Assembly: GCF_024666595.1 (NCBI RefSeq)
Contig: NZ_CP088296.1
Location: 1,116,001-1,180,000, forward strand
Source: Sphingomonas sp. J315
GTDB lineage: Bacteria; Pseudomonadota; Alphaproteobacteria; Sphingomonadales; Sphingomonadaceae
Length of the DNA stretch: 64,000 nt
Reading direction: 5' to 3'
Within the stretch, counting starts at the first letter, position 1; every line of letters starts with the position of its first letter. Below, in pieces: positions 1-64,000 of the stretch. A program made the translations under genes and the position numbers. Under the pieces are notes generated by a model, which worked only from the letters and a program-made list of their open reading frames with translations, ran no database searches and was not told the DNA's origin.

Positions 1-437
1 AGGTTTGCAGTACCCCACAGCAGCTTGCGCCCGGTCTGGCCCTGCAACGTTTCGAGATGATCGACCGCAGTGGCGAAATTGCGCTGATAGGACGCAACGT
101 CGGTCGCGGGCTCCATCACATCGACATCGTGGAAACAGTAAAAGGGCAGGTCGAGCTTCTGGACGAAGCCCAGCGCCGTCTCACGCTTCTGCGCCGCCGC
201 CTGCGTCGGATCGGGATTGGCGAGCCAGGGGCGCTGAAACGTGCCCGCGCCGAACACGTCGGAACCCGGCCAGCAGAAGGTGTGCCACATGCACACGGCG
301 AAGCGGAGATACTCCTCCATCGTCTTGCCGAACACGACGCGATTCTTGTCGTAGAAGCGGTAGGCGAGCTCATTGTCGCTCTCCGGCCCCTCGAACGCGA
401 TCGTGGGGAAGTCGGCGAAATAGTCGGCGGCGGACAT
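1..437 (-). CDS. xylA: Xylose isomerase, N-terminal part (cut by window edge)
   Basis: Cytoplasmic enzyme that isomerises D-xylose to D-xylulose, the step before XylB. About 145 N-terminal residues are present; the rest lies beyond base 1. They carry the family hallmarks: the stretch WHTFCWPGSDVFG and the active-site histidine in CFHDVDV. The start is the ATG at 437, one base after the xylB stop, so translation is probably coupled. It is the last visible gene of the GH43-xylB-xylA operon. The function is secure from the motifs and the operon; the C-terminal metal-site residues cannot be checked here. Confidence 0.95.
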   Translation of the reverse strand, partial: MSAADYFADFPTIAFEGPESDNELAYRFYDKNRVVFGKTMEEYLRFAVCMWHTFCWPGSDVFGAGTFQRPWLANPDPTQAAAQKRETALGFVQKLDLPFYCFHDVDVMEPATDVASYQRNFATAVDHLETLQGQTGRKLLWGTAN

Positions 438-438
438 T

Positions 439-1890
439 TTAGTGACCTTTCTTGGGCGTGATGCGGGGATAGGCTTGGCGGAACAGCGTTTTGCGCGCGG
501 CAAGACGCTCGATCAGATCGGCTTCGGGTTCGATGCGCTGCGACACCGGCGGCGCGGCGCAGACGCTGGCGGGATCGCCGCCGTCGACGGCGAGCTGGGC
601 GAGCCGCGCGGCCCCCAGCGCTGGGCCGACCTCGCCACCCTTCAGATAGACCAGCGGCACTTCGAACGCGGCGGCGATGATCCGGCCCCAATAGCCCGAG
701 CGCGCACCGCCGCCGATCACCGACAGCTGCGACACCTGCGTCCCCGCATCGCGCAGCGCGTCGAGCCCGTCGGCGAGCGCAAAGGCGACGCCCTCCAGCA
801 CCGCCTGCGCCAGCCGGTTCGGATCGGTGTCATTGTCGAGGCCGAGGAACGCGCCGCGCACCCGCGCATCGTTATGCGGCGTCCGCTCGCCCGAGAGATA
901 GGGCAGGAAGAGCTCTTCCCCCGTCCCCGGCCCGGCGGCCTCGGCGCGCGCGAACAGGTCGGCGGCCCCCGCAGCACCCGTCAGCCGCGCCACCCAGTCG
1001 ATGCACGACGCGGCGGACAGGTGCACGCTCATCTGGTGCCACATGCCCGGCAGGCAGTGGCAAAAGGCGTGGACGGCGCGCGCCGGATTGGGGCGGAACT
1101 GGTCGGTCGCGACAAAGATCACGCCCGATGTGCCGAGCGACAGCAGCGCATCGCCGTCGCGCACCACGCCGACCCCGACCGCGCCTGCGGCATTGTCGCC
1201 GCCGCCCGCGACCACCGGCACCTGCGGCATGCCCCATAGTTCGGCGACTTCGGGACGCAGCGATCCGGTGACCTCGCTCCCCTCGTACAACTTCGGCATC
1301 GCCGCCTGCGACAGGCCGGTGGCGGACAGGATTTCGTCGCTCCAGTCGCGCCGGGCGACATCGACCCACAAGGTTCCCGCCGAATCCGACAGGTCCGACG
1401 CCTTGTCGCCGGTCATCATCAATCGGACATAGTCCTTGGGCAGCAGCACGGCGCGGACCTGCGCGAACAACTCCGGCTCATGCTTGCGCACCCACAGCAG
1501 TTTCGGCGCGGTGAAGCCGGGCATTGCGATATTGCCAGTGATCGCGCGCAGATCGGGGACCGCCGCCTCCAGCTCGTCGCACTCCAGGTCGCAGCGGCCG
1601 TCATTCCACAGGATCGCGGGGCGCAGCGGCTTGTCATCGCCGTCGAGCAGGGTCGCGCCGTGCATCTGCCCGGCAATCCCAACGCCACGGATCGACCGCC
1701 GGACCGCAGGATCGATCGCCTGCACCGCAGCGGTGGTCGCCAGCCACCAGGCGGCCGGATCCTGTTCCGACCAGCCCGGTTGCGGCCGCTGAACGGTGAG
1801 CGCGGCGGTGCCCTGCCCCGCGACGGCGCCGGTCTCGTCCAGCGCCACCGCCTTCACGCCCGACGTGCCGATATCGATGCCGAGGAACAT
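439..1890 (-). CDS. xylB: Xylulokinase
   Basis: FGGY-family kinase that phosphorylates D-xylulose to xylulose 5-phosphate in the cytoplasm. The protein is 483 residues, the usual size. The N-terminal phosphate-binding loop reads GIDIGTSGVKAV, the substrate region contains MHGATLLD, and the second ATPase lobe has GGGDNAAGAVGVG, whose aspartate fits the catalytic base. A further glycine-rich motif, IGGGARSGYWGRI, lies near the C-terminus. The start ATG overlaps the stop of the upstream GH43 gene as TGATG, and xylA follows after one base, so the three genes form one tight transcription unit. Nothing is missing or truncated. Confidence 0.96.
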   Translation of the reverse strand: MFLGIDIGTSGVKAVALDETGAVAGQGTAALTVQRPQPGWSEQDPAAWWLATTAAVQAIDPAVRRSIRGVGIAGQMHGATLLDGDDKPLRPAILWNDGRCDLECDELEAAVPDLRAITGNIAMPGFTAPKLLWVRKHEPELFAQVRAVLLPKDYVRLMMTGDKASDLSDSAGTLWVDVARRDWSDEILSATGLSQAAMPKLYEGSEVTGSLRPEVAELWGMPQVPVVAGGGDNAAGAVGVGVVRDGDALLSLGTSGVIFVATDQFRPNPARAVHAFCHCLPGMWHQMSVHLSAASCIDWVARLTGAAGAADLFARAEAAGPGTGEELFLPYLSGERTPHNDARVRGAFLGLDNDTDPNRLAQAVLEGVAFALADGLDALRDAGTQVSQLSVIGGGARSGYWGRIIAAAFEVPLVYLKGGEVGPALGAARLAQLAVDGGDPASVCAAPPVSQRIEPEADLIERLAARKTLFRQAYPRITPKKGH

Positions 1891-3014
1891 CAGGGCAGGA
1901 ACGGGTCGATGGTGGGGATCGTGCCGTCGGGATTGAACTTGAGTTCGGTCACCTTGGCGCTGCGCAGATGGTTTTTCCCGCTGAGCTGGGTGTCATGGTA
2001 GAACAGCCACCATTTCCCGCCCCATTCGATGATCGAATGATGCGACGTCCAGCCCTGCACGGGCTTGAGGATATGCCCCTTGAAGGTGAACGGGCCATAG
2101 GGATTGTCGCCGATCGCGTAGTTCACGAAATGCGTGTCGCCGGTGGAATATGTGTAATAATATTTGCCGCCGCGCTTGAAGACCCAGGCGGCCTCGAAGA
2201 AGCGTCGGTCATGGTCACCGCCCAGCACCGGCTTGCCCTTTTCGTCCAGGATCACGGCGTCGCGCACCGGCTCCGCGAACGTTTTCATGTCGGGGTTCAT
2301 CTTGACGACCTTGCCCGACAGCGCGGGCTTGTCGTCCTGCATCAGGTCGGTGTCGGACCCGTTGGGATTATAGACGCCGTCCTTCCAGCGCTGCAGCTGC
2401 CCACCCCAGATCCCGCCGAAATACATGTAGCTTGTGCCATCTTCGTCGGTGAAGACGGCAGGGTCGATCGAGAAGCTGCCGGGGATATAGTTCGGCTCCG
2501 GCGTGAACGGCCCCATCGGATTCTTCGAGGTGGCGACACCGATGCGGAATGCGCCGAGGCCGTTCTTGTCCTTGGACTTATCGCGCGCCGGGAAATAGAG
2601 ATAATAGGTGCCGTTCTTGTACGCCGCGTCGGGCGCCCACATCTGCTGCGACGCCCAGGGCACGTCCTTCACGTCGAGCGCGACCGGGCCGATCGTCACG
2701 GGACCACCGATCCTGTCCATGCTCAGCACGCGATAGTCGCGCATCGCATATTGATTGCCCAGATCGTCGTCGGGCACGCCGGCATCGATATCGTGGCTGG
2801 GATAGACGTAGATCTTGCCATTGAAGACATGCGCCGAGGGGTCGGCGACGAAGATTTCGGTGACCAGTGGCTGTTCGCGATAGGCGCGACCATCGGGCGA
2901 CTTGGCGACAACGGCATTGCCCGCAGGTTCGGCCTGGTTATCGGCGCTTCCGGTGCTGCACGCGGCAAGGCATGCGCCGAGCATCAGGACGGACAGGGTC
3001 ACGCTTCGCTTCAT
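1890..3014 (-). CDS. Glycoside hydrolase family 43 lipoprotein (xylosidase/arabinosidase type)
   Basis: A 374-residue five-bladed beta-propeller glycosidase, probably acting on xylan or arabinoxylan side products to feed xylose to XylA/XylB. The N-terminus is a lipoprotein signal with lipobox LAAC, so the enzyme is predicted to be membrane-anchored in the periplasm or outer membrane. The three GH43 acids can be placed: Asp in VADPSAH (base), Asp in SIDPAVF (pKa modulator) and Glu in FFEAAWVF (acid). First gene of the operon; an xyl-box palindrome sits 44-57 bp upstream of its ATG. Family membership is clear, but the exact substrate (xylobiose, arabinose side chain or arabinan) cannot be read from the sequence. 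Confidence 0.9.
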   Translation of the reverse strand: MKRSVTLSVLMLGACLAACSTGSADNQAEPAGNAVVAKSPDGRAYREQPLVTEIFVADPSAHVFNGKIYVYPSHDIDAGVPDDDLGNQYAMRDYRVLSMDRIGGPVTIGPVALDVKDVPWASQQMWAPDAAYKNGTYYLYFPARDKSKDKNGLGAFRIGVATSKNPMGPFTPEPNYIPGSFSIDPAVFTDEDGTSYMYFGGIWGGQLQRWKDGVYNPNGSDTDLMQDDKPALSGKVVKMNPDMKTFAEPVRDAVILDEKGKPVLGGDHDRRFFEAAWVFKRGGKYYYTYSTGDTHFVNYAIGDNPYGPFTFKGHILKPVQGWTSHHSIIEWGGKWWLFYHDTQLSGKNHLRSAKVTELKFNPDGTIPTIDPFLP

Positions 3015-3057
3015 CTCTCTCTCCTATGGGTCGCATTCGGGTGAGACCTCACCGTTC

Positions 3058-3071
3058 TGGTAGCGCTAACA
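3058..3071. promoter_or_regulatory. xyl-box type operator
   Basis: TGGTAGCGCTAACA, a near-palindrome around TAGCGCTA, lies 44-57 bp upstream of the GH43 start. As I recall, it is the same as the xyl-box described for XylR (LacI family) regulated xylan genes in Xanthomonas and is close to the Caulobacter xylose operator. No XylR-like LacI gene lies beside it; the neighbouring regulator is a GntR/FadR protein, which would not normally use this site. Confidence 0.65.
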
Positions 3072-3146
3072 CCGATTCGGGCCAACAGGTTTTTTGTTGG
3101 GGCTGGGCATTGACGGGATCGATGGCGCGCGCGATCGCCGCGCGGA

Positions 3147-3932
3147 TCAGGCGGAGTCCGGGCGGCCTTCGTGCGCCATCGCATCGCGCGTATCCGCGAG
3201 CGCATATTCGACCAGCAGCCGCATTGCCTCGCTCGCCGCTTCGCCATCGCCCGTGACAATGGCGTCGAACACACGGGCATGATCGGGAATGGGATCGCGC
3301 GGCAGCGCGCGTGTGCGTTGCTTGAACCGCGTCGTCCACGCCACGGCCGCGCCGATCGACGCGCTGATCGCGACCAGCGCGTCATTGTCGGTCGCGCGCA
3401 ACAATGCATCATGAAAGTTGCGATCGGCCGCCTGTCCCTCCGCCGTCGCCAGCGAATGCCGCCGCATCCCCGCCAGCGCATCGCGCATCCGCTTGATGTC
3501 CGTCTTGCTCCGGCGCAGCGCGGCGAACCGGGCGGCAGCGGGCTCGATCACCAGCCGCAGTTCGAACAGGCTGCGGATGAGCCGCGCATCGGGATCGCCG
3601 GCAAAGGCCCAGGCAAGCACTTCGGGATCGAGCAGATTCCATCGCTCGCGCGGCAGCACGCGGGTACCCGCCTTGGTCCGGCTTTCGACCAGCCCCTTGG
3701 CCGCCAGCACGCGCACCGCTTCGCGATAGGCACCGCGCGACACGGCGAGAGCCTCGGCCGCGGCGATCTCACCAGGCAGCACGTCGCCCGGCTGATACTC
3801 CCCCGACAGGATCGCCGTACCAATCTTGTTGGTCACCGCCCCGCGGAGGCGACGGCCCGGCCCGCGCATCCGCGCCGCTTGATCGCCGGTCTGCGCTGTT
3901 CCGGCCGCGTGTCCGGCCTCATCCGTTGCCAT
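3147..3932 (-). CDS. GntR/FadR-family transcription regulator
   Basis: Sugar- or acid-responsive DNA-binding repressor of about 261 residues. The N-terminal winged helix-turn-helix includes GDVLPGEIAAAEALAVSRGAYRE; the C-terminal all-helical FCD domain has ELRLVIEPAAARFAA and NFHDALLRA, the latter fitting the metal/ligand pocket. I chose the ATG at 3932 because the helix-turn-helix follows it directly; a GTG at 3980 would add 16 low-complexity residues. It reads in the same direction as the xylose operon and ends 132 bp upstream of the GH43 gene. FCD regulators of this kind often control uronate or aldonate genes, but the target here is not evident. Confidence 0.85.
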   Translation of the reverse strand: MATDEAGHAAGTAQTGDQAARMRGPGRRLRGAVTNKIGTAILSGEYQPGDVLPGEIAAAEALAVSRGAYREAVRVLAAKGLVESRTKAGTRVLPRERWNLLDPEVLAWAFAGDPDARLIRSLFELRLVIEPAAARFAALRRSKTDIKRMRDALAGMRRHSLATAEGQAADRNFHDALLRATDNDALVAISASIGAAVAWTTRFKQRTRALPRDPIPDHARVFDAIVTGDGEAASEAMRLLVEYALADTRDAMAHEGRPDSA

Positions 3933-3983
3933 AGGAACGATCAAGGCCAATGGAGGGGGCAAGTCAACCGCAACCGGCACCGA

Positions 3984-5801
3984 TCAGGGCACGGTTGCAG
4001 CCTCGCTGCCGAACAGGCTCGCCGCGCTGTCGAGCAGCACCGTCGGCGCGAACGGCTTGGTCACGACCACCACCCGGTCGAACTGTGCAGGCAGATGCTC
4101 GCGCCCATAGCCGCTGACGAACAGGAACGGCACGCCCCGCGCGGCCAGCGCGGCGGCGATCTCATCGACCATTTCGCCCTGAAGATTGCCGTCGAGCAGC
4201 GCGCCATCGACCTCTGCGACGCGCGCCAGCTCCAGCGCATCGGACCGCGCCGACGCCTGTCCCGCGACCGTCGCGCCTGCCCCGTTCAGCAGGTCGACCA
4301 GTTCGAGCATCACCAGCGGTTCGTCCTCGACGATCAGGAAGCGCTTGCCCGTAAGCAGGGCATGCCGACCGGCGGGTGCCAGCGCGGCGCTGCGGGCGAT
4401 CGCGCGTTGTGCCGGGCCGAGCCGCGACTTGCCGGTGAACGGCAGGTCGAGCGTCCAGCGCAGTCCGTCGGGCGCATAGGTCGAGGTTGCAACGCCGCCC
4501 TCGGCCTTCAGGCTGCGCTCGATCAGCGCGGTGCCAAAGCCGCGGCGCGTCGGCGGCGTGACCGGCGGTCCGCCGCTCTCGATCCATTCGAGCCGCAACG
4601 TCGCGCCGCTGACGTGCCAACGCATATCGGCGCGCCCTTCGGGCACCGATAGCGACCCATATTTGTGTGCGTTGGTCACCAGCTCGTGCAGCACCAGCGC
4701 CAGATGCAACGCGGGCTCGGGGGCCAGGTCCAGCTCCGGTCCCTCGATCCCCAGCCGGTCGGGCGGTATCGCCCCGATCCGCAACTGCCCCTCGATCAAC
4801 TCGCGCAATCGCGCCCCCTCCCAGGTCGCGCTGCTCAGCAGCGAGTGCGCCTTGGCGAGCGCATGGATGCGCCCGATAAAGGTCGGCGCGAAATCCGAGG
4901 GTCCGGTCGAATGGCGCAACGTCTGGGTCGCGATCGCCTGCACCGATGCCAGCGTGTTCTTCACCCGGTGATTGAGCTCTCCGATCAGCAGCCGCTGCGT
5001 ATCCTCGCCCCGCTTGCGCGCGCTGACGTCGAGGATCTGGACATTGACCGACGTCAGCCTGCCCGCGGCGTCGTGCAGCGCCGAGCAATAGCATTCGCAA
5101 TCGAGCATCACCCCTTCGGTGGTCCGCATCCGCAATGGCTGCATCTCGCGCACCCGCTGCCCGCCGATCATGTCGGCGATCAGCGCCGCGAAGGCCGGGC
5201 CATGTTCGGGCGCGATCCACTCGAACTCGCACGGGCGGAACCCGCACACCTCGTGCGCGCGCCAGCCGAACAGCCGCTCGGCACCGTTCGACCAGGCGAG
5301 GATGCGCTGCTCGCCGTCCAGCTCGACGACCGCGAGCGGCGAATTGTCGCCATGCGCCCTGAGCCGGCCCAGCGCCTCGGACAGCGCATCACGCTGCCGC
5401 GCGATCTCGCGGCGGTGCTGGAACAGCTCGACGAAGATGCCGACCTTGTTGCGCACGATCTGCGGATCGACGGGTTTCAGCAGATAGTCGACCGCGCCCG
5501 CCTCATAGCCGCGGAACTTGCGCATCTCGTCGGTGGCGACGGCGGTCAGGAACATGATCGGAATGCGCCGCGTCCGCTCGGTCCCGCGCATCAGCTCGGC
5601 CAGCTCGAACCCGTCCATCCCCGGCATCTGAACATCGAGCAGCGCGACGGCGAAATCACGGTGCAGCAGCAGTTCGAGCGCCTCGGCCCCCGATCGCGCG
5701 CGCACCAGCTCGACCCCCTCCCCGCTCAGCAGCGCATCGAGCGCGGCGAGGTTCTCGGGGATGTCGTCCACGGCAAGGACGGGGACCGGTTCAGGCGGCA
5801 T
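3984..5801 (-). CDS. Receiver-PAS-HWE histidine kinase-receiver hybrid protein
   Basis: Cytoplasmic signalling protein of about 605 residues. It has an N-terminal receiver (VDDIPENL, phospho-acceptor Asp about 56, K in LLKPVD), a PAS domain (about 140-260), an HWE/HisKA_2 kinase core with the histidine in GELNHRVKN, an N-box HELVTNAHKYG and the family WIE triad, then a C-terminal receiver (IVEDEPLVM, VTKPFAP). The start at 5801 places the receiver at the terminus and overlaps the cheR stop by 11 bp. HWE kinases are common in alphaproteobacterial light and general-stress signalling. With the upstream CheR and triple-receiver kinase it forms one transcription unit. The stimulus is unknown and there is no membrane segment, so input probably arrives through the first receiver or the PAS domain. 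Confidence 0.9.
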   Translation of the reverse strand: MPPEPVPVLAVDDIPENLAALDALLSGEGVELVRARSGAEALELLLHRDFAVALLDVQMPGMDGFELAELMRGTERTRRIPIMFLTAVATDEMRKFRGYEAGAVDYLLKPVDPQIVRNKVGIFVELFQHRREIARQRDALSEALGRLRAHGDNSPLAVVELDGEQRILAWSNGAERLFGWRAHEVCGFRPCEFEWIAPEHGPAFAALIADMIGGQRVREMQPLRMRTTEGVMLDCECYCSALHDAAGRLTSVNVQILDVSARKRGEDTQRLLIGELNHRVKNTLASVQAIATQTLRHSTGPSDFAPTFIGRIHALAKAHSLLSSATWEGARLRELIEGQLRIGAIPPDRLGIEGPELDLAPEPALHLALVLHELVTNAHKYGSLSVPEGRADMRWHVSGATLRLEWIESGGPPVTPPTRRGFGTALIERSLKAEGGVATSTYAPDGLRWTLDLPFTGKSRLGPAQRAIARSAALAPAGRHALLTGKRFLIVEDEPLVMLELVDLLNGAGATVAGQASARSDALELARVAEVDGALLDGNLQGEMVDEIAAALAARGVPFLFVSGYGREHLPAQFDRVVVVTKPFAPTVLLDSAASLFGSEAATVP

Positions 5802-6647
5802 CGCGCACCCCCGCCAGTGCCGCCGCATTGCGACGGAAAATCTTTTCGGGGACATCGAAATCGTCGAACCCGTCTGATTGCGACGAGAAGCGCAACGTCT
5901 CCTTCGACCCCAGCCCCAGGAACCCGCCGCGCACCAGCGATTCGCCGAAAAGCCCCAGCGCGCGATCCTGCAACGCCCGGTCGAAATAGATCAGCACATT
6001 GCGGCTCGACACCAGCTGCGCCTCGGTGAAGACGGAGTCGCTGGCGAGGTTATGCTCGGCGAATACCGCGCGGCGGCGCAGGCTCTTGTCGAACACCGCC
6101 GCACCATAGGCTGCGGTGTAATAGTCCGAGAGCGACGACTTGCCGCCCGCCAGCCGGTGGTTCTCGGTGAATTGCTGGATGCGGTCGAGGCCGAAGATCC
6201 CGGCTTCCGCCTTTTGCAGCGCCGCCGGGCTGATGTCGGTGCAGTAGAAGATCGTGCGATCCTCCAGCCCCTCCTCGCGGAACAGGATGGCGAGCGAGTA
6301 GAATTCCTCGCCATTGGCGCATCCCGCGATCCACACCTTGAGCGAAGGATAGGTGCGCAGATGCGGGATCACGCGCTCGCGCAAGGCCCGGAAATAGCCG
6401 GGGTCGCGAAACATCTCGCTGACCTGGATGGTCAGGAACGCCAGCAGCTGTTCGAATACCCCCGGTTCGCGCAGCAGCCTGTGCTGGAGCTGCGACAGGC
6501 TCTCGCACCCGAAATGCTGCTGCGCGCGCTCCATCCGCCGGTGCAGCGACGCGCGCGAATAGCCGCGAAAGTCGTAATGAAAATGCCGGTGGATCGCTTC
6601 CAGCAACAGATCGAGTTCGATCTCCTCGTGCGGCGCGAACACCTCCT

Positions 6648-6663
<16 letters not shown>
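5791..6663 (-). CDS. CheR-type SAM-dependent protein methyltransferase
   Basis: A 290-residue CheR-family enzyme expected to methylate glutamates of a receptor-like partner using S-adenosylmethionine. The N-terminal helical domain includes FRGYSRASLHRRM; the catalytic domain has QVSEMFRDPGYF, the SAM loop WIAGCANGEEFYSLA, the acidic CTDIS and the CheR signature SSRNVLIYFD. The start overlaps the hybrid-kinase stop by 16 bp and the stop overlaps the next kinase start, so it is co-translated with two kinases. No CheB, CheA, CheW or chemoreceptor is present, so a role in classical chemotaxis is unlikely; a stand-alone signalling role is inferred. An internal ATG at 6651 is an alternative start. 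Confidence 0.9.
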
Positions 6664-9734
<3,071 letters not shown>

Positions 9735-9864
9735 GCTAACTTTCAACGCCTGATCCCGCCCTTAGCCCCAAAGCGACCAGCCTTAACGAGGCGCGCTGCA
9801 TTCGGTTCCCGGACGATGATGCATTTATCGGCACCTGCATCTCGCGGTGCCCCCCGCACTGGGG

Positions 9865-10368
9865 TCAGCGGCGCTCCAGCGATTGAATCGCACGCGCCAG
9901 CTGTCCGGCGAGGCTCACCATCGCGCTTTCCTCGCGTCCGTCGATTCGAAGCTCCAGTCGCGCGTCGATCCCGATGTTGCGGCGGCGACGATAGTCCGCA
10001 GTTCCCTCGAGCGACATGCGCTCGACCGGGGCAGCGTCGAGCCGCGACTTTCGCGGTCGATCGGGTGACAGGTTCCAGACAGCAGGCGGGACTGGAATGA
10101 CCGGGAGGGCGTGGGCGTCTGAAGATGTCGGGATGTCGATCGCGGTAAGCCGTGCGAGATACCTGTCGCCCGTCATTCCTGTGTCGCGCGGGGGCAATGC
10201 GACCGGGCTATACCGCTCCTCGATGGGCTCACCCCCGCCAACGCGCGCCTCGGCCATCAGCATGCCACGACTGTCGGTCGCGATGGCAGCCGTCGTGACC
10301 GGCTCAACGAGCCCGTCGCGTGCCAGCGCCGGCCCCGCAACCAACGCGGGACACAGCGCCACGATCAT
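9865..10368 (-). CDS. Hypothetical exported protein
   Basis: About 167 residues, not recognised. It starts at an ATG at 10368 preceded by GGGA and has a typical cleavable signal peptide ending near PALARDG. The mature part is rich in proline and arginine, with no recognisable domain; its C-terminal half (GIDARLELRIDGREES) suggests beta strands. It lies 74 bp downstream of the caspase-like gene on the same strand, so it may be the last gene of that operon. A GTG at 10386 is an alternative start. It could be a partner of the upstream exported peptidases; that rests on position only. Confidence 0.6.
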   Translation of the reverse strand: MIVALCPALVAGPALARDGLVEPVTTAAIATDSRGMLMAEARVGGGEPIEERYSPVALPPRDTGMTGDRYLARLTAIDIPTSSDAHALPVIPVPPAVWNLSPDRPRKSRLDAAPVERMSLEGTADYRRRRNIGIDARLELRIDGREESAMVSLAGQLARAIQSLERR

Positions 10369-10442
10369 CCAGTTTCCCGACACCACTGCGTTCCCCCGAT
10401 CAGTGATGCGCAGAATGTGCCGGATTCAACCGGGGTGTGCAA

Positions 10443-12855
10443 TCATTGCCCGCCAGTCCGCTCGGTCTGCCAGCTGAACCGCAGGGCGGAGACCGCGCTC
10501 GGCTTCTTCGCGGGACCGCTGCGGGTCGTCGATCCGACCAAAGCGGAATCGATCAGCTCCTCGATCCCCGTGCCTGCGCCGCCATTGTTGCGCATCCGCG
10601 TTCCCGCAAGCGTCGGCCCGGCGGCGGTGGCGCAGGCCGCGCCGTCCTCCGGCCCCGGCACCACCGGGCATTGCGCCAGCCGCGCATAGCTCGCCGGGAC
10701 GCCGTCGGTGACGTCGCTGACCAGCAGCACCAGGTCGTCGCGCAGGTCGCCGCCGGGGCTGGCGTCGGTCAGGCTGTATTGCAGCACGCCGCTCTCCCCC
10801 GCGCGCAATCGGGTCGGGTTGTCGGCCTTGATCTTGTATCGCCCGTCCTGCCCATCGAACAGCAGAATGCCGCCATCGGGAGAGAAGATCAGCGGGTTCA
10901 CGTACAGGTCGGACTTGCCCGTGTTGGTCACCTTGATGAACAGCCAGTCGCAGCGCTGGAACCGGAAGCCGCCCACCTCGCTGCCGTCACCGCCGATGCG
11001 GCGCGCATCCTTGTCGACTGCATAATAGTCGGCGGTCGTATCGGGGCAGGCGGCGCCTGCCGGAAGCGCCTTGGGCCGCCCGACATAGAATTCGACCGAC
11101 ACGTTCTTCGCCGGATCCTCGCCCGGCTCACCCGTCGCGAGCGCGGGACTCGCCAGTACCCGCTGCAGGCGGCTGAACCGCGTTGCCTTGACCAGCGCGC
11201 CACCGATCGCGAAGCGCACGCGGATCGTCGGGGTGCTGCCGCCCTTGGCCAGTTCGGCGGCGAGATCGATCGCGCCAAAGTCTGCGGTCACCTGCCCGGG
11301 CGGCTGGGTCAGCGCCAGCCTGTCGCCGTTGAACGTCAGCACCAGATCCGCTGCCTCGCCCGGCTGGACGAAGGTCGCACCGACATCGGCGGGCTTGATC
11401 TCCTTGAGCGCCGCCAGTGCCGCCGCCTGTGCCGCGCTGGGGCTGGCGGGGGCGGCGGGCAGCGCGATGCGATAGTCGAGCTGGACCGGCTGCTGCTCGA
11501 TCGTCGCGATCAGCCGCACCTCACGCGACAGCGGCTTGCCGTCGATGTCGCGGACATCGTTCCACGCCTCCGCCGGGATGTCACCGAACGCAGTCGGGAC
11601 CAGGATCGCCTTATACGCATCGGCCCGTTCGACCCGACCGTAGAGGATCACCTTGTCCCCGGTCGGCGCGGCGAGCGCGAGGCCGACGATCGCCCCTTCG
11701 ATCACGCCCTGCAGCTGGCCTGCGCTCATCTCCAGCCGTTCCAGCTTCACGGGATCGGTCGACTTGGTGTCGGCGGTGAACACGCGCGCGGGCTTGTACA
11801 CCGCCCAGCTGCCTGCTCCTGCGGTCGCGCCACTCTTGACCAGCCCGCCCATCAGCGGCCGGTCGATATCGCCGTCGAATTCGGGGCGCGGTGCCTTGGG
11901 GTGCTTGTCGGTTCCGGCAGTCACGCGGTTGGCGAGGTCGCGATAGGAATAGACGCGCGGGTTGTTCCAGTTCGCCATCGCATAGACGGTGAGCAGGCCG
12001 TGCGGTGCCTGCTCGGCGGGATCCGCAAAGGCGGGGGCCATCGCCTGACGCGCCTGCACCGCCGAGGGTGCAGCCATCATGCCGACATAGGCGCCCCAGC
12101 CCGCTCCGCCCTTCTTGGTTTCGCCCGCCAGATCGCGGACAGAATCCGGCATCGCTGACCGCGACGAACTTGCGCGGCGGCAGCTTGAGCTTCGCCTCGA
12201 TCGGCTCGGGCGGAGGCGCGTTCGCGTCCCGCTGCGAATCCCCGGAATGGCAGAAGTCGGCGATGAAGGTGACGTTGCCGCCCTTGGACCGGATCGCGTC
12301 GATTGCCGCGCCGATCTCGTCGTCGAGGATCGCATTCTCGACCTTGGTGTAGTTCGCGTCGGGCGCGCCGGTGTCATAGGGCAGGAACACCTCGTCGCGC
12401 CCGTCCGGCTCAGACCCGGCGACCGCCTCGACCTGTTGCACGCCATGGCCGGAGAAGCTGAGCAGCACCTCGTCGCCCGCCTGGGTGTCGATCGCCGCGC
12501 GCTTGAGCGCGCCGAGGATATTCTCGCGCGTCGCCAGTGCGTCGATCTTCAGGCTGGTGGCGCGCAGTCGTGGGTTCCCCTTCGACGCGAGCAGTTCGGG
12601 CGACGGCTTGTCGGCGAGCAGGATGATGTCGTCGCGCTTGGCCCCGGATCGCATCAGCGTCTCGGCGATCAGCACCGCGTCGTTGTACGTGCCGAGCAGC
12701 GGCGAGGCGATGCCCTCGCGATAACCCGCCACCGCGACGATCACGGCGCGAATCCGGCCCTTGGCCTCTGGCGCGGACGCGGCCGACGGCGCGGGGGGCA
12801 GGCCCGCCGCGATGAGCCCCAGGGCTCCGAGCGCCAGCATGATCTGCCTCAACAT
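10443..12855 (-). CDS. Exported caspase-like (peptidase C14) protein, frameshifted
   Basis: A secreted clan-CD cysteine peptidase of about 800 residues when two frames are joined. The signal peptide ends near SAASAPE. The caspase fold follows, with YNDA (57-60), catalytic His137 in SFSGHGVQ and Cys202 in DFCHSGD. The first frame loses sense after KFVAVSD at about 12150-12160; skipping one base leads into MPDSVRDLAGE and a long C-terminal region without known domains that runs to 10443. Unlike most other shifts here, this site is not in a homopolymer. The gene lies 12 bp after a paralogous small secreted protein and downstream of CHAT and TPR genes. The dyad and signal peptide are seen; proteolytic function in the periplasm is inferred. 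Confidence 0.8.
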
Positions 12856-12867
12856 CGTCCGTCCCCT

Positions 12868-13554
12868 TCAGTTCGAAACGAGGATCGCGCGCGTCCACAC
12901 GCGGCCCTTGTTTTTCAACGTGATACGATATTCCTCGGTGCGGCCCGGAGTCCAGCGACACAGCAGGTCGCGGCGCGCGAGTCCGGACGTCACCGGAGGA
13001 CGATCGGTGCATGCGACGCGGCCCGCAGCATCGGTCACCGCCAGTTCCAGCGCCGCGTCGCCATCGCCGCGCACCCGCACCAGCGCCAGCCGCCCGCCCT
13101 CTGCCCGCGCGCGCATGGTCAATGTGCGCTCGGCGGGCAAATCATGGGTATAGACGATTGCGGCAGGCAGGAATCCGCGGCTCGCCTCGGCCTGCGCTTC
13201 CTCGATCGCCGCGATCTTGTCCGCATCGCCCCCGGCCCAGCCGCGCGCCTCGACAAGCAAAGCTGCGGGCGCGGTGACGGGCAATTGCTCGCTCGCGCTG
13301 GCGCGGCCGATCACCATCGGCGCATTCTCCGCCTGGACCAGCACGAAATCGCCGCTGTCCAGCATCCGCGCGGCGACCATCATCATATCGACATCGCGAT
13401 CGGCGCGCGCGCGCGCGATCAGGTCGCGGACCAGCTCGGCGCGGGCGATCACCGCATCGGGCGGCGTGGCCTCGACATGGCCGTCATGCGCCACCGGCGC
13501 TGCGGCGACGGGCAGTGCGGCGAGCAATAGGGCTAAGGGCATCATCAGGCGCAT
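12868..13554 (-). CDS. Exported two-cysteine protein, paralogue 1 of 3
   Basis: A 228-residue secreted protein from the ATG at 13554, with a clear signal peptide ending near PVAAAPV. It is a divergent member of a three-gene family with the products at 16444 and 17261. Shared features are an N-terminal helix ending in MMMVAARMLDSG, the central IAAIEEAQAEASRG, a C-terminal beta-rich domain with two cysteines (VACTD and LLCRW) and a final strand ending VSN. The C-terminal part resembles a pre-peptidase C-terminal (PPC-like) beta sandwich by eye; I could not confirm this. It sits between the TPR gene and the caspase-like gene, so a role as ligand, inhibitor or substrate of those peptidases is possible but unproven. 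Confidence 0.75.
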   Translation of the reverse strand: MRLMMPLALLLAALPVAAAPVAHDGHVEATPPDAVIARAELVRDLIARARADRDVDMMMVAARMLDSGDFVLVQAENAPMVIGRASASEQLPVTAPAALLVEARGWAGGDADKIAAIEEAQAEASRGFLPAAIVYTHDLPAERTLTMRARAEGGRLALVRVRGDGDAALELAVTDAAGRVACTDRPPVTSGLARRDLLCRWTPGRTEEYRITLKNKGRVWTRAILVSN

Positions 13555-13642
13555 CGGTCTGGCGCAATTCCTGCAGGTTCGAACGAGCCGCATCCTGGCC
13601 CTGCGCCCAGTCTGGCGCGACCGACAGGGTCTGACAATCGGG

Positions 13643-14656
13643 TCACCGCGTCGCGCCCATCCGCCACGCCGCCTCGACCTGTCGCGCAAAGATCGGCGCA
13701 AAATAGCGCAACTCGGCCTGCGCACCGGCATCGTAACCGCGAAAGCTGGCGATCCGCCGTTGCACACCCAGCGCCGCGCGGGCGTAGAATACCCGCGCCT
13801 CGCCAGGGCTGCGGGTCCGGGTCACCTCGCCCATCGCGACTGCCGCCATGATCGCGTCCATATTGTCCCAGATTCCGGTCAGCGCATGGGCGATCACCGC
13901 GCGGCGCAGATAGGGCTCCGCCTCGCCCTCACGCCCCAGTTCGCGCAGGGTCATGCCGAGCGCGACCAAAACCTTGCGCGTCTGCAAATGGTCGCGCCCG
14001 AACTGCGCCTCGTGCAGCGCCAGCGATCGCCGCAATGCCACCTCCGCCTCGGCGTGACGCCCCTGCCCCAGCAGGCCATAGCCAACCGCCATCAACGCGC
14101 CCGCGAGCGACGAACTGGCCTCCGCGACACCCGAATCGACCAATTTCAACGCGCGATTGAGGCTTGCCTCCGCCTCCGCATGCCGCTCGAGCATTGCGAG
14201 GACCAGGCCATGTTCGATCAGCACGCTGGCCACCGCATCGGGCGGTGCATCGGGGGTCGCGGTAAGGATGGCTGCGGCGCGGCGTAAAATCTTCTCGGCC
14301 TCAACCGCGCGATCCTGCGCGATCAGCATGATCGCCAGCCGTGAATTGATCAGCGCAGCGGTCGGCCCATCGGCGCCCTCGAACCGCATCACCGCGACCA
14401 GCGCGGCGCGGAGCAGCACCTCTGCCTCCCGGTCTCGTCCGCGCGCCTGGAGCAACATCCCCAGCGCAATCTGCGCCCCGACATGCTCCTCGCTGCCGGG
14501 CGTCGCGGACCGCAATGTGGCGCGCGCCTCCGCCTCGAACTGCGCGGCCTGATCGACCGGCGGTACGCTCTGCGCGGCTGCCGGGGCAGCCGCTAGTCCG
14601 AGCGCGATGCCAATCAGCGTCGTGCGCACGACGCCGGAGGAGCGCCGCGCCGCCAC
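13643..14656 (-). CDS. Exported TPR protein next to the CHAT peptidase
   Basis: A 337-residue protein with a signal peptide (cleavage near APAAAQS) followed by about five tetratricopeptide-like repeats, recognisable by repeated patterns such as EAEVLLRAAL, EAEASLNRAL and EAEVALRRSL. The GTG start at 14656 comes one base after the CHAT stop, so the two are translationally coupled and their products probably interact. The C-terminus (GYDAGAQAELRYF, then RQVEAAW) recurs in the second exported TPR protein at 23356-25062. TPR arrays serve as protein-binding scaffolds; here one would expect presentation of substrates or signals to the CHAT peptidase in the periplasm. Confidence 0.85.
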   Translation of the reverse strand: MAARRSSGVVRTTLIGIALGLAAAPAAAQSVPPVDQAAQFEAEARATLRSATPGSEEHVGAQIALGMLLQARGRDREAEVLLRAALVAVMRFEGADGPTAALINSRLAIMLIAQDRAVEAEKILRRAAAILTATPDAPPDAVASVLIEHGLVLAMLERHAEAEASLNRALKLVDSGVAEASSSLAGALMAVGYGLLGQGRHAEAEVALRRSLALHEAQFGRDHLQTRKVLVALGMTLRELGREGEAEPYLRRAVIAHALTGIWDNMDAIMAAVAMGEVTRTRSPGEARVFYARAALGVQRRIASFRGYDAGAQAELRYFAPIFARQVEAAWRMGATR

Positions 14657-14657
14657 C

Positions 14658-16430
14658 TCACTTGCCCGGATCGCCGACCAGCGTGAACGCCGCCCAGTAT
14701 TTGGGGCTGACGAACTGGCCCGTCCCTTCGCTGCGCACGGTCTTCATTGCCGCCTGTAACGCGCGCGCGCGCCCAGCGACATCGCCCTTCTGGATGTTGC
14801 CGAAGGTCTGCTGCATCAGCAGCGAGGTCGCTGCGTCGCTGACCGCCCAATGACTGACCAGCAGCGATCGAGTGCCTGCCTGGAAGAATGCGCGGGCGAG
14901 GCCCGACAAGCCACTCGCGTCCTTCCCGTCTCCCGCAGCAGTGTTGCACGCCGACAAGACGACGACATCGGCGGGGATCTTGAGCTCCGTCACTTCGGAC
15001 ATGGTAAGCAGCCCGTCGTCAAGTTCCGTGGCCTGTTTGGGCGGGGTAAACACAAGGCCCGGTTCGGCGTTGTCACCAACCTCGGTCGCGAGCAAACCGT
15101 GGGTCGAGAACACGACAAAGCGCGCTCCAGATATTGCCTTACTCGCCTTGACCGCCGTTTCCGTCGCAGCATCCCCGATCACCACGGTGGATTGCGTCCC
15201 GAACGACTTCTGCAGACTTTCCAGCTCTGCCTTAGCCTGCGGCAGATAGGCCAGCGCGCGCAGCTTTTCCGGATCGGCGAGCTTGCCCTTGTACATCTGG
15301 CCGGCCAACCCTGGGGTCACGCTGCGCCCGGTCTCAGGAGTATAGGCCCCGGCAAGCGTCGGTGCCCCATAAGCGGCAAGCGTAATCCCGCCGCCGCGCA
15401 CCTGCGCGTAGCTGGCCGAACCGGCGCGAACGTCGCAGCCGGGATGGGCATCGGACGGCTTTTCGATCAGCAAACAGCGCAGCGAGCGCAACGCCGACAC
15501 CGAGGGCAGCTCGGCCAGCGCATATTTGTCGATCAGCCAGGGGCTACCCGCGACCGCCGCCGGGTCGGTGTCCGATCCTTCCGGCGGCGCGGTGACGAGC
15601 AATGCCAGCGGAAGCGAGGTGAGCGGGCCGCTGACATTGGTCAACAGCACCTGCTTGCCCTTCAGCACCCCTTCGACCGGCGCGATCAGTTCCTTGTAAA
15701 TCTCATGTGCGAGCTTGCGGTCGAACGCCTTGCCCTGTGGAGCGACGGCGGCGGTACCGGTGCCGGGCGGCGGCTGACGGCCCGATCCGCGCGCGCCGTC
15801 CACTTCCATGCTGGCACGCAGTAGATTGACCTTGGCGGCCAATGCGTCCTGTTTCATCGCTTCCGAGCGCGACCAGGTCGATCCCTCGCGCGTCACAGCC
15901 CAAGTGTAACTGGCGTCGTCGGACACGAGGATGACGACCATCGCCTCATCGGGGTTGAGCAGCTTCTGCACGGCGGCGATGTCGAGCGCCTTGGGGCGCG
16001 TCATGTCGAAATATTGGGGGAAATCCTTCGCGATCTTCGCTTCGATCACATCGACCTCGGCGCGCAGCGCGGCGCGGCGCTGGGTCAGCGCGCGACGTTC
16101 TTCCTCCGGCACCTGCGCGCCGCGTTCGATCAGCGCGCTGAACTGGCGATCGACCGCCTCCATCTCGGCAAGTTTCTTGTCGCGCTCCTGCTCCAGGACC
16201 GCGAGCGGACCGCCGCCCGCTGCAAAGCGCGCGGTGGTGCGGTCGAGCGCGGCTGCCGCGCCGGAAATCTGGGCATATTGCGCCGCCTCGAACGCCTCTG
16301 ACCGCAGCACTTCGGGCGACGGCACCGGCTCGATCTTGATGTCGGGCGTGGTCTGGGCGGACAGCAACGCTGCAGCAAGCGGCAGGGCAACCGCGCACTT
16401 GAGTCTCATGGACGGGTTGGTGCGCGGCAT
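14658..16430 (-). CDS. Exported CHAT-domain (caspase-like) peptidase
   Basis: About 590 residues. The ATG at 16430 is preceded by AAGGAG at six bases, better than the adjacent GTG at 16433. A signal peptide (to about residue 25) is followed by an alpha-helical, coiled-coil region (75-150) and a C-terminal CHAT domain (about 260-590). The catalytic dyad is visible: His444 in FSTHGLL and Cys495 in LSACNTAAG, followed by the typical GLARAFFQAG and HWAVSD segments. CHAT peptidases are usually cytoplasmic and fused to TPRs; here the enzyme is exported and the TPR part is a separate, coupled gene. The upstream neighbour is a small two-cysteine protein ending 13 bp before. Function is likely regulatory proteolysis; the substrate is unknown. 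Confidence 0.92.
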   Translation of the reverse strand: MPRTNPSMRLKCAVALPLAAALLSAQTTPDIKIEPVPSPEVLRSEAFEAAQYAQISGAAAALDRTTARFAAGGGPLAVLEQERDKKLAEMEAVDRQFSALIERGAQVPEEERRALTQRRAALRAEVDVIEAKIAKDFPQYFDMTRPKALDIAAVQKLLNPDEAMVVILVSDDASYTWAVTREGSTWSRSEAMKQDALAAKVNLLRASMEVDGARGSGRQPPPGTGTAAVAPQGKAFDRKLAHEIYKELIAPVEGVLKGKQVLLTNVSGPLTSLPLALLVTAPPEGSDTDPAAVAGSPWLIDKYALAELPSVSALRSLRCLLIEKPSDAHPGCDVRAGSASYAQVRGGGITLAAYGAPTLAGAYTPETGRSVTPGLAGQMYKGKLADPEKLRALAYLPQAKAELESLQKSFGTQSTVVIGDAATETAVKASKAISGARFVVFSTHGLLATEVGDNAEPGLVFTPPKQATELDDGLLTMSEVTELKIPADVVVLSACNTAAGDGKDASGLSGLARAFFQAGTRSLLVSHWAVSDAATSLLMQQTFGNIQKGDVAGRARALQAAMKTVRSEGTGQFVSPKYWAAFTLVGDPGK

Positions 16431-16443
16431 CACTTGCTCCTTG

Positions 16444-17163
16444 TCAATTCGTCACCAGCGCCACGCCGGTGCCGGTCTCCCCAAGATTGATCGCCTGAAT
16501 CGAGAAAGGGCCAGTCCAGATCGGATTGACCCGGCAATAGAGGGTCACGTTGCCGGACATGTCCTGACAGGCCAGGCCTCCATTTTCATCGAAGACCTTG
16601 AGCGCCAGCGGAGTCGCCGAATCCCGGCGCATCCCGATCACCTTGGGTTCGCCCCCGCGAAACGTCGCGCGGACGGTCCAGACCGTCTTGGCCGGCACAT
16701 ATTGGGTGGTGCGGATTGAGTTGCATGGACACACGATACCCTTGCCCGCGTCGGCACGGGCGGTCTCGATTTCGGCAAGCAGATCCGCGTCGCCCGCGGC
16801 GAACTGGGCCGCCTCGGCAAAGAGATCGGCGCCGGTCAGCGGCTTGGCGCTGCCCTCCGCCTTTGCCCCGCTGTCCAGCGTTCCCTTGTCGGTCCCCTCC
16901 TTGACCGGAGCGGATTCGACAATCTTCGCCGCGACGATCATCGCGCGCGCATCCTTGGTCGCGCGCGCATAATCGGCGAGGCGATAGCCGAGCACCAGCG
17001 CCTCCGCAGCTTCTGAGCCTTCGTTATCGGGTAAAATCTTGGGTGCCGGATCGGCAAGGTCGCGGATCTGGGCCGTCGCGGGTCCAGCGGCGAACAGGGA
17101 TGCAGTCGATATCACGGCTGCCAGCAGAAGTTGCCGGGCGGTGATCAGAGTCCGGGAGCGCAT
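16444..17163 (-). CDS. Exported two-cysteine protein, paralogue 2 of 3
   Basis: A 239-residue secreted protein. The ATG at 17163 follows GGGAGG, and the signal peptide is cut near PATAQIR. It is closely similar to the next gene upstream (17261-17953) over almost its whole length: YRLADYAR, KDARAMIVAAK, GADLFAEA, RRDSATP, CQDMSGNVTLYCR and a C-terminus ending ALVTN. It differs by an inserted CPC pair in the middle, giving two extra cysteines. The copy at 12868 is more distant. The close match points to a recent tandem duplication. The product has no known function; the conserved cysteine pair suggests a disulphide-stabilised periplasmic domain. Confidence 0.82.
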   Translation of the reverse strand: MRSRTLITARQLLLAAVISTASLFAAGPATAQIRDLADPAPKILPDNEGSEAAEALVLGYRLADYARATKDARAMIVAAKIVESAPVKEGTDKGTLDSGAKAEGSAKPLTGADLFAEAAQFAAGDADLLAEIETARADAGKGIVCPCNSIRTTQYVPAKTVWTVRATFRGGEPKVIGMRRDSATPLALKVFDENGGLACQDMSGNVTLYCRVNPIWTGPFSIQAINLGETGTGVALVTN

Positions 17164-17260
17164 CACGTCCTCCCCATCGACGCGCGGCAAGGCCGCTGCG
17201 TGCTTGAGAAAGCTACCGCCCCGGGATAAGTCCGCACCCCGGGGCGAGCAGCCGTTTCGC

Positions 17261-17953
17261 TTAGTTGGTCACCAGCGCAGCGCCGGTGCCATAGGCACCA
17301 TAGTTGATCGTCTGGACCGAGAACGGGCCGGTCCAGATCGGGTTGACGCGGCAGTACAGCGTCACATTGCCCGACATGTCCTGGCAAACCAGATTGCCGT
17401 TCTCGTCGAAGATCTTCAGGCCGACCGGGGTCGCCGAGTCACGGCGCACGCCGACGACCAGCGGCTCACCGCCACGGGCAGCGAAGCGGACGGTCCACAC
17501 GGTGTTGCCGGGGACATACTGGACGGTGCGAATTGCGCCGCCCACGACACCGCGCGATGCTTCGGCCTGAGCTTCCTCGACCGCAGCGACAATGTCGGCG
17601 TCACCCGCAGCGAGCGTCTTCGCCTCGGCGAACAGGTCGGCTGCGGTGGTCACCTTCGCGGTGCCGGTACCCTTGCCGGTGCCTTCGATCTTGCCCTTGT
17701 CGGTGCCTTCCTTGACGGTGACCGAGTCGACCATCTTGGCGGCGACGATCATCGCGCGCGCATCCTTGGCGGTGCGGGCATAGTCGGCCAGGCGATAGCC
17801 CAGCGCCAGCGTGTCGACAGCCTTCGAGCTTTCGGTCGCCGGCACTTCCTTGTCACCGAGGTTCGTGCCCTTCTTGTCCTGCGCGACCGACGGCGAGGCC
17901 AGCATGCTTGCGGCAACCAGTGCCATCGCCATCTTCTTGTTGAACTTAACCAT
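17261..17953 (-). CDS. Exported two-cysteine protein, paralogue 3 of 3
   Basis: A 230-residue secreted protein starting at the ATG at 17953, with GAGGAGA upstream. The signal peptide is cut near SPSVAQD, followed by a lysine-rich linker. The conserved parts are YRLADYAR, AVEEAQAEASRG, VRRDSATPVGLKIF, CQDMSGNVTLYC and a C-terminal strand ending GAALVTN. A 276-bp gap with a hairpin lies upstream, so it is probably the first gene of the transcription unit running through the second copy, CHAT, TPR, copy 1 and the caspase-like gene. It could be a structural or sensing component; no enzymatic motif is visible. Confidence 0.82.
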   Translation of the reverse strand: MVKFNKKMAMALVAASMLASPSVAQDKKGTNLGDKEVPATESSKAVDTLALGYRLADYARTAKDARAMIVAAKMVDSVTVKEGTDKGKIEGTGKGTGTAKVTTAADLFAEAKTLAAGDADIVAAVEEAQAEASRGVVGGAIRTVQYVPGNTVWTVRFAARGGEPLVVGVRRDSATPVGLKIFDENGNLVCQDMSGNVTLYCRVNPIWTGPFSVQTINYGAYGTGAALVTN

Positions 17954-18194
17954 TACCTATGTCTCCTCACTCTCCGGGCCTGCTCCCAAGCCGGCCTCGC
18001 GAACTGATCCCTCGATCAGGCAGGTTCTTCTTTAATGTGGCCCCCGCCCGCGCGACACTAACAGTTTCAGTCCTTGTTTCCATATCAAACTTGCCGCGAA
18101 GTCTCTGATTCGTGACAGTTTAGAATGGCTTTCGCCACTATTCGGGCGGTTTCCGGTTACATGAACGCGACTCCCGGCCCAAGCCTACCCAAGA

Positions 18195-18228
18195 TGGGAA
18201 TGCGCCGGGACTTGCCCGGCGCATCCCA
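18195..18228 (-). terminator. Hairpin terminator after the HtrA gene
   Basis: A near-perfect inverted repeat (arms 18195-18209 and 18215-18228, five-base loop) begins two bases after the stop of the HtrA gene at 18230. It can end the sensor/protease operon before the CHAT operon starts. The tail downstream on the minus strand is only weakly T-rich. Confidence 0.6.
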
Positions 18229-18229
18229 A

Positions 18230-19654
18230 TCACCGTTCCAGCTTGAGCTGTACCAGGCTGTTGCCGCGCGCGACGAACAACACTGCGCCACCCGCGATAT
18301 TCTGGAAGGCGCGGGCAAGTTCCGCAGCGCTCTGGACTTGCTCGCCATTGACCCCGACGATGATGTCGCCGACCGCCAGGCCCGACCGCGCCGCAGCCGA
18401 ACCGGGCTGAACCGTTGCGACGACCGCGCCGCGCAGCTGCTGTGGCACCTTGTCGGTCGCGTTGACGTCGCGGAACGTCGCGCCGAGTGCCGCCAGTCCT
18501 GCCCCGCCGGTCGAAGGCCGCGTGACCGCAACCGGCCGGGGTGCCTCGACCGTCACCTGCGCCGTCCCGGTCGAGCCGCCGCGCCGATAGCCAAGCGCGA
18601 TTGTCTTGCCCGGTTCAAGCACGCCCAGGATCGCGGTCAGGTTGCCCGGGCCCTCGATCGACCGGCCATCGGCGGAGGTGATGATGTCGCCCGACTTGAG
18701 GCCCGCCCTGGCCGCCGGACTGTCGGGCGAGACTTCGGCAACCAGCGCGCCGCGCGTCGATCCGCTGCCCGCCGCCTCGGCGGTGACCGGGCCGACCGTC
18801 ACGCCGATCCGCCCGCGCTTGACGCTGCCGTTGCGGCGCAGCTGGTCGGCGACCGCCATCGCCATGTTGATCGGAACGGCAAAGGCGATGCCGCTATTGT
18901 CCCCTGACTTGGACCAGATCGCAGTGTTGATGCCGATCAGCCGCCCGCGACTGTCGATCAGCGCGCCGCCCGAATTGCCACTGTTCACCGCCGCATCGGT
19001 CTGGATGAAATCCTGAAGCCCGTCGCCGATTCCCGTGCGCCCCAGGCCGGAGATCACGCCCATGGTCAGCGTCTGGTCGAACCCGAAGGGGTAGCCGATC
19101 GCGAAGGCGAGGTCGCCGACCTCGATCCTGCCACTGTCGCCCACCTCGATCGCGCGCAGCCCGGTCGCCTTGACGCGGAGCAGCGCGATGTCGGTCTGCG
19201 GATCGCGGCCGACCACCTCGGCATCGACGACGCGGCCGTCATGGAGCTGGACCTTGAACGCGGTCCCCTTCTCGACGACGTGGTTGTTCGACAGGATTTC
19301 GCCGCGCGCCGCGTCGATGATCACCCCCGACCCGCTGCCGATCGGCTGGGGAGCGCCCTGCGGTGCCTGACCCTGCGGTCCCGCCTGCGCCGATGTCGTC
19401 TGCCCCCGGAACGGATCGCCTTGGCCTTCGCGCGACGCGGTGCGCTCGCCGTCCTGCTGCTTGTGGCCGAGCACGATCACCTTGACCACGCTCGGCGCAA
19501 CCGCCTTGAGGTCGCGGGCATAGCTATAGACGCCGCGCTCGCTGTCATAGGGTGCGGTCTGTGCCGCCGCGCTCACCGTGAGCGGCGGCGTGCCCAGCAT
19601 CGCGATGGCGGCGACCCCGGCGAGCAGCCGTCCGTGAAAACTAGACCTCATCAT
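18230..19654 (-). CDS. Periplasmic HtrA/Deg serine protease with two PDZ domains
   Basis: A 474-residue S1C protease and chaperone acting in the periplasm. The signal peptide ends near SAAAQT. The catalytic triad is His125 (SNNHVV), Asp155 (QTDIALLR) and Ser228 (NSGNSGG). Two PDZ domains follow (about 290-370 and 395-474), each with a GDII motif. A low-complexity Q/G/P-rich loop (75-105) precedes the protease core. The start overlaps the end of the sensor-kinase gene by 14 bp, so the protease is made together with the two-component system, possibly as its output or as part of its sensing mechanism. It is the second HtrA gene in this operon. It resembles DegP/DegQ (Do) but not closely enough to choose one. 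Confidence 0.93.
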   Translation of the reverse strand: MMRSSFHGRLLAGVAAIAMLGTPPLTVSAAAQTAPYDSERGVYSYARDLKAVAPSVVKVIVLGHKQQDGERTASREGQGDPFRGQTTSAQAGPQGQAPQGAPQPIGSGSGVIIDAARGEILSNNHVVEKGTAFKVQLHDGRVVDAEVVGRDPQTDIALLRVKATGLRAIEVGDSGRIEVGDLAFAIGYPFGFDQTLTMGVISGLGRTGIGDGLQDFIQTDAAVNSGNSGGALIDSRGRLIGINTAIWSKSGDNSGIAFAVPINMAMAVADQLRRNGSVKRGRIGVTVGPVTAEAAGSGSTRGALVAEVSPDSPAARAGLKSGDIITSADGRSIEGPGNLTAILGVLEPGKTIALGYRRGGSTGTAQVTVEAPRPVAVTRPSTGGAGLAALGATFRDVNATDKVPQQLRGAVVATVQPGSAAARSGLAVGDIIVGVNGEQVQSAAELARAFQNIAGGAVLFVARGNSLVQLKLER

Positions 19655-21060
19655 GTCCCCTTTCCCTCTGGTTCTGATCTACATCGTCCTGCGCGGGCAA
19701 TGTGATTTCGATGCGAAACCCGCCCGCGCGATTGAAAGCATGAACATTGCCGCCCGCGCGCAGCGCGACGGTGCGGACAAAGGCGAGCCCCAGCCCGTGG
19801 CTGTCCGCCCCGCCGCTGGAATAGCCGGGCTCGAAGATCCGCTCGGTCCGGCTCGGTTCGATCCCCCGGCCCGTCATTGTCGACCGCGACGGTCACCGTA
19901 TCGTCCGATCGCGTGACCGCACAGCGGATCGTCGATTCAGGGGTCGCGAACTTAACGGCATTGCCCAGGACATTCTCGACCATCCGGTCGAACAGGTCAC
20001 CCGCCACGCAGACCCGCGCGTCGACCGCGTCCAGTTCAAACTCCAGATCCTTGTCGTCACCCAGATAAACGAACATGTCGTCGATCAGCTGGCGGATCCG
20101 TGCGCCGGGATCGACACTGTCCGCCTCGTGCCGTCGCGACACTTCGGCGTCGATGATGCCGAGCAGCATGCGGCAGCGCTTGTCCATCGTCACCAGCTTC
20201 GCGTCGGCGTCGGCGATCAGCGGCTCGCCCGGCACCTTGAGCGCGAGCGCCTCGAGATGCTTGCGCGCGACCATCACCGGCCCGCGCAGATCGTGCGCGA
20301 CATGGCGGTGGAGCCGCCTGAGGCCACCGATCATATCCTCTGACCGCGCCAACAGCGCGTTGAGATGCTGGGCCAACAGCCGAAACTCGGGTTGGCCCTC
20401 GTCCACAGGGGCGCGCTCGGCAAAGCCGGTGCGGTCGGCGCGGTCGAGCAGGGCGTTGAACGCATCGAGCCGGGTACGCCACCCGCGCATCAGCGCCCAG
20501 GCAAGCAATCCGGCAAGCAGCAGGAAGCCGAAGCCGACCCCCGCGGCAAGCAGATAGGCGCGCGTCACCAGCCGTGGATCGGGACTGAATATCCGCGCGC
20601 TCAGAAACGCGCGGCCATCGCCCAAATCGACGACGGTGCCGACTGCGGTCGCATCCGCGCGCTGGCATGCGGTCCCGGCGGGAACGCGCAAGCGCACCTC
20701 GCCCTTGCCCGCCGGCCAGTCGAGCCGGGGCGTGCCGGTCAGCGCACCATCCGCTCCGCGATAGAGGAACAGCGCCCGCGCCCGCTCGCCGCTGTCGCAG
20801 CGCCCGCCATCGGTCGCCTGTGACGCGCGCGCCGCGACCATCGTCAGGATTTCGGCATCGCGCTCCTCGACGGACAGGCCCGGGGCAAGGCTGTCGATCT
20901 TGCTCGACAGCACCGCCGCGTCGGCCTGCGCCCGCACCATCGCCACCTCGCGCGCGTTCATCGACACCATCTGCAACAGGCCGAGCGTCAAGCCGACCAG
21001 CGCGACGGCGGCGAGCGCGCCGATCACCAAAGTGGTACGAAGCGGAAGCCAGCGGAGCAT
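19641..21060 (-). CDS. Membrane sensor histidine kinase, frameshifted near the ATP lid
   Basis: About 470 residues when two frames are joined. TM1 (8-30), a periplasmic sensor loop (31-165) with an internal Cys pair, TM2 (168-190) and a HAMP-like linker are followed by an H-box, His256 in VAHDLRGPV, and an ATPase domain with ENVLGNAVKFA and VDNDGPG. A run of five C at 19863-19867 (one too many) breaks the frame just after VDNDGPG; the other frame supplies the F and G2 boxes (IFEPGYSS, HGLGLAFVR) and ends at 19641. It lies five bases after the response regulator and overlaps the HtrA start. Cognate partner of the regulator at 21066. Confidence 0.85.
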
Positions 21061-21065
21061 GCGAA

Positions 21066-21872
21066 CTAGCGGCCACCCTCCATACCCGCCAGGTTGCGCA
21101 ACGCGAAACCCTGCGCCCAGATATTGGTCACCAGCGGATGGCAGTCGTCCGGAATGTCCGGGCATTGCCGCTTGAGCGACTTGCGCAGCCGCTTGATTGC
21201 CTGATCGACGGTGTTGGCGAACTCCTCGGGGAAATGGCTCCACCCCTTGCCGATCCAGCAGCGGTCCCACAGCATCGACTGGCTCAGCGGATTGCCACGT
21301 TCCTTGTACAGCTCGACCAATATGTCCGCCTCGCGGCTGGTCAGCTGGAGCAGACGTCCGTTGCACCGCACGTCCTTGGTATCGGCATCGACCTCCAGCG
21401 GCGCGCAGGTCCACCCCTTGCTGCGCATCGTCGGCTTGCGGCGGCGCAGTTGCGCGGCGACACGCGCGACCAGTTCCTCGCTGGTCGCGGGCTTGGGCAC
21501 ATAATCATCGGCACCGCGCGCGATCAGGCCATGGATGCGCTGTTCCTCGCCCCCGAGCAGCGAATAGACGAGCGCGGGAACATCGGGATCGGTCTTGAGA
21601 CCATTGGGGCGACGGCGCACCCGGTCGAGCACCTCGAGCCCTTCGATCCCCGGATTGATCCGGTCGAGCACCAGCACGTCATAGGCGTTGACCTCCAGTG
21701 CCGCGAGCGCGGCGTCGCCGGTCTCGAACAGGTCGACACTCTCGCACCCGGCGGCTTCCAGCGCGGCCTTCATTTCCGCGCCGATCTCGTCCTCCAGGAT
21801 GAGTGCGCGACATCCGGCAAAGGTGTCGGCAATGTTCTGCGCGGCTTCAGCGTCCAGTCTCAACTTACTCAT
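21066..21872 (-). CDS. OmpR-family response regulator
   Basis: A 268-residue two-component regulator. The receiver (about 20-135) has acidic ILEDE, phospho-acceptor Asp70 in VLVLDRIN and Lys127 in VPKPA; the C-terminal winged helix (about 160-265) has the OmpR-type LTSREADILVELY and a recognition helix containing NTVDQAIKRLRKSL. The ATG at 21872 is chosen for the GGAGGG ahead of it. It lies 14 bp downstream of one HtrA gene and five bases upstream of its kinase. The gene order HtrA-RR-HK-HtrA suggests that it controls envelope proteolysis, perhaps including its own operon. An unusually long N-terminus (about 20 residues) precedes the receiver. Confidence 0.92.
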   Translation of the reverse strand: MSKLRLDAEAAQNIADTFAGCRALILEDEIGAEMKAALEAAGCESVDLFETGDAALAALEVNAYDVLVLDRINPGIEGLEVLDRVRRRPNGLKTDPDVPALVYSLLGGEEQRIHGLIARGADDYVPKPATSEELVARVAAQLRRRKPTMRSKGWTCAPLEVDADTKDVRCNGRLLQLTSREADILVELYKERGNPLSQSMLWDRCWIGKGWSHFPEEFANTVDQAIKRLRKSLKRQCPDIPDDCHPLVTNIWAQGFALRNLAGMEGGR

Positions 21873-21886
21873 CGTCACACCCTCCG

Positions 21887-23308
21887 TCACAACGGTCCCC
21901 GCGGAAAGCGGCGCGGCACGCCGGGGCGCCGAGCCTTGGCCGCTTCGGCGCTGAGCGGGAGCGCGACATGCAGCGTCCCCTGTCCCGCGCGCTGGATGCG
22001 CAGCACCGCCACATCACGCTTCGATGCCTTGATCGCGGCCATTGCCGCAGCCGCGTCGCGTGGCGCGACGCCATCGACCGCCAGCAATTCGTCGCCCTCG
22101 TACAAGCCATACATCTGTCCGATCGAAGCCTCCTCTACCTTGCCGACCAGAACGCGCGCACCATCCGCACGCAGCGCGAACCCCAGCGTGAACGGCCCTG
22201 CGGCAGCCCCGCTCATGTCCATGGCCAGTGCCGCGACCTTGCCGCGCTCGCCGGCGAGATCGTCGTCGGCCTCAAGCGGGACCGCGAGCGCAACCGACTT
22301 GCCGTCGCGGACGATCTCGACCCTGACCTTGTCGCCGGGCTTGCTGTCGATCAACGCCATCGACAGATCGCGCACGACCTCCATCTTGCGCCCATCGACG
22401 CTCAGCAGCAGATCGCCGATCTTGAGCCCGCCGCGCGCCGTCGCACCATCGCTGACCGCATCAATGATCAGACCCGTCTTGCCCGGAGCGCCCAGCGCCT
22501 CGGCCATCCCGGCATCCGCGCTGCTCGCGGTGACGCCCAGCCGGCCGCGCACGACCTTGCCATCGGCGACAAGCTGGGGTGCGATCTTCGCTGCCAGTTC
22601 GGCAGGAATCGCAAGGCCAATGCCGATGTCGAAGATGGTCTCGGGCGGCGTTGCCGTATTGATACCGATCACTTCCCCCTCCTCGGTGATCAGCGGCCCC
22701 CCACTGTTACCCGGGTTGAGCGCCGCATCATGCTGGATGAAGTTCACCGGCCATGCGACGTCATAGGCGCGGTCATAACCGCTTATGATCCCGGAAGTAA
22801 CCGAGAAACGGTTGCCCATCGGGTTGCCCAACGCGAAGACCTTTGCGCCCAGCGGCAACTTGGATGACTTCGCCAGTTTGAGTACCGGGAGTGGCCCGTC
22901 TGCCTCGATCTTGACGATCGCAAGATCGGTGCGCCCGTCACGTCCGATCACCTTGCCCTGGTAGCGCTTGCCATTGGCAAAGGTGACTTCGACCGTATCG
23001 AGTTTCGCGACGACATGCGCGTTGGTGAGGATCAGGCCCGAGGCATGGATCACGAAGCCGGAGCCGCCCGCCGCCTCGGTATCGCCATTCTGCTTGCGCG
23101 CGGCCTCGTCCTGCGGGCTGATCGCGACCACCGCCTTCATCGCGCGGTCGATGGCAGTTTCATCCTGGGCGGGCGCGGCCACCTTGGGCGTATCGGGCAT
23201 CGCCGCTGCCCGCGCGGTGGTCGGGAGCGCAACACCAAGACAGAGCGCCGCGCCGAGGAACCAGCCGAGTGTGCGGCGGGTCAGGTTCACGGATGGATTG
23301 GGGTTCAT
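21887..23308 (-). CDS. Periplasmic trypsin-like (S1C) protease with two PDZ-like domains
   Basis: A 473-residue HtrA-type protease. The chosen ATG (23308) gives a signal with a twin-arginine-like TRRTLGWF, so Tat export is possible; an ATG at 23350 would lengthen it by 14 residues. The triad is His98 (LTNAHVV), Asp128 (RTDLAIVK) and Ser202 (NPGNSGG). PDZ-like segments lie around 275-355 and 385-450, the second more divergent. It differs clearly from the HtrA at 18230, so this is not a recent duplication. It is followed closely by the response regulator and preceded by the TPR gene, whose corrected end lies only about 50 bp away. Confidence 0.92.
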   Translation of the reverse strand: MNPNPSVNLTRRTLGWFLGAALCLGVALPTTARAAAMPDTPKVAAPAQDETAIDRAMKAVVAISPQDEAARKQNGDTEAAGGSGFVIHASGLILTNAHVVAKLDTVEVTFANGKRYQGKVIGRDGRTDLAIVKIEADGPLPVLKLAKSSKLPLGAKVFALGNPMGNRFSVTSGIISGYDRAYDVAWPVNFIQHDAALNPGNSGGPLITEEGEVIGINTATPPETIFDIGIGLAIPAELAAKIAPQLVADGKVVRGRLGVTASSADAGMAEALGAPGKTGLIIDAVSDGATARGGLKIGDLLLSVDGRKMEVVRDLSMALIDSKPGDKVRVEIVRDGKSVALAVPLEADDDLAGERGKVAALAMDMSGAAAGPFTLGFALRADGARVLVGKVEEASIGQMYGLYEGDELLAVDGVAPRDAAAAMAAIKASKRDVAVLRIQRAGQGTLHVALPLSAEAAKARRPGVPRRFPRGPL

Positions 23309-23355
23309 GGAAGTTCCGGATACTGACTTCAGATGCCCCTTTCCTGTCATTTGGT

Positions 23356-25062
23356 TCAGGTGAAAGCGACGGTCAGGATCAGACGGACGGGGTCAGCGGG
23401 CGGGCTTTGCCAGGCTCCAGGCTGCGCGGACCTGATCGCGGAAAACATGCGTGAACCGCCCCATCTCCGCCTGTGCGCGGGTGTCGAATCCGGCCCCGGT
23501 CGCCATCCGCGCCAGCGCCTGGCCGCCCGCCTCGCGCAGTAGCGTCCGCGCCAACGGCAGCGCGCCGGATTGTCCGATCAGAAAGGCACCATAGCTTCCC
23601 CCAGCAGGATGCGCTGGACATGATCCGGACGGAACGCTGCACGCGCGTCGGCATCTGCGCGCGCATACCAGAGGCGCGCCTTGGCGGAATCGCCTTCCTG
23701 GTCCGCAAACGCCGCAAGGCTTCCTGCGGACTGCACGGCGATCTGTTGTCCTTGCACCCCGAGCGACTTTGCTGCTGCATAATTGGCGTCCAGTAGTGGT
23801 ATCGCCTCACGGCGCCGACCCGCAGCGCCCAACGCGACCGCCAGATTGTTACGCGCCATCACCGCGCGCGCATGTGCGGGCCCGAAGGCGCGCTCGGCAT
23901 AGCTCAGCACCTGGCGCTGCACATCGATCGCCTGCCCGGTTTCGCCGAGACGGGCGAGGACGGTCGCAAGGTTGGTCAGGATCGCGATCATCTCGTCTAT
24001 ATTTGCAACGCCGGACGCCTTGATCACTTCGACAGACCGGCCAAGCATCTCCGCTGCCGCCTCGATCTGGCCCGACTCCAGCAAGACAAGACCGAGATTA
24101 TTATATGCCAGCCCGGTGAAATTGCTCGCCTCCCCAAAGAAGCGCAGCCGAACCGCGAGCGCCTCGCGCGCAGCTGCCTCCGCCTCGCGATATTCGCCGG
24201 TGCGGACCAGCAGGACGCTCAGGCCCGACAGGCTGTCGGCCAGATCGGGGCTGTCGCCCTCCGCGCGGCGCATCGCCACCGCCTCCCGCCACAGGGCGAC
24301 CGATTCCTGCGTCCGATTCTGCTGCTCGAGGCAATGCGCCAGCGCCTCGCGCGACCGGATTGTCTGGCTCGCGCCCGGCCCCATCAGCGCCGACAGCCGC
24401 GCGATCGAAATGCGCAGCGTCGCCTCTGCCTCGGTCAGTCGTCCGAGCCGCGTCAGCGCCGCCCCTTCCATCATCCGGAACACCGCGCCTTCGATCGTGT
24501 CGCCTGCCATCTCGACCGCACGACGCGCGAGCGGCAGAGCCTCGGCGTGCCGACCAAGCATCACCAGATTGTTCGCGCGACGACCGATGTAAGTGGCGAG
24601 CGCCGGGTCGCCCGCCAGGATCTTCTCGGCACTCGCCAGCGCTGCGACGAACGCCGGCTCCGCCTCGCCATGCCGCCCCAACCGCTCCAGCGCGGCCCCC
24701 AGGGTGAGGTTGGCCAGCGTCGACATGCCGGTCGATCCGTCGAACGTCTCTCCGATCGCGACGGCCCGGCGCGCGACAGCCACCGCCTCCGCCGTTCGGC
24801 CAGCCTCGCCCAGGACGACTGCGAGGCTCGATACCAGCAATATGCAGGGGCGCTGTTGCTCGGGCGTCGCCGCATCTCCGCCATTCGCGGCAATACACGC
24901 TTTCGTATCCGGCTCGATCAGCGCGAGTGCCTTGCGCGCATCGCCCGCATCCATCGCGGCGTCAAATTCCGGGCTGGTCTGGATCACGTCGACCTCGACC
25001 GCTGCCGGTTCGGCATCCTGGATGGTCAGCGCGGCGGCGGCGAGCAGCAATGGGTAGATCAT
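23356..25062 (-). CDS. Exported TPR protein 2, frameshifted near its end
   Basis: About 570 residues if repaired. The ATG at 25062 (strong GAGGGGG ahead) begins a short signal peptide (MIYPLLLAAAALTIQDA). Many TPR repeats follow (for example EAVAVARRAVAIGE, EAEAAAREALAV and AIDVQRQVLSYAE). One frame stops at 23578; in a neighbouring frame the sequence continues with GSYGAFLIGQSG and ends AGFDTRAQAEMGRF, RDQVRAAW, matching the C-terminus of the TPR protein at 13643. The shift falls in a run of five C at 23599-23603, one base short. First gene of the operon with the HtrA proteases and the two-component system. Presumably a scaffold for the proteases. Confidence 0.82.
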
Positions 25063-25167
25063 CCCGTCCCCCTCGCAACGAGCTTCGCGCTCCGGACCGA
25101 TCAATGCAAGCGCTACACGCCGGGATCGGTGGACTGGAATATCGTGCTGGGGCCGCCGTGCCGGTAT

Positions 25168-25845
25168 CTATCGCGCGCTGGCGGCACCGCGTACCGGCCC
25201 GATCAGCCAGGCCAGGACGATGCCGAACAGGAAGTTCGACGTTCCGACCTCGATCGCGTGAACCAGCCGGACATCGCCCGGCATATATGGATTCTCGGGA
25301 AGCAGCGGGGCGATGCCCCCGATCACCGAAAAGGCAAGTCCCAGCACCAGCGGAGCAGCGCGCGGACCGGTACGCAGCCAGAGCCACGCCGCTGCGACGA
25401 AGATCAGCGCACGCGGCACCTGCAGCAGTGCGACCAGCCATTGCGGCGGCAGCATCTCGGGCGTGTAGAAATGCGCGAGATGGGGCCAGGCGATCGTCCC
25501 GGCCGTGAAATAGAGGACGATATAGGCGGCTATCACGCCGAGCAGCCGCAGCGGCGTGGCCCTGAGTGCGACCGTCGCCGAACCCGCGCCACGCCAGCGG
25601 CCGAGGATCGTCACGGCGAGCGCGGCGAACAGCGCCAGCACCACCAGCATGACGCCCATTGGCACCAGCGCCTCGCGCAGCGGCATGACACTGAACACCA
25701 CCGCCTCGATCAGCGTGTTGAACTGGCCGACGACCCAGGCCAGCGCGAGCAGCGCGGTCGCAAGCGGACGCCCCCGCGCGGGTGAGACATAGCCCGCCAG
25801 CGCCATCGCCGCGAGGGTGAGCAACAGGTATAAAGCGACCATCAT
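25168..25845 (-). CDS. Integral membrane protein of unknown function
   Basis: A 225-residue very hydrophobic protein with about six predicted membrane segments (such as LYLLLTLAAMALAGY, VLALFAALAVTIL and LLGVIAAYIVLYF). No transporter or enzyme motif was recognised. Its start overlaps the stop of the TetR gene as ATGA, so both are made from one message and the regulator probably controls it. The context suggests a small stress- or compound-responsive membrane protein, but no function is claimed. It ends 105 bp before the exported TPR gene. Confidence 0.75.
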   Translation of the reverse strand: MMVALYLLLTLAAMALAGYVSPARGRPLATALLALAWVVGQFNTLIEAVVFSVMPLREALVPMGVMLVVLALFAALAVTILGRWRGAGSATVALRATPLRLLGVIAAYIVLYFTAGTIAWPHLAHFYTPEMLPPQWLVALLQVPRALIFVAAAWLWLRTGPRAAPLVLGLAFSVIGGIAPLLPENPYMPGDVRLVHAIEVGTSNFLFGIVLAWLIGPVRGAASAR

Positions 25846-26444
25846 TGTTCGATCCCTTTTGCCAGCAATGTCATGTGCCGCCGGGTGAGCGTCCGGGCCG
25901 CGGCGAAGGGCGGACCTTCGAGCACCCAGATCGCGCTGATCCCGAAATGCATCGTCTTGAACGACATCACCTGCTCGTCGATCGAGACCGCTTTCCGAGC
26001 GCCGGCCCGCGCCAGCAGCCGTGCAAACAGCGCGCCGAGCGCCTCGTCGAGCTGCGCCTGGAACTCGGCCAGCTCATAGGCGAAATGATCCGCCGCGAAG
26101 ACGCGCGCCATGAACGCGCGGACGAATGCCCGATACGGCGGCTTTCGCTCGAGCAGGCACCATGCCGCCGCATCCAGCGCATCGGCGACGCTCATTCCGT
26201 CCGCCGGGAGCAGCGCAATCGAATCGAGCGCCTTGCGGTCGATCTCGATGAGGAAGGCGACGGCGATGTCCTCCTTGGCGGAGAAGTAATTGTAGACGGT
26301 GCCTTTGCCGACATCGGCGGCCGCTGCGATCTCCTCGACCGTGACCGCCTCGATCCCGCGCGCCGCAAACAGGTCGCACGCCGATTCCATGATCCTGGCA
26401 CGGGTACTGAGCCGCTTGCGCTCGCGAATTCCGACCATGGTCAT
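25842..26444 (-). CDS. TetR-family transcription regulator
   Basis: A 200-residue regulator. The N-terminal helix-turn-helix is typical (IAAAADVGKGTVYNYFSAKED, starting near residue 38), with a ligand-binding helical domain behind it. It is transcribed away from hppD, with the membrane protein gene coupled behind it. The first ATG at 26444 lies inside a short GTCAT/ATGAC inverted repeat, and a second ATG at 26438 is possible. It most likely represses itself and the membrane protein gene; control of hppD is not excluded, because the intergenic region is only 115 bp. The ligand is unknown. Confidence 0.9.
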   Translation of the reverse strand: MTMVGIRERKRLSTRARIMESACDLFAARGIEAVTVEEIAAAADVGKGTVYNYFSAKEDIAVAFLIEIDRKALDSIALLPADGMSVADALDAAAWCLLERKPPYRAFVRAFMARVFAADHFAYELAEFQAQLDEALGALFARLLARAGARKAVSIDEQVMSFKTMHFGISAIWVLEGPPFAAARTLTRRHMTLLAKGIEQ

Positions 26445-26451
26445 AAATGAC
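26440..26451. promoter_or_regulatory. Short inverted repeat over the tetR start
   Basis: GTCATAAATGAC, with the flanking direct repeat ATGGTCA on both sides, covers the start codon of the TetR gene. It is a plausible autoregulatory operator, but short. Confidence 0.35.
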
Positions 26452-26501
26452 TATGGTCACTTTTACTGGAATGGGTCAAGGGTCGCGCAATTTAGTAACA
26501 T

Positions 26502-26530
26502 TTGACACCAAATGCCGCCGGGGGTGTAAC
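26502..26530 (+). promoter_or_regulatory. Sigma-70 type promoter of hppD
   Basis: TTGACA (26502-26507), a 17-base spacer and TGTAAC (26525-26530) lie 30 bp before the hppD ATG. Spacing and both boxes fit a housekeeping promoter. Confidence 0.55.
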
Positions 26531-26559
26531 GCGGGATCAACTTCTGCGGAGTCCTCGAC

Positions 26560-27597
26560 ATGACCGATCCGACCAATCCCCTCGGCCTCAACGGCTTCGA
26601 ATTCGTCGAATTCACCTCGCCCGATCCCGATGCGATGGCGCGCCAGTTCGAGCAGCTCGGCTTCGTTCCCTCGCATCGCCACCCGACCAAGAATATCACC
26701 CGCTTCAAGCAGGGGCGCATCAACCTGATGCTCAACCGCGACGAAACCGGCCGCGTCGCCGAGTTCCGCGCTGCGCACGGCCCCTCGGCCAGCGCGATGG
26801 CGTTCCGCGTCGCCGATCCGGTCGCCGCGATGGAGTGGGCGCTGAACAACGGCGCGCAGCGCACCGCCGAGGACGACACCTGCATCATCGGCATCGGCGG
26901 CTCGTATCTCTACTTCATCCAGGACGGCACCGACCTTTATGCCGATTGGGAAGAGATCCCCGGCTGGCAGCAGGCGGAGGCGGACAACAATGTCGGGCTG
27001 GACCTGCTCGACCACCTCACCCACAATGTCCGGCGTGGCCAGATGCGGGTGTGGTCGGAATTCTACAAGACGCTCTTCGGGTTCGAGGAACAGAAGTACT
27101 TCGACATCAAGGGTCAGGCGACCGGCCTGTTCAGCCAGGCGATGATCGCCCCCGACAAGGCGATCCGCATCCCGCTGAACGAAAGCCAGGACGACAAGAG
27201 CCAGATCGAGGAGTTCATCCGCGACTATAATGGCGAGGGCATCCAGCACCTCGCGCTGACCACCCCGGACATCTACGACACGGTCGAGCGGCTGCGCGCA
27301 CGAGGGGTCAAGCTGCAGGACACGATCGAGACCTATTACGAGCTGGTCGACAAGCGCGTCCCCGGCCATGGCGAGGATCTGGAGCGCCTCAAGAAGAACC
27401 GCATCCTGATCGACGGCAATGTCGGCGATGAGGGCATCCTGTTGCAGATCTTCACCGAAAACATGTTCGGCCCGATCTTTTTCGAGATCATTCAGCGCAA
27501 GGGCAATGAAGGTTTCGGCAACGGCAACTTCCAGGCACTTTTTGAGTCGATCGAACTCGATCAAATCCGTAGAGGGGTGATCAAGGTCGACGCGTAA
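26560..27597 (+). CDS. hppD: 4-Hydroxyphenylpyruvate dioxygenase
   Basis: Converts 4-hydroxyphenylpyruvate, made from tyrosine, to homogentisate using Fe(II) and O2. The protein is 345 residues, normal for the bacterial enzyme, with two vicinal-oxygen-chelate domains. Iron ligands can be placed at the His of LDHLTHNV, the His of GIQHLAL and the Glu of FFEIIQRKG. CGGAG precedes the ATG. It stands 136 bp upstream of hmgA, which uses its product. The tetR gene is divergent. No sign of damage. Confidence 0.97.
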   Translation: MTDPTNPLGLNGFEFVEFTSPDPDAMARQFEQLGFVPSHRHPTKNITRFKQGRINLMLNRDETGRVAEFRAAHGPSASAMAFRVADPVAAMEWALNNGAQRTAEDDTCIIGIGGSYLYFIQDGTDLYADWEEIPGWQQAEADNNVGLDLLDHLTHNVRRGQMRVWSEFYKTLFGFEEQKYFDIKGQATGLFSQAMIAPDKAIRIPLNESQDDKSQIEEFIRDYNGEGIQHLALTTPDIYDTVERLRARGVKLQDTIETYYELVDKRVPGHGEDLERLKKNRILIDGNVGDEGILLQIFTENMFGPIFFEIIQRKGNEGFGNGNFQALFESIELDQIRRGVIKVDA

Positions 27598-27663
27598 CGA
27601 GGTTGGAGAGGAGAGCCGGGACAACCGGCCCCATACCTTCCGAAGGGGGAAGGAACGCAGGAG

Positions 27664-27697
27664 GATGAGGGAGGCGGCCTGAGACCGCCCCCTCATC
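27664..27697. terminator. Hairpin between hppD and hmgA
   Basis: Inverted repeat GATGAGG...CCTCATC with GC-rich inner arms in the 136-bp gap, about 70 bp after the hppD stop. It could attenuate readthrough into hmgA or be a short palindromic repeat; there is no T tract. Confidence 0.4.
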
Positions 27698-27733
27698 CGA
27701 CTAGTCGCCAGAGCGCGCTTTAGGGTCTGACCT

Positions 27734-29014
27734 ATGACCGACTATTTCCCGGGTTTCGGCAATCACGTCTCGACCGAGGCGGTCGCGGGCGCACTGCCGA
27801 TCGGGCGCAATTCGCCGCAACGGCCCGCTTACGGCCTCTATGCCGAGCAGCTTTCCGGCACCGCCTTCACCGCGCCGCGGCACGAGAATCGTCGCAGCTG
27901 GCTCTACCGCATGCGCCCGAGCGCCGAGCATCCGCCATTCGAGCCCTATGAAGGCGCCACGCGCTTCGTGCCGCAGCCGGACCCGGCTCCGCTCGCGCCG
28001 AACCGCCTGCGCTGGGGGCCGATCGCCGATCCCGCGCCTGGCACCGACCTGATCGATGGCATTACGAGCATGCTGGTCACCCGCGACCCCGCCGATCTTG
28101 AGGGCGTCGCGGTGCATCGCTACGCCGCCAATGCCGATATGGACCGCCGCGTGTTTTTTGACGCCGATGGCGAACTGCTGTTCATTCCGCAGGCCGGGCG
28201 GCTGACGCTGCTGACCGAACTCGGACGGATCGACATCGCGCCCGGCCAGATCGCGATGATCCCGCGCGGCGTGCGCTTCCGTGCAGTGCTGCCGGACGGC
28301 GAAGCGCGCGGCTATGTCGCGGAGAATTACGGCGCGCTGTTCCGCCTGCCCGATCTCGGCCCGATCGGTGCCAACGGCCTTGCCAACCCGCGCGATTTCG
28401 AGACGCCGGCGGCGTGGTATGAGGATCGCGACGAAACTTTCGAGGTCGTCCAGAAGTCGCTCGGCCAGCTGTGGACCACGACGATCGACCACAGCCCGCT
28501 CGACGTTGTCGCATGGCACGGCAACCTCGCGCCGTGGCGCTACGACCTGGCGCGGTTCAACACGATGAATACGGTCAGCTACGACCATCCTGACCCGTCG
28601 ATCTTCACCGTGCTGACCTCGCCCAGCGACGTGCCGGGACGGGCGAACGCCGATTTCGTGATCTTCCCGCCGCGCTGGATGGTGGCCGAGGACACGTTCC
28701 GCCCGCCCTGGTTCCACCGCAACGTGATGAGCGAGGCGATGGGGCTGATCCACGGTGCCTATGATGCCAAGGCCGACGGCTTCGTTCCCGGCGGGCTGTC
28801 GCTCCACAATCTGATGGCCGGCCACGGTCCCGATGTCGCGAGTTGGGACGGGGCGAGCAACGCCCAGCTCAAGCCGCACAAGATCGAAGGCACGATGGCG
28901 TTTATGGTCGAAAGCTGCTGGCCCTATCGGCCGACGCAGTTCGCGTTGGAGACGGCGCAACCGGACTATGACGCGGCCTGGGCGGGCTTCCCGAAGGCGC
29001 AGTTGCCCGGGTGA
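27734..29014 (+). CDS. hmgA: Homogentisate 1,2-dioxygenase
   Basis: Opens the ring of homogentisate to maleylacetoacetate. At 426 residues it is the family length. The conserved iron-site segment [10 protein letters not shown] holds a His and the Glu ligand; a further conserved stretch is NLMAGHGPD, and the N-terminus [10 protein letters not shown] is typical. Its stop overlaps the start of a Rieske-type gene (GTGA). The usual next enzymes, maleylacetoacetate isomerase and fumarylacetoacetase, are not in the window. Confidence 0.97.
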
Positions 29015-29367
29015 GCGAGCGGCTGACGCAGACCCCGCCCGGCGTCCGGCTGGGCCCGCTCGATCTGATCGCGGACGGTGCCGCGCGGAATTTCGTGCTG
29101 GAGATGAAAGCGGGGCGATTCCACGGCTTTGCGGTGCGCGAGGGTGACGCGGTTAGCGGCTATGTCGATCGCTGCCCGCATATGGGTTTGCCGCTGGCAC
29201 AGCAGCTCGATGCCTATCTCACCGATGATGGCGGCATGATCCAGTGCAGCTGGCATGGCGCGCTGTTCCGGATCGAGGATGGACAGTGCGTCGGCGGCCC
29301 GTGCGCTGGTGCGGCTCTCACGCCCTGGCCGCTCGAAGTCCGCGACGGTGCGATCTTCACCGTCTAA
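29011..29367 (+). CDS. Small Rieske [2Fe-2S] protein
   Basis: A 118-residue soluble protein with a complete Rieske cluster motif: CPHMG and CSWHG, spaced as in dioxygenase ferredoxins. It probably carries electrons for a monooxygenase or dioxygenase, or is a regulatory redox protein. It begins with GTG inside the hmgA stop, so translation is coupled to homogentisate oxidation, although neither HppD nor HmgA needs an external electron donor. Its end overlaps the convergent otsA stop by four bases. Confidence 0.88.
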
Positions 29368-30779
29368 GCCGCCGCCGCGTCATTGTCGGCGGAGATCGGT
29401 TCGGGTGTGTCGTTCCCCATCAGGGCGTCGGTAAACAGCTTGCGCCACCATACGACATCCTCCGCCTCGACATTGTCCATCATCGACCGCCAGCGCCGCT
29501 TGCGCTCCCCCAGATCCATGCGCAGCGCCTGCATGATCGCGTCGGATACCTCGTCGGCGCTATAGGGATTGACCAGCACCGCGTCCTTGAGCTGCGCGGC
29601 CGCCCCGGCAAAGCGCGACAGGATCAGCACGCCGGGATCCTCGGGATCCTGCGCCGCGACATATTCCTTCGCGACCAGATTCATCCCGTCGCGCAACGGC
29701 GTCACCAGCCCGATCCGCGCCGCGCGGTAAATGCCCGCCAGCACGTCGCGCGGATAGCCCTGGTTGACGTAGCGGATCGGCACCCAGTCGACATCGGCAT
29801 AGGCGCCATTGATCTGCCCCGACAGCCCCTCCAGCGCGGTGCGGATCTTCTTGTAGCTCTCGACGGCCCCGCGCGACGGCGGCGCGATCTGAAGCAGGAA
29901 CACTTCCTTGCGCTCCTCGGGATGTTCGGCGAGGAAGCGCTCGTAACCGGCGAAGCGCTCCTCCAGCCCCTTGGAATAATCGAGCCGGTCGACCCCGACG
30001 ATCATGTCGCGCCCTACCGCGCTGTCGCGCATCCGGCGATAGGCGAGCTTGGCGGCGGGAGTCGATGCTCCCGCCACGAACTCCTTGCAGTCAATCCCGA
30101 TCGGCGCGACGATCGCGCGCAAGGTGCGGCCATCCAGTTTTAGCGTGTCCCCCTCGACGGTGGCACCAAGTTCATAGGTCGCATAGTCGCGAAACGACTC
30201 CAGCCATTCTATCGTGTGGAAGCCGACCAGATCATAGGCGAACATCGTCCGCACCAGTTCCTGCGCCTCGGGCATCGTCGCAAGCAACCGGCGCGGGGGC
30301 CATGGGATGTGCAGGAAGAAGCCGATGCGGTTCTTGACGCCGCGATCGCGCAAACACTGGCCGAGCGGGAACATGTGATAATCCTGCACCCACAATATAT
30401 CCTCACCCTCGACCAGCGGGCGCAGCGTGTCGGCGAAGCGCTCATTCACCCGCTGATATCCCCCGGCAAAGCCGCGCTCATACTCGGCAAGGTCGATGCG
30501 GTAGTGGAAGAGCGGCCACAACGTCCGGTTGGCGTAGCCATTATAATATTCCTCGATATCCTGTTCCTCGAGGTCGACGGTCGCGGTGGTCACGCCCTGC
30601 GCGCGCTGGAAGTTGATCTGGCCGGTAAACTCCTCGACTGTCTCGCCCGACCAGCCGAACCAGATGCCGCCAAATTCGCGGATCGCCGCCTGCAATGCCA
30701 CGGCGAGGCCACCCTGCGCACCGGCATGGGAGTCTTTGGGCGCGGACACGCGGTTGGAGATAATGATCAGGCGGCTCAT
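29364..30779 (-). CDS. otsA: Trehalose-6-phosphate synthase
   Basis: GT20 glycosyltransferase that joins UDP-glucose and glucose 6-phosphate. It is 471 residues from the ATG at 30779. Visible motifs are SNRVSAP, the donor loop GGLAVAL, WVQDYHMFPL, VDRLDYSKGL and LRDGMNLVAKEY. Upstream codons of the same frame add no conserved sequence and were excluded. It is the last gene of otsB-GH15-otsA, overlapping the GH15 stop by four bases. Trehalose protects against osmotic and desiccation stress. The acidic tail ([10 protein letters not shown]) is unremarkable. Confidence 0.96.
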   Translation of the reverse strand: MSRLIIISNRVSAPKDSHAGAQGGLAVALQAAIREFGGIWFGWSGETVEEFTGQINFQRAQGVTTATVDLEEQDIEEYYNGYANRTLWPLFHYRIDLAEYERGFAGGYQRVNERFADTLRPLVEGEDILWVQDYHMFPLGQCLRDRGVKNRIGFFLHIPWPPRRLLATMPEAQELVRTMFAYDLVGFHTIEWLESFRDYATYELGATVEGDTLKLDGRTLRAIVAPIGIDCKEFVAGASTPAAKLAYRRMRDSAVGRDMIVGVDRLDYSKGLEERFAGYERFLAEHPEERKEVFLLQIAPPSRGAVESYKKIRTALEGLSGQINGAYADVDWVPIRYVNQGYPRDVLAGIYRAARIGLVTPLRDGMNLVAKEYVAAQDPEDPGVLILSRFAGAAAQLKDAVLVNPYSADEVSDAIMQALRMDLGERKRRWRSMMDNVEAEDVVWWRKLFTDALMGNDTPEPISADNDAAAA

Positions 30780-32572
30780 CTTATGGCGCTCCAGGGTTTG
30801 CTCAGCAGGACGGCGCAGTTGATCATGCCGACCAGCGAGTAGGTCTGGGGGTAATTGCCCCATAATTCCCCAGTGACGGGGTCGATATCCTCGGACAGCA
30901 GCCCGGCGGCTGTGCGGCGCTCGAGCATCTCCGCGAACAGCGCGCGCGCATCGGCGTCGCGCCCGGTGAAGTGCAGCGCTTCGATCAGCCAGAAGGTGCA
31001 GACGTTGAACGCGGTTTCGGGCAGGCCGAAGTCATCCTCGGTCGCATAGCGCAGCATATGGCTGCCGCGCCGCAAGCCCTGTTCGACCGCCTCCAGCGTA
31101 CCGCGAAACCGCGCATCGTCGGGCGCCATGAAGCGCAGGTCGAGCAGCTGGATCAAGCTGGCGTCGAGATCGTCGCCGCTGAAGGTCGCGGACATGCGGT
31201 TGGTGTCGGGTCGCCACGCCGCATCCTCGATCGCACGACGCATTCGGTCGGCGCGTTCCTGCCAGACGCTGCGCTCGCTTTCCATGCCCAGCCGCTCGGC
31301 AGCATTGGCGAGGCGGTCGCACGCCGCCCAGCACATCGCGGCGGAGTAAGTGTGGACGCTCTGGCGCGTGCGCAGCTCCCACAGTCCGGCATCGGGCTTG
31401 TCGAACAGTTCGACCGCACGCTCGCCGACCCGTGCCAGCGCGTCGAAATCCTCGCGCCCCGCCATGCGGAACAGCCGCTGGTCGAAAAACGCCTGGACGT
31501 TCGACAGCACGATCTGGCCATAGGCGTCGTGCTGGACCTGTTCATAGGCAAGGTTGCCGACCCGCACCGGCCCCATGCCACGATAGCCGGCGAGGCGCGG
31601 TGCCTCGCTCTCGATCAGCACGCATTCGCCCTGCACGCCGTAGAGCGGCTGGATATGCCCGCCCTTGGCCTGATCGACGATGTTGCGCAGATAGGCGAGA
31701 TAGCCCTCCAGCACGTCGAGCGCACCGACACGGTTCAGCGCCTGGACGGTATAATAGGCGTCGCGGATCCAGCAGTAGCGATAATCCCAGTTCCGCCCGC
31801 TGTTCGCATGTTCGGGGATCGAGGTGGTGAGCGCGGCGACAATCGCGCCGGTCTCCTCATGCTGGCACAATTTCAGCGTGATCGCGCTGCGGATCACGAC
31901 ATCCTGCCATTCGAACGGCGTGGCGAGCCCGCGCGCCCAGTTCTGCCAGTGATAGCGGGTATAGTCCGCCATCTCATCGACTGTCGTCGCAAGGTTGCCG
32001 GCGAAACTCTCGTCCGGACCGAGGAAGAAGTGCAGTGGTCGTTCGACCCGGAAGCAGCGCTCATCCATCAGCAGCCCTACCGGAGCGTTCGTCGACAGCC
32101 GCAGCTGCATGCCATCGAGCAGGTAGCGGATATGGTTCGATCCCGCCGTGGTCAGCACCGCCGGATCGCCCCAGTTGCGCGTCGGGCGCAGGCGGACACA
32201 GATACGCGGCGATCCCGCCACCGGGCGCACGATCCGCGCGAAGGCGACCGGGCGGTACATCCGCCCCAGCCGCTCGAACCGCGGGCAGAAATCGGTGATC
32301 TCGATCGCGCTGCCGTTGCTATCGGTCATCCGCGTGATCAGGATCGGGGTGTTGGTCAGATAATGCTGCTCGACGGTGGCGCAGTCCTCCAGGTCGATCG
32401 CCCACAGTCCGACCGCATCGTCGCTGCGCGGGTCGCGACCATCGAGCAGCGAGGCGAAGAGCGGATCGCCGTCCACCTTGGGCACGCACGCCCAGACGAA
32501 GCGTCCGGTGCGGTCGATCAACGCGCTGACCTGGCAGTTGCCGATCGGCCACAGGTCGAGATTGGGTTTCAT
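30776..32572 (-). CDS. Glycoside hydrolase family 15 (glucoamylase/trehalase type)
   Basis: A 598-residue (alpha/alpha)6-barrel enzyme with no signal peptide, so cytoplasmic. It starts at the ATG at 32572 (MKPNLDLWPIGNCQ); the frame upstream is antisense noise within otsB. The N-terminal beta domain is followed by the helical barrel with RNWDYRYCWIRDAYY (general acid region) and, near the end, SEDIDPVTGELWGNYPQTY (general base region). Both ends overlap otsB and otsA by four bases. In other bacteria such OtsBA-linked GH15 proteins have been discussed as trehalases or glucan hydrolases; which it is here is not decided by sequence. Confidence 0.92.
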   Translation of the reverse strand: MKPNLDLWPIGNCQVSALIDRTGRFVWACVPKVDGDPLFASLLDGRDPRSDDAVGLWAIDLEDCATVEQHYLTNTPILITRMTDSNGSAIEITDFCPRFERLGRMYRPVAFARIVRPVAGSPRICVRLRPTRNWGDPAVLTTAGSNHIRYLLDGMQLRLSTNAPVGLLMDERCFRVERPLHFFLGPDESFAGNLATTVDEMADYTRYHWQNWARGLATPFEWQDVVIRSAITLKLCQHEETGAIVAALTTSIPEHANSGRNWDYRYCWIRDAYYTVQALNRVGALDVLEGYLAYLRNIVDQAKGGHIQPLYGVQGECVLIESEAPRLAGYRGMGPVRVGNLAYEQVQHDAYGQIVLSNVQAFFDQRLFRMAGREDFDALARVGERAVELFDKPDAGLWELRTRQSVHTYSAAMCWAACDRLANAAERLGMESERSVWQERADRMRRAIEDAAWRPDTNRMSATFSGDDLDASLIQLLDLRFMAPDDARFRGTLEAVEQGLRRGSHMLRYATEDDFGLPETAFNVCTFWLIEALHFTGRDADARALFAEMLERRTAAGLLSEDIDPVTGELWGNYPQTYSLVGMINCAVLLSKPWSAIR

Positions 32573-33333
32573 GCGGCGTCCTTCACGATCATCTCGAGCC
32601 AGCGTAGCGCGGCGGCGACATCGGGCAGGCGATAGACCGCCTCGGTCTGGCGCACCGGGCCGACCAGCACCCCTGCGCCGCCCAGCCGCGCGGCGGTTGC
32701 AAAGCCGGGCTCGTCGGTCAGGTCGTCGCCAAGAAAGATCGGACGCGAACCGGCAAAGGGCGGGCTCGCCATCAGCGCAGCGATCGCACGGCCCTTGTCG
32801 CCCGGCGCGCGCAGTTCGAACACCATCTTGCCCCGTTGCAGCGTCAGGCCGGTCGACCCCGCCAGTTCCTCGGCAAGCGCGCGGCACGCCGTTTCGGCAT
32901 CGGGCGCGCCGCGATAGTGAAGGCCGATGCCCAGCGGCTTTACTTCGACCAGCACGCCCGAAATCGCGTCGGCCAGCGACCTGAACCGCTCGGCCACCGC
33001 ATCCAGCGCAGCCGGGCGCTCCGGTGTCACCGCCGCTTCGACGCCGCGCAGTTCCGCGCCATGGCTTCCGACAATCGGGCAGCCTGCACCGCCGAACAAC
33101 AGGTCGATCTCTTCCGCGCCGCGCCCGCTGACGATCGCGACCCGCCGGTCGAAGCGTGCGCCCAGCGCTGATATCAGTCCGCGCAACCGCGCATCGACCT
33201 CTATCGCGTCGGGTCGTTGTGCGATTTCCACCAGCGTCCCGTCAAAGTCGAGGAACAGGCTGGCGTTGTTCGCCAAATCCATCGGCGGCGGTGCCAGCAG
33301 CGCCGCCGTGTCCATTTCCGCTAGCTTGGGCAT
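32569..33333 (-). CDS. otsB: Trehalose-6-phosphate phosphatase
   Basis: HAD-superfamily phosphatase that makes free trehalose. About 254 residues from the ATG at 33333; an ATG at 33315 (248 residues, better AGCGGAA spacing) is equally plausible. HAD motifs: LFLDFDGTL (nucleophile Asp), VSGRG, KGRAIAAL and IFLGDDLTDE. First gene of the otsB-GH15-otsA operon. The short stretch before it (33334-33399) separates it from the monooxygenase gene, which has the same direction. Confidence 0.94.
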   Translation of the reverse strand: MPKLAEMDTAALLAPPPMDLANNASLFLDFDGTLVEIAQRPDAIEVDARLRGLISALGARFDRRVAIVSGRGAEEIDLLFGGAGCPIVGSHGAELRGVEAAVTPERPAALDAVAERFRSLADAISGVLVEVKPLGIGLHYRGAPDAETACRALAEELAGSTGLTLQRGKMVFELRAPGDKGRAIAALMASPPFAGSRPIFLGDDLTDEPGFATAARLGGAGVLVGPVRQTEAVYRLPDVAAALRWLEMIVKDAA

Positions 33334-33399
33334 CACAGGGGCAATGCATCCGGAACGCAATCGTTCCGAATTTTCTGCTGCAATGCGGGAGAAACCCGA

Positions 33400-34875
33400 T
33401 CAGGCCGGTTCGCGCACCCGCGCCGGTTCGGGGTTGGAAAACTCCATCCCCGCATCGATCCCGCCGAATTTCAGGTCGATCAGGTCGAGCGTGTAATTCT
33501 GGTGCACCCGCCATGGGCGCTTGTCGCCCTGCTTGGGGAAGCGATCCATCGCGCGCTGGACATAGCCGGAGGTGAAGGTCAGGAAATTCTCCTGCGTCAC
33601 ATCCGCCCCGACGCGTGGCGTCACCTGTCGCATCCCGCGCTTCTTCATCGCGTTGAGCAGGCGACAGACATAGGCACAGGTCAGGTCCGACTTCAGCGTC
33701 CAGCTGGCATTGGTATAGCCGAATGACGAGGCGAGGTTCGGAATGTCGGAATACATCATCGCCTTGTAGCCCAGCGATTTCGCCGGATCGACGCGTTGCC
33801 CGTCGACGCTGAACGGAACTCCACCCATCAGCTGCATGTCGAGGCCGGTCGCCGTGACGATGATGTCGGCGGGCAGCAATTCGCCCGATTTGAGCCGGAT
33901 GCCGCCCTTCTCGAACCGTTCGACATGATCGGTGACCACCGACGCTTTCCCCTCACGGATCGCGGCGAACAGATCGGCGTCGGGGACGAGGCAGATGCGC
34001 TGGTCCCAGGGATTGTAGCTGGGCGTGAAATGCGTCGCGACGTCGTAATCCGGGCCGAGCTCGTCGCGGACCATCTGGACGATCCGCTCTTTCGTCTTCT
34101 CGGGTTTCTTGCGCGCGATCCGGTAGAAGAACTGGCCGAGTGCGATATTCTTGGTCCGCGTCAGGCGATAGGCGATGCCGCCCGGCAGCTTCCGCCGCAG
34201 CCAGTTGGCGATGCCGTCCTCGCTCGGCCGCGAGACGATATAGGTGGGGGAGCGCTGGAGCATGGTCACATGCGCCGCCGCCTTCGCCATCTCCGGCACC
34301 AGGGTCACGGCGGTCGCGCCCGACCCGATCACGACGACACGCTTGCCCGCATAATCAAGCCCCTCGGGCCAATGCTGGGGGTGGACGATCGTCCCGGCGA
34401 AATCCTCGCGCCCCTCGAAATGCGGGAGATAGCCGGCCTCGTAATTGTAATAGCCCGAGCACATGAAGAGGAAGTTGCAGGTGAACTCGACCCGCTCCTG
34501 CTCCGGCCCGCGCGCGACCGTCACTGTCCAGTGTGCGTCAGGCGTGGACCAGCTAGCCGCGACGACGCGATGCTGGTGGCGGATATGCCGGTCGATGCCA
34601 TGTTCGCGCGCGGTTTCGTCGAGATAGCGCAGGATCGACGGCCCGTCGGCGATCGCCTTCGCCTCCGTCCACGGCTTGAAGCTGTAGCCGAGCGTGTACA
34701 TGTCGCTGTCGGAGCGGATGCCGGGATAGCGGAACAGGTCCCATGTCCCGCCCAACCGCGCGCGCCCTTCGAGGATTACATAGGAGCGGTCGGGGCAGTC
34801 GCGCTGGAGAAAATAGCCCGCGCCGATCCCGGATATCCCGGCGCCCACCACCACCACGTCGAAATGCTCGGCCAT
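33400..34875 (-). CDS. Flavin-dependent monooxygenase (Baeyer-Villiger type)
   Basis: A 491-residue FAD- and NADPH-dependent oxygenase of the EthA/BVMO kind, inserting oxygen next to a ketone in a small or cyclic substrate. It has an N-terminal FAD Rossmann motif VVVVGAGISGIGAG, the segment GGTWDLFRYPGIRSD, a second dinucleotide fold VVVIGSGATAV for NADPH and VTATGLD towards the end. The BVMO fingerprint centred on the FxGxxxHxxxWP pattern is seen as FAGTIVHPQHWP. A perfect 7-bp inverted repeat 20-40 bp upstream suggests control by a TetR-type repressor that is not encoded nearby. Confidence 0.9.
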   Translation of the reverse strand: MAEHFDVVVVGAGISGIGAGYFLQRDCPDRSYVILEGRARLGGTWDLFRYPGIRSDSDMYTLGYSFKPWTEAKAIADGPSILRYLDETAREHGIDRHIRHQHRVVAASWSTPDAHWTVTVARGPEQERVEFTCNFLFMCSGYYNYEAGYLPHFEGREDFAGTIVHPQHWPEGLDYAGKRVVVIGSGATAVTLVPEMAKAAAHVTMLQRSPTYIVSRPSEDGIANWLRRKLPGGIAYRLTRTKNIALGQFFYRIARKKPEKTKERIVQMVRDELGPDYDVATHFTPSYNPWDQRICLVPDADLFAAIREGKASVVTDHVERFEKGGIRLKSGELLPADIIVTATGLDMQLMGGVPFSVDGQRVDPAKSLGYKAMMYSDIPNLASSFGYTNASWTLKSDLTCAYVCRLLNAMKKRGMRQVTPRVGADVTQENFLTFTSGYVQRAMDRFPKQGDKRPWRVHQNYTLDLIDLKFGGIDAGMEFSNPEPARVREPA

Positions 34876-34895
34876 CGCGCTCTCCCGGCGGCGAT

Positions 34896-34913
34896 ACTTA
34901 CATGCGTGTAAGT
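34896..34913. promoter_or_regulatory. Inverted repeat operator before the monooxygenase
   Basis: ACTTACA-TGCG-TGTAAGT, a perfect palindrome with 7-bp arms, sits 21-38 bp upstream of the monooxygenase ATG. The TTACA...TGTAA form and spacing resemble TetR-family operators. Confidence 0.55.
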
Positions 34914-34932
34914 TGAGCGCAATGGGGCGCGG

Positions 34933-35829
34933 TCATTCCCGGTCGGTGGGGCAGAGCGCGACGCTGGCGGTGCGCTGGTCGATCAGCAGCGCGAAATTCT
35001 GGAGCGCATGCGCGCCGACGAGCAGTTCGGGAAAGCGATCGGACACGCGCACTTCGACATTGGCAAGCGATGCTGCGCCGATCCGGAACGGGCCGGCAAC
35101 GGTCGCGCGATCGGTCTTGATCGTGGTGTTGGTCAGACTGCCCTCACCGCTTGCCGTGACCGCGCCGCCACCGATCCGCTCGAACAGCGACTGGGGCAGG
35201 ACGAACGCGACGTTCGCTCCGGTATCCAGCTGTCCCTCGACCGTCACCGATCCGATCGTCACCGGCACGCGGAACGCGCGCGCATAGCCGAGCACGCCGG
35301 GCGCGTCGCGTCGCAGTCCTGCCGTGCGGGTGAAGGTCAGGCGCCGATTGGGATAGTCGATCACGAGCAGCCCGTCGGCGAAGAAGTCGCGCCCGATGAT
35401 CCCGTCGAACGCCGCTTCCTTCGACATGCGGCCATTATAGTCGCGGGTGATGACACTGAGGTCGCGGCGCGCAAGCCCGCCGAGTTCGAGCGACGCCAGG
35501 GACACCGTATCGACCTGTGCGGTGGCAACCCCGTCCGATGACTGCCCGCTCCCGGTGACGGTCAGGCCGAGCGCGGCCACGAGCCGTGCATCGGCGCGTC
35601 CGAGACCACTCGCCCCGGTATCGACTGCAAAGCGGAACGGTCCCTTTCCGTTGACGCGGGCGGTGACGTAGATGCGGCCATCGACGGTTTCGAACGGCAC
35701 GCTGATCACCGCCCCCGTGCGCGCCGTTTCGGCAAGCGCACAGACGATCGGAGTATCCGCTGCATGCGCTGGCGCAACGCATGCGCCGGCCAGCGCCACA
35801 GCGCCGCTCCAAGTTCCCGTCCGCGCCAC
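34933..35829 (-). CDS. Exported retropepsin-like aspartic protease with two DTG motifs
   Basis: A 298-residue protein from a GTG at 35829 with GGGGA ahead; the signal peptide ends near APAHAAD. It has two aspartyl-protease half motifs in one chain, FAVDTGAS (about residue 70) and GQLDTGAN (about residue 200), as in clan AA bacterial proteins where the two lobes pair within the monomer. A TTG further upstream (35889) is less likely. The gene follows tamB by about 56 bp on the same strand, so a role in envelope protein turnover is possible. Confidence 0.82.
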   Translation of the reverse strand: MARTGTWSGAVALAGACVAPAHAADTPIVCALAETARTGAVISVPFETVDGRIYVTARVNGKGPFRFAVDTGASGLGRADARLVAALGLTVTGSGQSSDGVATAQVDTVSLASLELGGLARRDLSVITRDYNGRMSKEAAFDGIIGRDFFADGLLVIDYPNRRLTFTRTAGLRRDAPGVLGYARAFRVPVTIGSVTVEGQLDTGANVAFVLPQSLFERIGGGAVTASGEGSLTNTTIKTDRATVAGPFRIGAASLANVEVRVSDRFPELLVGAHALQNFALLIDQRTASVALCPTDRE

Positions 35830-35885
35830 GCTTCCCCGCTCGATATCAACTGTATTAGTCGACCATGACGCTTGGGGCTGGAGGG

Positions 35886-38800
35886 TCAATAGTCTTTCGA
35901 ATATTTGAGACCCGCCCGCGATCCGCCGAACGATCCGGTCGCGGACAACAGGCTGAGCGCGCGGGTCAGCGCGATCTCCAGCTGCACCGCCGTGAAACCG
36001 CGCGCGTCCGTGATGATCTCCACATAGATATCGTCGGTCAGATATTGCCCCGCCGCCAGTGCCATGCCGCGCCCGGTGGTGTCGTCCTCGCCCAGGATGC
36101 GCAGCCGATCGATCCCCGCCGCCGAACGGAGCTGGCCGAGCGGGTTGAGGCCGCCGCCGCTCGCGCGTAGCGAGTTCAATGCAGCGGCGAGCTGGATCGC
36201 TTCGGTCGCCGAGAGGTTGGTGACCGAGCTGCCGAACAACAGGCGCGAGAGCACCTCGTCCTGCGGCAGACTTGGGGTCGAGCTGAACGCGATGCGCGGC
36301 ACCTGTCCGCTGCCCGTGATGTTGATGTTGGCAGTGACACCCTCGGCAGTGGTGCTCGCGCCGATATTGATCTGCGGATCCGCGAGCGGCCCGCCTTCGA
36401 AGCTGACGATGCCGCGGGTCAGTTCGAAGCGGCGGCTGGCGAAGCTGTAGGTGCCACGCACCACCCGCGCCTCACCGGTGACGATCGGCGCGGCGGAGGT
36501 GCCGGTGACCTGCATCCGCGCGCTCCATTCGGATTCGAGGCCCATGCCGTTCACGAACAGCCGGTTGTCGGCAACGACACTGACATTGAGGCGGAAGATC
36601 CCCGCGGGCCTCACCCGCGTCGGACGCTTGCCGTCTTCGGTCAGTTCGCTCTTGCGATAGACGCCGGTGAGCTCGGGGACCTCCGCAGCGCCTTGCCGGA
36701 TAATCTGATAGCGCGCCTCGGGGATGATGATGCGCCCCTCGATCAATCCGCCATCGAGCCCGTTGGTGATGCGCAATTGCCCGGTCGCGGTGGCACCGAG
36801 CGCATTGCTGCGGGCGAGGCGCGCGTTGCGGAAACGCACGGTCAGGTCGATCGGAAACCCTTGTTCCGCCGACAGGCCGATCGTGCCCGAGCCGGTCAGG
36901 CGGCCATTGCCCGCCACCGCCTCAATCTGTTCGATCTCCAGCGAGTCATTGTCGAAGCGCCCCTGCACCGCCATTTGCGACAGCCGCGTGCCCCAGGTCT
37001 CGTTTTCATAGGTCAGCTTTTCGGCGCGCAGCTGTCCCGCGAGCTGCGGCGCGCGGACCTGGCCGGAGAAATCAGCGGCGACAGCGATCGGGCCGGCCAG
37101 GCTCTGATCGGCGAACCCGGCCAACGAGAACAGCACCGAAGACGGGCCGTTGTAGCGGATGCCGCCCGAGAGCGGGGCCGCGAGCAGCCGCGTCGTCCAG
37201 CCGCCCGCGCCTGGTCCGAGCGGCTGGAGACTGGCAACCATCCGCCCGATCGTCGTGTCACCGCGCTTGATCAGCGCGCGCGCATCACCGCCATCAGGCA
37301 GCAACCGTCCGACGAACGCGATGTCGACGGGCGACGACACGCCGCCCAGGCTCGACCGGGTGAAGTCGTCGACGTTGAGCCGCGCGATCGCCTGCGGGAA
37401 CGTCGCGTCGCTGGCCTGGCTGAAATCGAGTGCGCCGGTCACCGTGCCGCCCAGGCCAGCGGTACGCGACAGCGCGTTGGCGAGCGACAGATCAAGCTTG
37501 TCGAGCCGCGCCTGCACGCGCAGCCCCTCCCCCCAATTGCCCGACAGCCGCATGCTGCCCTTGTCGAAATCGATCCGCGCGGGGGGCAAGGGTGTAGCTC
37601 GATCCGCTCACCGCGATCTGCGCGGGCTGCGCCGTCTTGAACCCGATATTGTTTGCCCGCCCGGCCAGCGCGACGCGCCACAGCTCCGGTTCGAACCGGG
37701 CGTTGGCCGCGATGCGGAACGGGACGGCCGAAGATCCTTCGGCAAAGGCCTGTGCGCTGCCGCGACCGCCGCGATAATCGATCTTCGCCCGCGCGCGGGT
37801 CAGCGTCATTTGCGCGTTGCGCAGGTTCGCCACTTGCGCCTCGCCGGTAATCGCGGGCGCGTCGTCATAGAGAATCGCGGTGCCGTTGATGAGCGCGCGA
37901 CCGATCGTCAGTTCCATGTCGCCCGGGATCTTTGCGTTGTTCGCGGTCGCCCGGACCACCGCCTGCTGATATTTGCCGGCCGCCGACAGAGCGACAGACC
38001 CGTCGAGTCCTGACCCGACAAAGGTCAGGTCGCCATCGAACGGCCCTGCCGCAGTCTGGACCAGTTCACCCTTGAAATCCGCCCCGGCAAAGCGCCCGCT
38101 GCGCACGTCGATCTCAAGCCGCGCACCGGTGCGAAGCAGCACGTCGGCGGTAAACGGGCCGTAGCTCGTCTCACCCTTGGCATCGACCGCATAGACGCCA
38201 TCGTTGCCGACCACACGCGCCTGAAGATCGGCCAGACCGACGCCGAGCCCCGGACGCGGCGCGCGCAGATTGATCACCGGCTTCGCCATGCTGCCGGTCA
38301 CCCGCGCCGTGATCGGGCCATAGGCGTTCGACCAGGCGTCGGCGGTCAGGCTGAGCGGCCCGGCGGGGTCGTAGCGCCCGGATCCGCGGATCACGCGGAA
38401 CAAGGGCGCGGCGACCTTCAGATCGCTGAACCGCACGATCCCGTCCGGCCCGAAATCGAGCGACACCCGCGCCACCGCATTGCCACCGAGGAAACTGCGC
38501 ACGCCATCGCTGAACAGCCGCGTGCTGCGCCCGACGATCCGCCCCTTGATCCCCCAGCCGCCCTGTGCGGCGGCGTAAAGATCGGCGTCGGTCTCCAGAT
38601 TGACGATGCCGATGCCGTCGATCTCGTAATCATTGACCCGGCCCCTGAGCGCACCGGTGTAACGGCCCGTGCTCACATCGGCGGCAAGAATTGCAGTCGC
38701 GTCGATCCGGTCGGACCGGATGCGCAGATTTTCCGACAAGATCTGGTCACCGGTAATCGCGAGATCGCCGGCCAGCGTGACATTGGTCAGCAAGCCCCCC

Positions 38801-40080
38801 GCCGCCGCGTTGAGGCCGGAAATCCGCGCTGCCTGCGCCCTGACCGGGATCAGGATACGGTCGGCGTTCACCGTCGCCAGACCTTCGGCATAGAGCCGCT
38901 CGACAACGGTCTCGCCAAATCCCAGCGCAGCGGCCTTGATCTTGTAATCGACCGTCGGGGTCGCGAACGGGCCGTTGAGCGCGACTTCGCCTGCCACCGA
39001 CCGACCATTGAGATTGGGGGCGATCGCGCCGGGGGTAAGCAGCATCGCCTCGACCCGGAACTGGTCGAACCGGCTCTGGCCAAGGTCGATCGTGCCGCTG
39101 GTCATCAGCGCCATCGCTCTTGACCGCAGCCGAAGCTTCGTGTCGGCGCGGCGCTGGTCGAGCGTCGCGTCGAGCGCGACCTGCATCCCGCCCGCGCTCA
39201 GCCGCTCGACCGGTCCCTTGAGGTAGAGACCGGGCTGCGCCGTCCCCCGCACCTGAACCGTACCGCTCCGCGCGGCGATGCGCAGATTGGTGAGTTCGTC
39301 GTTGCCCAGCCGCCCGATTGCGCGCCCCTGCCAGTTGGACCAGCTGCCCGCGCCGCGCAGTTGCACCGCAAGCGGCGCTTCGAGCCCGGCGAGCCCCGCG
39401 ACCAGCCCGCCGACCGGCGCGTTCAATTCCGCGCGCAGGTCGAGCTTGTCGTCGTCCGGCACCGCATCGAGGACGAGCGCCAATCGGTCGCCACCCGATG
39501 TTCCGAGCGTCCGCCCATTGACGATCACCCGCGCGCGGCGATCAGCGATCTTGGCCTCACCGGCCAGCGTCGCGACGTGCCGACGGCCCGCGACCGGTGC
39601 CTCCAAGACCAGCCGGTCGATCGACAGCTTCGCAATGTCGATATCGAGATCGGGCAAATACGGCGCATTGGGATCGCCGGGTTTCAGTTCGGGCATCCGC
39701 GTCACGCGCACCAGCGGGCTGGTTGCCGAGCGGATATCGACATGGTTGTTGAGGAACGCGAACGGACGCCAGTCGACCGCGACCCGCGGCGAAGTCACGA
39801 ACACGCCCTTGGGGTCGCTCACCCGCACGTCGCGCAGCACCATCGCGCCATAAATCGAACCCTCGATCCGCCCGACTTTGACGTTGAGGCCCGATGCCGT
39901 GGTATAGGCCGCCACCCGGTCGGCGACGAAACGATGCCCGACCCCCGTATCGAGGATCGCAGCTGCAGCGAGCAGCAATGCGACCAGACCGCCCAGTCCG
40001 ATCGCGCCCCACTTGGCCACGATTTGCCACGTCGGGCGCTGCACGACGACAACTTCGGGCGCGGGTGCTTCGTCGGTCAT
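35886..40080 (-). CDS. tamB: Translocation and assembly module protein TamB (DUF490), frameshifted
   Basis: About 1397 residues when two frames are joined. An inner-membrane anchor (residues about 22-48) is followed by a very long beta-rich periplasmic body and the C-terminal DUF490/TamB domain, ending GGSRAGLKYSKDY. It works with TamA in outer-membrane protein insertion and lipid transport. The frame breaks at a run of six G, 37581-37586, one too many: removing one base joins SGSSYTLAP to ARIDFDKGSM without loss. The start overlaps the tamA stop as TGATG. If the extra base is real, the product would lack its conserved C-terminal domain and be non-functional. Confidence 0.9.
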
Positions 40081-42254
40081 CAGAACGCCTGACCGATCGA
40101 GATATAGAGCGCGATCTTGCTCTCACCTGGCTTTCGCGCGATCGGCGTCGCGACGTCGAGCCGCATCGGACCGAAATTGGTGTAGAAGCGCCCGCCAATC
40201 CCTGCGCCGAACCGCAACCTGCTGAGTTGCGGCATGGAGTCCTCATAGACCTGTCCCGCGTCTAGGAACGGCACGATCCCGAAATTGCCGAATCGATAGC
40301 GCGCCTCGATCGCGAATTCGTTGAAACTGCGCCCGCCGATCGGCTTGTCGTCGGGACCGCGCGGGCCAAGTTCCTGATAGCCAAAGCCGCGCACCGATCC
40401 GCCACCCCCGGCGTAGTAGCGCCGTGACGGGGCGAGGTCGTTGCGGTCAATCCCCTGGATCGTCCCGAATCGTGCCCGCCCGGCGAGCACGATGCTGTCG
40501 GTGACGGGGTAATAGATCGTCCCCTCCGCCATCGCCCGGGCATAGGGTCGCGCGGTGCCGCGCACCGATGTTTCGGGACTGACGTTCAGCTTCAATCGCC
40601 AGCCGCGCGTCGGGTTCAGCAGATTGTCCGACTGATCCCACCCGGCGAACAGCGGTAGCGCTGCGATGAAATAGACCCCCCGCTCACGCGCGCCGCGCGC
40701 AAAGTCGAACCGGTCCTCGCTCGTGCCGACCAGCTCGACGCTATAGGCATAGGTCAGCTTCTTCTGCCAGATCGGGGTCGAGTCGTAGGAAACGCGCGCC
40801 GACAGCGTGCCGGTCAGGCCGGTGAATGCCGCGACATCGGAACGCAGCGCGGACGCCACGATCTGAAACGTCCGGTCACGCCGTCCGGCATTGGATCGAC
40901 GGAAGGTCGCCGACGCGCCCTGTTCCTGCGTGCCGAGCACTCCGGTCGCGATCAGCGCGCCTTCGGGCGGGAACAAGTTGCGATGAGTCCAGCTTATCTC
41001 GGCCCGGAACCCCTGGCCGGTGCTGAAGCCCACTTCGCCCGCCAGGGTACGCGGCGGCCCCTTGGTCTGTCGCACCAGCAGGTCGACCGCCTCGGTGCCG
41101 TCGGAATTGGCTTCGCCGGTCTTCACCGGCTCGACCGAAACGGTGGAAAACAGGCTGGTTGCGATCAGCGCGTCGCGGAGATCGTCGACCTTGCGGCTGT
41201 CGTACAGATCGTCCCGGTCGAACCGGGTCAGCACATCGATATGGTCGGGCGCGAGCACCGGATCGCCCTCAATGCGGATCCCGCGAAAGCGCGCGCGCGG
41301 GCCGATGCTGACCGGGAGCGTATAGTCCCCGGTGCGGGTCGTCTCGTCGAGCAGGATGTCGCGCTGACCGACTTCGGCAAAAGGATAGCCGGTCTGGGGC
41401 AGCGCGACACTGACCGCAGCTTCCGCCGCCTGCACCCGCACGGCATCGATCGGCTCACCCGTTCGCAGCTTCAGATTGTCGGCGATCAGCGTCGCCGGCA
41501 CGGTCGGCTCTGCCTCGACCCGAATTTCGCCCAACGTGTAGAGCGGCCCCGGCACCGCGGCGACCGTCGCGGTTACCGGCCGATCGCCCTGCGGCGTCTG
41601 TTCGATGGTCGAGACGGCGGTCGCATCATAATAGCCGAGCGATTTCATCAGCCGCACCGCTAGCCCCTCATCCTCGCGAGCACGCGCGCCGATGATCGCG
41701 GCATTGGCGGCGACTCCGTCGCCGTCCTCCAGGGCGGACAGGTCGCGGAACTGATCCTCAAGCCCGATCTCATCCAGCCCGGTAACGCGGATGGCATAGC
41801 GGATCTCGACCGCCGCCTCGTCATTGCCCGCCACCGGCTCGGCAATGGGCGTGGTGTCGAATGCCGACAGCGGCGGCAGCGGCGCAGCGATCTCAGCCTC
41901 GCTGCCAGCATCGTCGAGCGGAGGCGCGTCCTCGATCGGCTCGATCGGGGTGACGGGGCCTGCCGGCGGCACCATCTGCTCCAGCGGCGCATCCATGTCG
42001 CCGGACAGTGGCGGAAGCGCCTCGGAAAATTCATCGTCGGCGACGATTGGCTTCTCGCTCTGCCCCTGCGCGCGCCGCTCGGCTTCGCGTTCCAGCGTCT
42101 TGGGGTCTTCGGCAGGCGCACCCTGACCGGGTTTCCCCGCGCCGCTGTCGATCTGCGCGCGCGCGATACCCGGATCGAGCGCGCTGCTCGCCAGCAGCAG
42201 AATCAACAGCCTCACGCCCGAAATACCCCTGACCTCCCAATGGGATCGCGCCAT
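40080..42254 (-). CDS. tamA: Outer-membrane assembly protein TamA (Omp85 family)
   Basis: A 724-residue outer-membrane protein with a signal peptide (to about 34), a long acidic, proline-rich spacer (35-150), POTRA domains (about 150-400) and a C-terminal 16-strand barrel. Barrel signatures are GGGGSVRGFGYQ and the final strand ending YISIGQAF, with the C-terminal Phe required for recognition by BamA. The spacer is longer than in enterobacterial TamA. It is coupled to tamB (TGATG). Start at the ATG at 42254. Confidence 0.93.
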   Translation of the reverse strand: MARSHWEVRGISGVRLLILLLASSALDPGIARAQIDSGAGKPGQGAPAEDPKTLEREAERRAQGQSEKPIVADDEFSEALPPLSGDMDAPLEQMVPPAGPVTPIEPIEDAPPLDDAGSEAEIAAPLPPLSAFDTTPIAEPVAGNDEAAVEIRYAIRVTGLDEIGLEDQFRDLSALEDGDGVAANAAIIGARAREDEGLAVRLMKSLGYYDATAVSTIEQTPQGDRPVTATVAAVPGPLYTLGEIRVEAEPTVPATLIADNLKLRTGEPIDAVRVQAAEAAVSVALPQTGYPFAEVGQRDILLDETTRTGDYTLPVSIGPRARFRGIRIEGDPVLAPDHIDVLTRFDRDDLYDSRKVDDLRDALIATSLFSTVSVEPVKTGEANSDGTEAVDLLVRQTKGPPRTLAGEVGFSTGQGFRAEISWTHRNLFPPEGALIATGVLGTQEQGASATFRRSNAGRRDRTFQIVASALRSDVAAFTGLTGTLSARVSYDSTPIWQKKLTYAYSVELVGTSEDRFDFARGARERGVYFIAALPLFAGWDQSDNLLNPTRGWRLKLNVSPETSVRGTARPYARAMAEGTIYYPVTDSIVLAGRARFGTIQGIDRNDLAPSRRYYAGGGGSVRGFGYQELGPRGPDDKPIGGRSFNEFAIEARYRFGNFGIVPFLDAGQVYEDSMPQLSRLRFGAGIGGRFYTNFGPMRLDVATPIARKPGESKIALYISIGQAF

Positions 42255-42325
42255 TTGGAGACAGCACGCACCCCGACCGCTAGCGCAACGTGCCAGCGTC
42301 GGGAAGGTTCAATACGGACTGAGGC

Positions 42326-44423
42326 TTAGCCGCGCGCCTTTGCGCGCGCGCGCCAGGCGTGAAGCAATGGCTCGGTATAGCCGCTCGGCTGCGTCACCCC
42401 TTCGAACACCAATGCCCGCGCCGCCTGCAGCGCGAGGCCGTCGGGATTGCCCCCCCATCGGCCGATAGACCGGGTCGCCCGCATTCTGCGCATCGACCTT
42501 CGCCGCCATTCGCGCGAACGCCGCATCGACGTCCGCCTCCGTCGCGACGCCGTGGAGCAGCCAGTTGGCGATATGCTGCGAGGATATGCGCAGCGTCGCG
42601 CGGTCCTCCATCAGGCCGATATCGTGGATATCGGGGACTTTCGAACAGCCGACCCCCTGGTCGATCCAGCGCACGACATAGCCGAGGATGCCCTGCGCGT
42701 TGTTGTCGAGCTCGCGCGCGACTTCCTCTTCCGTCCAGTTGCGCCCCTGCGCCACCGGAATGGTCAGCAGATCGCGCAGCGCGGGCACCGCCTCCCCCGC
42801 AATCTCGCGCTGGCGCCGAAAGACATCGACCTGGTGGTAATGCATCGCGTGCAGCGTCGCGGCGGTGGGCGACGGCACCCAGGCGGTGTTCGCGCCGCTC
42901 AGCGGATGGCCGATCTTCTGCTCCATCATGTCGGCCATGCGGTCGGGCGCGGCCCACATGCCCTTGCCGATCTGCGCCTTGCCCGACAGGCCGTGCTTGA
43001 GGCCGATGCGGACATTGCGATCCTCATAGGCCTTGATCCAGGCGCTCCCCTTCATCTCCGCCTTGGGGATCATCGGCCCGGCGCGCATCGACGTGTGAAT
43101 CTCGTCCCCGGTGCGGTCGAGGAATCCGGTGTTGATGAACGCGATGCGATCACGCACCGCATGGATGCACGCGGCCAGGTTGGCGCTGGTCCGCCGCTCC
43201 TCGTCCATCACCCCGACCTTGATCGTGTGACGGGCGAGGCCCAGCAGATCCTCCACCGCATCGAACAGATCGTTGGTGAAGCCGCATTCGTCCGGCCCGT
43301 GCATCTTGGGCTTGACGATGTAGATGCTGCCCGTGCGGCTGTTGCGGAAGCGGCCCAGCCCCTTGAGATCGTGCAACGCGATGGTGCTGGTGATGATCGC
43401 GTCGAGAATGCCCTCGGGTGCCTCCTCATCCGCGATCATCACCGCCGGGTTGGTCATCAGGTGCCCGACATTGCGCACGAACAACAGGCTGCGGCCCGGC
43501 AGCGTCAGGTCGCTCTGGTTGGGGCGCTGATAGACGCGGTCGGCGGCAAGGGTACGGGTCAGCGTCTGGCCGCCCTTGGCGAAGGTCTCGGTCAGCTCTC
43601 CGCGCATCAGGCCGAGCCAGTTGGCATAGGCCGCGACCTTGTCCTCGGCATCGACCGCCGCGATCGAATCCTCAAGGTCGACGATCGCGGTGAGCGCGGC
43701 CTCGAGCAGCACATCGGCAATGCCGGCCGGGTCGCTCGCGCCGATCGGATGGGCGCGGTCAACCACCACCTCGATATGCAGGCCGTTGTGAGCGAACAGC
43801 ATCGATTCGTCGCGCGTGCCAATGAACTGCCCCGGATCCGCGAGCGGCAGGTCACCGCCAGCAAACTCCGCCCATTCCATGCCGCTCAGCGGCACCGCCG
43901 CGTCGAGAAACGCCTTCGCCGCCGCGATCACCTGCGCCCCGCGTTCCGCGTCGTACCCACCCGACTTCGCCGCACCGGGCAGCGCATCGGTGCCGTAGAG
44001 CGCGTCGTACAGACTTCCCCAGCGCGCATTGGCGGCGTTGAGCACGAAGCGGGCGTTGAGCGCGGGCACGACCAGCTGCGGCCCCGCCATCGTCGCGATC
44101 TCTGCATCGACATTGGCGGTACCGATCATGAAGTCACCGGGCTCGGGCGCGAGATAACCGATCGCGCGCAGAAACGCCTCTTGCGCCGCCGGGTCGGTCG
44201 CCCGCACAGGGTCCGCGGCGCACCAATCATCGATCTGCCCCTGAAGATCCTCGCGCCGTGCGAGCAGGTCACGGTTGCGCGGGGCGAAGCGCGCGAAAAT
44301 CTCCGCTGCGCCAGCCCACCAGTCGTCGGCGGCGATGCCCAGCGGCGGCAGCACCCGCTCCTCGACGAACGCGACGAGCGGTGCGGCGACCGAAAGCCCG
44401 GCGCGGGTCTGGTAAGCGGTCAT
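42326..44423 (-). CDS. glcB: Malate synthase G, frameshifted near the C-terminus
   Basis: Condenses glyoxylate and acetyl-CoA to malate. About 699 residues if repaired. Conserved parts include [41 protein letters not shown] and the active-site region [18 protein letters not shown] run of seven C at 42450-42456, one too many, shifts the frame after YRPMGG; the neighbouring frame restores the family end [25 protein letters not shown] and [11 protein letters not shown], stopping at 42326. The unshifted frame would end in unrelated sequence. It follows a MarR gene by 80 bp in the same direction. Confidence 0.93.
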
Positions 44424-44503
44424 GGAATCCTCCTGGCTAGCAAATCGACTGCCCTGGGGAGGGATGGTCCGATTAGGCGAGGATGGTGGCCGGGATCAAG
44501 GGG

Positions 44504-44956
44504 CTAGAAACCCGGCGAGATAGCTGCCGCTGCTGCCTCGACCCGTTCAAGCATCTTGCGCAGTTGCGCCTGCTCCTCATCGTTGAGGCTGGCGAAGATG
44601 CGGCGTTCGAACTCCAGCGCCTGGGGTGCGATCTGACGGTAGAGCGCCCACCCCTCGGGGCTCAGGTCGAGCAGATGCGAGCGCTGGTCGTCCGGATTGG
44701 GGGTGCGCGTTACCAACCCGCGTTCATGCAGCGAGATTGCCGCGCGGCTGACCGTCACCTTGTCCATCTGCGTGCGCCCGCACAGTGCCTGCTGGCTCAT
44801 CGACCCGAACTCGGCCAGCACCGTGACCAGCCGCCATTCGGGAATGCGCAGCCCGAACCGCGCCTGATAGGCACCGGCGATCGTCCCCGACACGCGGTTC
44901 GAGGCGACCGAGAGCCGGTAGGGCAGAAAGGCGTCGAGCTTGAGTGTTGCCGTCAT
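44504..44956 (-). CDS. MarR-family transcription regulator
   Basis: A 150-residue winged-helix regulator. The DNA-binding part contains MSQQALCGRTQMDKVTVSRA followed by the wing VTRTPNPDDQRSHLLDLS, typical of MarR. It precedes the malate synthase gene in the same direction, which makes glyoxylate or aromatic-acid metabolism a possible target, but no operator could be assigned. Start at the ATG at 44956; the next gene upstream ends at 45062. Confidence 0.9.
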   Translation of the reverse strand: MTATLKLDAFLPYRLSVASNRVSGTIAGAYQARFGLRIPEWRLVTVLAEFGSMSQQALCGRTQMDKVTVSRAAISLHERGLVTRTPNPDDQRSHLLDLSPEGWALYRQIAPQALEFERRIFASLNDEEQAQLRKMLERVEAAAAAISPGF

Positions 44957-45020
44957 AGGACAGTGATGCCGCGTTCGCGGGTACGATGCAATGTTAGCAA
45001 TGCTTCATTGCGCGAAAATG

Positions 45021-45052
45021 CCGGGCAGGGACATGAAATGTCCCGTGCCCGG
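45021..45052 (-). terminator. Rho-independent terminator after exuT
   Basis: A 13-14 bp stem (arms 45021-45033 and 45039-45052, one mismatch, loop of about 5) starts about 10 bp after the transporter stop on the minus strand and is followed by ATTTT. It ends the hydratase-exuT operon. Confidence 0.7.
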
Positions 45053-45061
45053 CACATCTTG

Positions 45062-46366
45062 TCAGACCGACACGCGGGTCAGTCGCGGCGAGAGCAGGTG
45101 GATCGCCCCGACAGCAAGGAAATAGACCACCGTGCACGCCGCGAAGATCAGCGTGTAATTGCCGTTGGTCGCGTCAAGCACGAGACCGGTCGACTTGGCC
45201 ATGATCATGCCCCCGACACCGCCGCAAAAGCCGCCCAGCCCGATCACCGACCCGACCGCGCGCTTGGGGAACATGTCCGGCGGCAGCGACAGCAAATTGG
45301 TCGAGAATGCCTGGTGCCCCGCCAGCGCCAGCCCGATCAGCGCGACCGCCAGCCACATATTCTCAAGCTGGGTCACGAACAGCAGCGGGAGGACGCACCC
45401 GCCCGCGATGATCATCGTCACCTTGCGCGCCGCATTCGGAGTCCAGCCGCGATGGATCAGGTTCGACGACAGCCAACCGCCCGCGATGCTGCCCACGTCA
45501 GAGAGCAGATACATGACGATCATCGGCAACAGCACGACCTTGAGATCGACGTCATAGGTGCTGGCGAAATATTTCGGCAGCCAGAACAGCATCAGGAACC
45601 AGACCGGGTCGGTCAGGAACTTGGCGACGGCGAATGCCCACGCCTCACGCAGCCGCACCACGCGGCTCCAGCCGATCTTCTCGATCTGCTCGGGCGGGTC
45701 ATGCTCGATCCAGGCGAGCTCGCCCTCGCTCACCCGTCCGCTTTCGCGCGGATTGCTGTAGAATTTGATCCACAGCAGCAGCAGCACGACCCCGAACAGG
45801 CCCGAATAGATGAACGTCTCGCGCCAGTCGAAGCCCATCCAGGTCATGAACAGCCACAACGTCGGCGCCGTCAGGATCACGCCGATCGTCGTCGCCGAAT
45901 TGACCCAGCCGATCGCATAGGCCCGTTCCTTTTGCGGGAACCACTCGCTGCTCGCGCGGACGACCGAGGGGAAATGCCCCGCCTCACCCACGCCCAGCAC
46001 GATGCGCGCTGCCATGAACGACGCGACCGAGCTGGCGAAGCCGTGCATCACATGGCCGATCGTCCAGACGGTGATCGCGATGCCATAGCCGATCTTGGGC
46101 CCGAACCGGTCGACCAGCCAGCCCATGAGCAGGAAACCGAGCGCATAGGCCGCCTGAAACGCGGTGACGATGTTGCCATAGTCATTCTCGTTCCAGCCCA
46201 GTTCCTTGCCCAGATCGGGGGCAAGCAGGCCCAACATGGTGCGGTCGATGTAATTGACCGTGGTCGCGAAGAAGAGGATCGCGATGATCATCCATCGATA
46301 ACGGCCGCTCCGGACCGGTGCCGCGCGGGGCGGGGCGCCGCCGCTATCGGCCTGCGTCGCTTCCAT
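45062..46366 (-). CDS. exuT: MFS hexuronate transporter
   Basis: A 434-residue, twelve-segment proton symporter of the ACS family, closest by eye to ExuT (galacturonate/glucuronate). The first segment carries the family signature TVNYIDRTMLGLLAPDL; the loop after TM2 has GWLVDRFGPKIGYG. It is transcribed with the hydratase-like gene 13 bp upstream, behind a CCGGT-type operator shared with the uronate genes on the plus strand. This supports hexuronate uptake as its job; tartrate or galactonate relatives are less likely. Confidence 0.88.
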   Translation of the reverse strand: MEATQADSGGAPPRAAPVRSGRYRWMIIAILFFATTVNYIDRTMLGLLAPDLGKELGWNENDYGNIVTAFQAAYALGFLLMGWLVDRFGPKIGYGIAITVWTIGHVMHGFASSVASFMAARIVLGVGEAGHFPSVVRASSEWFPQKERAYAIGWVNSATTIGVILTAPTLWLFMTWMGFDWRETFIYSGLFGVVLLLLWIKFYSNPRESGRVSEGELAWIEHDPPEQIEKIGWSRVVRLREAWAFAVAKFLTDPVWFLMLFWLPKYFASTYDVDLKVVLLPMIVMYLLSDVGSIAGGWLSSNLIHRGWTPNAARKVTMIIAGGCVLPLLFVTQLENMWLAVALIGLALAGHQAFSTNLLSLPPDMFPKRAVGSVIGLGGFCGGVGGMIMAKSTGLVLDATNGNYTLIFAACTVVYFLAVGAIHLLSPRLTRVSV

Positions 46367-46379
46367 GCATCTTCTCCCT

Positions 46380-47171
46380 TTATAAAGCGGGTCTGGCGGC
46401 CTCGATCGTGCAGCTCACCCGCATGTCGCGGAACGTGGCAGTAACTTCCGAGCTTGGCGAGACTTCATGGACGCCGGTAACGGCCCCCGACGAAATCCAC
46501 TGCCCCGGCCGCAATGCGATGCCGCGCGCCGCCATCGTTTCGAACAGAAAGCGTGCCGCGCCGACCGGGCCGTCGAGCATCGTGCGCGCGGTCGCGGCAC
46601 CGATCTCGACCCCGTCGATGCTCAGCGTCACCGGCCAGTCGAGAAACCCCGAATTGCGCCAGTCCGCGATGGCGGCGCCCACGACCAAGCCGTGATTGTT
46701 GCCGAAGTCCGAAATGGTGACCAGCGGACCATGGGCGTTGATACCCGGGAAGGGTGAGCTGGCGATCTCCAGCCCGACATGCACCGCGTCGATCAGCTCG
46801 GAGGCCTCGTCGAGCGTGTAGCTGGTCTTGGCCGGATCGGGTGCGGTGCCGATGCGCAGCAGGAACTCCGCCTCCGCAGCGCCGAACCCTTCGCCAAAGA
46901 TCGGCATTGCCGGCGCGGGTTCGTCGCCATGCACGAACGGGGCGAAGATCGGCCCGGCGAGGCGGTTGGTGCCCAACTGGGCATCGAGTGGCGGATTGAT
47001 TCGTCCGACCTTCCACCCGGCAACCTCGGCACCGGCCAGCGCCAGCGCGCGGTCCTGAATCGCATAGGCTTCGGCAAGCGTGGCGGGGACCGCGCCGGGA
47101 TAGTCGGGGAGTCCGCGGGCATCGCGGCGCGCGGCGACAAAAGCCTCCGCAATCACGTCCAGGTCGCTCAT
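46380..47171 (-). CDS. 2-Keto-4-pentenoate hydratase-like protein (FAA hydrolase superfamily)
   Basis: A 263-residue protein of the MhpD/HpaH group: AGWKVGRINPPLDAQLG near the N-terminus, EAEFLLRI holding metal-binding acids, and EIASSPFPG. The ATG at 47171 follows GAGGGG. Family members hydrate 2-hydroxypenta-2,4-dienoates or decarboxylate related keto acids. In this operon with exuT and under the same operator as uxaC and kduI it more likely handles a keto-deoxy sugar acid, but that is an inference. No damage visible. Confidence 0.8.
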   Translation of the reverse strand: MSDLDVIAEAFVAARRDARGLPDYPGAVPATLAEAYAIQDRALALAGAEVAGWKVGRINPPLDAQLGTNRLAGPIFAPFVHGDEPAPAMPIFGEGFGAAEAEFLLRIGTAPDPAKTSYTLDEASELIDAVHVGLEIASSPFPGINAHGPLVTISDFGNNHGLVVGAAIADWRNSGFLDWPVTLSIDGVEIGAATARTMLDGPVGAARFLFETMAARGIALRPGQWISSGAVTGVHEVSPSSEVTATFRDMRVSCTIEAARPAL

Positions 47172-47207
47172 CCACCCCTCACTTCTGTTCTCGGCTGCAT
47201 CGCTAAA

Positions 47208-47221
47208 GGAAACCGGTGTCA
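47208..47221 (-). promoter_or_regulatory. Uronate operator, copy 1
   Basis: On the minus strand TGACACCGGTTTCC, 37-50 bp upstream of the hydratase start. It overlaps a TTGACA -35 box, so a bound repressor would block transcription of the hydratase-exuT operon. Confidence 0.6.
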
Positions 47222-47344
47222 ATATCAAGGCGCCGGTTACTGAAGGCGCAAATTAGACGGATCGCCCACGAATGCAGGCGGTTGCGGTTCGGCGTTATCG
47301 ACCATGGAGATTATCCGTTCCAAATTGCACGCTCCCGGCCCGTC

Positions 47345-47358
47345 CGAAACCGGTGTCA
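47345..47358 (-). promoter_or_regulatory. Uronate operator, copy 2
   Basis: On the minus strand TGACACCGGTTTCG, 56-69 bp upstream of the LacI-family gene and in the same divergent region as copy 1. It allows autoregulation and possibly looping between the two copies (137 bp apart). Confidence 0.55.
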
Positions 47359-47413
47359 ACTACGCCGCCGCGCAACGATTGGCTAGGGGCCGGTTGCGCG
47401 CTATGCACTGGTC

Positions 47414-48439
47414 ATGAAGAAAAGCGCTCAGGCGACGATCAACGATGTCGCGCGGCTCGCCGGGGTTTCCAAAAAGACCGTCAGCCGCGTCATCAACCGC
47501 TCACCCCTGCTCAACGAGGAGACGCGCGAGCGGGTGGAGAAGGTGATCGCCGAGATCGGCTATGTGCCGAACCCGCAGGCGCGCGCGCTGGCGCTGCGCC
47601 GCAATTTCCTGATCGGCCTGATCCACGACAACCCCAATCCGCACATGGTGCTCAACGTCCAGCAGGGGTTGCTGGAGGTGCTGCGCGATACCGAGTTCGA
47701 ACTGATCGTCCACCCGGTCGATCGCGGATCGCCGACGATGCTCGACGATATCCGGCGCTTCCTCGAACGACAGCGGCCCTATGGCGTGATGCTGCTGCCG
47801 CCGATCAGTGAGAATGATTCGATCGCCGAATTGTGCACCGAGATTGGCACCCGCTACGTTCGCATGGGCTCAGCGTCGTTCGACGACCCCGCGCACATGG
47901 TCGCATCGAACGACCGCGAAGTGGTGCGCGGCGCGGTCGGGCACCTGATCGAGATGGGCCATCGTCGCATCGGTCTTGTCCTCGGTCCGCACGGGTTCCG
48001 GTCGGCGTTCGAACGCAGCCAGGGTTACGAGGCCGCGTTCGACGAAGCCGATCTGCCGATTCAGCGCACCCTGATCGCCCAGGGCGACTATACGTTCGAA
48101 TCGGGGATGCGGGCGGCCGAGCGCTTGCTCGACCTGTCGCCGCGTCCAACCGCCGTGTTCTGCTCCAACGACGCCATGGCAGCCGGCGTGCTGCACACCG
48201 CGCGCCAGCGCGGGCTGGACGTGCCGCGCGATCTCTCGATCGTTGGCTTCGACGACACCACCATCGCTTCCTATCTCTGGCCTCCGCTCACCACGGTGCG
48301 CTGGCCGATCGCGACGATGGCCCGCGCCGCCGCCCTGAAGCTCATCGGCACCGCCGAGGATGCGGATGAGGAAGCGGCGGAATCGCTGTTCGTATCCACC
48401 CTGATCCGCCGCGCGTCGGTCGCCCCACCCGTCGAATAA
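47414..48439 (+). CDS. LacI-family regulator of uronate/pectin genes
   Basis: A 341-residue repressor. The N-terminal helix-turn-helix is TINDVARLAGVSKKTVSRV, with a hinge near RARALALRR and a periplasmic-binding-protein-like effector domain (about 65-335). It lies between the divergent hydratase-exuT operon and uxaC. Three copies of a TGACACCGGTT motif in front of the hydratase, in front of itself and in front of the kdu operon are its likely sites. The effector is probably KDG or a related keto acid. LacI-type KdgR/UxuR proteins play this role in other proteobacteria; I leave the symbol open. Confidence 0.9.
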   Translation: MKKSAQATINDVARLAGVSKKTVSRVINRSPLLNEETRERVEKVIAEIGYVPNPQARALALRRNFLIGLIHDNPNPHMVLNVQQGLLEVLRDTEFELIVHPVDRGSPTMLDDIRRFLERQRPYGVMLLPPISENDSIAELCTEIGTRYVRMGSASFDDPAHMVASNDREVVRGAVGHLIEMGHRRIGLVLGPHGFRSAFERSQGYEAAFDEADLPIQRTLIAQGDYTFESGMRAAERLLDLSPRPTAVFCSNDAMAAGVLHTARQRGLDVPRDLSIVGFDDTTIASYLWPPLTTVRWPIATMARAAALKLIGTAEDADEEAAESLFVSTLIRRASVAPPVE

Positions 48440-48518
48440 TGCTAGCCTAGCCAAAGGTCGCATTGATCGCGCCGCTGACACCGATTACCGAAGCCGCAAA
48501 GCCAGCGAGAGGACGCCC

Positions 48519-49961
48519 GTGCACGCTTTGACCCTCGACCCCGACCGGCTGTTTCCGTCCGATCCCGGGATGCGCGGCATTGCGCGGTCGCTGTATCGCG
48601 AGATCGCCGGGCTGCCGATCGTCAGCCCACATGGCCATACCGACCCGGCATGGTTCGCGACCGACGCGGCGTGGGACAATGCGACCGAACTGCTGCTCGC
48701 GCCCGATCATTATGTGTTTCGCATGCTCTACAGCCAGGGCGTCGACCTCGACGCGCTGCGCGTGCCGCGTCGCGATGGCGTCGTCCCGGCGACCGATCCG
48801 CGTAGCGCGTGGCGGGTGTTCGCGAGCAACTACCATCTGTTCCGCGGCACCCCGTCGCGCATGTGGCTCGACCATGTGTTTGCCGAGGTGTTCGGGATCG
48901 ACCGGCTGCTGAGCGCGGCGACCGCGGATCACTATTACGATATGATCACCGATGCGCTGGCGACGCCGGCCTATCGCCCGCGCGCCTTGTTCGACCGGTT
49001 CAGGATCGACTTCCTCGCCACCACCGAGGGCGCCGACGATCCGCTCCACCATCATGCCGCGATCCGCAGATCCGGCTGGCATGGGCGCGTGGTAACCACC
49101 TATCGCCCCGATTCGGTGATCGATGTCGAGCATGAGGCGTTCGACGGCGCGATGCAGGCGTTCGCCGACCTGACCGGCGAGGACGTCCACAGCTGGCAGG
49201 GTTATCTCGCCGCGCATCGCAAACGCCGCGCCGATTTCCGCGCAGCAGGGGCGACCGCGACCGACCACGGCTTCGCGACCGCGCAAACCGCCAACCTGTC
49301 GACAGCGGAATGCGAGGCGCTGTTCGGCCGCATCATCGGGGGCAAATGGACCCCCGCCGATGCCGAACTGTTCCGCGCGCAGATGCTCACCGAAATGGCG
49401 AAGATGAGCGTCGAGGATGGCATGACGATGCAGATCCATCCCGGATCGTGCCGCAACCACAATCATCAGCTGTTCCACAGCCATGGCCGTGACAAGGGTG
49501 CCGACATCCCGACGCGCACCGACTATGTCGGGGCATTGAAGCCGATGCTCGACGTGGTCGGCAACGAACGTGACCTGACGATCATCCTCTTCACGCTCGA
49601 CAGATCGACCTATGCGCGCGAGCTCGCGCCGCTCGCCGGCCATTATCCCTGCCTCCGGCTCGGCCCGGCCTGGTGGTTCCATGACAGCCCGGAGGGAATG
49701 CGCCGGTTCCGCGAGATGACGACCGAGACAGCGGGCTTCTACAACACCGTCGGGTTCAACGACGACACCCGCGCCTTCCTGTCGATCCCGGCGCGGCACG
49801 ATGTCGCGCGCCGGGTCGATTGCGCCTTCCTCGCCCGCCTCGTCGCCGAAGGGCGGATGCAGGACTGGGAAGCCGCCGAACTCGCCCATGACCTGACCTC
49901 GACGCTGGTGCGCAAGGCGTACCGGCTCGACAATTTCGCGCCGGCGGCGCAGGTCGCCTGA
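48519..49961 (+). CDS. uxaC: Glucuronate/galacturonate isomerase
   Basis: Amidohydrolase-fold isomerase that turns D-glucuronate into fructuronate and D-galacturonate into tagaturonate. It is 480 residues from a GTG at 48519 preceded by GAGAGGA. Metal-site motif SPHGHTDPAWF near residue 37 and the later MQIHPGSCRNHN support the call. It follows the LacI gene by 79 bp in the same direction. The next enzymes for its products (tagaturonate/fructuronate reductases and dehydratases) are not in the window. Confidence 0.96.
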   Translation: MHALTLDPDRLFPSDPGMRGIARSLYREIAGLPIVSPHGHTDPAWFATDAAWDNATELLLAPDHYVFRMLYSQGVDLDALRVPRRDGVVPATDPRSAWRVFASNYHLFRGTPSRMWLDHVFAEVFGIDRLLSAATADHYYDMITDALATPAYRPRALFDRFRIDFLATTEGADDPLHHHAAIRRSGWHGRVVTTYRPDSVIDVEHEAFDGAMQAFADLTGEDVHSWQGYLAAHRKRRADFRAAGATATDHGFATAQTANLSTAECEALFGRIIGGKWTPADAELFRAQMLTEMAKMSVEDGMTMQIHPGSCRNHNHQLFHSHGRDKGADIPTRTDYVGALKPMLDVVGNERDLTIILFTLDRSTYARELAPLAGHYPCLRLGPAWWFHDSPEGMRRFREMTTETAGFYNTVGFNDDTRAFLSIPARHDVARRVDCAFLARLVAEGRMQDWEAAELAHDLTSTLVRKAYRLDNFAPAAQVA

Positions 49962-50002
49962 TTGCTCACACGCAAAGTTGCAAGACAACTTGCATCGAAA
50001 CT

Positions 50003-50016
50003 TGACACCGGTTACC
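50003..50016 (+). promoter_or_regulatory. Uronate operator, copy 3
   Basis: TGACACCGGTTACC, overlapping a TTGACA box at 50002-50007, about 95 bp before the RpiB-like gene. It puts the kdu genes under the same control as exuT. Confidence 0.6.
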
Positions 50017-50110
50017 TAGAAGCCATTGCCATCGTCGTTTAAGGTGTGCGCCCTGCGGCCGGAGTCGTGCCGCCGCCCCGGCGTCCCGCATTTGGAGAGG
50101 ATTTGAGACC

Positions 50111-50764
50111 ATGAAGATCGCGCTGATCACCGAGAACAGCCAGGCCGCCAAGAACGGCATCATCCACGACGCGCTGACCGCCGTGGCCGAGCCGCTGGGG
50201 CATCAGGTGTTCAATTACGGCATGTATTCGGCCGACGACAGCGCATCGCTGACCTATGTCATGAACGGCCTGCTCGCCGGCATCCTGCTCAATTCGAAGG
50301 CGGCGGATTTTGTCGTCACCGGCTGCGGCACCGGCATGGGGTCGATGCTCGCGTGCAACGCGATGCCGGGCGTGTTCTGCGGGCTGGTCATCGACCCGAC
50401 CGACGCCTTCCTGTTCGGCCAGATCAACGACGGCAACGCCATCTCGATGCCCTATGCCAAGGGCTTTGGCTGGGCGGCCGAGCTCAACCTGCAGGATGTG
50501 TACCGCAAGCTGTTCGACGGCGAGCGTGGCCTCGGCTACCCCAAGGAGCGCGCCGAGATCATGCGCAAGAACCGCGGCATCCTCGCCGATCTCAAGGCGA
50601 CGACCTGCCACGACATGCTGACCGTGCTCAAGAATGTCGATCAGGACCTGCTGCGCGCCGCGATCGCGGGCGAGAAGTTCGCCGAGCTGTTCTACGCCAA
50701 CTGCCAGGACGCGGCGATCGCCGACTATCTCAAGAGCGTGACCGCGGAACCGGCGCTCGCCTGA
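50111..50764 (+). CDS. RpiB/LacA/LacB-family isomerase (DhuI-like)
   Basis: A 217-residue sugar isomerase with the family N-terminus [14 protein letters not shown] and the active-site cysteine region [16 protein letters not shown]. Ordinary RpiB is about 150 residues; this one is longer, with a C-terminal extension. Related enzymes called DhuI isomerise 4-deoxy-L-threo-5-hexosulose uronate, the substrate of KduI, and such genes occur in pectin and glycosaminoglycan loci. It heads the kduI-kduD-kdgK group behind the third uronate operator. A role in that same step is inferred; pentose-phosphate isomerase activity cannot be excluded. Confidence 0.82.
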
Positions 50765-50798
50765 TCCCATTCGCCGCATAGCTCGCAACGGAGAGTCC

Positions 50799-51641
50799 AT
50801 GTTCGACCGCACCTATTACGCCACCCACCCCGACATGATGGAGTGCGTGTCGAACGACGAGCTGCGCGACCGCTACCTGATCACGGACCTGTTCCGTGCC
50901 GGAGAATGCGTGCTGTACTACACCCACGCCGATCGCATGGTGATCGGCGGGGTGCTGGTTGACTCGGCCCCGATCAAGCTGCCCGACCAGAGCGAGCCGC
51001 CCTCGGCAGCGGGACACCCGTTCCTCGAGCGGCGCGAGCTGGGCATCGTCAATGTCGGCGCAGTCGAGGGTGTCGTCACCGTCGATGGCGAAACCTTCAC
51101 GCTGGGCAACAAGGATTGCCTCTACGTGACGATGGGTGCGGCGGACGTGCAATTCTCCGGTGCGGGTGCACGCTTCTATCTCGTCTCCTGCCCGGCGCAT
51201 CAGGCATATGCGACGCGCCAGCTGGGCATCGCCGACGCCAACCGGCTCGACCGCGGCAGCCTCGCCGAATCCAACGAGCGGTCGATCTATCAGCTGGTCA
51301 TTCCCGGCGTGTGCGACAGCGCGCAGCTGGTGATGGGCCTGACCGTGCTCAAGGAAGGCAGCGTGTGGAACACCATGCCGCCGCACATCCATGAGCGCCG
51401 CAGCGAGATCTATTTCTATTTCGAGCTCGACAATGCGGACACCGACCGCGTGATGCACTTCATGGGCGAGGGCGAGGCGACCCGCCACATCGTGATGCAG
51501 AATGAGGAAGCCGTGATCTCGCCCCCCTGGTCGATCCACATGGGCGCGGGGACTAAATCCTACGCCTTCATCTGGGCGATGGCGGGCGAGAATCAGGACT
51601 ATACCGACATGAACGTGCTGGACATCTGCCAGCTGGCGTAA
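50799..51641 (+). CDS. kduI: 5-Dehydro-4-deoxy-D-glucuronate isomerase
   Basis: Cupin-fold zinc isomerase converting 4-deoxy-L-threo-5-hexosulose uronate (DKI) to 3-deoxy-D-glycero-2,5-hexodiulosonate (DK-II). It is 280 residues, the usual length. The metal site is [13 protein letters not shown] with a further His in WSIHMGAG. It starts 34 bp after the RpiB-like gene with GGAGAG before the ATG; its product goes to KduD. It acts on monomers from the PL1 and PL10 lyases encoded at 56970-60989. Confidence 0.96.
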
Positions 51642-51646
51642 ACTTG

Positions 51647-51775
51647 CTCCCCTCCCTGCAAGGGAGGGGCTGGGGGTGGATGCCGAGCCGCAAGGCTCGG
51701 CCGACACCGCCCGCGACACGCGCGACGCTCCGCGCCGCGCACCCACCCCCGACCCCTCCCTTTCAGGGAGGGGAG
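51647..51775. repeat. Palindromic (REP-like) intergenic element between kduI and kduD
   Basis: A 129-bp palindrome fills the gap between kduI and kduD. The outer arms (51647-51681 and 51741-51775) are inverted copies differing at a few bases, and each arm is itself a small hairpin (CTCCCT...AGGGAG). A third hairpin (CCGAGCC...GGCTCGG, 51683-51700) lies inside. The structure fits a REP/BIME-type or MITE-like intergenic repeat; other copies cannot be checked here. In RNA it would form a large stem that may stabilise the upstream message. Confidence 0.75.
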
Positions 51776-51785
51776 GAGAGTTGAA

Positions 51786-52541
51786 ATGACCAACCCCTTC
51801 GATCTCACCGGCCGCGTCGCGGTCGTCACCGGTGCCAATACCGGCATCGGCCAGGGCATCGCGCTCGCGCTGGCACAGGCGGGGGCAGACATCGCCGCGG
51901 TCGGCCGTTCGGCCGCGACCGAGACGGTCGAAAAGGTCCGCGCGCTGGGCCGCAAGGCGGAGATCATCAGCGCCGACCTGTCGACGATCGAGCCTGTGGG
52001 CAGGATTGTGGATGAAACTGTGGATAAGCTTGGGGGCTTGCACATCCTCGTCAACAATGCCGGCATCATCCGCCGCAACGACAGCGTCGACTTCACCGAA
52101 GAAGACTGGGACGCGGTGATGGACACCAATCTGAAGTCGGTGTTCTTCCTGTGCCAGGCCGCGGCGCGGCACATGATCCCCAATGGCGGGGGCAAGATCA
52201 TCAACATCGCATCGATGCTGACCTTTCAGGGCGGCATCCGCGTGCCGAGCTATACGGCGTCGAAGAGCGGCGTCGGCGGGCTGACCAAGCTGCTGGCCAA
52301 CGAATGGGCGAGCAAGGGCATCACGGTCAACGCGATCGCGCCGGGCTACATCGCGACCAACAATACCGATGCGCTGCAAAAGGACGAAACCCGCAACCGC
52401 CAGATCATGGAGCGGATTCCCGCAGGCCGCTGGGGGGATCCGGCCGATCTGGGCGGCGCGGCGGTGTTCCTCGCCTCGTCCGCGTCGGACTATGTGCAGG
52501 GCCATATCCTTGCCGTCGATGGCGGCTGGCTGGCACGCTGA
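51786..52541 (+). CDS. kduD: 2-Dehydro-3-deoxy-D-gluconate 5-dehydrogenase
   Basis: Short-chain dehydrogenase that reduces 2,5-diketo-3-deoxygluconate to KDG with NAD(P)H. It is 251 residues. The cofactor motif is VTGANTGIGQG, followed by NNAG, the catalytic Ser in IASML and the YTASK motif. A GGAGGAGAG run precedes the ATG but belongs to the palindromic element; it may still serve as ribosome site. It lies between kduI and kdgK, which process the neighbouring intermediates. Confidence 0.95.
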   Translation: MTNPFDLTGRVAVVTGANTGIGQGIALALAQAGADIAAVGRSAATETVEKVRALGRKAEIISADLSTIEPVGRIVDETVDKLGGLHILVNNAGIIRRNDSVDFTEEDWDAVMDTNLKSVFFLCQAAARHMIPNGGGKIINIASMLTFQGGIRVPSYTASKSGVGGLTKLLANEWASKGITVNAIAPGYIATNNTDALQKDETRNRQIMERIPAGRWGDPADLGGAAVFLASSASDYVQGHILAVDGGWLAR

Positions 52542-52654
52542 CCCCGACGCACGCCGCGAGCTTTGGTATGGGCCGAACAAGCCGAACTCGGCTTTAACCG
52601 GCATGACACTTTGGGCTAGGTGGTCCGGCAAACTGACCCCCTAGGGAGACCGAC

Positions 52655-53668
52655 TTGACCCACGGCCATATCGTCTGTTTCGGCGAACTCCTCCTCCGCC
52701 TGACCGCGCCGGGGCGCGAACTCATGCTCCAGACGGGCAGCCTCGACGTGCATGTCGGGGGCGCCGAAGCAAATGTCGGGATCGGCCTCGCCAATCTCGG
52801 CCACGCCGTGTCGATGGTCAGCGCGGTGCCCGACAATGCGCTGGGCCAGGCCGCGATCCGCTTCGTGCGCGGACAGGGCGTCGATACGCGGGGCGTCCAG
52901 CTGCGCGACGGGCGCATGGGTCTCTACTTCCTTTCGGTCGGCGCTGGCCTCCGCGCATCGGACATCGTCTACGACCGTGCCGCATCGAGCTTTGCCACCG
53001 CGCCCGCCGACGCCTTTGACTGGCGCAGCATTCTCGACGGCGCGTCCATGCTGCACCTTTCGGGCATCACCCCCGCGCTCGGTCCCGCGACGGCGGCTGC
53101 AGCAATTGCCGCAGCAAAGACCGCGAAAGAGATGGGCGTCGCGGTCAGTTTCGACGGCAATTACCGCGCCCGCCTGTGGGAAGCATGGGACAGCGATCCG
53201 CGTGGCGTATTGTCCGAACTTGTGAGCCTGACCGACACGATGTTCGGCAACCACCGCGACGTCTCGCTGCTGCTCGGCAAGAGCTTTTCGGGCGACGGCG
53301 CGGACCGCCGCCGCGAGGCCGCCGAAGCTGCCTTCGCTGCCTTCCCCAACCTCCAGCGCATCGCCTCGACCGCGCGCCATGTCGATGACGCCGACCGCCA
53401 TCGCATCGCCGCGCGCGTCGATACGCGTGAGCGCGGTTACCAGACCGACGAGGTCGTCGTTGCGGGGATCGTCGACCGGATCGGCGGCGGCGACGCGTTC
53501 GCGGCGGGCATCCTGCACGGCGTGCTGTCGGGTCAGGATCTGGAGGCGACCGTCGCCTCGGGCCTCGCCCTCACCTGCCTCAAACACTCGCTGCCGGGCG
53601 ACGCCTCCCTGTTCCGCCAAGCGGACATCGACGCCTTCCTCGAAGGCGGACTGGACGTGCGCCGGTGA
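52655..53668 (+). CDS. kdgK: 2-Dehydro-3-deoxygluconokinase
   Basis: PfkB-family kinase making KDPG from KDG. It is 337 residues, beginning at a TTG (52655) with GGGAG ahead. The N-terminal GELLLRLT and VGGAEANVGIGLANLG form the substrate pocket; RIGGGDAFAAGILHG near residue 287 contains the catalytic Asp. The stop overlaps the start of the carboxylesterase gene. KDPG aldolase, the next step, is elsewhere in the genome. Confidence 0.95.
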   Translation: MTHGHIVCFGELLLRLTAPGRELMLQTGSLDVHVGGAEANVGIGLANLGHAVSMVSAVPDNALGQAAIRFVRGQGVDTRGVQLRDGRMGLYFLSVGAGLRASDIVYDRAASSFATAPADAFDWRSILDGASMLHLSGITPALGPATAAAAIAAAKTAKEMGVAVSFDGNYRARLWEAWDSDPRGVLSELVSLTDTMFGNHRDVSLLLGKSFSGDGADRRREAAEAAFAAFPNLQRIASTARHVDDADRHRIAARVDTRERGYQTDEVVVAGIVDRIGGGDAFAAGILHGVLSGQDLEATVASGLALTCLKHSLPGDASLFRQADIDAFLEGGLDVRR

Positions 53669-55209
53669 TTGCCCGGCGGACGCTGCTGGGGGCTGGGGCG
53701 ACGTTCGCCCTGCCCTCCGCCGCGTTCGCCAAGGGTGATCCGATCGCAACGGGCCGAACCGGTCGCTGGCACGGACGGCGCGATGGGGTCGTGGCGGCCT
53801 TTCTCGGGATCCGCTACGGCAACGACACCAGCCATCACCGCTTCCGGCCGGCCACCGTTCCGCCCCCCTCTCGCGAACCGCAACAAGCGACACGCTTCGG
53901 CCCCAGCTGCCCGCAATCCAGCCGTATCGCCGATCAGCGCGAGGATTGCCTGTTCCTCAACGTCTGGACCCCCGCCGCCAACCCGAACGCCCGCCGCCCG
54001 GTGATGGTCTATTTCCACGGCGGCGCTTACTCCAATGGCACCGTCATCGAGCCGCAGGTGTTCGGCGCAACGCTGGCGGAAAAAGGCGATGTCGTCGTCG
54101 TCACCGTCAACCACCGGCTCAATGCGCTCGGCTATCTCTACCTCGCCCGGCTCGACCCGCGCTTCCCCGACAGCGGCAATCTGGGGCAGCTCGACCTGAT
54201 CCTCGCGCTGCAATGGGTGCGCGACAACATCATCGGCTTTGGCGGCGATCCCAATCGCGTGATGGTCTTCGGCCAGTCCGGCGGCGGCGCGAAGATCGCG
54301 ACACTGATGGGCATGCCCGCCGCCAAGGGCCTGTTCCACCGCGCGGCCACGATGAGCGGGCAGCAGGTTACCGCGAGCGGCCCGTTGAACGCCACCGCGC
54401 GCGCCAAGGCACTCCTCGCCAAGCTCAACGCCACCCCCGCCGACCTGATTGGCATGCCGGTACAAAGGCTGATCGAGGGTCTAGCGGCGGAGGACCCGGT
54501 CCTCGGCGGCGGGGTCTATATGGGGCCCGTGCTCGACATGAAGTGGTTGACCCGCCACCCCTTCTGGCCCGACGCCAATCCGCAGGGCAACGCGATCCCG
54601 CTGATCCTCGGCAACACCCGCGACGAGACCCGCGCGTTCATCGATCCGAAAAGCGAGAGCGTCCGCACGCTCGACTGGTCGAACCTCGCCGAACGCATCG
54701 CGCCGCAACTGCGCATCGATGCCCACCCCGAATGGGTCGTCGCCGAGTATCGCAAGCAGTTCCCCGACTGGTCGGCGCAGGACATTTTCTACGCCGCCAC
54801 CACCGCCGGACGCAGCTGGCGCGGGCAGGTGATCGAAGCCGAGGAGCGCGCAAAGGCCGGCGTCCCCGCCTGGGTCTATCAGCTCGACTTCCAGTCCCCG
54901 GTCGCGCCCGAACGCGGCGCGGCGCACACCCATGACATCCCGCTGGTGTTCGGCACGATCGGCGCGGAGGGCACCGTCTCCGGTACCGGACCCGGCGCAC
55001 AGGCGGTATCGGCGGCGATGCAGCGCGCCTTCGTCAACCTCGCGGCGACGGGCAATCCCAACGGCGCAGGCGTGCACGATTGGCCCAAACACTCCCTGCC
55101 CGATCGCGCGACCATGCTCTTCGACACGCACAGCCGCGTCGAGAACGACCCGCGCAAATGGCAGCGCGAGCTGTTCGCCCGCATCCCCTATATTCAGCCC
55201 GGAACCTGA
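53665..55209 (+). CDS. Exported type-B carboxylesterase
   Basis: A 514-residue alpha/beta-hydrolase of the carboxylesterase B family. It starts with GTG inside the kdgK stop (GTGA). The N-terminus MIARRTLLGAGATFALP is a twin-arginine-like signal with cleavage near AFA. The nucleophile Ser is in GQSGGGAK; EDCLFLNVWTP and VYFHGGAY (oxyanion hole) are family motifs and a His lies in AHTHDIPLVFG. In this setting it could remove methyl or acetyl groups from pectin fragments; substrate not proven. It overlaps the convergent TetR gene by 16 bp. Confidence 0.88.
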   Translation: MIARRTLLGAGATFALPSAAFAKGDPIATGRTGRWHGRRDGVVAAFLGIRYGNDTSHHRFRPATVPPPSREPQQATRFGPSCPQSSRIADQREDCLFLNVWTPAANPNARRPVMVYFHGGAYSNGTVIEPQVFGATLAEKGDVVVVTVNHRLNALGYLYLARLDPRFPDSGNLGQLDLILALQWVRDNIIGFGGDPNRVMVFGQSGGGAKIATLMGMPAAKGLFHRAATMSGQQVTASGPLNATARAKALLAKLNATPADLIGMPVQRLIEGLAAEDPVLGGGVYMGPVLDMKWLTRHPFWPDANPQGNAIPLILGNTRDETRAFIDPKSESVRTLDWSNLAERIAPQLRIDAHPEWVVAEYRKQFPDWSAQDIFYAATTAGRSWRGQVIEAEERAKAGVPAWVYQLDFQSPVAPERGAAHTHDIPLVFGTIGAEGTVSGTGPGAQAVSAAMQRAFVNLAATGNPNGAGVHDWPKHSLPDRATMLFDTHSRVENDPRKWQRELFARIPYIQPGT

Positions 55210-55778
55210 TCCGCCAGAACCGGTGCCAGCACCAGCCGGTCGAGGATTGTCGCGACTTCATCGGCCGTCGTTTCTGGCGCGCGGTCAAGCCACCAGGTCA
55301 GGATCGTCAGCGTCGCGCCGACCAGATGCGTCACCGCCAGCTCGCGCGGCAGTCCGCCCGGCGTGTCGGTCGGCGCGGCCATCGCCTGATCGATTGCGCG
55401 GCGCGTGATCGCTTGGCGCATCGAATCCCCCGCTCCGGTCAGCAGCGCGTGAGCGAGCTGCCGCCGCGCCCCGACCTCGGCAGTCAGCGCGCGCATCGCC
55501 GCCGCCCCGTCGCGCGCGCGCAACAACGGCACCAGCAGTTCGAGCAGCTCGGCGATCAGCCCGTCGGCGATCTCCGCCAGCACCGCCGCCAGATCGGGAT
55601 AATGGCGGAAGAAGGTCGCGTAGCCGATCCCCGCACGCTCGGTCAGCGCGGCGACACTGATCTCGCCAAAGGGCCGTTCGCCGATCAACTCGATCAATGC
55701 CGTGCGGAGCGCCACGCGCGACCGGACCGCGCGCGCGTCGCTTGAAACCGCGCTGCGCTTCGCTATTTTATGATCCAT
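55194..55778 (-). CDS. TetR-family transcription regulator
   Basis: A 194-residue repressor. The N-terminal DNA-binding part contains ISVAALTERAGIGYATFFRHYPD, a typical TetR helix-turn-helix. It is divergent from the P450 gene with only 25 bp between the start codons, so one operator can control both. The sequence around that gap (TATGATCCATA) is a weak palindrome overlapping the start. The ligand is unknown; a P450 substrate is likely. Not obviously linked to pectin. Confidence 0.88.
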   Translation of the reverse strand: MDHKIAKRSAVSSDARAVRSRVALRTALIELIGERPFGEISVAALTERAGIGYATFFRHYPDLAAVLAEIADGLIAELLELLVPLLRARDGAAAMRALTAEVGARRQLAHALLTGAGDSMRQAITRRAIDQAMAAPTDTPGGLPRELAVTHLVGATLTILTWWLDRAPETTADEVATILDRLVLAPVLADQVPG

Positions 55779-55803
55779 AGTATATCACAATGTGGAGATC
55801 GCC

Positions 55804-56973
55804 ATGCCAGCCCCGTCGCAGGTCGCCGCCCCGAATGCGGGACGCTGTCCGGTCGATCATGCGCGCGACGACCGCAAATCGGCAAGCGCGGCGCGCGGCG
55901 GACTGCTCGACGCGCCCACCCTGACCGGCTTCGATCCCGTGCGCGCGGTTCTGCGCGATCCGGATGCGCGTCAGGCGGGGTTCAAGGCCGAGGTGATCCT
56001 GCGCTATCGCGGCCGCGCCCGCCCGCCGATCCTGTTCCTGCATGGCGAGGCGCATCGCCGCCAGCGCGGCGGGACCGCGCGCTTCTTTACCCCGCGCGTG
56101 GTCGAGACCCGCTATCGCGAGCTGATGGAGCGTACCAGCGCCGCGCTGATCGCACGGCTGGTGCGCGATGGCGGCGGCGATCTCGACCGGCTGTCGCTCG
56201 AACTCGCGGTGACCGTCGCGGCGGAGATTGTCGGCCTGACCGAAAGCGACATTCCGGGCATGAGCCGCCGCCTCGACGCATTTTTCAGCACCACCTTCCA
56301 GACCGGACGCGGCAAGATTGCAGAGCTGATGAGCTTCCTGCTCGGCCAGTGGCGCATGCGGCGCTTCTACGCCAGGGACGTGAAACCGGCGATCGAGGCA
56401 CGCCGCGCCGCGCCGCGTGAGGACGTGATCTCGCACCTGTTGAGCGAGGGTTACACCCCGCTCGATATCCTCACCGAATGTTTTACTTATGGCGCGGCCG
56501 GGATGGTCACGACGCGCGAATTCATCACCATGGCGGGCTGGCATCTGCTCGAACGGCCCGAACTGCGCGCGCAGTTCCTTGCCGCCGATGCCGATGGGCA
56601 GATCGCGATCCTCGAGGAAATCCTCCGGCTCGAACCCGTGGTTGGTACGCTCTATCGCCACACGGAAGGCGGCACCGTCGCGCTCGATATCCGCGCGGCG
56701 AATGGCGATACGGCGGCGGTCGGTGCCTGCCCGCACGCGCTCGACCCCGACCGGACCCGCGCGCCCAAGGTCACCGGCCCGGGCCTCGCCTTTGGTGACG
56801 GCGAGCATCGCTGCCCCGGCGCGGGCGTGGCGCTGCACGAATCCGCCGTGTTCCTCGACCGGTTGCTGCGCATCCCCGGCATGCGACTGGAGCGCGCGCC
56901 CGATGTTGGCTGGAACCCGCTGGTCGCGGGCTATGAGCTGCGCAACTGCCGCCTGGTCGTCGACCCCACCTAG
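55804..56973 (+). CDS. Cytochrome P450
   Basis: A 389-residue soluble bacterial P450 from the ATG at 55804 (TGGAGA ahead; a GTG at 55792 would add four residues). It has an I-helix with AAGMVTTREF (oxygen-activation region), the ExxR motif EEILRLEP and the heme loop FGDGEHRCPGAGVAL with the cysteine ligand. No redox partner is encoded next to it; the small Rieske protein at 29011 is far away. Its last bases overlap the PL10 gene on the other strand by four. Substrate not predictable. Confidence 0.92.
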   Translation: MPAPSQVAAPNAGRCPVDHARDDRKSASAARGGLLDAPTLTGFDPVRAVLRDPDARQAGFKAEVILRYRGRARPPILFLHGEAHRRQRGGTARFFTPRVVETRYRELMERTSAALIARLVRDGGGDLDRLSLELAVTVAAEIVGLTESDIPGMSRRLDAFFSTTFQTGRGKIAELMSFLLGQWRMRRFYARDVKPAIEARRAAPREDVISHLLSEGYTPLDILTECFTYGAAGMVTTREFITMAGWHLLERPELRAQFLAADADGQIAILEEILRLEPVVGTLYRHTEGGTVALDIRAANGDTAAVGACPHALDPDRTRAPKVTGPGLAFGDGEHRCPGAGVALHESAVFLDRLLRIPGMRLERAPDVGWNPLVAGYELRNCRLVVDPT

Positions 56974-58554
56974 GAACCGCTGCGCAGCGCCCCGATCAGG
57001 GTCACCATGTGATCGATATAGGTGCCGGTCGAAATCCCGATCGGCCCGTCCTTGACGTCGAATGGCGACGTGTCGCTGCTGTCGCCGACATTGGTCGAGC
57101 GGAAATCGCCCGGCGCGACCTCCTTCGATCCCGGACCGCGATACGGGTGACTGATCGCCTTGAGCTGCGTCGGCCACCAGCCCTCGGTGTTCAGCGACGC
57201 GACCAGCTCGGCCACGCTCTTGCCGCCGGCGACATTCATGTCCGACCCGGGCTCGACCGCAGCGACCCAATAGGGCGACAGCGGCTGGCGGCCCTTGAGC
57301 AAAGGCAGAATCCTTCGAAACCGGGCCGCCGGGAATCGCGCGCAATTTCTCATATTCGCGGCGCAGCTTCGCCACATCGACCGAACGGCGCGGATTGTAA
57401 TGGCCGATCGTGTGCGCGGGGTCGTGATCGACATAATATTCGCCATTGACCACGTTCGACCCACGCCGATGGACCCAGAGCGGCTTGTTGCTGCCGATCT
57501 CGACAAAGGTCGGGAAGTGCCGGGTCCCTACCCGCAATTCCTCGGGCAGCCGTACGCTGTCGAGCCAGTCGAGCGCCGCCGGAATCGGCGCCAAATATTT
57601 GGCATTGCCGGTGAGGCGATAGAAACGCATGAGCTCTTCGATATTCGACGCGGTCGTATGCGTGACCAGCGCCTCCGGCTCATAGGTCCGCGCGCCAGCC
57701 GGGGAGAAATCGGCGCGATGCTGCAACCCCCATCCCGCCTGCGGCGCGGGATGCTGGGTCTTCAGATAGATGTCCATCGCCCGCTCGATCGCGGGGAGCA
57801 CGCGCGGATCGCCGATCGCCTGGTGATAGGTCAGCAGCACGTCGATATTGTCGTAGATTACCCCATCGTTGAAGGTGATGAGGCCGGTATAATCGGGTTT
57901 GCCGTGCAGCCCGCCGTCCTTGACGCGGGGCCAGCGCTGCGGCCATCCACCATTGTCGAGCTGGCTGGCGAAGATGAATTCGATTGCCTTGTTGAGCCCG
58001 CGCTTGAACCGCTGCTCGCGCTTCTCGACATAGATCCGGATCAGGAGACGGATCGCCTCACCGGTGCCCTGATCGTCGAAGGTGGCGTTCCCCCAGTCGT
58101 GCTGGAATTCCTCCATCCGCCAGGCATTCTTGCCGATCGTGTCGTACCAGCGTTTGGTCGAGGCAGGACCGCCGAAGTCGATGAAATAACCCCAGCCGCC
58201 GGTCGGCAGCTGTCCGTCGATCAGCGCCTGTGCCGCCCTGGCTGCGGCCTGATAATAATAGTCGTCGCCGGTCGCATGATACGCGTCGAGATAGAGATGC
58301 CCCATCGTCGCGGTGCCGGGCGGCTGCACCCACACCATCGTCTTGTACGCTTCCAGCTCGCCCCACACGCGCGACCGGTCGGGCAGATAGGACCAGAGAT
58401 AGCCGCCGCGATAGGCGAGCTTCTCCACCATGAACCGCGTCGCGCGCTTCATCGTCGCGGCAATCTCGCTGCTCGACGGAGTCTGCGCGCGCGCGACTGC
58501 GGGGGTCAGCGCCAGTGCGGCGGATGCTGCAAGCAGCTTGCGGCGGTCGATCAT
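56970..58554 (-). CDS. pelA: Pectate lyase family 10 (PelA), frameshifted
   Basis: About 527 residues when two frames are joined. The signal is RRKLLAASAALALTPAVARA, possibly twin-arginine. PL10 features include YNPRRSVDVAKLR late in the protein, the conserved GGWPQRWPR and FNDGVIYDNIDVL. The first frame loses sense near 57308-57330; the neighbouring frame gives ILPLLKGRQPLSPYW and ends with TYIDHMVTLIGALRSGS. The first frame would otherwise continue as noise antisense to the P450. It overlaps the ThuA-cupin stop by four bases. The enzyme cleaves pectate by beta-elimination. Confidence 0.88.
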
Positions 58555-59649
58555 TTACGCGGTACTCCTTCAAGCGGATAGGCGACGATCAGCACCAATG
58601 GCTTCTCGCCGATCTGTCGAATGCCGACATGCGCGCCATCATAGAGATAGGCGGTCATTCCCGGCTTGAGCCGCGCGGTCTGGCCATCCGAGGTCACTTC
58701 GCCCTCGCCCGACACCACGGCATAGACCTCGTCATGGCCGATCGGGTGGACGCCGATCGCAGCACCCTTGTGCAGCGCGCGCTTGCGATATTCCATCATC
58801 CGGCCCGGCACGCCGTCGCTGATCCGCCACGCGGTGCTCATGCCGATCGCACCATGCGGCGGCGGCTCATCGACGCGCTTCGTATTCTCGTCGATCACCA
58901 CCATCGGCCGCGCGCCGCGCTTTGCCGCCCAGTCGATCCCGCCCATCACATGCGCGAGGATACGCGGGTCGCTCCACGCTTCCTTGGTGTGACCGAGCCC
59001 GGTGTAGAAGACATGCCCGCCCTCGAACCGATGCGCCCAGGCGAGCGGACGCGGATTGACGCCCTTCTCCCCGATCGACGCCGGGTCGAGAGTCAGCAGC
59101 GGGCGCAGGCGGGGGTCGAGATCGTCGAACCAATACCATTCATCGACCAGTTCGGCGGTGTCGGGAAAGGCGCGGATCGCCGGGTGGTCGAGCGGCGCAC
59201 GGCGCACCACGCCCTTGGGCGTCCCCGCCGGATGCCGCGCAAAGCGCGCGCCCATCATCCGCCCATACCAGTCCCAATGGTAATGCGAGTCCGCTGCGCC
59301 ATGCACGCCGACGATCCCGCCGCCCCCCACGGACATAGGCGACCAGATTGTCGCGCCGCGCGCCTGTGAACCACTCGCTCGCCGGCTCCTTCGGGTTGGT
59401 CGTGGTCGAGAGCAGCACGATCGCCGCAAAGCTTTTCACCCGCGCCGCATCGTCGAACAGCGCCGGGTCTTCGCTCGCCGCGACGCGATAACCCTTCGCC
59501 TCCGCCGCTTTGGTGATTGCCGCGACCGCAGGCTCGATCGAGTCATGCCGCCAGCCGGTGGTGTGGCTGAAGATCAGGACTTCGGGCGGGGGCGGGGGCG
59601 TGGTTCCGCCCAGCAGGATCGCCGCCAGCAGCATCAGCATCGCCCGCAT
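58551..59649 (-). CDS. ThuA-domain protein with C-terminal cupin, frameshifted
   Basis: About 365 residues when joined. It has a short signal peptide (MRAMLMLLAAILLGG), a ThuA/trehalose-utilisation-like glutamine-amidotransferase fold (FSHTTGWRHDSI, IVGVHGAADSHYHWDWYG, RFEGGHVFYTGLGH), then a C-terminal cupin (GVHPIGHDEVYAVVSGEGEV, PGMTAYLYDG). A run of six C at 59323-59328, one too many, breaks the frame between VAYVRG and GGGIVGVHG. The exported ThuA-cupin fusion sits between two pectate lyases, which suggests sugar or oligouronide handling. ThuA domains are poorly understood; no reaction is claimed. Confidence 0.82.
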
Positions 59650-59681
59650 GTCACTCTCCTCATTTCAAGCGAGCGGTCCAC

Positions 59682-60989
59682 TCAGCGGACGGCCAGCGCG
59701 TTCAGATAATCCTCGATATTGGTATAGCCGTTGCCGTCGCGATCGCCCGCGGAATCGTCGCGCTTCGGGTCCAGCCCCTGCTTGGTCTCCCACGCATCGG
59801 GCATGCCGTCGCCGTCGCTGTCGACCGGCGCGGGGCCGCTGCGCAATGCCGGCCAGCCGCCGACGTCGCTCTGGCGATCGATCTGCTGGCCGGTCCGGGT
59901 GCGCACGCCCTCGACGACTGCCGCATCGACGCTGTCGCGGCTGCGTGATGCCCCGGCACTCGCCAGCACCTTGGCCTCGACCCCTGCCGAACCGGCACAG
60001 CCGACCTTTGCCATCTCGACCGGGGCGGACAGCTTCTGCGCCGGATCGACAATCCCGCTCACCAGCGACCAGGGATCGGATGGAATCACCCCATCCATCA
60101 TATTGTCGGCGAAGAAGGATTTTGCGACCGGATTGCCTTCCTGAAATGCGATCGCCTTGGTCGATTGCGGCCCGCGCACATACGCATTGCCCACGAAATT
60201 GTACCGCGACAGGCTGTCCTTGTCGGCATTGTAGCCCGACCGGCTGCCGCCCCAATTGTAGAACAGGTTGCAGCGGAAATCGAAATACGCCCCCTCGGGA
60301 TCGCTCGCCGCGGGGGCGTAGTTGCCCGGGCGCGGCATCCGCGCGCTGTGGTTGGCCCAGAGATTATGGTGAAAGCTCGCCCGCGCTCCGCGCCCGCCGC
60401 GCACCAGACTGCCATAGCCGTGCGCGCCCTTGGCGTGGAGCGATCTGGTCAGCGAATCCGCGATGATCGACCATTGCACGGTGACGTCGAACCAGCCCTC
60501 GCCCGGCTCGGCATAGTTGCCCGACACCGACAGCGTCTCGTCCACCGACCAGCTCGCCGAGACATGGTCGAGGATGATCCGCCGCCCCGCGCGGATCCAG
60601 ATCGCGTCGGATTCGGTCTTCGATTCATCCCCGAGCCGCGATCGGATGAAGCGGATCACCACATCGTCCGCCTGTACGACCAACGGATGATCGCGCAGCG
60701 TGATGCCGTCGCCGGGTGCGCTCTGCCCGGCGATCGTCACCTGGCCTTCGCGGACCGTAAGCGGCTTTTGCAGCTGGATCGTGCCGGAAACCGCAAAGAC
60801 GATGATCCGCGGCCCCTTTGCCTCCACTGCCGCGCGCAGACTGCCCGGGCCGCTATCGGCGAGCGTGGTTACGGTCAGCACCTTGCCGCCGCGTCCGCCC
60901 AGCGCCAGCGCACCCGCGCCTTCCGCGCCGGGAAAAGCGGGGAGCGGCACGGCCGTCCCCGCAGACATCAGCAGCAAGGCAGCCAGCAT
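59682..60989 (-). CDS. Pectate lyase family 1-like, exported
   Basis: A 435-residue right-handed parallel beta-helix enzyme with a signal peptide (MLAALLLMSAGTAVPLP). Pectate-lyase traits: FPGAEGAG, ADSGPGSLRAAVEA, IRFIRSRLGDE, DAIWIRAGRRIILDHVSASWSVDE (metal-binding and catalytic region) and SFHHNLWANHSARMPR. Near the C-terminus is a calcium-binding DSDGDGMPDAWE repeat. The ATG overlaps the TonB receptor stop as TGATG, so it is the second gene of that operon. Cleaves polygalacturonate; exact mode not inferable. Confidence 0.93.
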   Translation of the reverse strand: MLAALLLMSAGTAVPLPAFPGAEGAGALALGGRGGKVLTVTTLADSGPGSLRAAVEAKGPRIIVFAVSGTIQLQKPLTVREGQVTIAGQSAPGDGITLRDHPLVVQADDVVIRFIRSRLGDESKTESDAIWIRAGRRIILDHVSASWSVDETLSVSGNYAEPGEGWFDVTVQWSIIADSLTRSLHAKGAHGYGSLVRGGRGARASFHHNLWANHSARMPRPGNYAPAASDPEGAYFDFRCNLFYNWGGSRSGYNADKDSLSRYNFVGNAYVRGPQSTKAIAFQEGNPVAKSFFADNMMDGVIPSDPWSLVSGIVDPAQKLSAPVEMAKVGCAGSAGVEAKVLASAGASRSRDSVDAAVVEGVRTRTGQQIDRQSDVGGWPALRSGPAPVDSDGDGMPDAWETKQGLDPKRDDSAGDRDGNGYTNIEDYLNALAVR

Positions 60990-63900
60990 CAGAAGTTTGC
61001 GCGCACGCCAAAGGTGACGATGCGGCCGGTGCTGGCATAGCTGCTCGACACCGGGTTCGCCTGATACATGGTGCGATACTGCGGGGTGTTGGTCAGGTTG
61101 CGCCCCTCGACCGACAGGCTGATCGCCCTGGTCAGCTTGTAGGACATCGCGAAGTCGAGGTTGAACGTATCCTCATTGTACCCGAAGTCCGCGACCACCG
61201 GCGAGTTGCACACCCCGCCGCCATTGGTCGTCGTGCCGACCGCACAGGTGCCCGAAGAGAGCGGGAAGCGGTTCACATATTCCTTGCGATACGCCCCCGA
61301 CACGCGCGCCTTGAGTGGGCCATGCTCGTAATAGAGCGTCGCGTTGAACGAATGCGGCGAGGTGTTGAGGAAGGGCGCGGTCGCGAAATCATTGACCGCC
61401 GTCGATCCGGTCTGCCCCTGCGTCGTCGAGAGCGCGGTGCCGGTCAGGTAGTTCAGCTCGGACTTGATATAGGTGTAGTTCGCAGTGACGCCGAACCGCT
61501 CGAGGAAACCGGGCAGGAAGAAGAAGTTCGACTGGACGTTGAGCTCCAGCCCCTGAATCTTGCCGCCCGGCGCGTCGTTGAACTGGCGCACCGCGAACAC
61601 CCCGCCGTCGCGGATATATTGTGCCAACGTTGCGCTGGTGACGTTGGTCAGGATCTGGTCGATGATCGCCTGCGGATAGATGTCCTGCAGCGTAAACTCG
61701 CCCGCGACCTGCTGCGGGAAGGAACTGATGTCCTTCTGGAACAGCGCCAGCCCGACAAAGCCGTTGGTGCCCCAGTAATATTCGAAGCTGAGGTCGAGGT
61801 TGGTCGAGCGGAACGGGCTGAGGAACGGGTTGCCCACCGTGATCGACGGCGCAGCCCCGCCGACGGTCAGGCCGGTCGGGAACGAGGTCGTGCCGGGCGT
61901 CAGCGCCGACAGCTGCGGCCGCGACATCGTCTTGGCGGCAGCGGCGCGGATCTGGAAATTGTCGCTGACTTCATAGGTCAGGTTACCGGCAGGGAGCACA
62001 TCGGTATATTCGTTGCGCGCGGTCACGACCGTACCGAGCACGCCGTTCGCCGCGCCACCGACCGACCCGGTCCCGTCAACCCGCGTATTGGCGACGCGCA
62101 CGCCGACATTGCCGCGCAGGCGGCGGTCCATCAGGTCGAGGTCGAAGTCCATCTGGACAAACCCCGCCATGTCGCGCTCGCGCACTGCATTGCGTTCACG
62201 CCCATCGGTCTGGGCGCGATAGTCGCCCCATTTGTTGATGCAGTTGCAGTCGATCGAAAAATAGCGGCGAAACGCGTCGAGATTGGGGGCGTAGAAGCTG
62301 GTCGGCGTCCCTGCCGACACGTTCAGTCCCTGGCCGAATCCGACCAGCTGGCCCAGCTGGGTGATCTGCAACCCCGCCTCCTGAAGCGTCGGGTTGATCG
62401 CCTCGATCCCCTGGTTGCGGCGACCGGTCAGGCTGTCGAAGTCGAACGTCTTGTAGGTGCCGCCGAAGCGCAGCGTGAATTGTTCGGACAGGTCCAGTTC
62501 GAAATTGGCGCGACCCACGCGGAATTCGTTGTTCACCTCATTGGTGAAGTAGCGGATCGTCGATAGCCCCTTCACCAGCGTCCACTGGGTCGGGTCGGCG
62601 ACGTTGAAGCCGGGGTTGAAGATCGGCATTTTCCCGCCGCCCCGCTCGTCGAAGACATAGCCGTCGCGGTCGATTGCGTTGAATTCGACCAGCATCCCCT
62701 CGGCATTGAACTCCGACTTAGACCAGCCCCCCGTCACCGCGACGCGGAAATTGTCGCTGAACTCATGGTTCACGTTCAGCGTCGCCTGTTTGAAGTCGGT
62801 CTGGCCGATCTGCGCATCGGCGAAGCTGCGCCAGTCGACATTGTCGAGCACCAGGTAATCGGCCTGACCTGCCGCGTTGACATTTGCCGCGCGGATCTGG
62901 GTTGAGGGACGACCGAGCAGCTCGTCATAATAGGCGATGCTGTTGGCGTTGGGGATGTAGCCCGGCGACACGGTCGAATTGTAATAATCGAACGGGTCGA
63001 GGTTGAACGGGTTGTAGCTCGCGCGTGTGCCGGTGACGAGGGTGTTGCCGTACAGCGCCTGGCCGCAATCGAGCGAGGCGCTGGCGTCGCAACGCGCATA
63101 GAGCGCTCGCCGGTCGGCCAGACCGTTTGCCGTATTGAGGGCGCGCAACGTGTTCTGCGCGACACGGGCATTGGTCCCGTTGCGGTTAAGCCCGATTGTG
63201 GTGATGCCCTGCGAATTCGATTCCTGGCGATAGCGCGAATAGACGAAGTCGCCGATGATTTCGGTCCGCGACGTCGGTTGCCACTGGGCGGTGAAGGTCA
63301 CGCCCAGTCGGTCATATTCCAGATCCTGCCGTCCGATCTGGGGCAGCGCCGGGATGATCGTCGTCGGGGTGACCAGCGCATAGGCCGCCGGGTCGGACCC
63401 AAAGGTCGCGCCAGTGCCGGTGCCGGTCGGTCGCGCAAAGCCGAACACGTTGGGCGACACGCCGGCATGCTGCGAATTGCGATAGGCGAATTCGAACTGG
63501 CCCGGCTGGCGGCGATAGGAATCGATCTGCTGGCGCTGATCCTGATAGGCCACCGTCGCGAGTACGCCGAAATTCTCGGCGAGACGCTTTGAGAAGAGCG
63601 CGGTCAGGCGCGGGTTCCAGCTGTCGCCATTCTCGCGATACTCCGCCTCCGCGCCGACCGCGAACCGGTCGCCCTTATAGGCAAGCGGGCGGCCGGTGAT
63701 GAGGTCGATGATCGCGCCCAGCGACCCCTCTTCGTTCGACGCAGTCACCGACTTGGTGATCTTGACCCCGCTGAACAGCTCCGAGGCAAAGGTGTTGAAG
63801 TCGAACCCGCGGGACCGGTTCGCGCCGGCATCCGACTGGTTGCCGCCCGAGATGTTCTGCGCATCCGCACCGTTCAGAAACACGCTCTGGAAGTCGCCCC

Positions 63901-64000
63901 CCAGCCCGCGCACGGTGATCGACCGGCCCTCGCCATTGTCGCGATCGATCGAGATGCCGGGCAGGCGCTGGATCGATTCTGCGATGTTGGCGTCGGGGAA
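60989..64000 (-). CDS. TonB-dependent receptor, 5' end outside window
   Basis: Outer-membrane barrel that imports substrates with TonB energy. About 1004 residues are present; the frame is still open at base 64000. The plug is visible at the right edge (NIAESIQRLPGISIDRDNGEGR... VRGLGGDFQSVFLNG). The barrel ends in the standard aromatic residue (FGVRANF). The length and the start of a pectate-lyase operon mark it as an oligogalacturonide/carbohydrate receptor typical of sphingomonads; the TonB box and signal peptide lie beyond the window. Confidence 0.93.
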   Translation of the reverse strand, partial: FPDANIAESIQRLPGISIDRDNGEGRSITVRGLGGDFQSVFLNGADAQNISGGNQSDAGANRSRGFDFNTFASELFSGVKITKSVTASNEEGSLGAIIDLITGRPLAYKGDRFAVGAEAEYRENGDSWNPRLTALFSKRLAENFGVLATVAYQDQRQQIDSYRRQPGQFEFAYRNSQHAGVSPNVFGFARPTGTGTGATFGSDPAAYALVTPTTIIPALPQIGRQDLEYDRLGVTFTAQWQPTSRTEIIGDFVYSRYRQESNSQGITTIGLNRNGTNARVAQNTLRALNTANGLADRRALYARCDASASLDCGQALYGNTLVTGTRASYNPFNLDPFDYYNSTVSPGYIPNANSIAYYDELLGRPSTQIRAANVNAAGQADYLVLDNVDWRSFADAQIGQTDFKQATLNVNHEFSDNFRVAVTGGWSKSEFNAEGMLVEFNAIDRDGYVFDERGGGKMPIFNPGFNVADPTQWTLVKGLSTIRYFTNEVNNEFRVGRANFELDLSEQFTLRFGGTYKTFDFDSLTGRRNQGIEAINPTLQEAGLQITQLGQLVGFGQGLNVSAGTPTSFYAPNLDAFRRYFSIDCNCINKWGDYRAQTDGRERNAVRERDMAGFVQMDFDLDLMDRRLRGNVGVRVANTRVDGTGSVGGAANGVLGTVVTARNEYTDVLPAGNLTYEVSDNFQIRAAAAKTMSRPQLSALTPGTTSFPTGLTVGGAAPSITVGNPFLSPFRSTNLDLSFEYYWGTNGFVGLALFQKDISSFPQQVAGEFTLQDIYPQAIIDQILTNVTSATLAQYIRDGGVFAVRQFNDAPGGKIQGLELNVQSNFFFLPGFLERFGVTANYTYIKSELNYLTGTALSTTQGQTGSTAVNDFATAPFLNTSPHSFNATLYYEHGPLKARVSGAYRKEYVNRFPLSSGTCAVGTTTNGGGVCNSPVVADFGYNEDTFNLDFAMSYKLTRAISLSVEGRNLTNTPQYRTMYQANPVSSSYASTGRIVTFGVRANF

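Follow-up and report, generated by a model that had tools for sequence, protein, structure and literature searches.

Gene content of the locus

The window, a 64,000-nt stretch of the Sphingomonas sp. J315 genome (contig NZ_CP088296.1, positions 1,116,001 to 1,180,000), is numbered here from its first letter. Positions 9865 to 25104 are filled by twelve genes, A to L, all on the minus strand, as stated in the initial annotation made from the sequence alone (our gene caller was a simple one, which missed some genes and over-extended others). Gene A (9865 to 10386) encodes a 173-aa protein of no family, found among nine compared loci only in L076, L077, and L081 (59 to 67% identical). Gene B (10443 to 12855) encodes a caspase/metacaspase-like Peptidase_C14 protein with a long C-terminal extension, and gene E (14658 to 16433) encodes an exported-looking CHAT peptidase. 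Three small proteins, each with a pair of cysteines as annotated, proved to be mutually homologous and are referred to as the SML family: gene G (17261 to 17953; 230 aa), a second copy in gene F (16444 to 17190), whose presence varies between strains, and a third copy in gene C (12868 to 13719), whose start is not fixed. The two annotated TPR proteins were both matched by Pfam, namely, the exported-looking product of gene D (13643 to 14656), which is strongly strain-variable, and the strain-variable product of gene L (23578 to 25104). The two proteases annotated as S1C are HtrA proteins with Trypsin_2 and PDZ domains in Pfam, encoded by gene H (18230 to 19654; DegP/HtrA-like) and by gene K (21887 to 23350; HtrA-like), the stop of which overlaps the gene J open reading frame by 4 nt. 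The annotated two-component pair was likewise recovered by Pfam, with an OmpR-type response regulator (gene J, 21066 to 21890) beside a HATPase_c sensor histidine kinase (gene I, 19651 to 21069). An Rfam search of positions 9000 to 27000 returned nothing at the gathering threshold.

Ten signal peptides had been proposed, and a simple heuristic found eight of the ten, the exceptions being the products of genes A and L; the same heuristic was positive for 225 of 762 unlabelled open reading frames, with membrane proteins counted in. The description of the gene block was confirmed in part. Genes B and I had been taken as single open genes, but both are split by frame changes (near 12.15 kb and 19.87 kb, respectively); neither has a single open frame in the window, and both are intact in relatives. 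Since the window genome was assembled as a single contig whose ends seem to be repeated, an assembly error is likely for both frame changes.

The caspase-like and CHAT proteases

The N-terminal piece of gene B in the window matched Peptidase_C14 at 44.6 bits (cutoff, 21.4), and gene E matched CHAT (PF12770) at 168.6 bits (cutoff, 24). Both of the clan-CD dyads that had been read from the sequence were borne out by alignment: all 18 aligned caspases have H144/C209 (L056 numbering), and all 5 aligned CHATs have H445/C496 (window numbering). The caspase carries the p20 motifs, with an Asp two residues before the catalytic Cys, and a profile built from its intact relatives matched solved metacaspases; its predicted structure had a pLDDT of 70.9 and a pTM of 0.53. 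When solved structures were searched by sequence with CHAT, the matches were confined to designed proteins or seemed to arise by chance. In the available text of PMC5756287, the characterized C14 members other than caspases are strictly specific for Arg or Lys at P1, and gene B may, judging from these homologues, share this specificity.

Conserved Cys pairs beyond the active sites were found in CHAT (C320/C333 in gene E), in the SML proteins, in the caspases of the full clusters, and in the extracytoplasmic sensor region of the kinase. These pairs are in agreement with an oxidizing compartment.

A small-protein family with an invariant basic residue

The SML proteins had no match above the cutoff in Pfam or NCBIfam, and a sequence search of solved structures with SML again returned designed proteins or apparent chance matches only. 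Structure prediction now gives this unannotated family an architecture: a helical domain, a linker, and a PPC-like beta-sandwich. The fold of the predicted beta domain resembles PPC and similar jelly-roll domains of secreted proteases, with GOLD and other sandwich domains scoring alike; unlike PPC, SML is a separate protein with a helical N-terminal domain and has no Pfam sequence match. In gene G, the linker comprises residues 131 to 139 and includes R134-G135, while C190/C201 lies in the beta-sandwich. The R134 codon, computed from the gene coordinates, occupies positions 17552 to 17554 on the minus strand, and R134 is a candidate P1 residue.

Linker position 134 was Arg or Lys in all 43 aligned sequences; among 81 further homologues, many of them close relatives of gene G, 80 had one of these two residues. 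The further homologues came from scoring the 8000 candidates that shared the most words, which yielded 84 proteins, and three of these were identical to A7 members and were excluded from the linker count. No second well-filled column of the alignment was basic only. In the structure model, residue 134 falls in a loop of lower confidence (block pLDDT, 69), and the domains on either side are better predicted. The R/K-G of the linker could be structural instead of a cutting site.

Conservation of the cluster across genomes

The core order of HtrA, response regulator, kinase, HtrA, small Cys-pair protein, CHAT, TPR protein, small protein, and caspase was colinear in seven other Sphingomonas/Blastomonas-type genomes (in G131 the second HtrA was seen by tblastn only), and this colinear recurrence indicates that the block is not due to chance. 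The homologues in relatives were thus linked rather than scattered, and by the heuristic most of the products look exported. Together with the Cys pairs, these two results give good support to an exported, kinase-linked set as had been proposed, whereas the "cascade" and the surveyed signal of the same proposal remain inferred; the earlier interpretation is therefore supported in part.

Among 149 genomes of the family, the SML profile matched 23, all of which also carry CHAT (23/23; hypergeometric P = 6e-9). When the eight seed genomes were left out, CHAT was present in 15 of 15 SML genomes (P = 2.6e-6); phylogeny is not taken into account in this test, and the loci behind the models were themselves reached by following SML. 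CHAT as such was found in 72 of the 149 genomes, and since most of these (49/72) have no SML match, CHAT does not depend on the SML/kinase system. Co-occurrence of the caspase with SML did not exceed chance, either in all SML genomes (8/23; P = 0.07) or in the nonseed genomes (3/15; P = 0.55). If SML is a general substrate, then CHAT must be the general protease.

Among the nonseed SML matches listed, 14 of 16 have a top-ranked related response regulator no more than about 2.3 kb away, and 8 of 16 have CHAT within 10 kb. These neighbor counts cover 29 of the 30 SML matches (one partial match in G000 was omitted), 35 response regulators (the top 33 listed, down to G106, plus those of G099 and G068), and a part of the CHAT and caspase matches in genomes with SML or a top-ranked regulator. 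Near the SML-containing triads of G033, G065, G076, G092, G116, and G144, no CHAT was found within 10 kb among the matches listed; two of these six triads are on short contigs, and all six genomes carry CHAT elsewhere. A giant gene between the triad and the distant CHAT was considered for G092, G076, and G144 and was rejected, as the stretches examined there hold many separate open reading frames and no such gene.

Full clusters were found in two related genera only, and this confinement, like the lack of SML in most CHAT genomes, is what might be expected if unrelated exported genes were held together by shared ancestry alone. However, the same families recur in other arrangements in distant genera and families, and the proximity of nonseed SML genes to response regulators and the adjacency of SML to the kinase and CHAT genes also speak against a coincidental neighborhood, which we consider highly improbable.

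Some related loci have neighbors of another kind. In L063, L132, and L140 they lie beside very large exported-looking proteins, and two of these three loci also have a gene for a TPR plus outer-membrane-barrel protein, with Slam profile matches below the cutoff. In Brevundimonas L089, the SML-CHAT pair is preceded by two S9 peptidases and a DUF1223 gene. Such neighbors would suit a processing station in which certain exported proteins are matured by CHAT and the caspase, their supply being tuned by the linked kinase, but the window cluster and its close relatives have no such large partner, and this explanation seems very unlikely to us.

Variation between strains

Between L076 and L081, TPR protein D is 30% identical and TPR protein L is 55% identical, whereas the other compared genes are 86 to 99% identical. 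The catalytic half of the caspase, like the TPR proteins, differs sharply between close strains. In the window, it groups with L056 (support, 100), unlike the CHAT, which falls with L076, L077, and L081 (support, 100). The TPR and caspase variation between strains is mosaic. Presence within the genus is patchy, with a match in four genomes, that of the window included, and none in at least 20 listed.

This divergence, the conflicting groupings, and the patchy presence would all fit an envelope defense, self-recognition, or cell-death module, in which the variable TPR proteins and an exchanged catalytic domain of the caspase detect phage, competitors, or kin, with the exported proteases doing damage either to the cell itself or to the intruder. 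PADLOC also returned "caspase" and HtrA matches; these cover generic protease domains only and were set aside as evidence for defense. No Pfam match in the cluster points to a toxin, an NTPase core, or a sensor of nucleic acids, and the linked two-component system suggests regulation over one-shot killing. A defense role is accordingly regarded as unlikely.

Linkage of the kinase and a possible signaling mechanism

The two HtrA genes directly flank the response regulator-kinase pair, and in the full cluster the kinase gene is directly followed by HtrA (gene H), not by SML. Where the kinase and SML genes adjoin in the smaller loci (11 pairs), they share 1 or 4 nt in 10 cases. The gene immediately ahead of CHAT is SML in 34 loci, a set that includes many close Brevundimonas relatives, was mostly recovered by the CHAT search, and excludes L080, L082, and L087 as duplicates of L056, L047, and L061. 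The SML proteins therefore look like the connection between the kinase and the proteases rather than minor components.

From this linkage, which is observed directly, we tentatively favor an envelope proteolysis-signaling system in which the kinase has SML as its accessory and the cutting of SML by a protease signals through the two-component system. SML would sit in the periplasm and serve the kinase as CpxP serves CpxA, and the exported clan-CD proteases would cut it at the invariant R/K-G of the linker. The cutting protease would be CHAT in most genomes, with the caspase acting as well in the window cluster. Parting of the helical and beta domains may then alter the kinase output, and the response regulator may target the conserved DNA that precedes SML-CHAT-TPR-SML-caspase. 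Fragments or misfolded inputs could be cleared by the HtrA proteases, and the variable TPR proteins, together with the caspase domain, could determine which envelope event triggers cutting.

On the other hand, the flanking HtrA genes, and the CpxP/DegP precedent in the available text of PMC4160245, could reflect a Cpx/HtrA-like quality-control regulon, with the proteases as degradative effectors and SML as an adaptor or chaperone that is not cut as a signal. Such a regulon would leave the R/K-only linker column and the TPR/caspase mosaic unexplained, and in the cases known, CHAT proteases and metacaspases act on specific targets and do not degrade proteins in bulk (for Craspase, see the available part of PMC11127173). 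We consider quality control somewhat unlikely.

Bacterial caspase-like and CHAT proteases are discussed mostly as cytoplasmic defense or cell-death enzymes. A more far-reaching form of the signaling interpretation, possible but doubtful, is that the cluster represents an undescribed signaling class in which an exported CHAT and/or metacaspase cuts a periplasmic accessory at an invariant Arg/Lys, thereby switching the kinase, while the protease and TPR modules are exchanged between strains. It would then parallel caspase and Craspase signaling, but in the periplasm and coupled to a kinase, and would possibly be a further case of kinase control by periplasmic accessory proteins. The role of exported bacterial caspase relatives could be tested through one mutation (R134) and a reporter. 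A search of the open-licence literature, mostly titles and listings, found no report of an exported CHAT/caspase two-component cluster.

Relation to known systems

CpxP is an all-helical protein of the LTXXQ family. SML is not a member of that family, has no Pfam match, and has a predicted beta-sandwich C-terminal domain, and the cluster adds CHAT and caspase proteases. The likeness to Cpx lies in the combination of a response regulator, a sensor kinase, a small periplasmic accessory, and DegP/HtrA (CpxR-CpxA-CpxP and DegP; available text of PMC4160245). As in Cpx, the sensor kinase and the OmpR-type regulator are adjacent in the window, and a small exported-looking accessory is encoded alongside in the smaller loci, with HtrA in between in the window.

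Craspase, of type III-E CRISPR, is RNA-guided and cytoplasmic. The CHAT of the cluster, in contrast, appears to be exported and belongs to a locus with a sensor kinase, and no Cas7-11/gRAMP or other CRISPR-related match was found among the Pfam matches of the twelve genes. In Craspase, the TPR-CHAT protease Csx29 cuts Csx30, a protein of the same operon (PMC11127173, available part), and SML is the candidate operon partner for cutting by CHAT.

The NTP-dependent conflict systems of Kaur et al. (2020) also bring caspase-like and trypsin-like peptidases together in operons, but they are built on NTPases, and the term "two-component" is absent from the available text (PMC7159879). Pfam scans of the cluster found no MoxR/vWA, STAND, or similar NTPase core, the kinase HATPase being the only match of this kind. 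With metacaspases and orthocaspases (C14), gene B shares the p20 motifs, the His/Cys dyad, and the Asp. Some cyanobacterial orthocaspases are reported with HisKA/HATPase_c domains (PMC8283722, available text), whereas gene B is exported-looking with a long C-terminal extension, has a separate kinase, and is accompanied by SML, CHAT, and TPR neighbors.

Conserved DNA upstream of gene G

A palindrome, CTGATC-N4-GATCAG (18004 to 18019), lies upstream of gene G and was rejected as its operator, with 18 occurrences in the genome. The element TGTYAGTGTC (18054 to 18063, minus strand), about 110 nt upstream of gene G, is present in the window and at the matching place in all seven relatives compared.

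The protease genes form a conserved block with a two-component system

The run of twelve minus-strand genes proposed in the initial annotation is present at positions 9865-25104, and Pfam confirmed its families: a caspase (Peptidase_C14), a CHAT protease, two HtrA-like proteases (Trypsin_2+PDZ), TPR repeats, and a HATPase kinase (HK) paired with a response regulator (RR) containing a winged-helix output domain. Gene A and the three small proteins (genes C, F and G; a Cys-pair family, here SML) had no Pfam or NCBIfam match above the cut-off.

The homologues are also linked elsewhere. The core order HtrA, RR, HK, HtrA, SML, CHAT, TPR, SML, caspase was found again in seven genomes besides the window: Sphingomonas BWSM_12 (L076), R647 (L077), bin06 (L081), S. 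tagetis (L078) and ACE_PRO40 (L080, corresponding to G259/L056), Blastomonas marina (L082, corresponding to G059/L047), and G131 (L046), in which the second HtrA was missed by the gene caller and seen by tblastn. Part of the order lies on a short contig (L079). CHAT identity to the window ranges from 95% down to 60-61%; the TPR genes vary in number and length between these loci, and TPR gene L is restricted to the Sphingomonas side.

Ten of the products had been assigned signal peptides. A simple heuristic agreed for eight and was negative for two, and was also positive for 225 of 762 unlabelled ORFs. Outside the active-site cysteine, CHAT carries an invariant pair, C320/C333, in all five aligned sequences, and the caspase has a C-terminal Cys pair in 5/5 full-cluster rows; among caspases outside full clusters, just one of these two cysteines is common (15/18). 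The extracytoplasmic stretch of the kinase contains a Cys pair in all seven full-cluster kinases aligned and in none of the eight others. These pairs are consistent with an oxidising compartment but do not prove it. The protease set is real, conserved and exported-looking, and an unnamed family of small proteins, SML, ties it to the two-component system.

SML links the kinase and CHAT genes

The SML profile matched 23 of the 149 family genomes, and all 23 were among the 72 CHAT-positive genomes (hypergeometric 6e-9, phylogeny ignored). When the eight model-building genomes were left out, SML occurred with CHAT in 15/15 (2.6e-6, phylogeny again ignored). Among the rows entered for the 16 non-seed SML hits, a top-ranked RR of the same kind lay within ~2.3 kb (start to start) of 14 and a CHAT match within 10 kb of eight; no RR was seen among these rows for the hits in G039:C42 and G103. 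Caspase co-occurred significantly with CHAT (present in 23 of the 31 genomes with a caspase, p 0.001) and not with SML (8/23, p 0.07; non-seed 3/15, p 0.55).

SML lies directly 5' of CHAT on the same strand in 34 loci, 26 of them from one set of 43 non-duplicate loci. Where the kinase and SML genes are adjacent (11 pairs), the end of the former overlaps the beginning of the latter in 10, by 4 nt in eight and 1 nt in two; in the eleventh the predicted ORF is too long. SML is rare in the class (4/337 genomes, first narrower model) and in the phylum (6/299, later model), the window's own genome included in both. It is patchy inside the genus, and copy F is present or absent depending on the strain.

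The element TGTYAGTGTC occurred nine times in the 37 sequences scanned (1.6 expected from mononucleotide shuffles). Eight occurrences lie in the intergenic stretch that separates HtrA H from SML G, ~110-120 nt before SML, at the matching place in the window and 7/7 relatives compared; the ninth is elsewhere in the window. The element was absent from the remaining scanned loci, which are smaller versions of the cluster. A nearby palindrome was discarded as not specific.

Besides this conserved upstream element, the linkage and the gene overlap, SML has a conserved basic linker residue (R134 in gene G). SML may bind the kinase, its cutting by a protease would alter kinase output, and the RR could govern the SML-CHAT operon. 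Such cleavage signalling is our best reading, at slightly less than an even chance. The most similar working system is the Cpx response (CpxR, CpxA and CpxP, with DegP). There, CpxP inhibits the autophosphorylation of CpxA, and a misfolded pilus subunit displaces CpxP (PMC4160245). By Pfam, SML falls outside the CpxP family. That a CHAT protease can cut a protein encoded in the same operon is known from Craspase (PMC11127173). The NTPase-based conflict systems of Kaur et al. 2020 (PMC7159879) include caspase-like and trypsin-like peptidases; their NTPase core was not found in the window cluster. A connection between caspases and kinases is in itself nothing new, since HisKA/HATPase_c domains are reported in some cyanobacterial orthocaspases (PMC8283722).

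Strain variation, frame changes and neighbouring genes

Between the window and L077, identity is 95% for CHAT, 96% for RR and 94% for the two HtrA proteins, versus 68% for the caspase catalytic half, 71% for TPR D and 77% for TPR L. Between L076 and L081, TPR D and TPR L share 30% and 55%, and the other compared genes 86-99%. The window groups with L056 in the tree of the caspase catalytic half (support 100) and stands on the L076/L077/L081 side in the CHAT tree (support 100); the C-terminal caspase part does not group the window with L056. Because these trees disagree, the catalytic domain was most likely exchanged.

The caspase and kinase genes, whole in relatives, are each broken in the window by one frame change, near 12150 and 19870, less than 8 kb apart. 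The host genome is one contig of 3.93 Mb with an identical, equally scoring CHAT match near both ends (G000:C1:20452-21357 and 3915525-3916430), and sequencing or assembly error is therefore the likelier reason for the frame changes. The duplicate matches look as if a circular chromosome had been left unclosed.

In the host genome and G259, a second SML-like pair (L048:8498-9433, L057:9542-10432) has two neighbours, a large gene and one that resembles dapF, judging by its start only; a gene of this kind is also near some Brevundimonas SML-CHAT loci. In one Brevundimonas genome, SML-CHAT comes after two S9 peptidases and a gene of the DUF1223 family (L089:3734-9064). One protein combines caspase and FGE-sulfatase domains (L058:5828-7465), one gene from a caspase-SML pair. 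Upstream of kinase genes, a ~300-aa exported-looking protein (L133:12350-13225, L134:12904-13809) matches SH3_3, above the cut-off in L133 only. Very large exported-looking ORFs stand beside some kinase-SML or CHAT loci (L063:10376-17877, L132:13651-19999, L140:6781-12060), two of the three accompanied by a TPR/beta-barrel gene.
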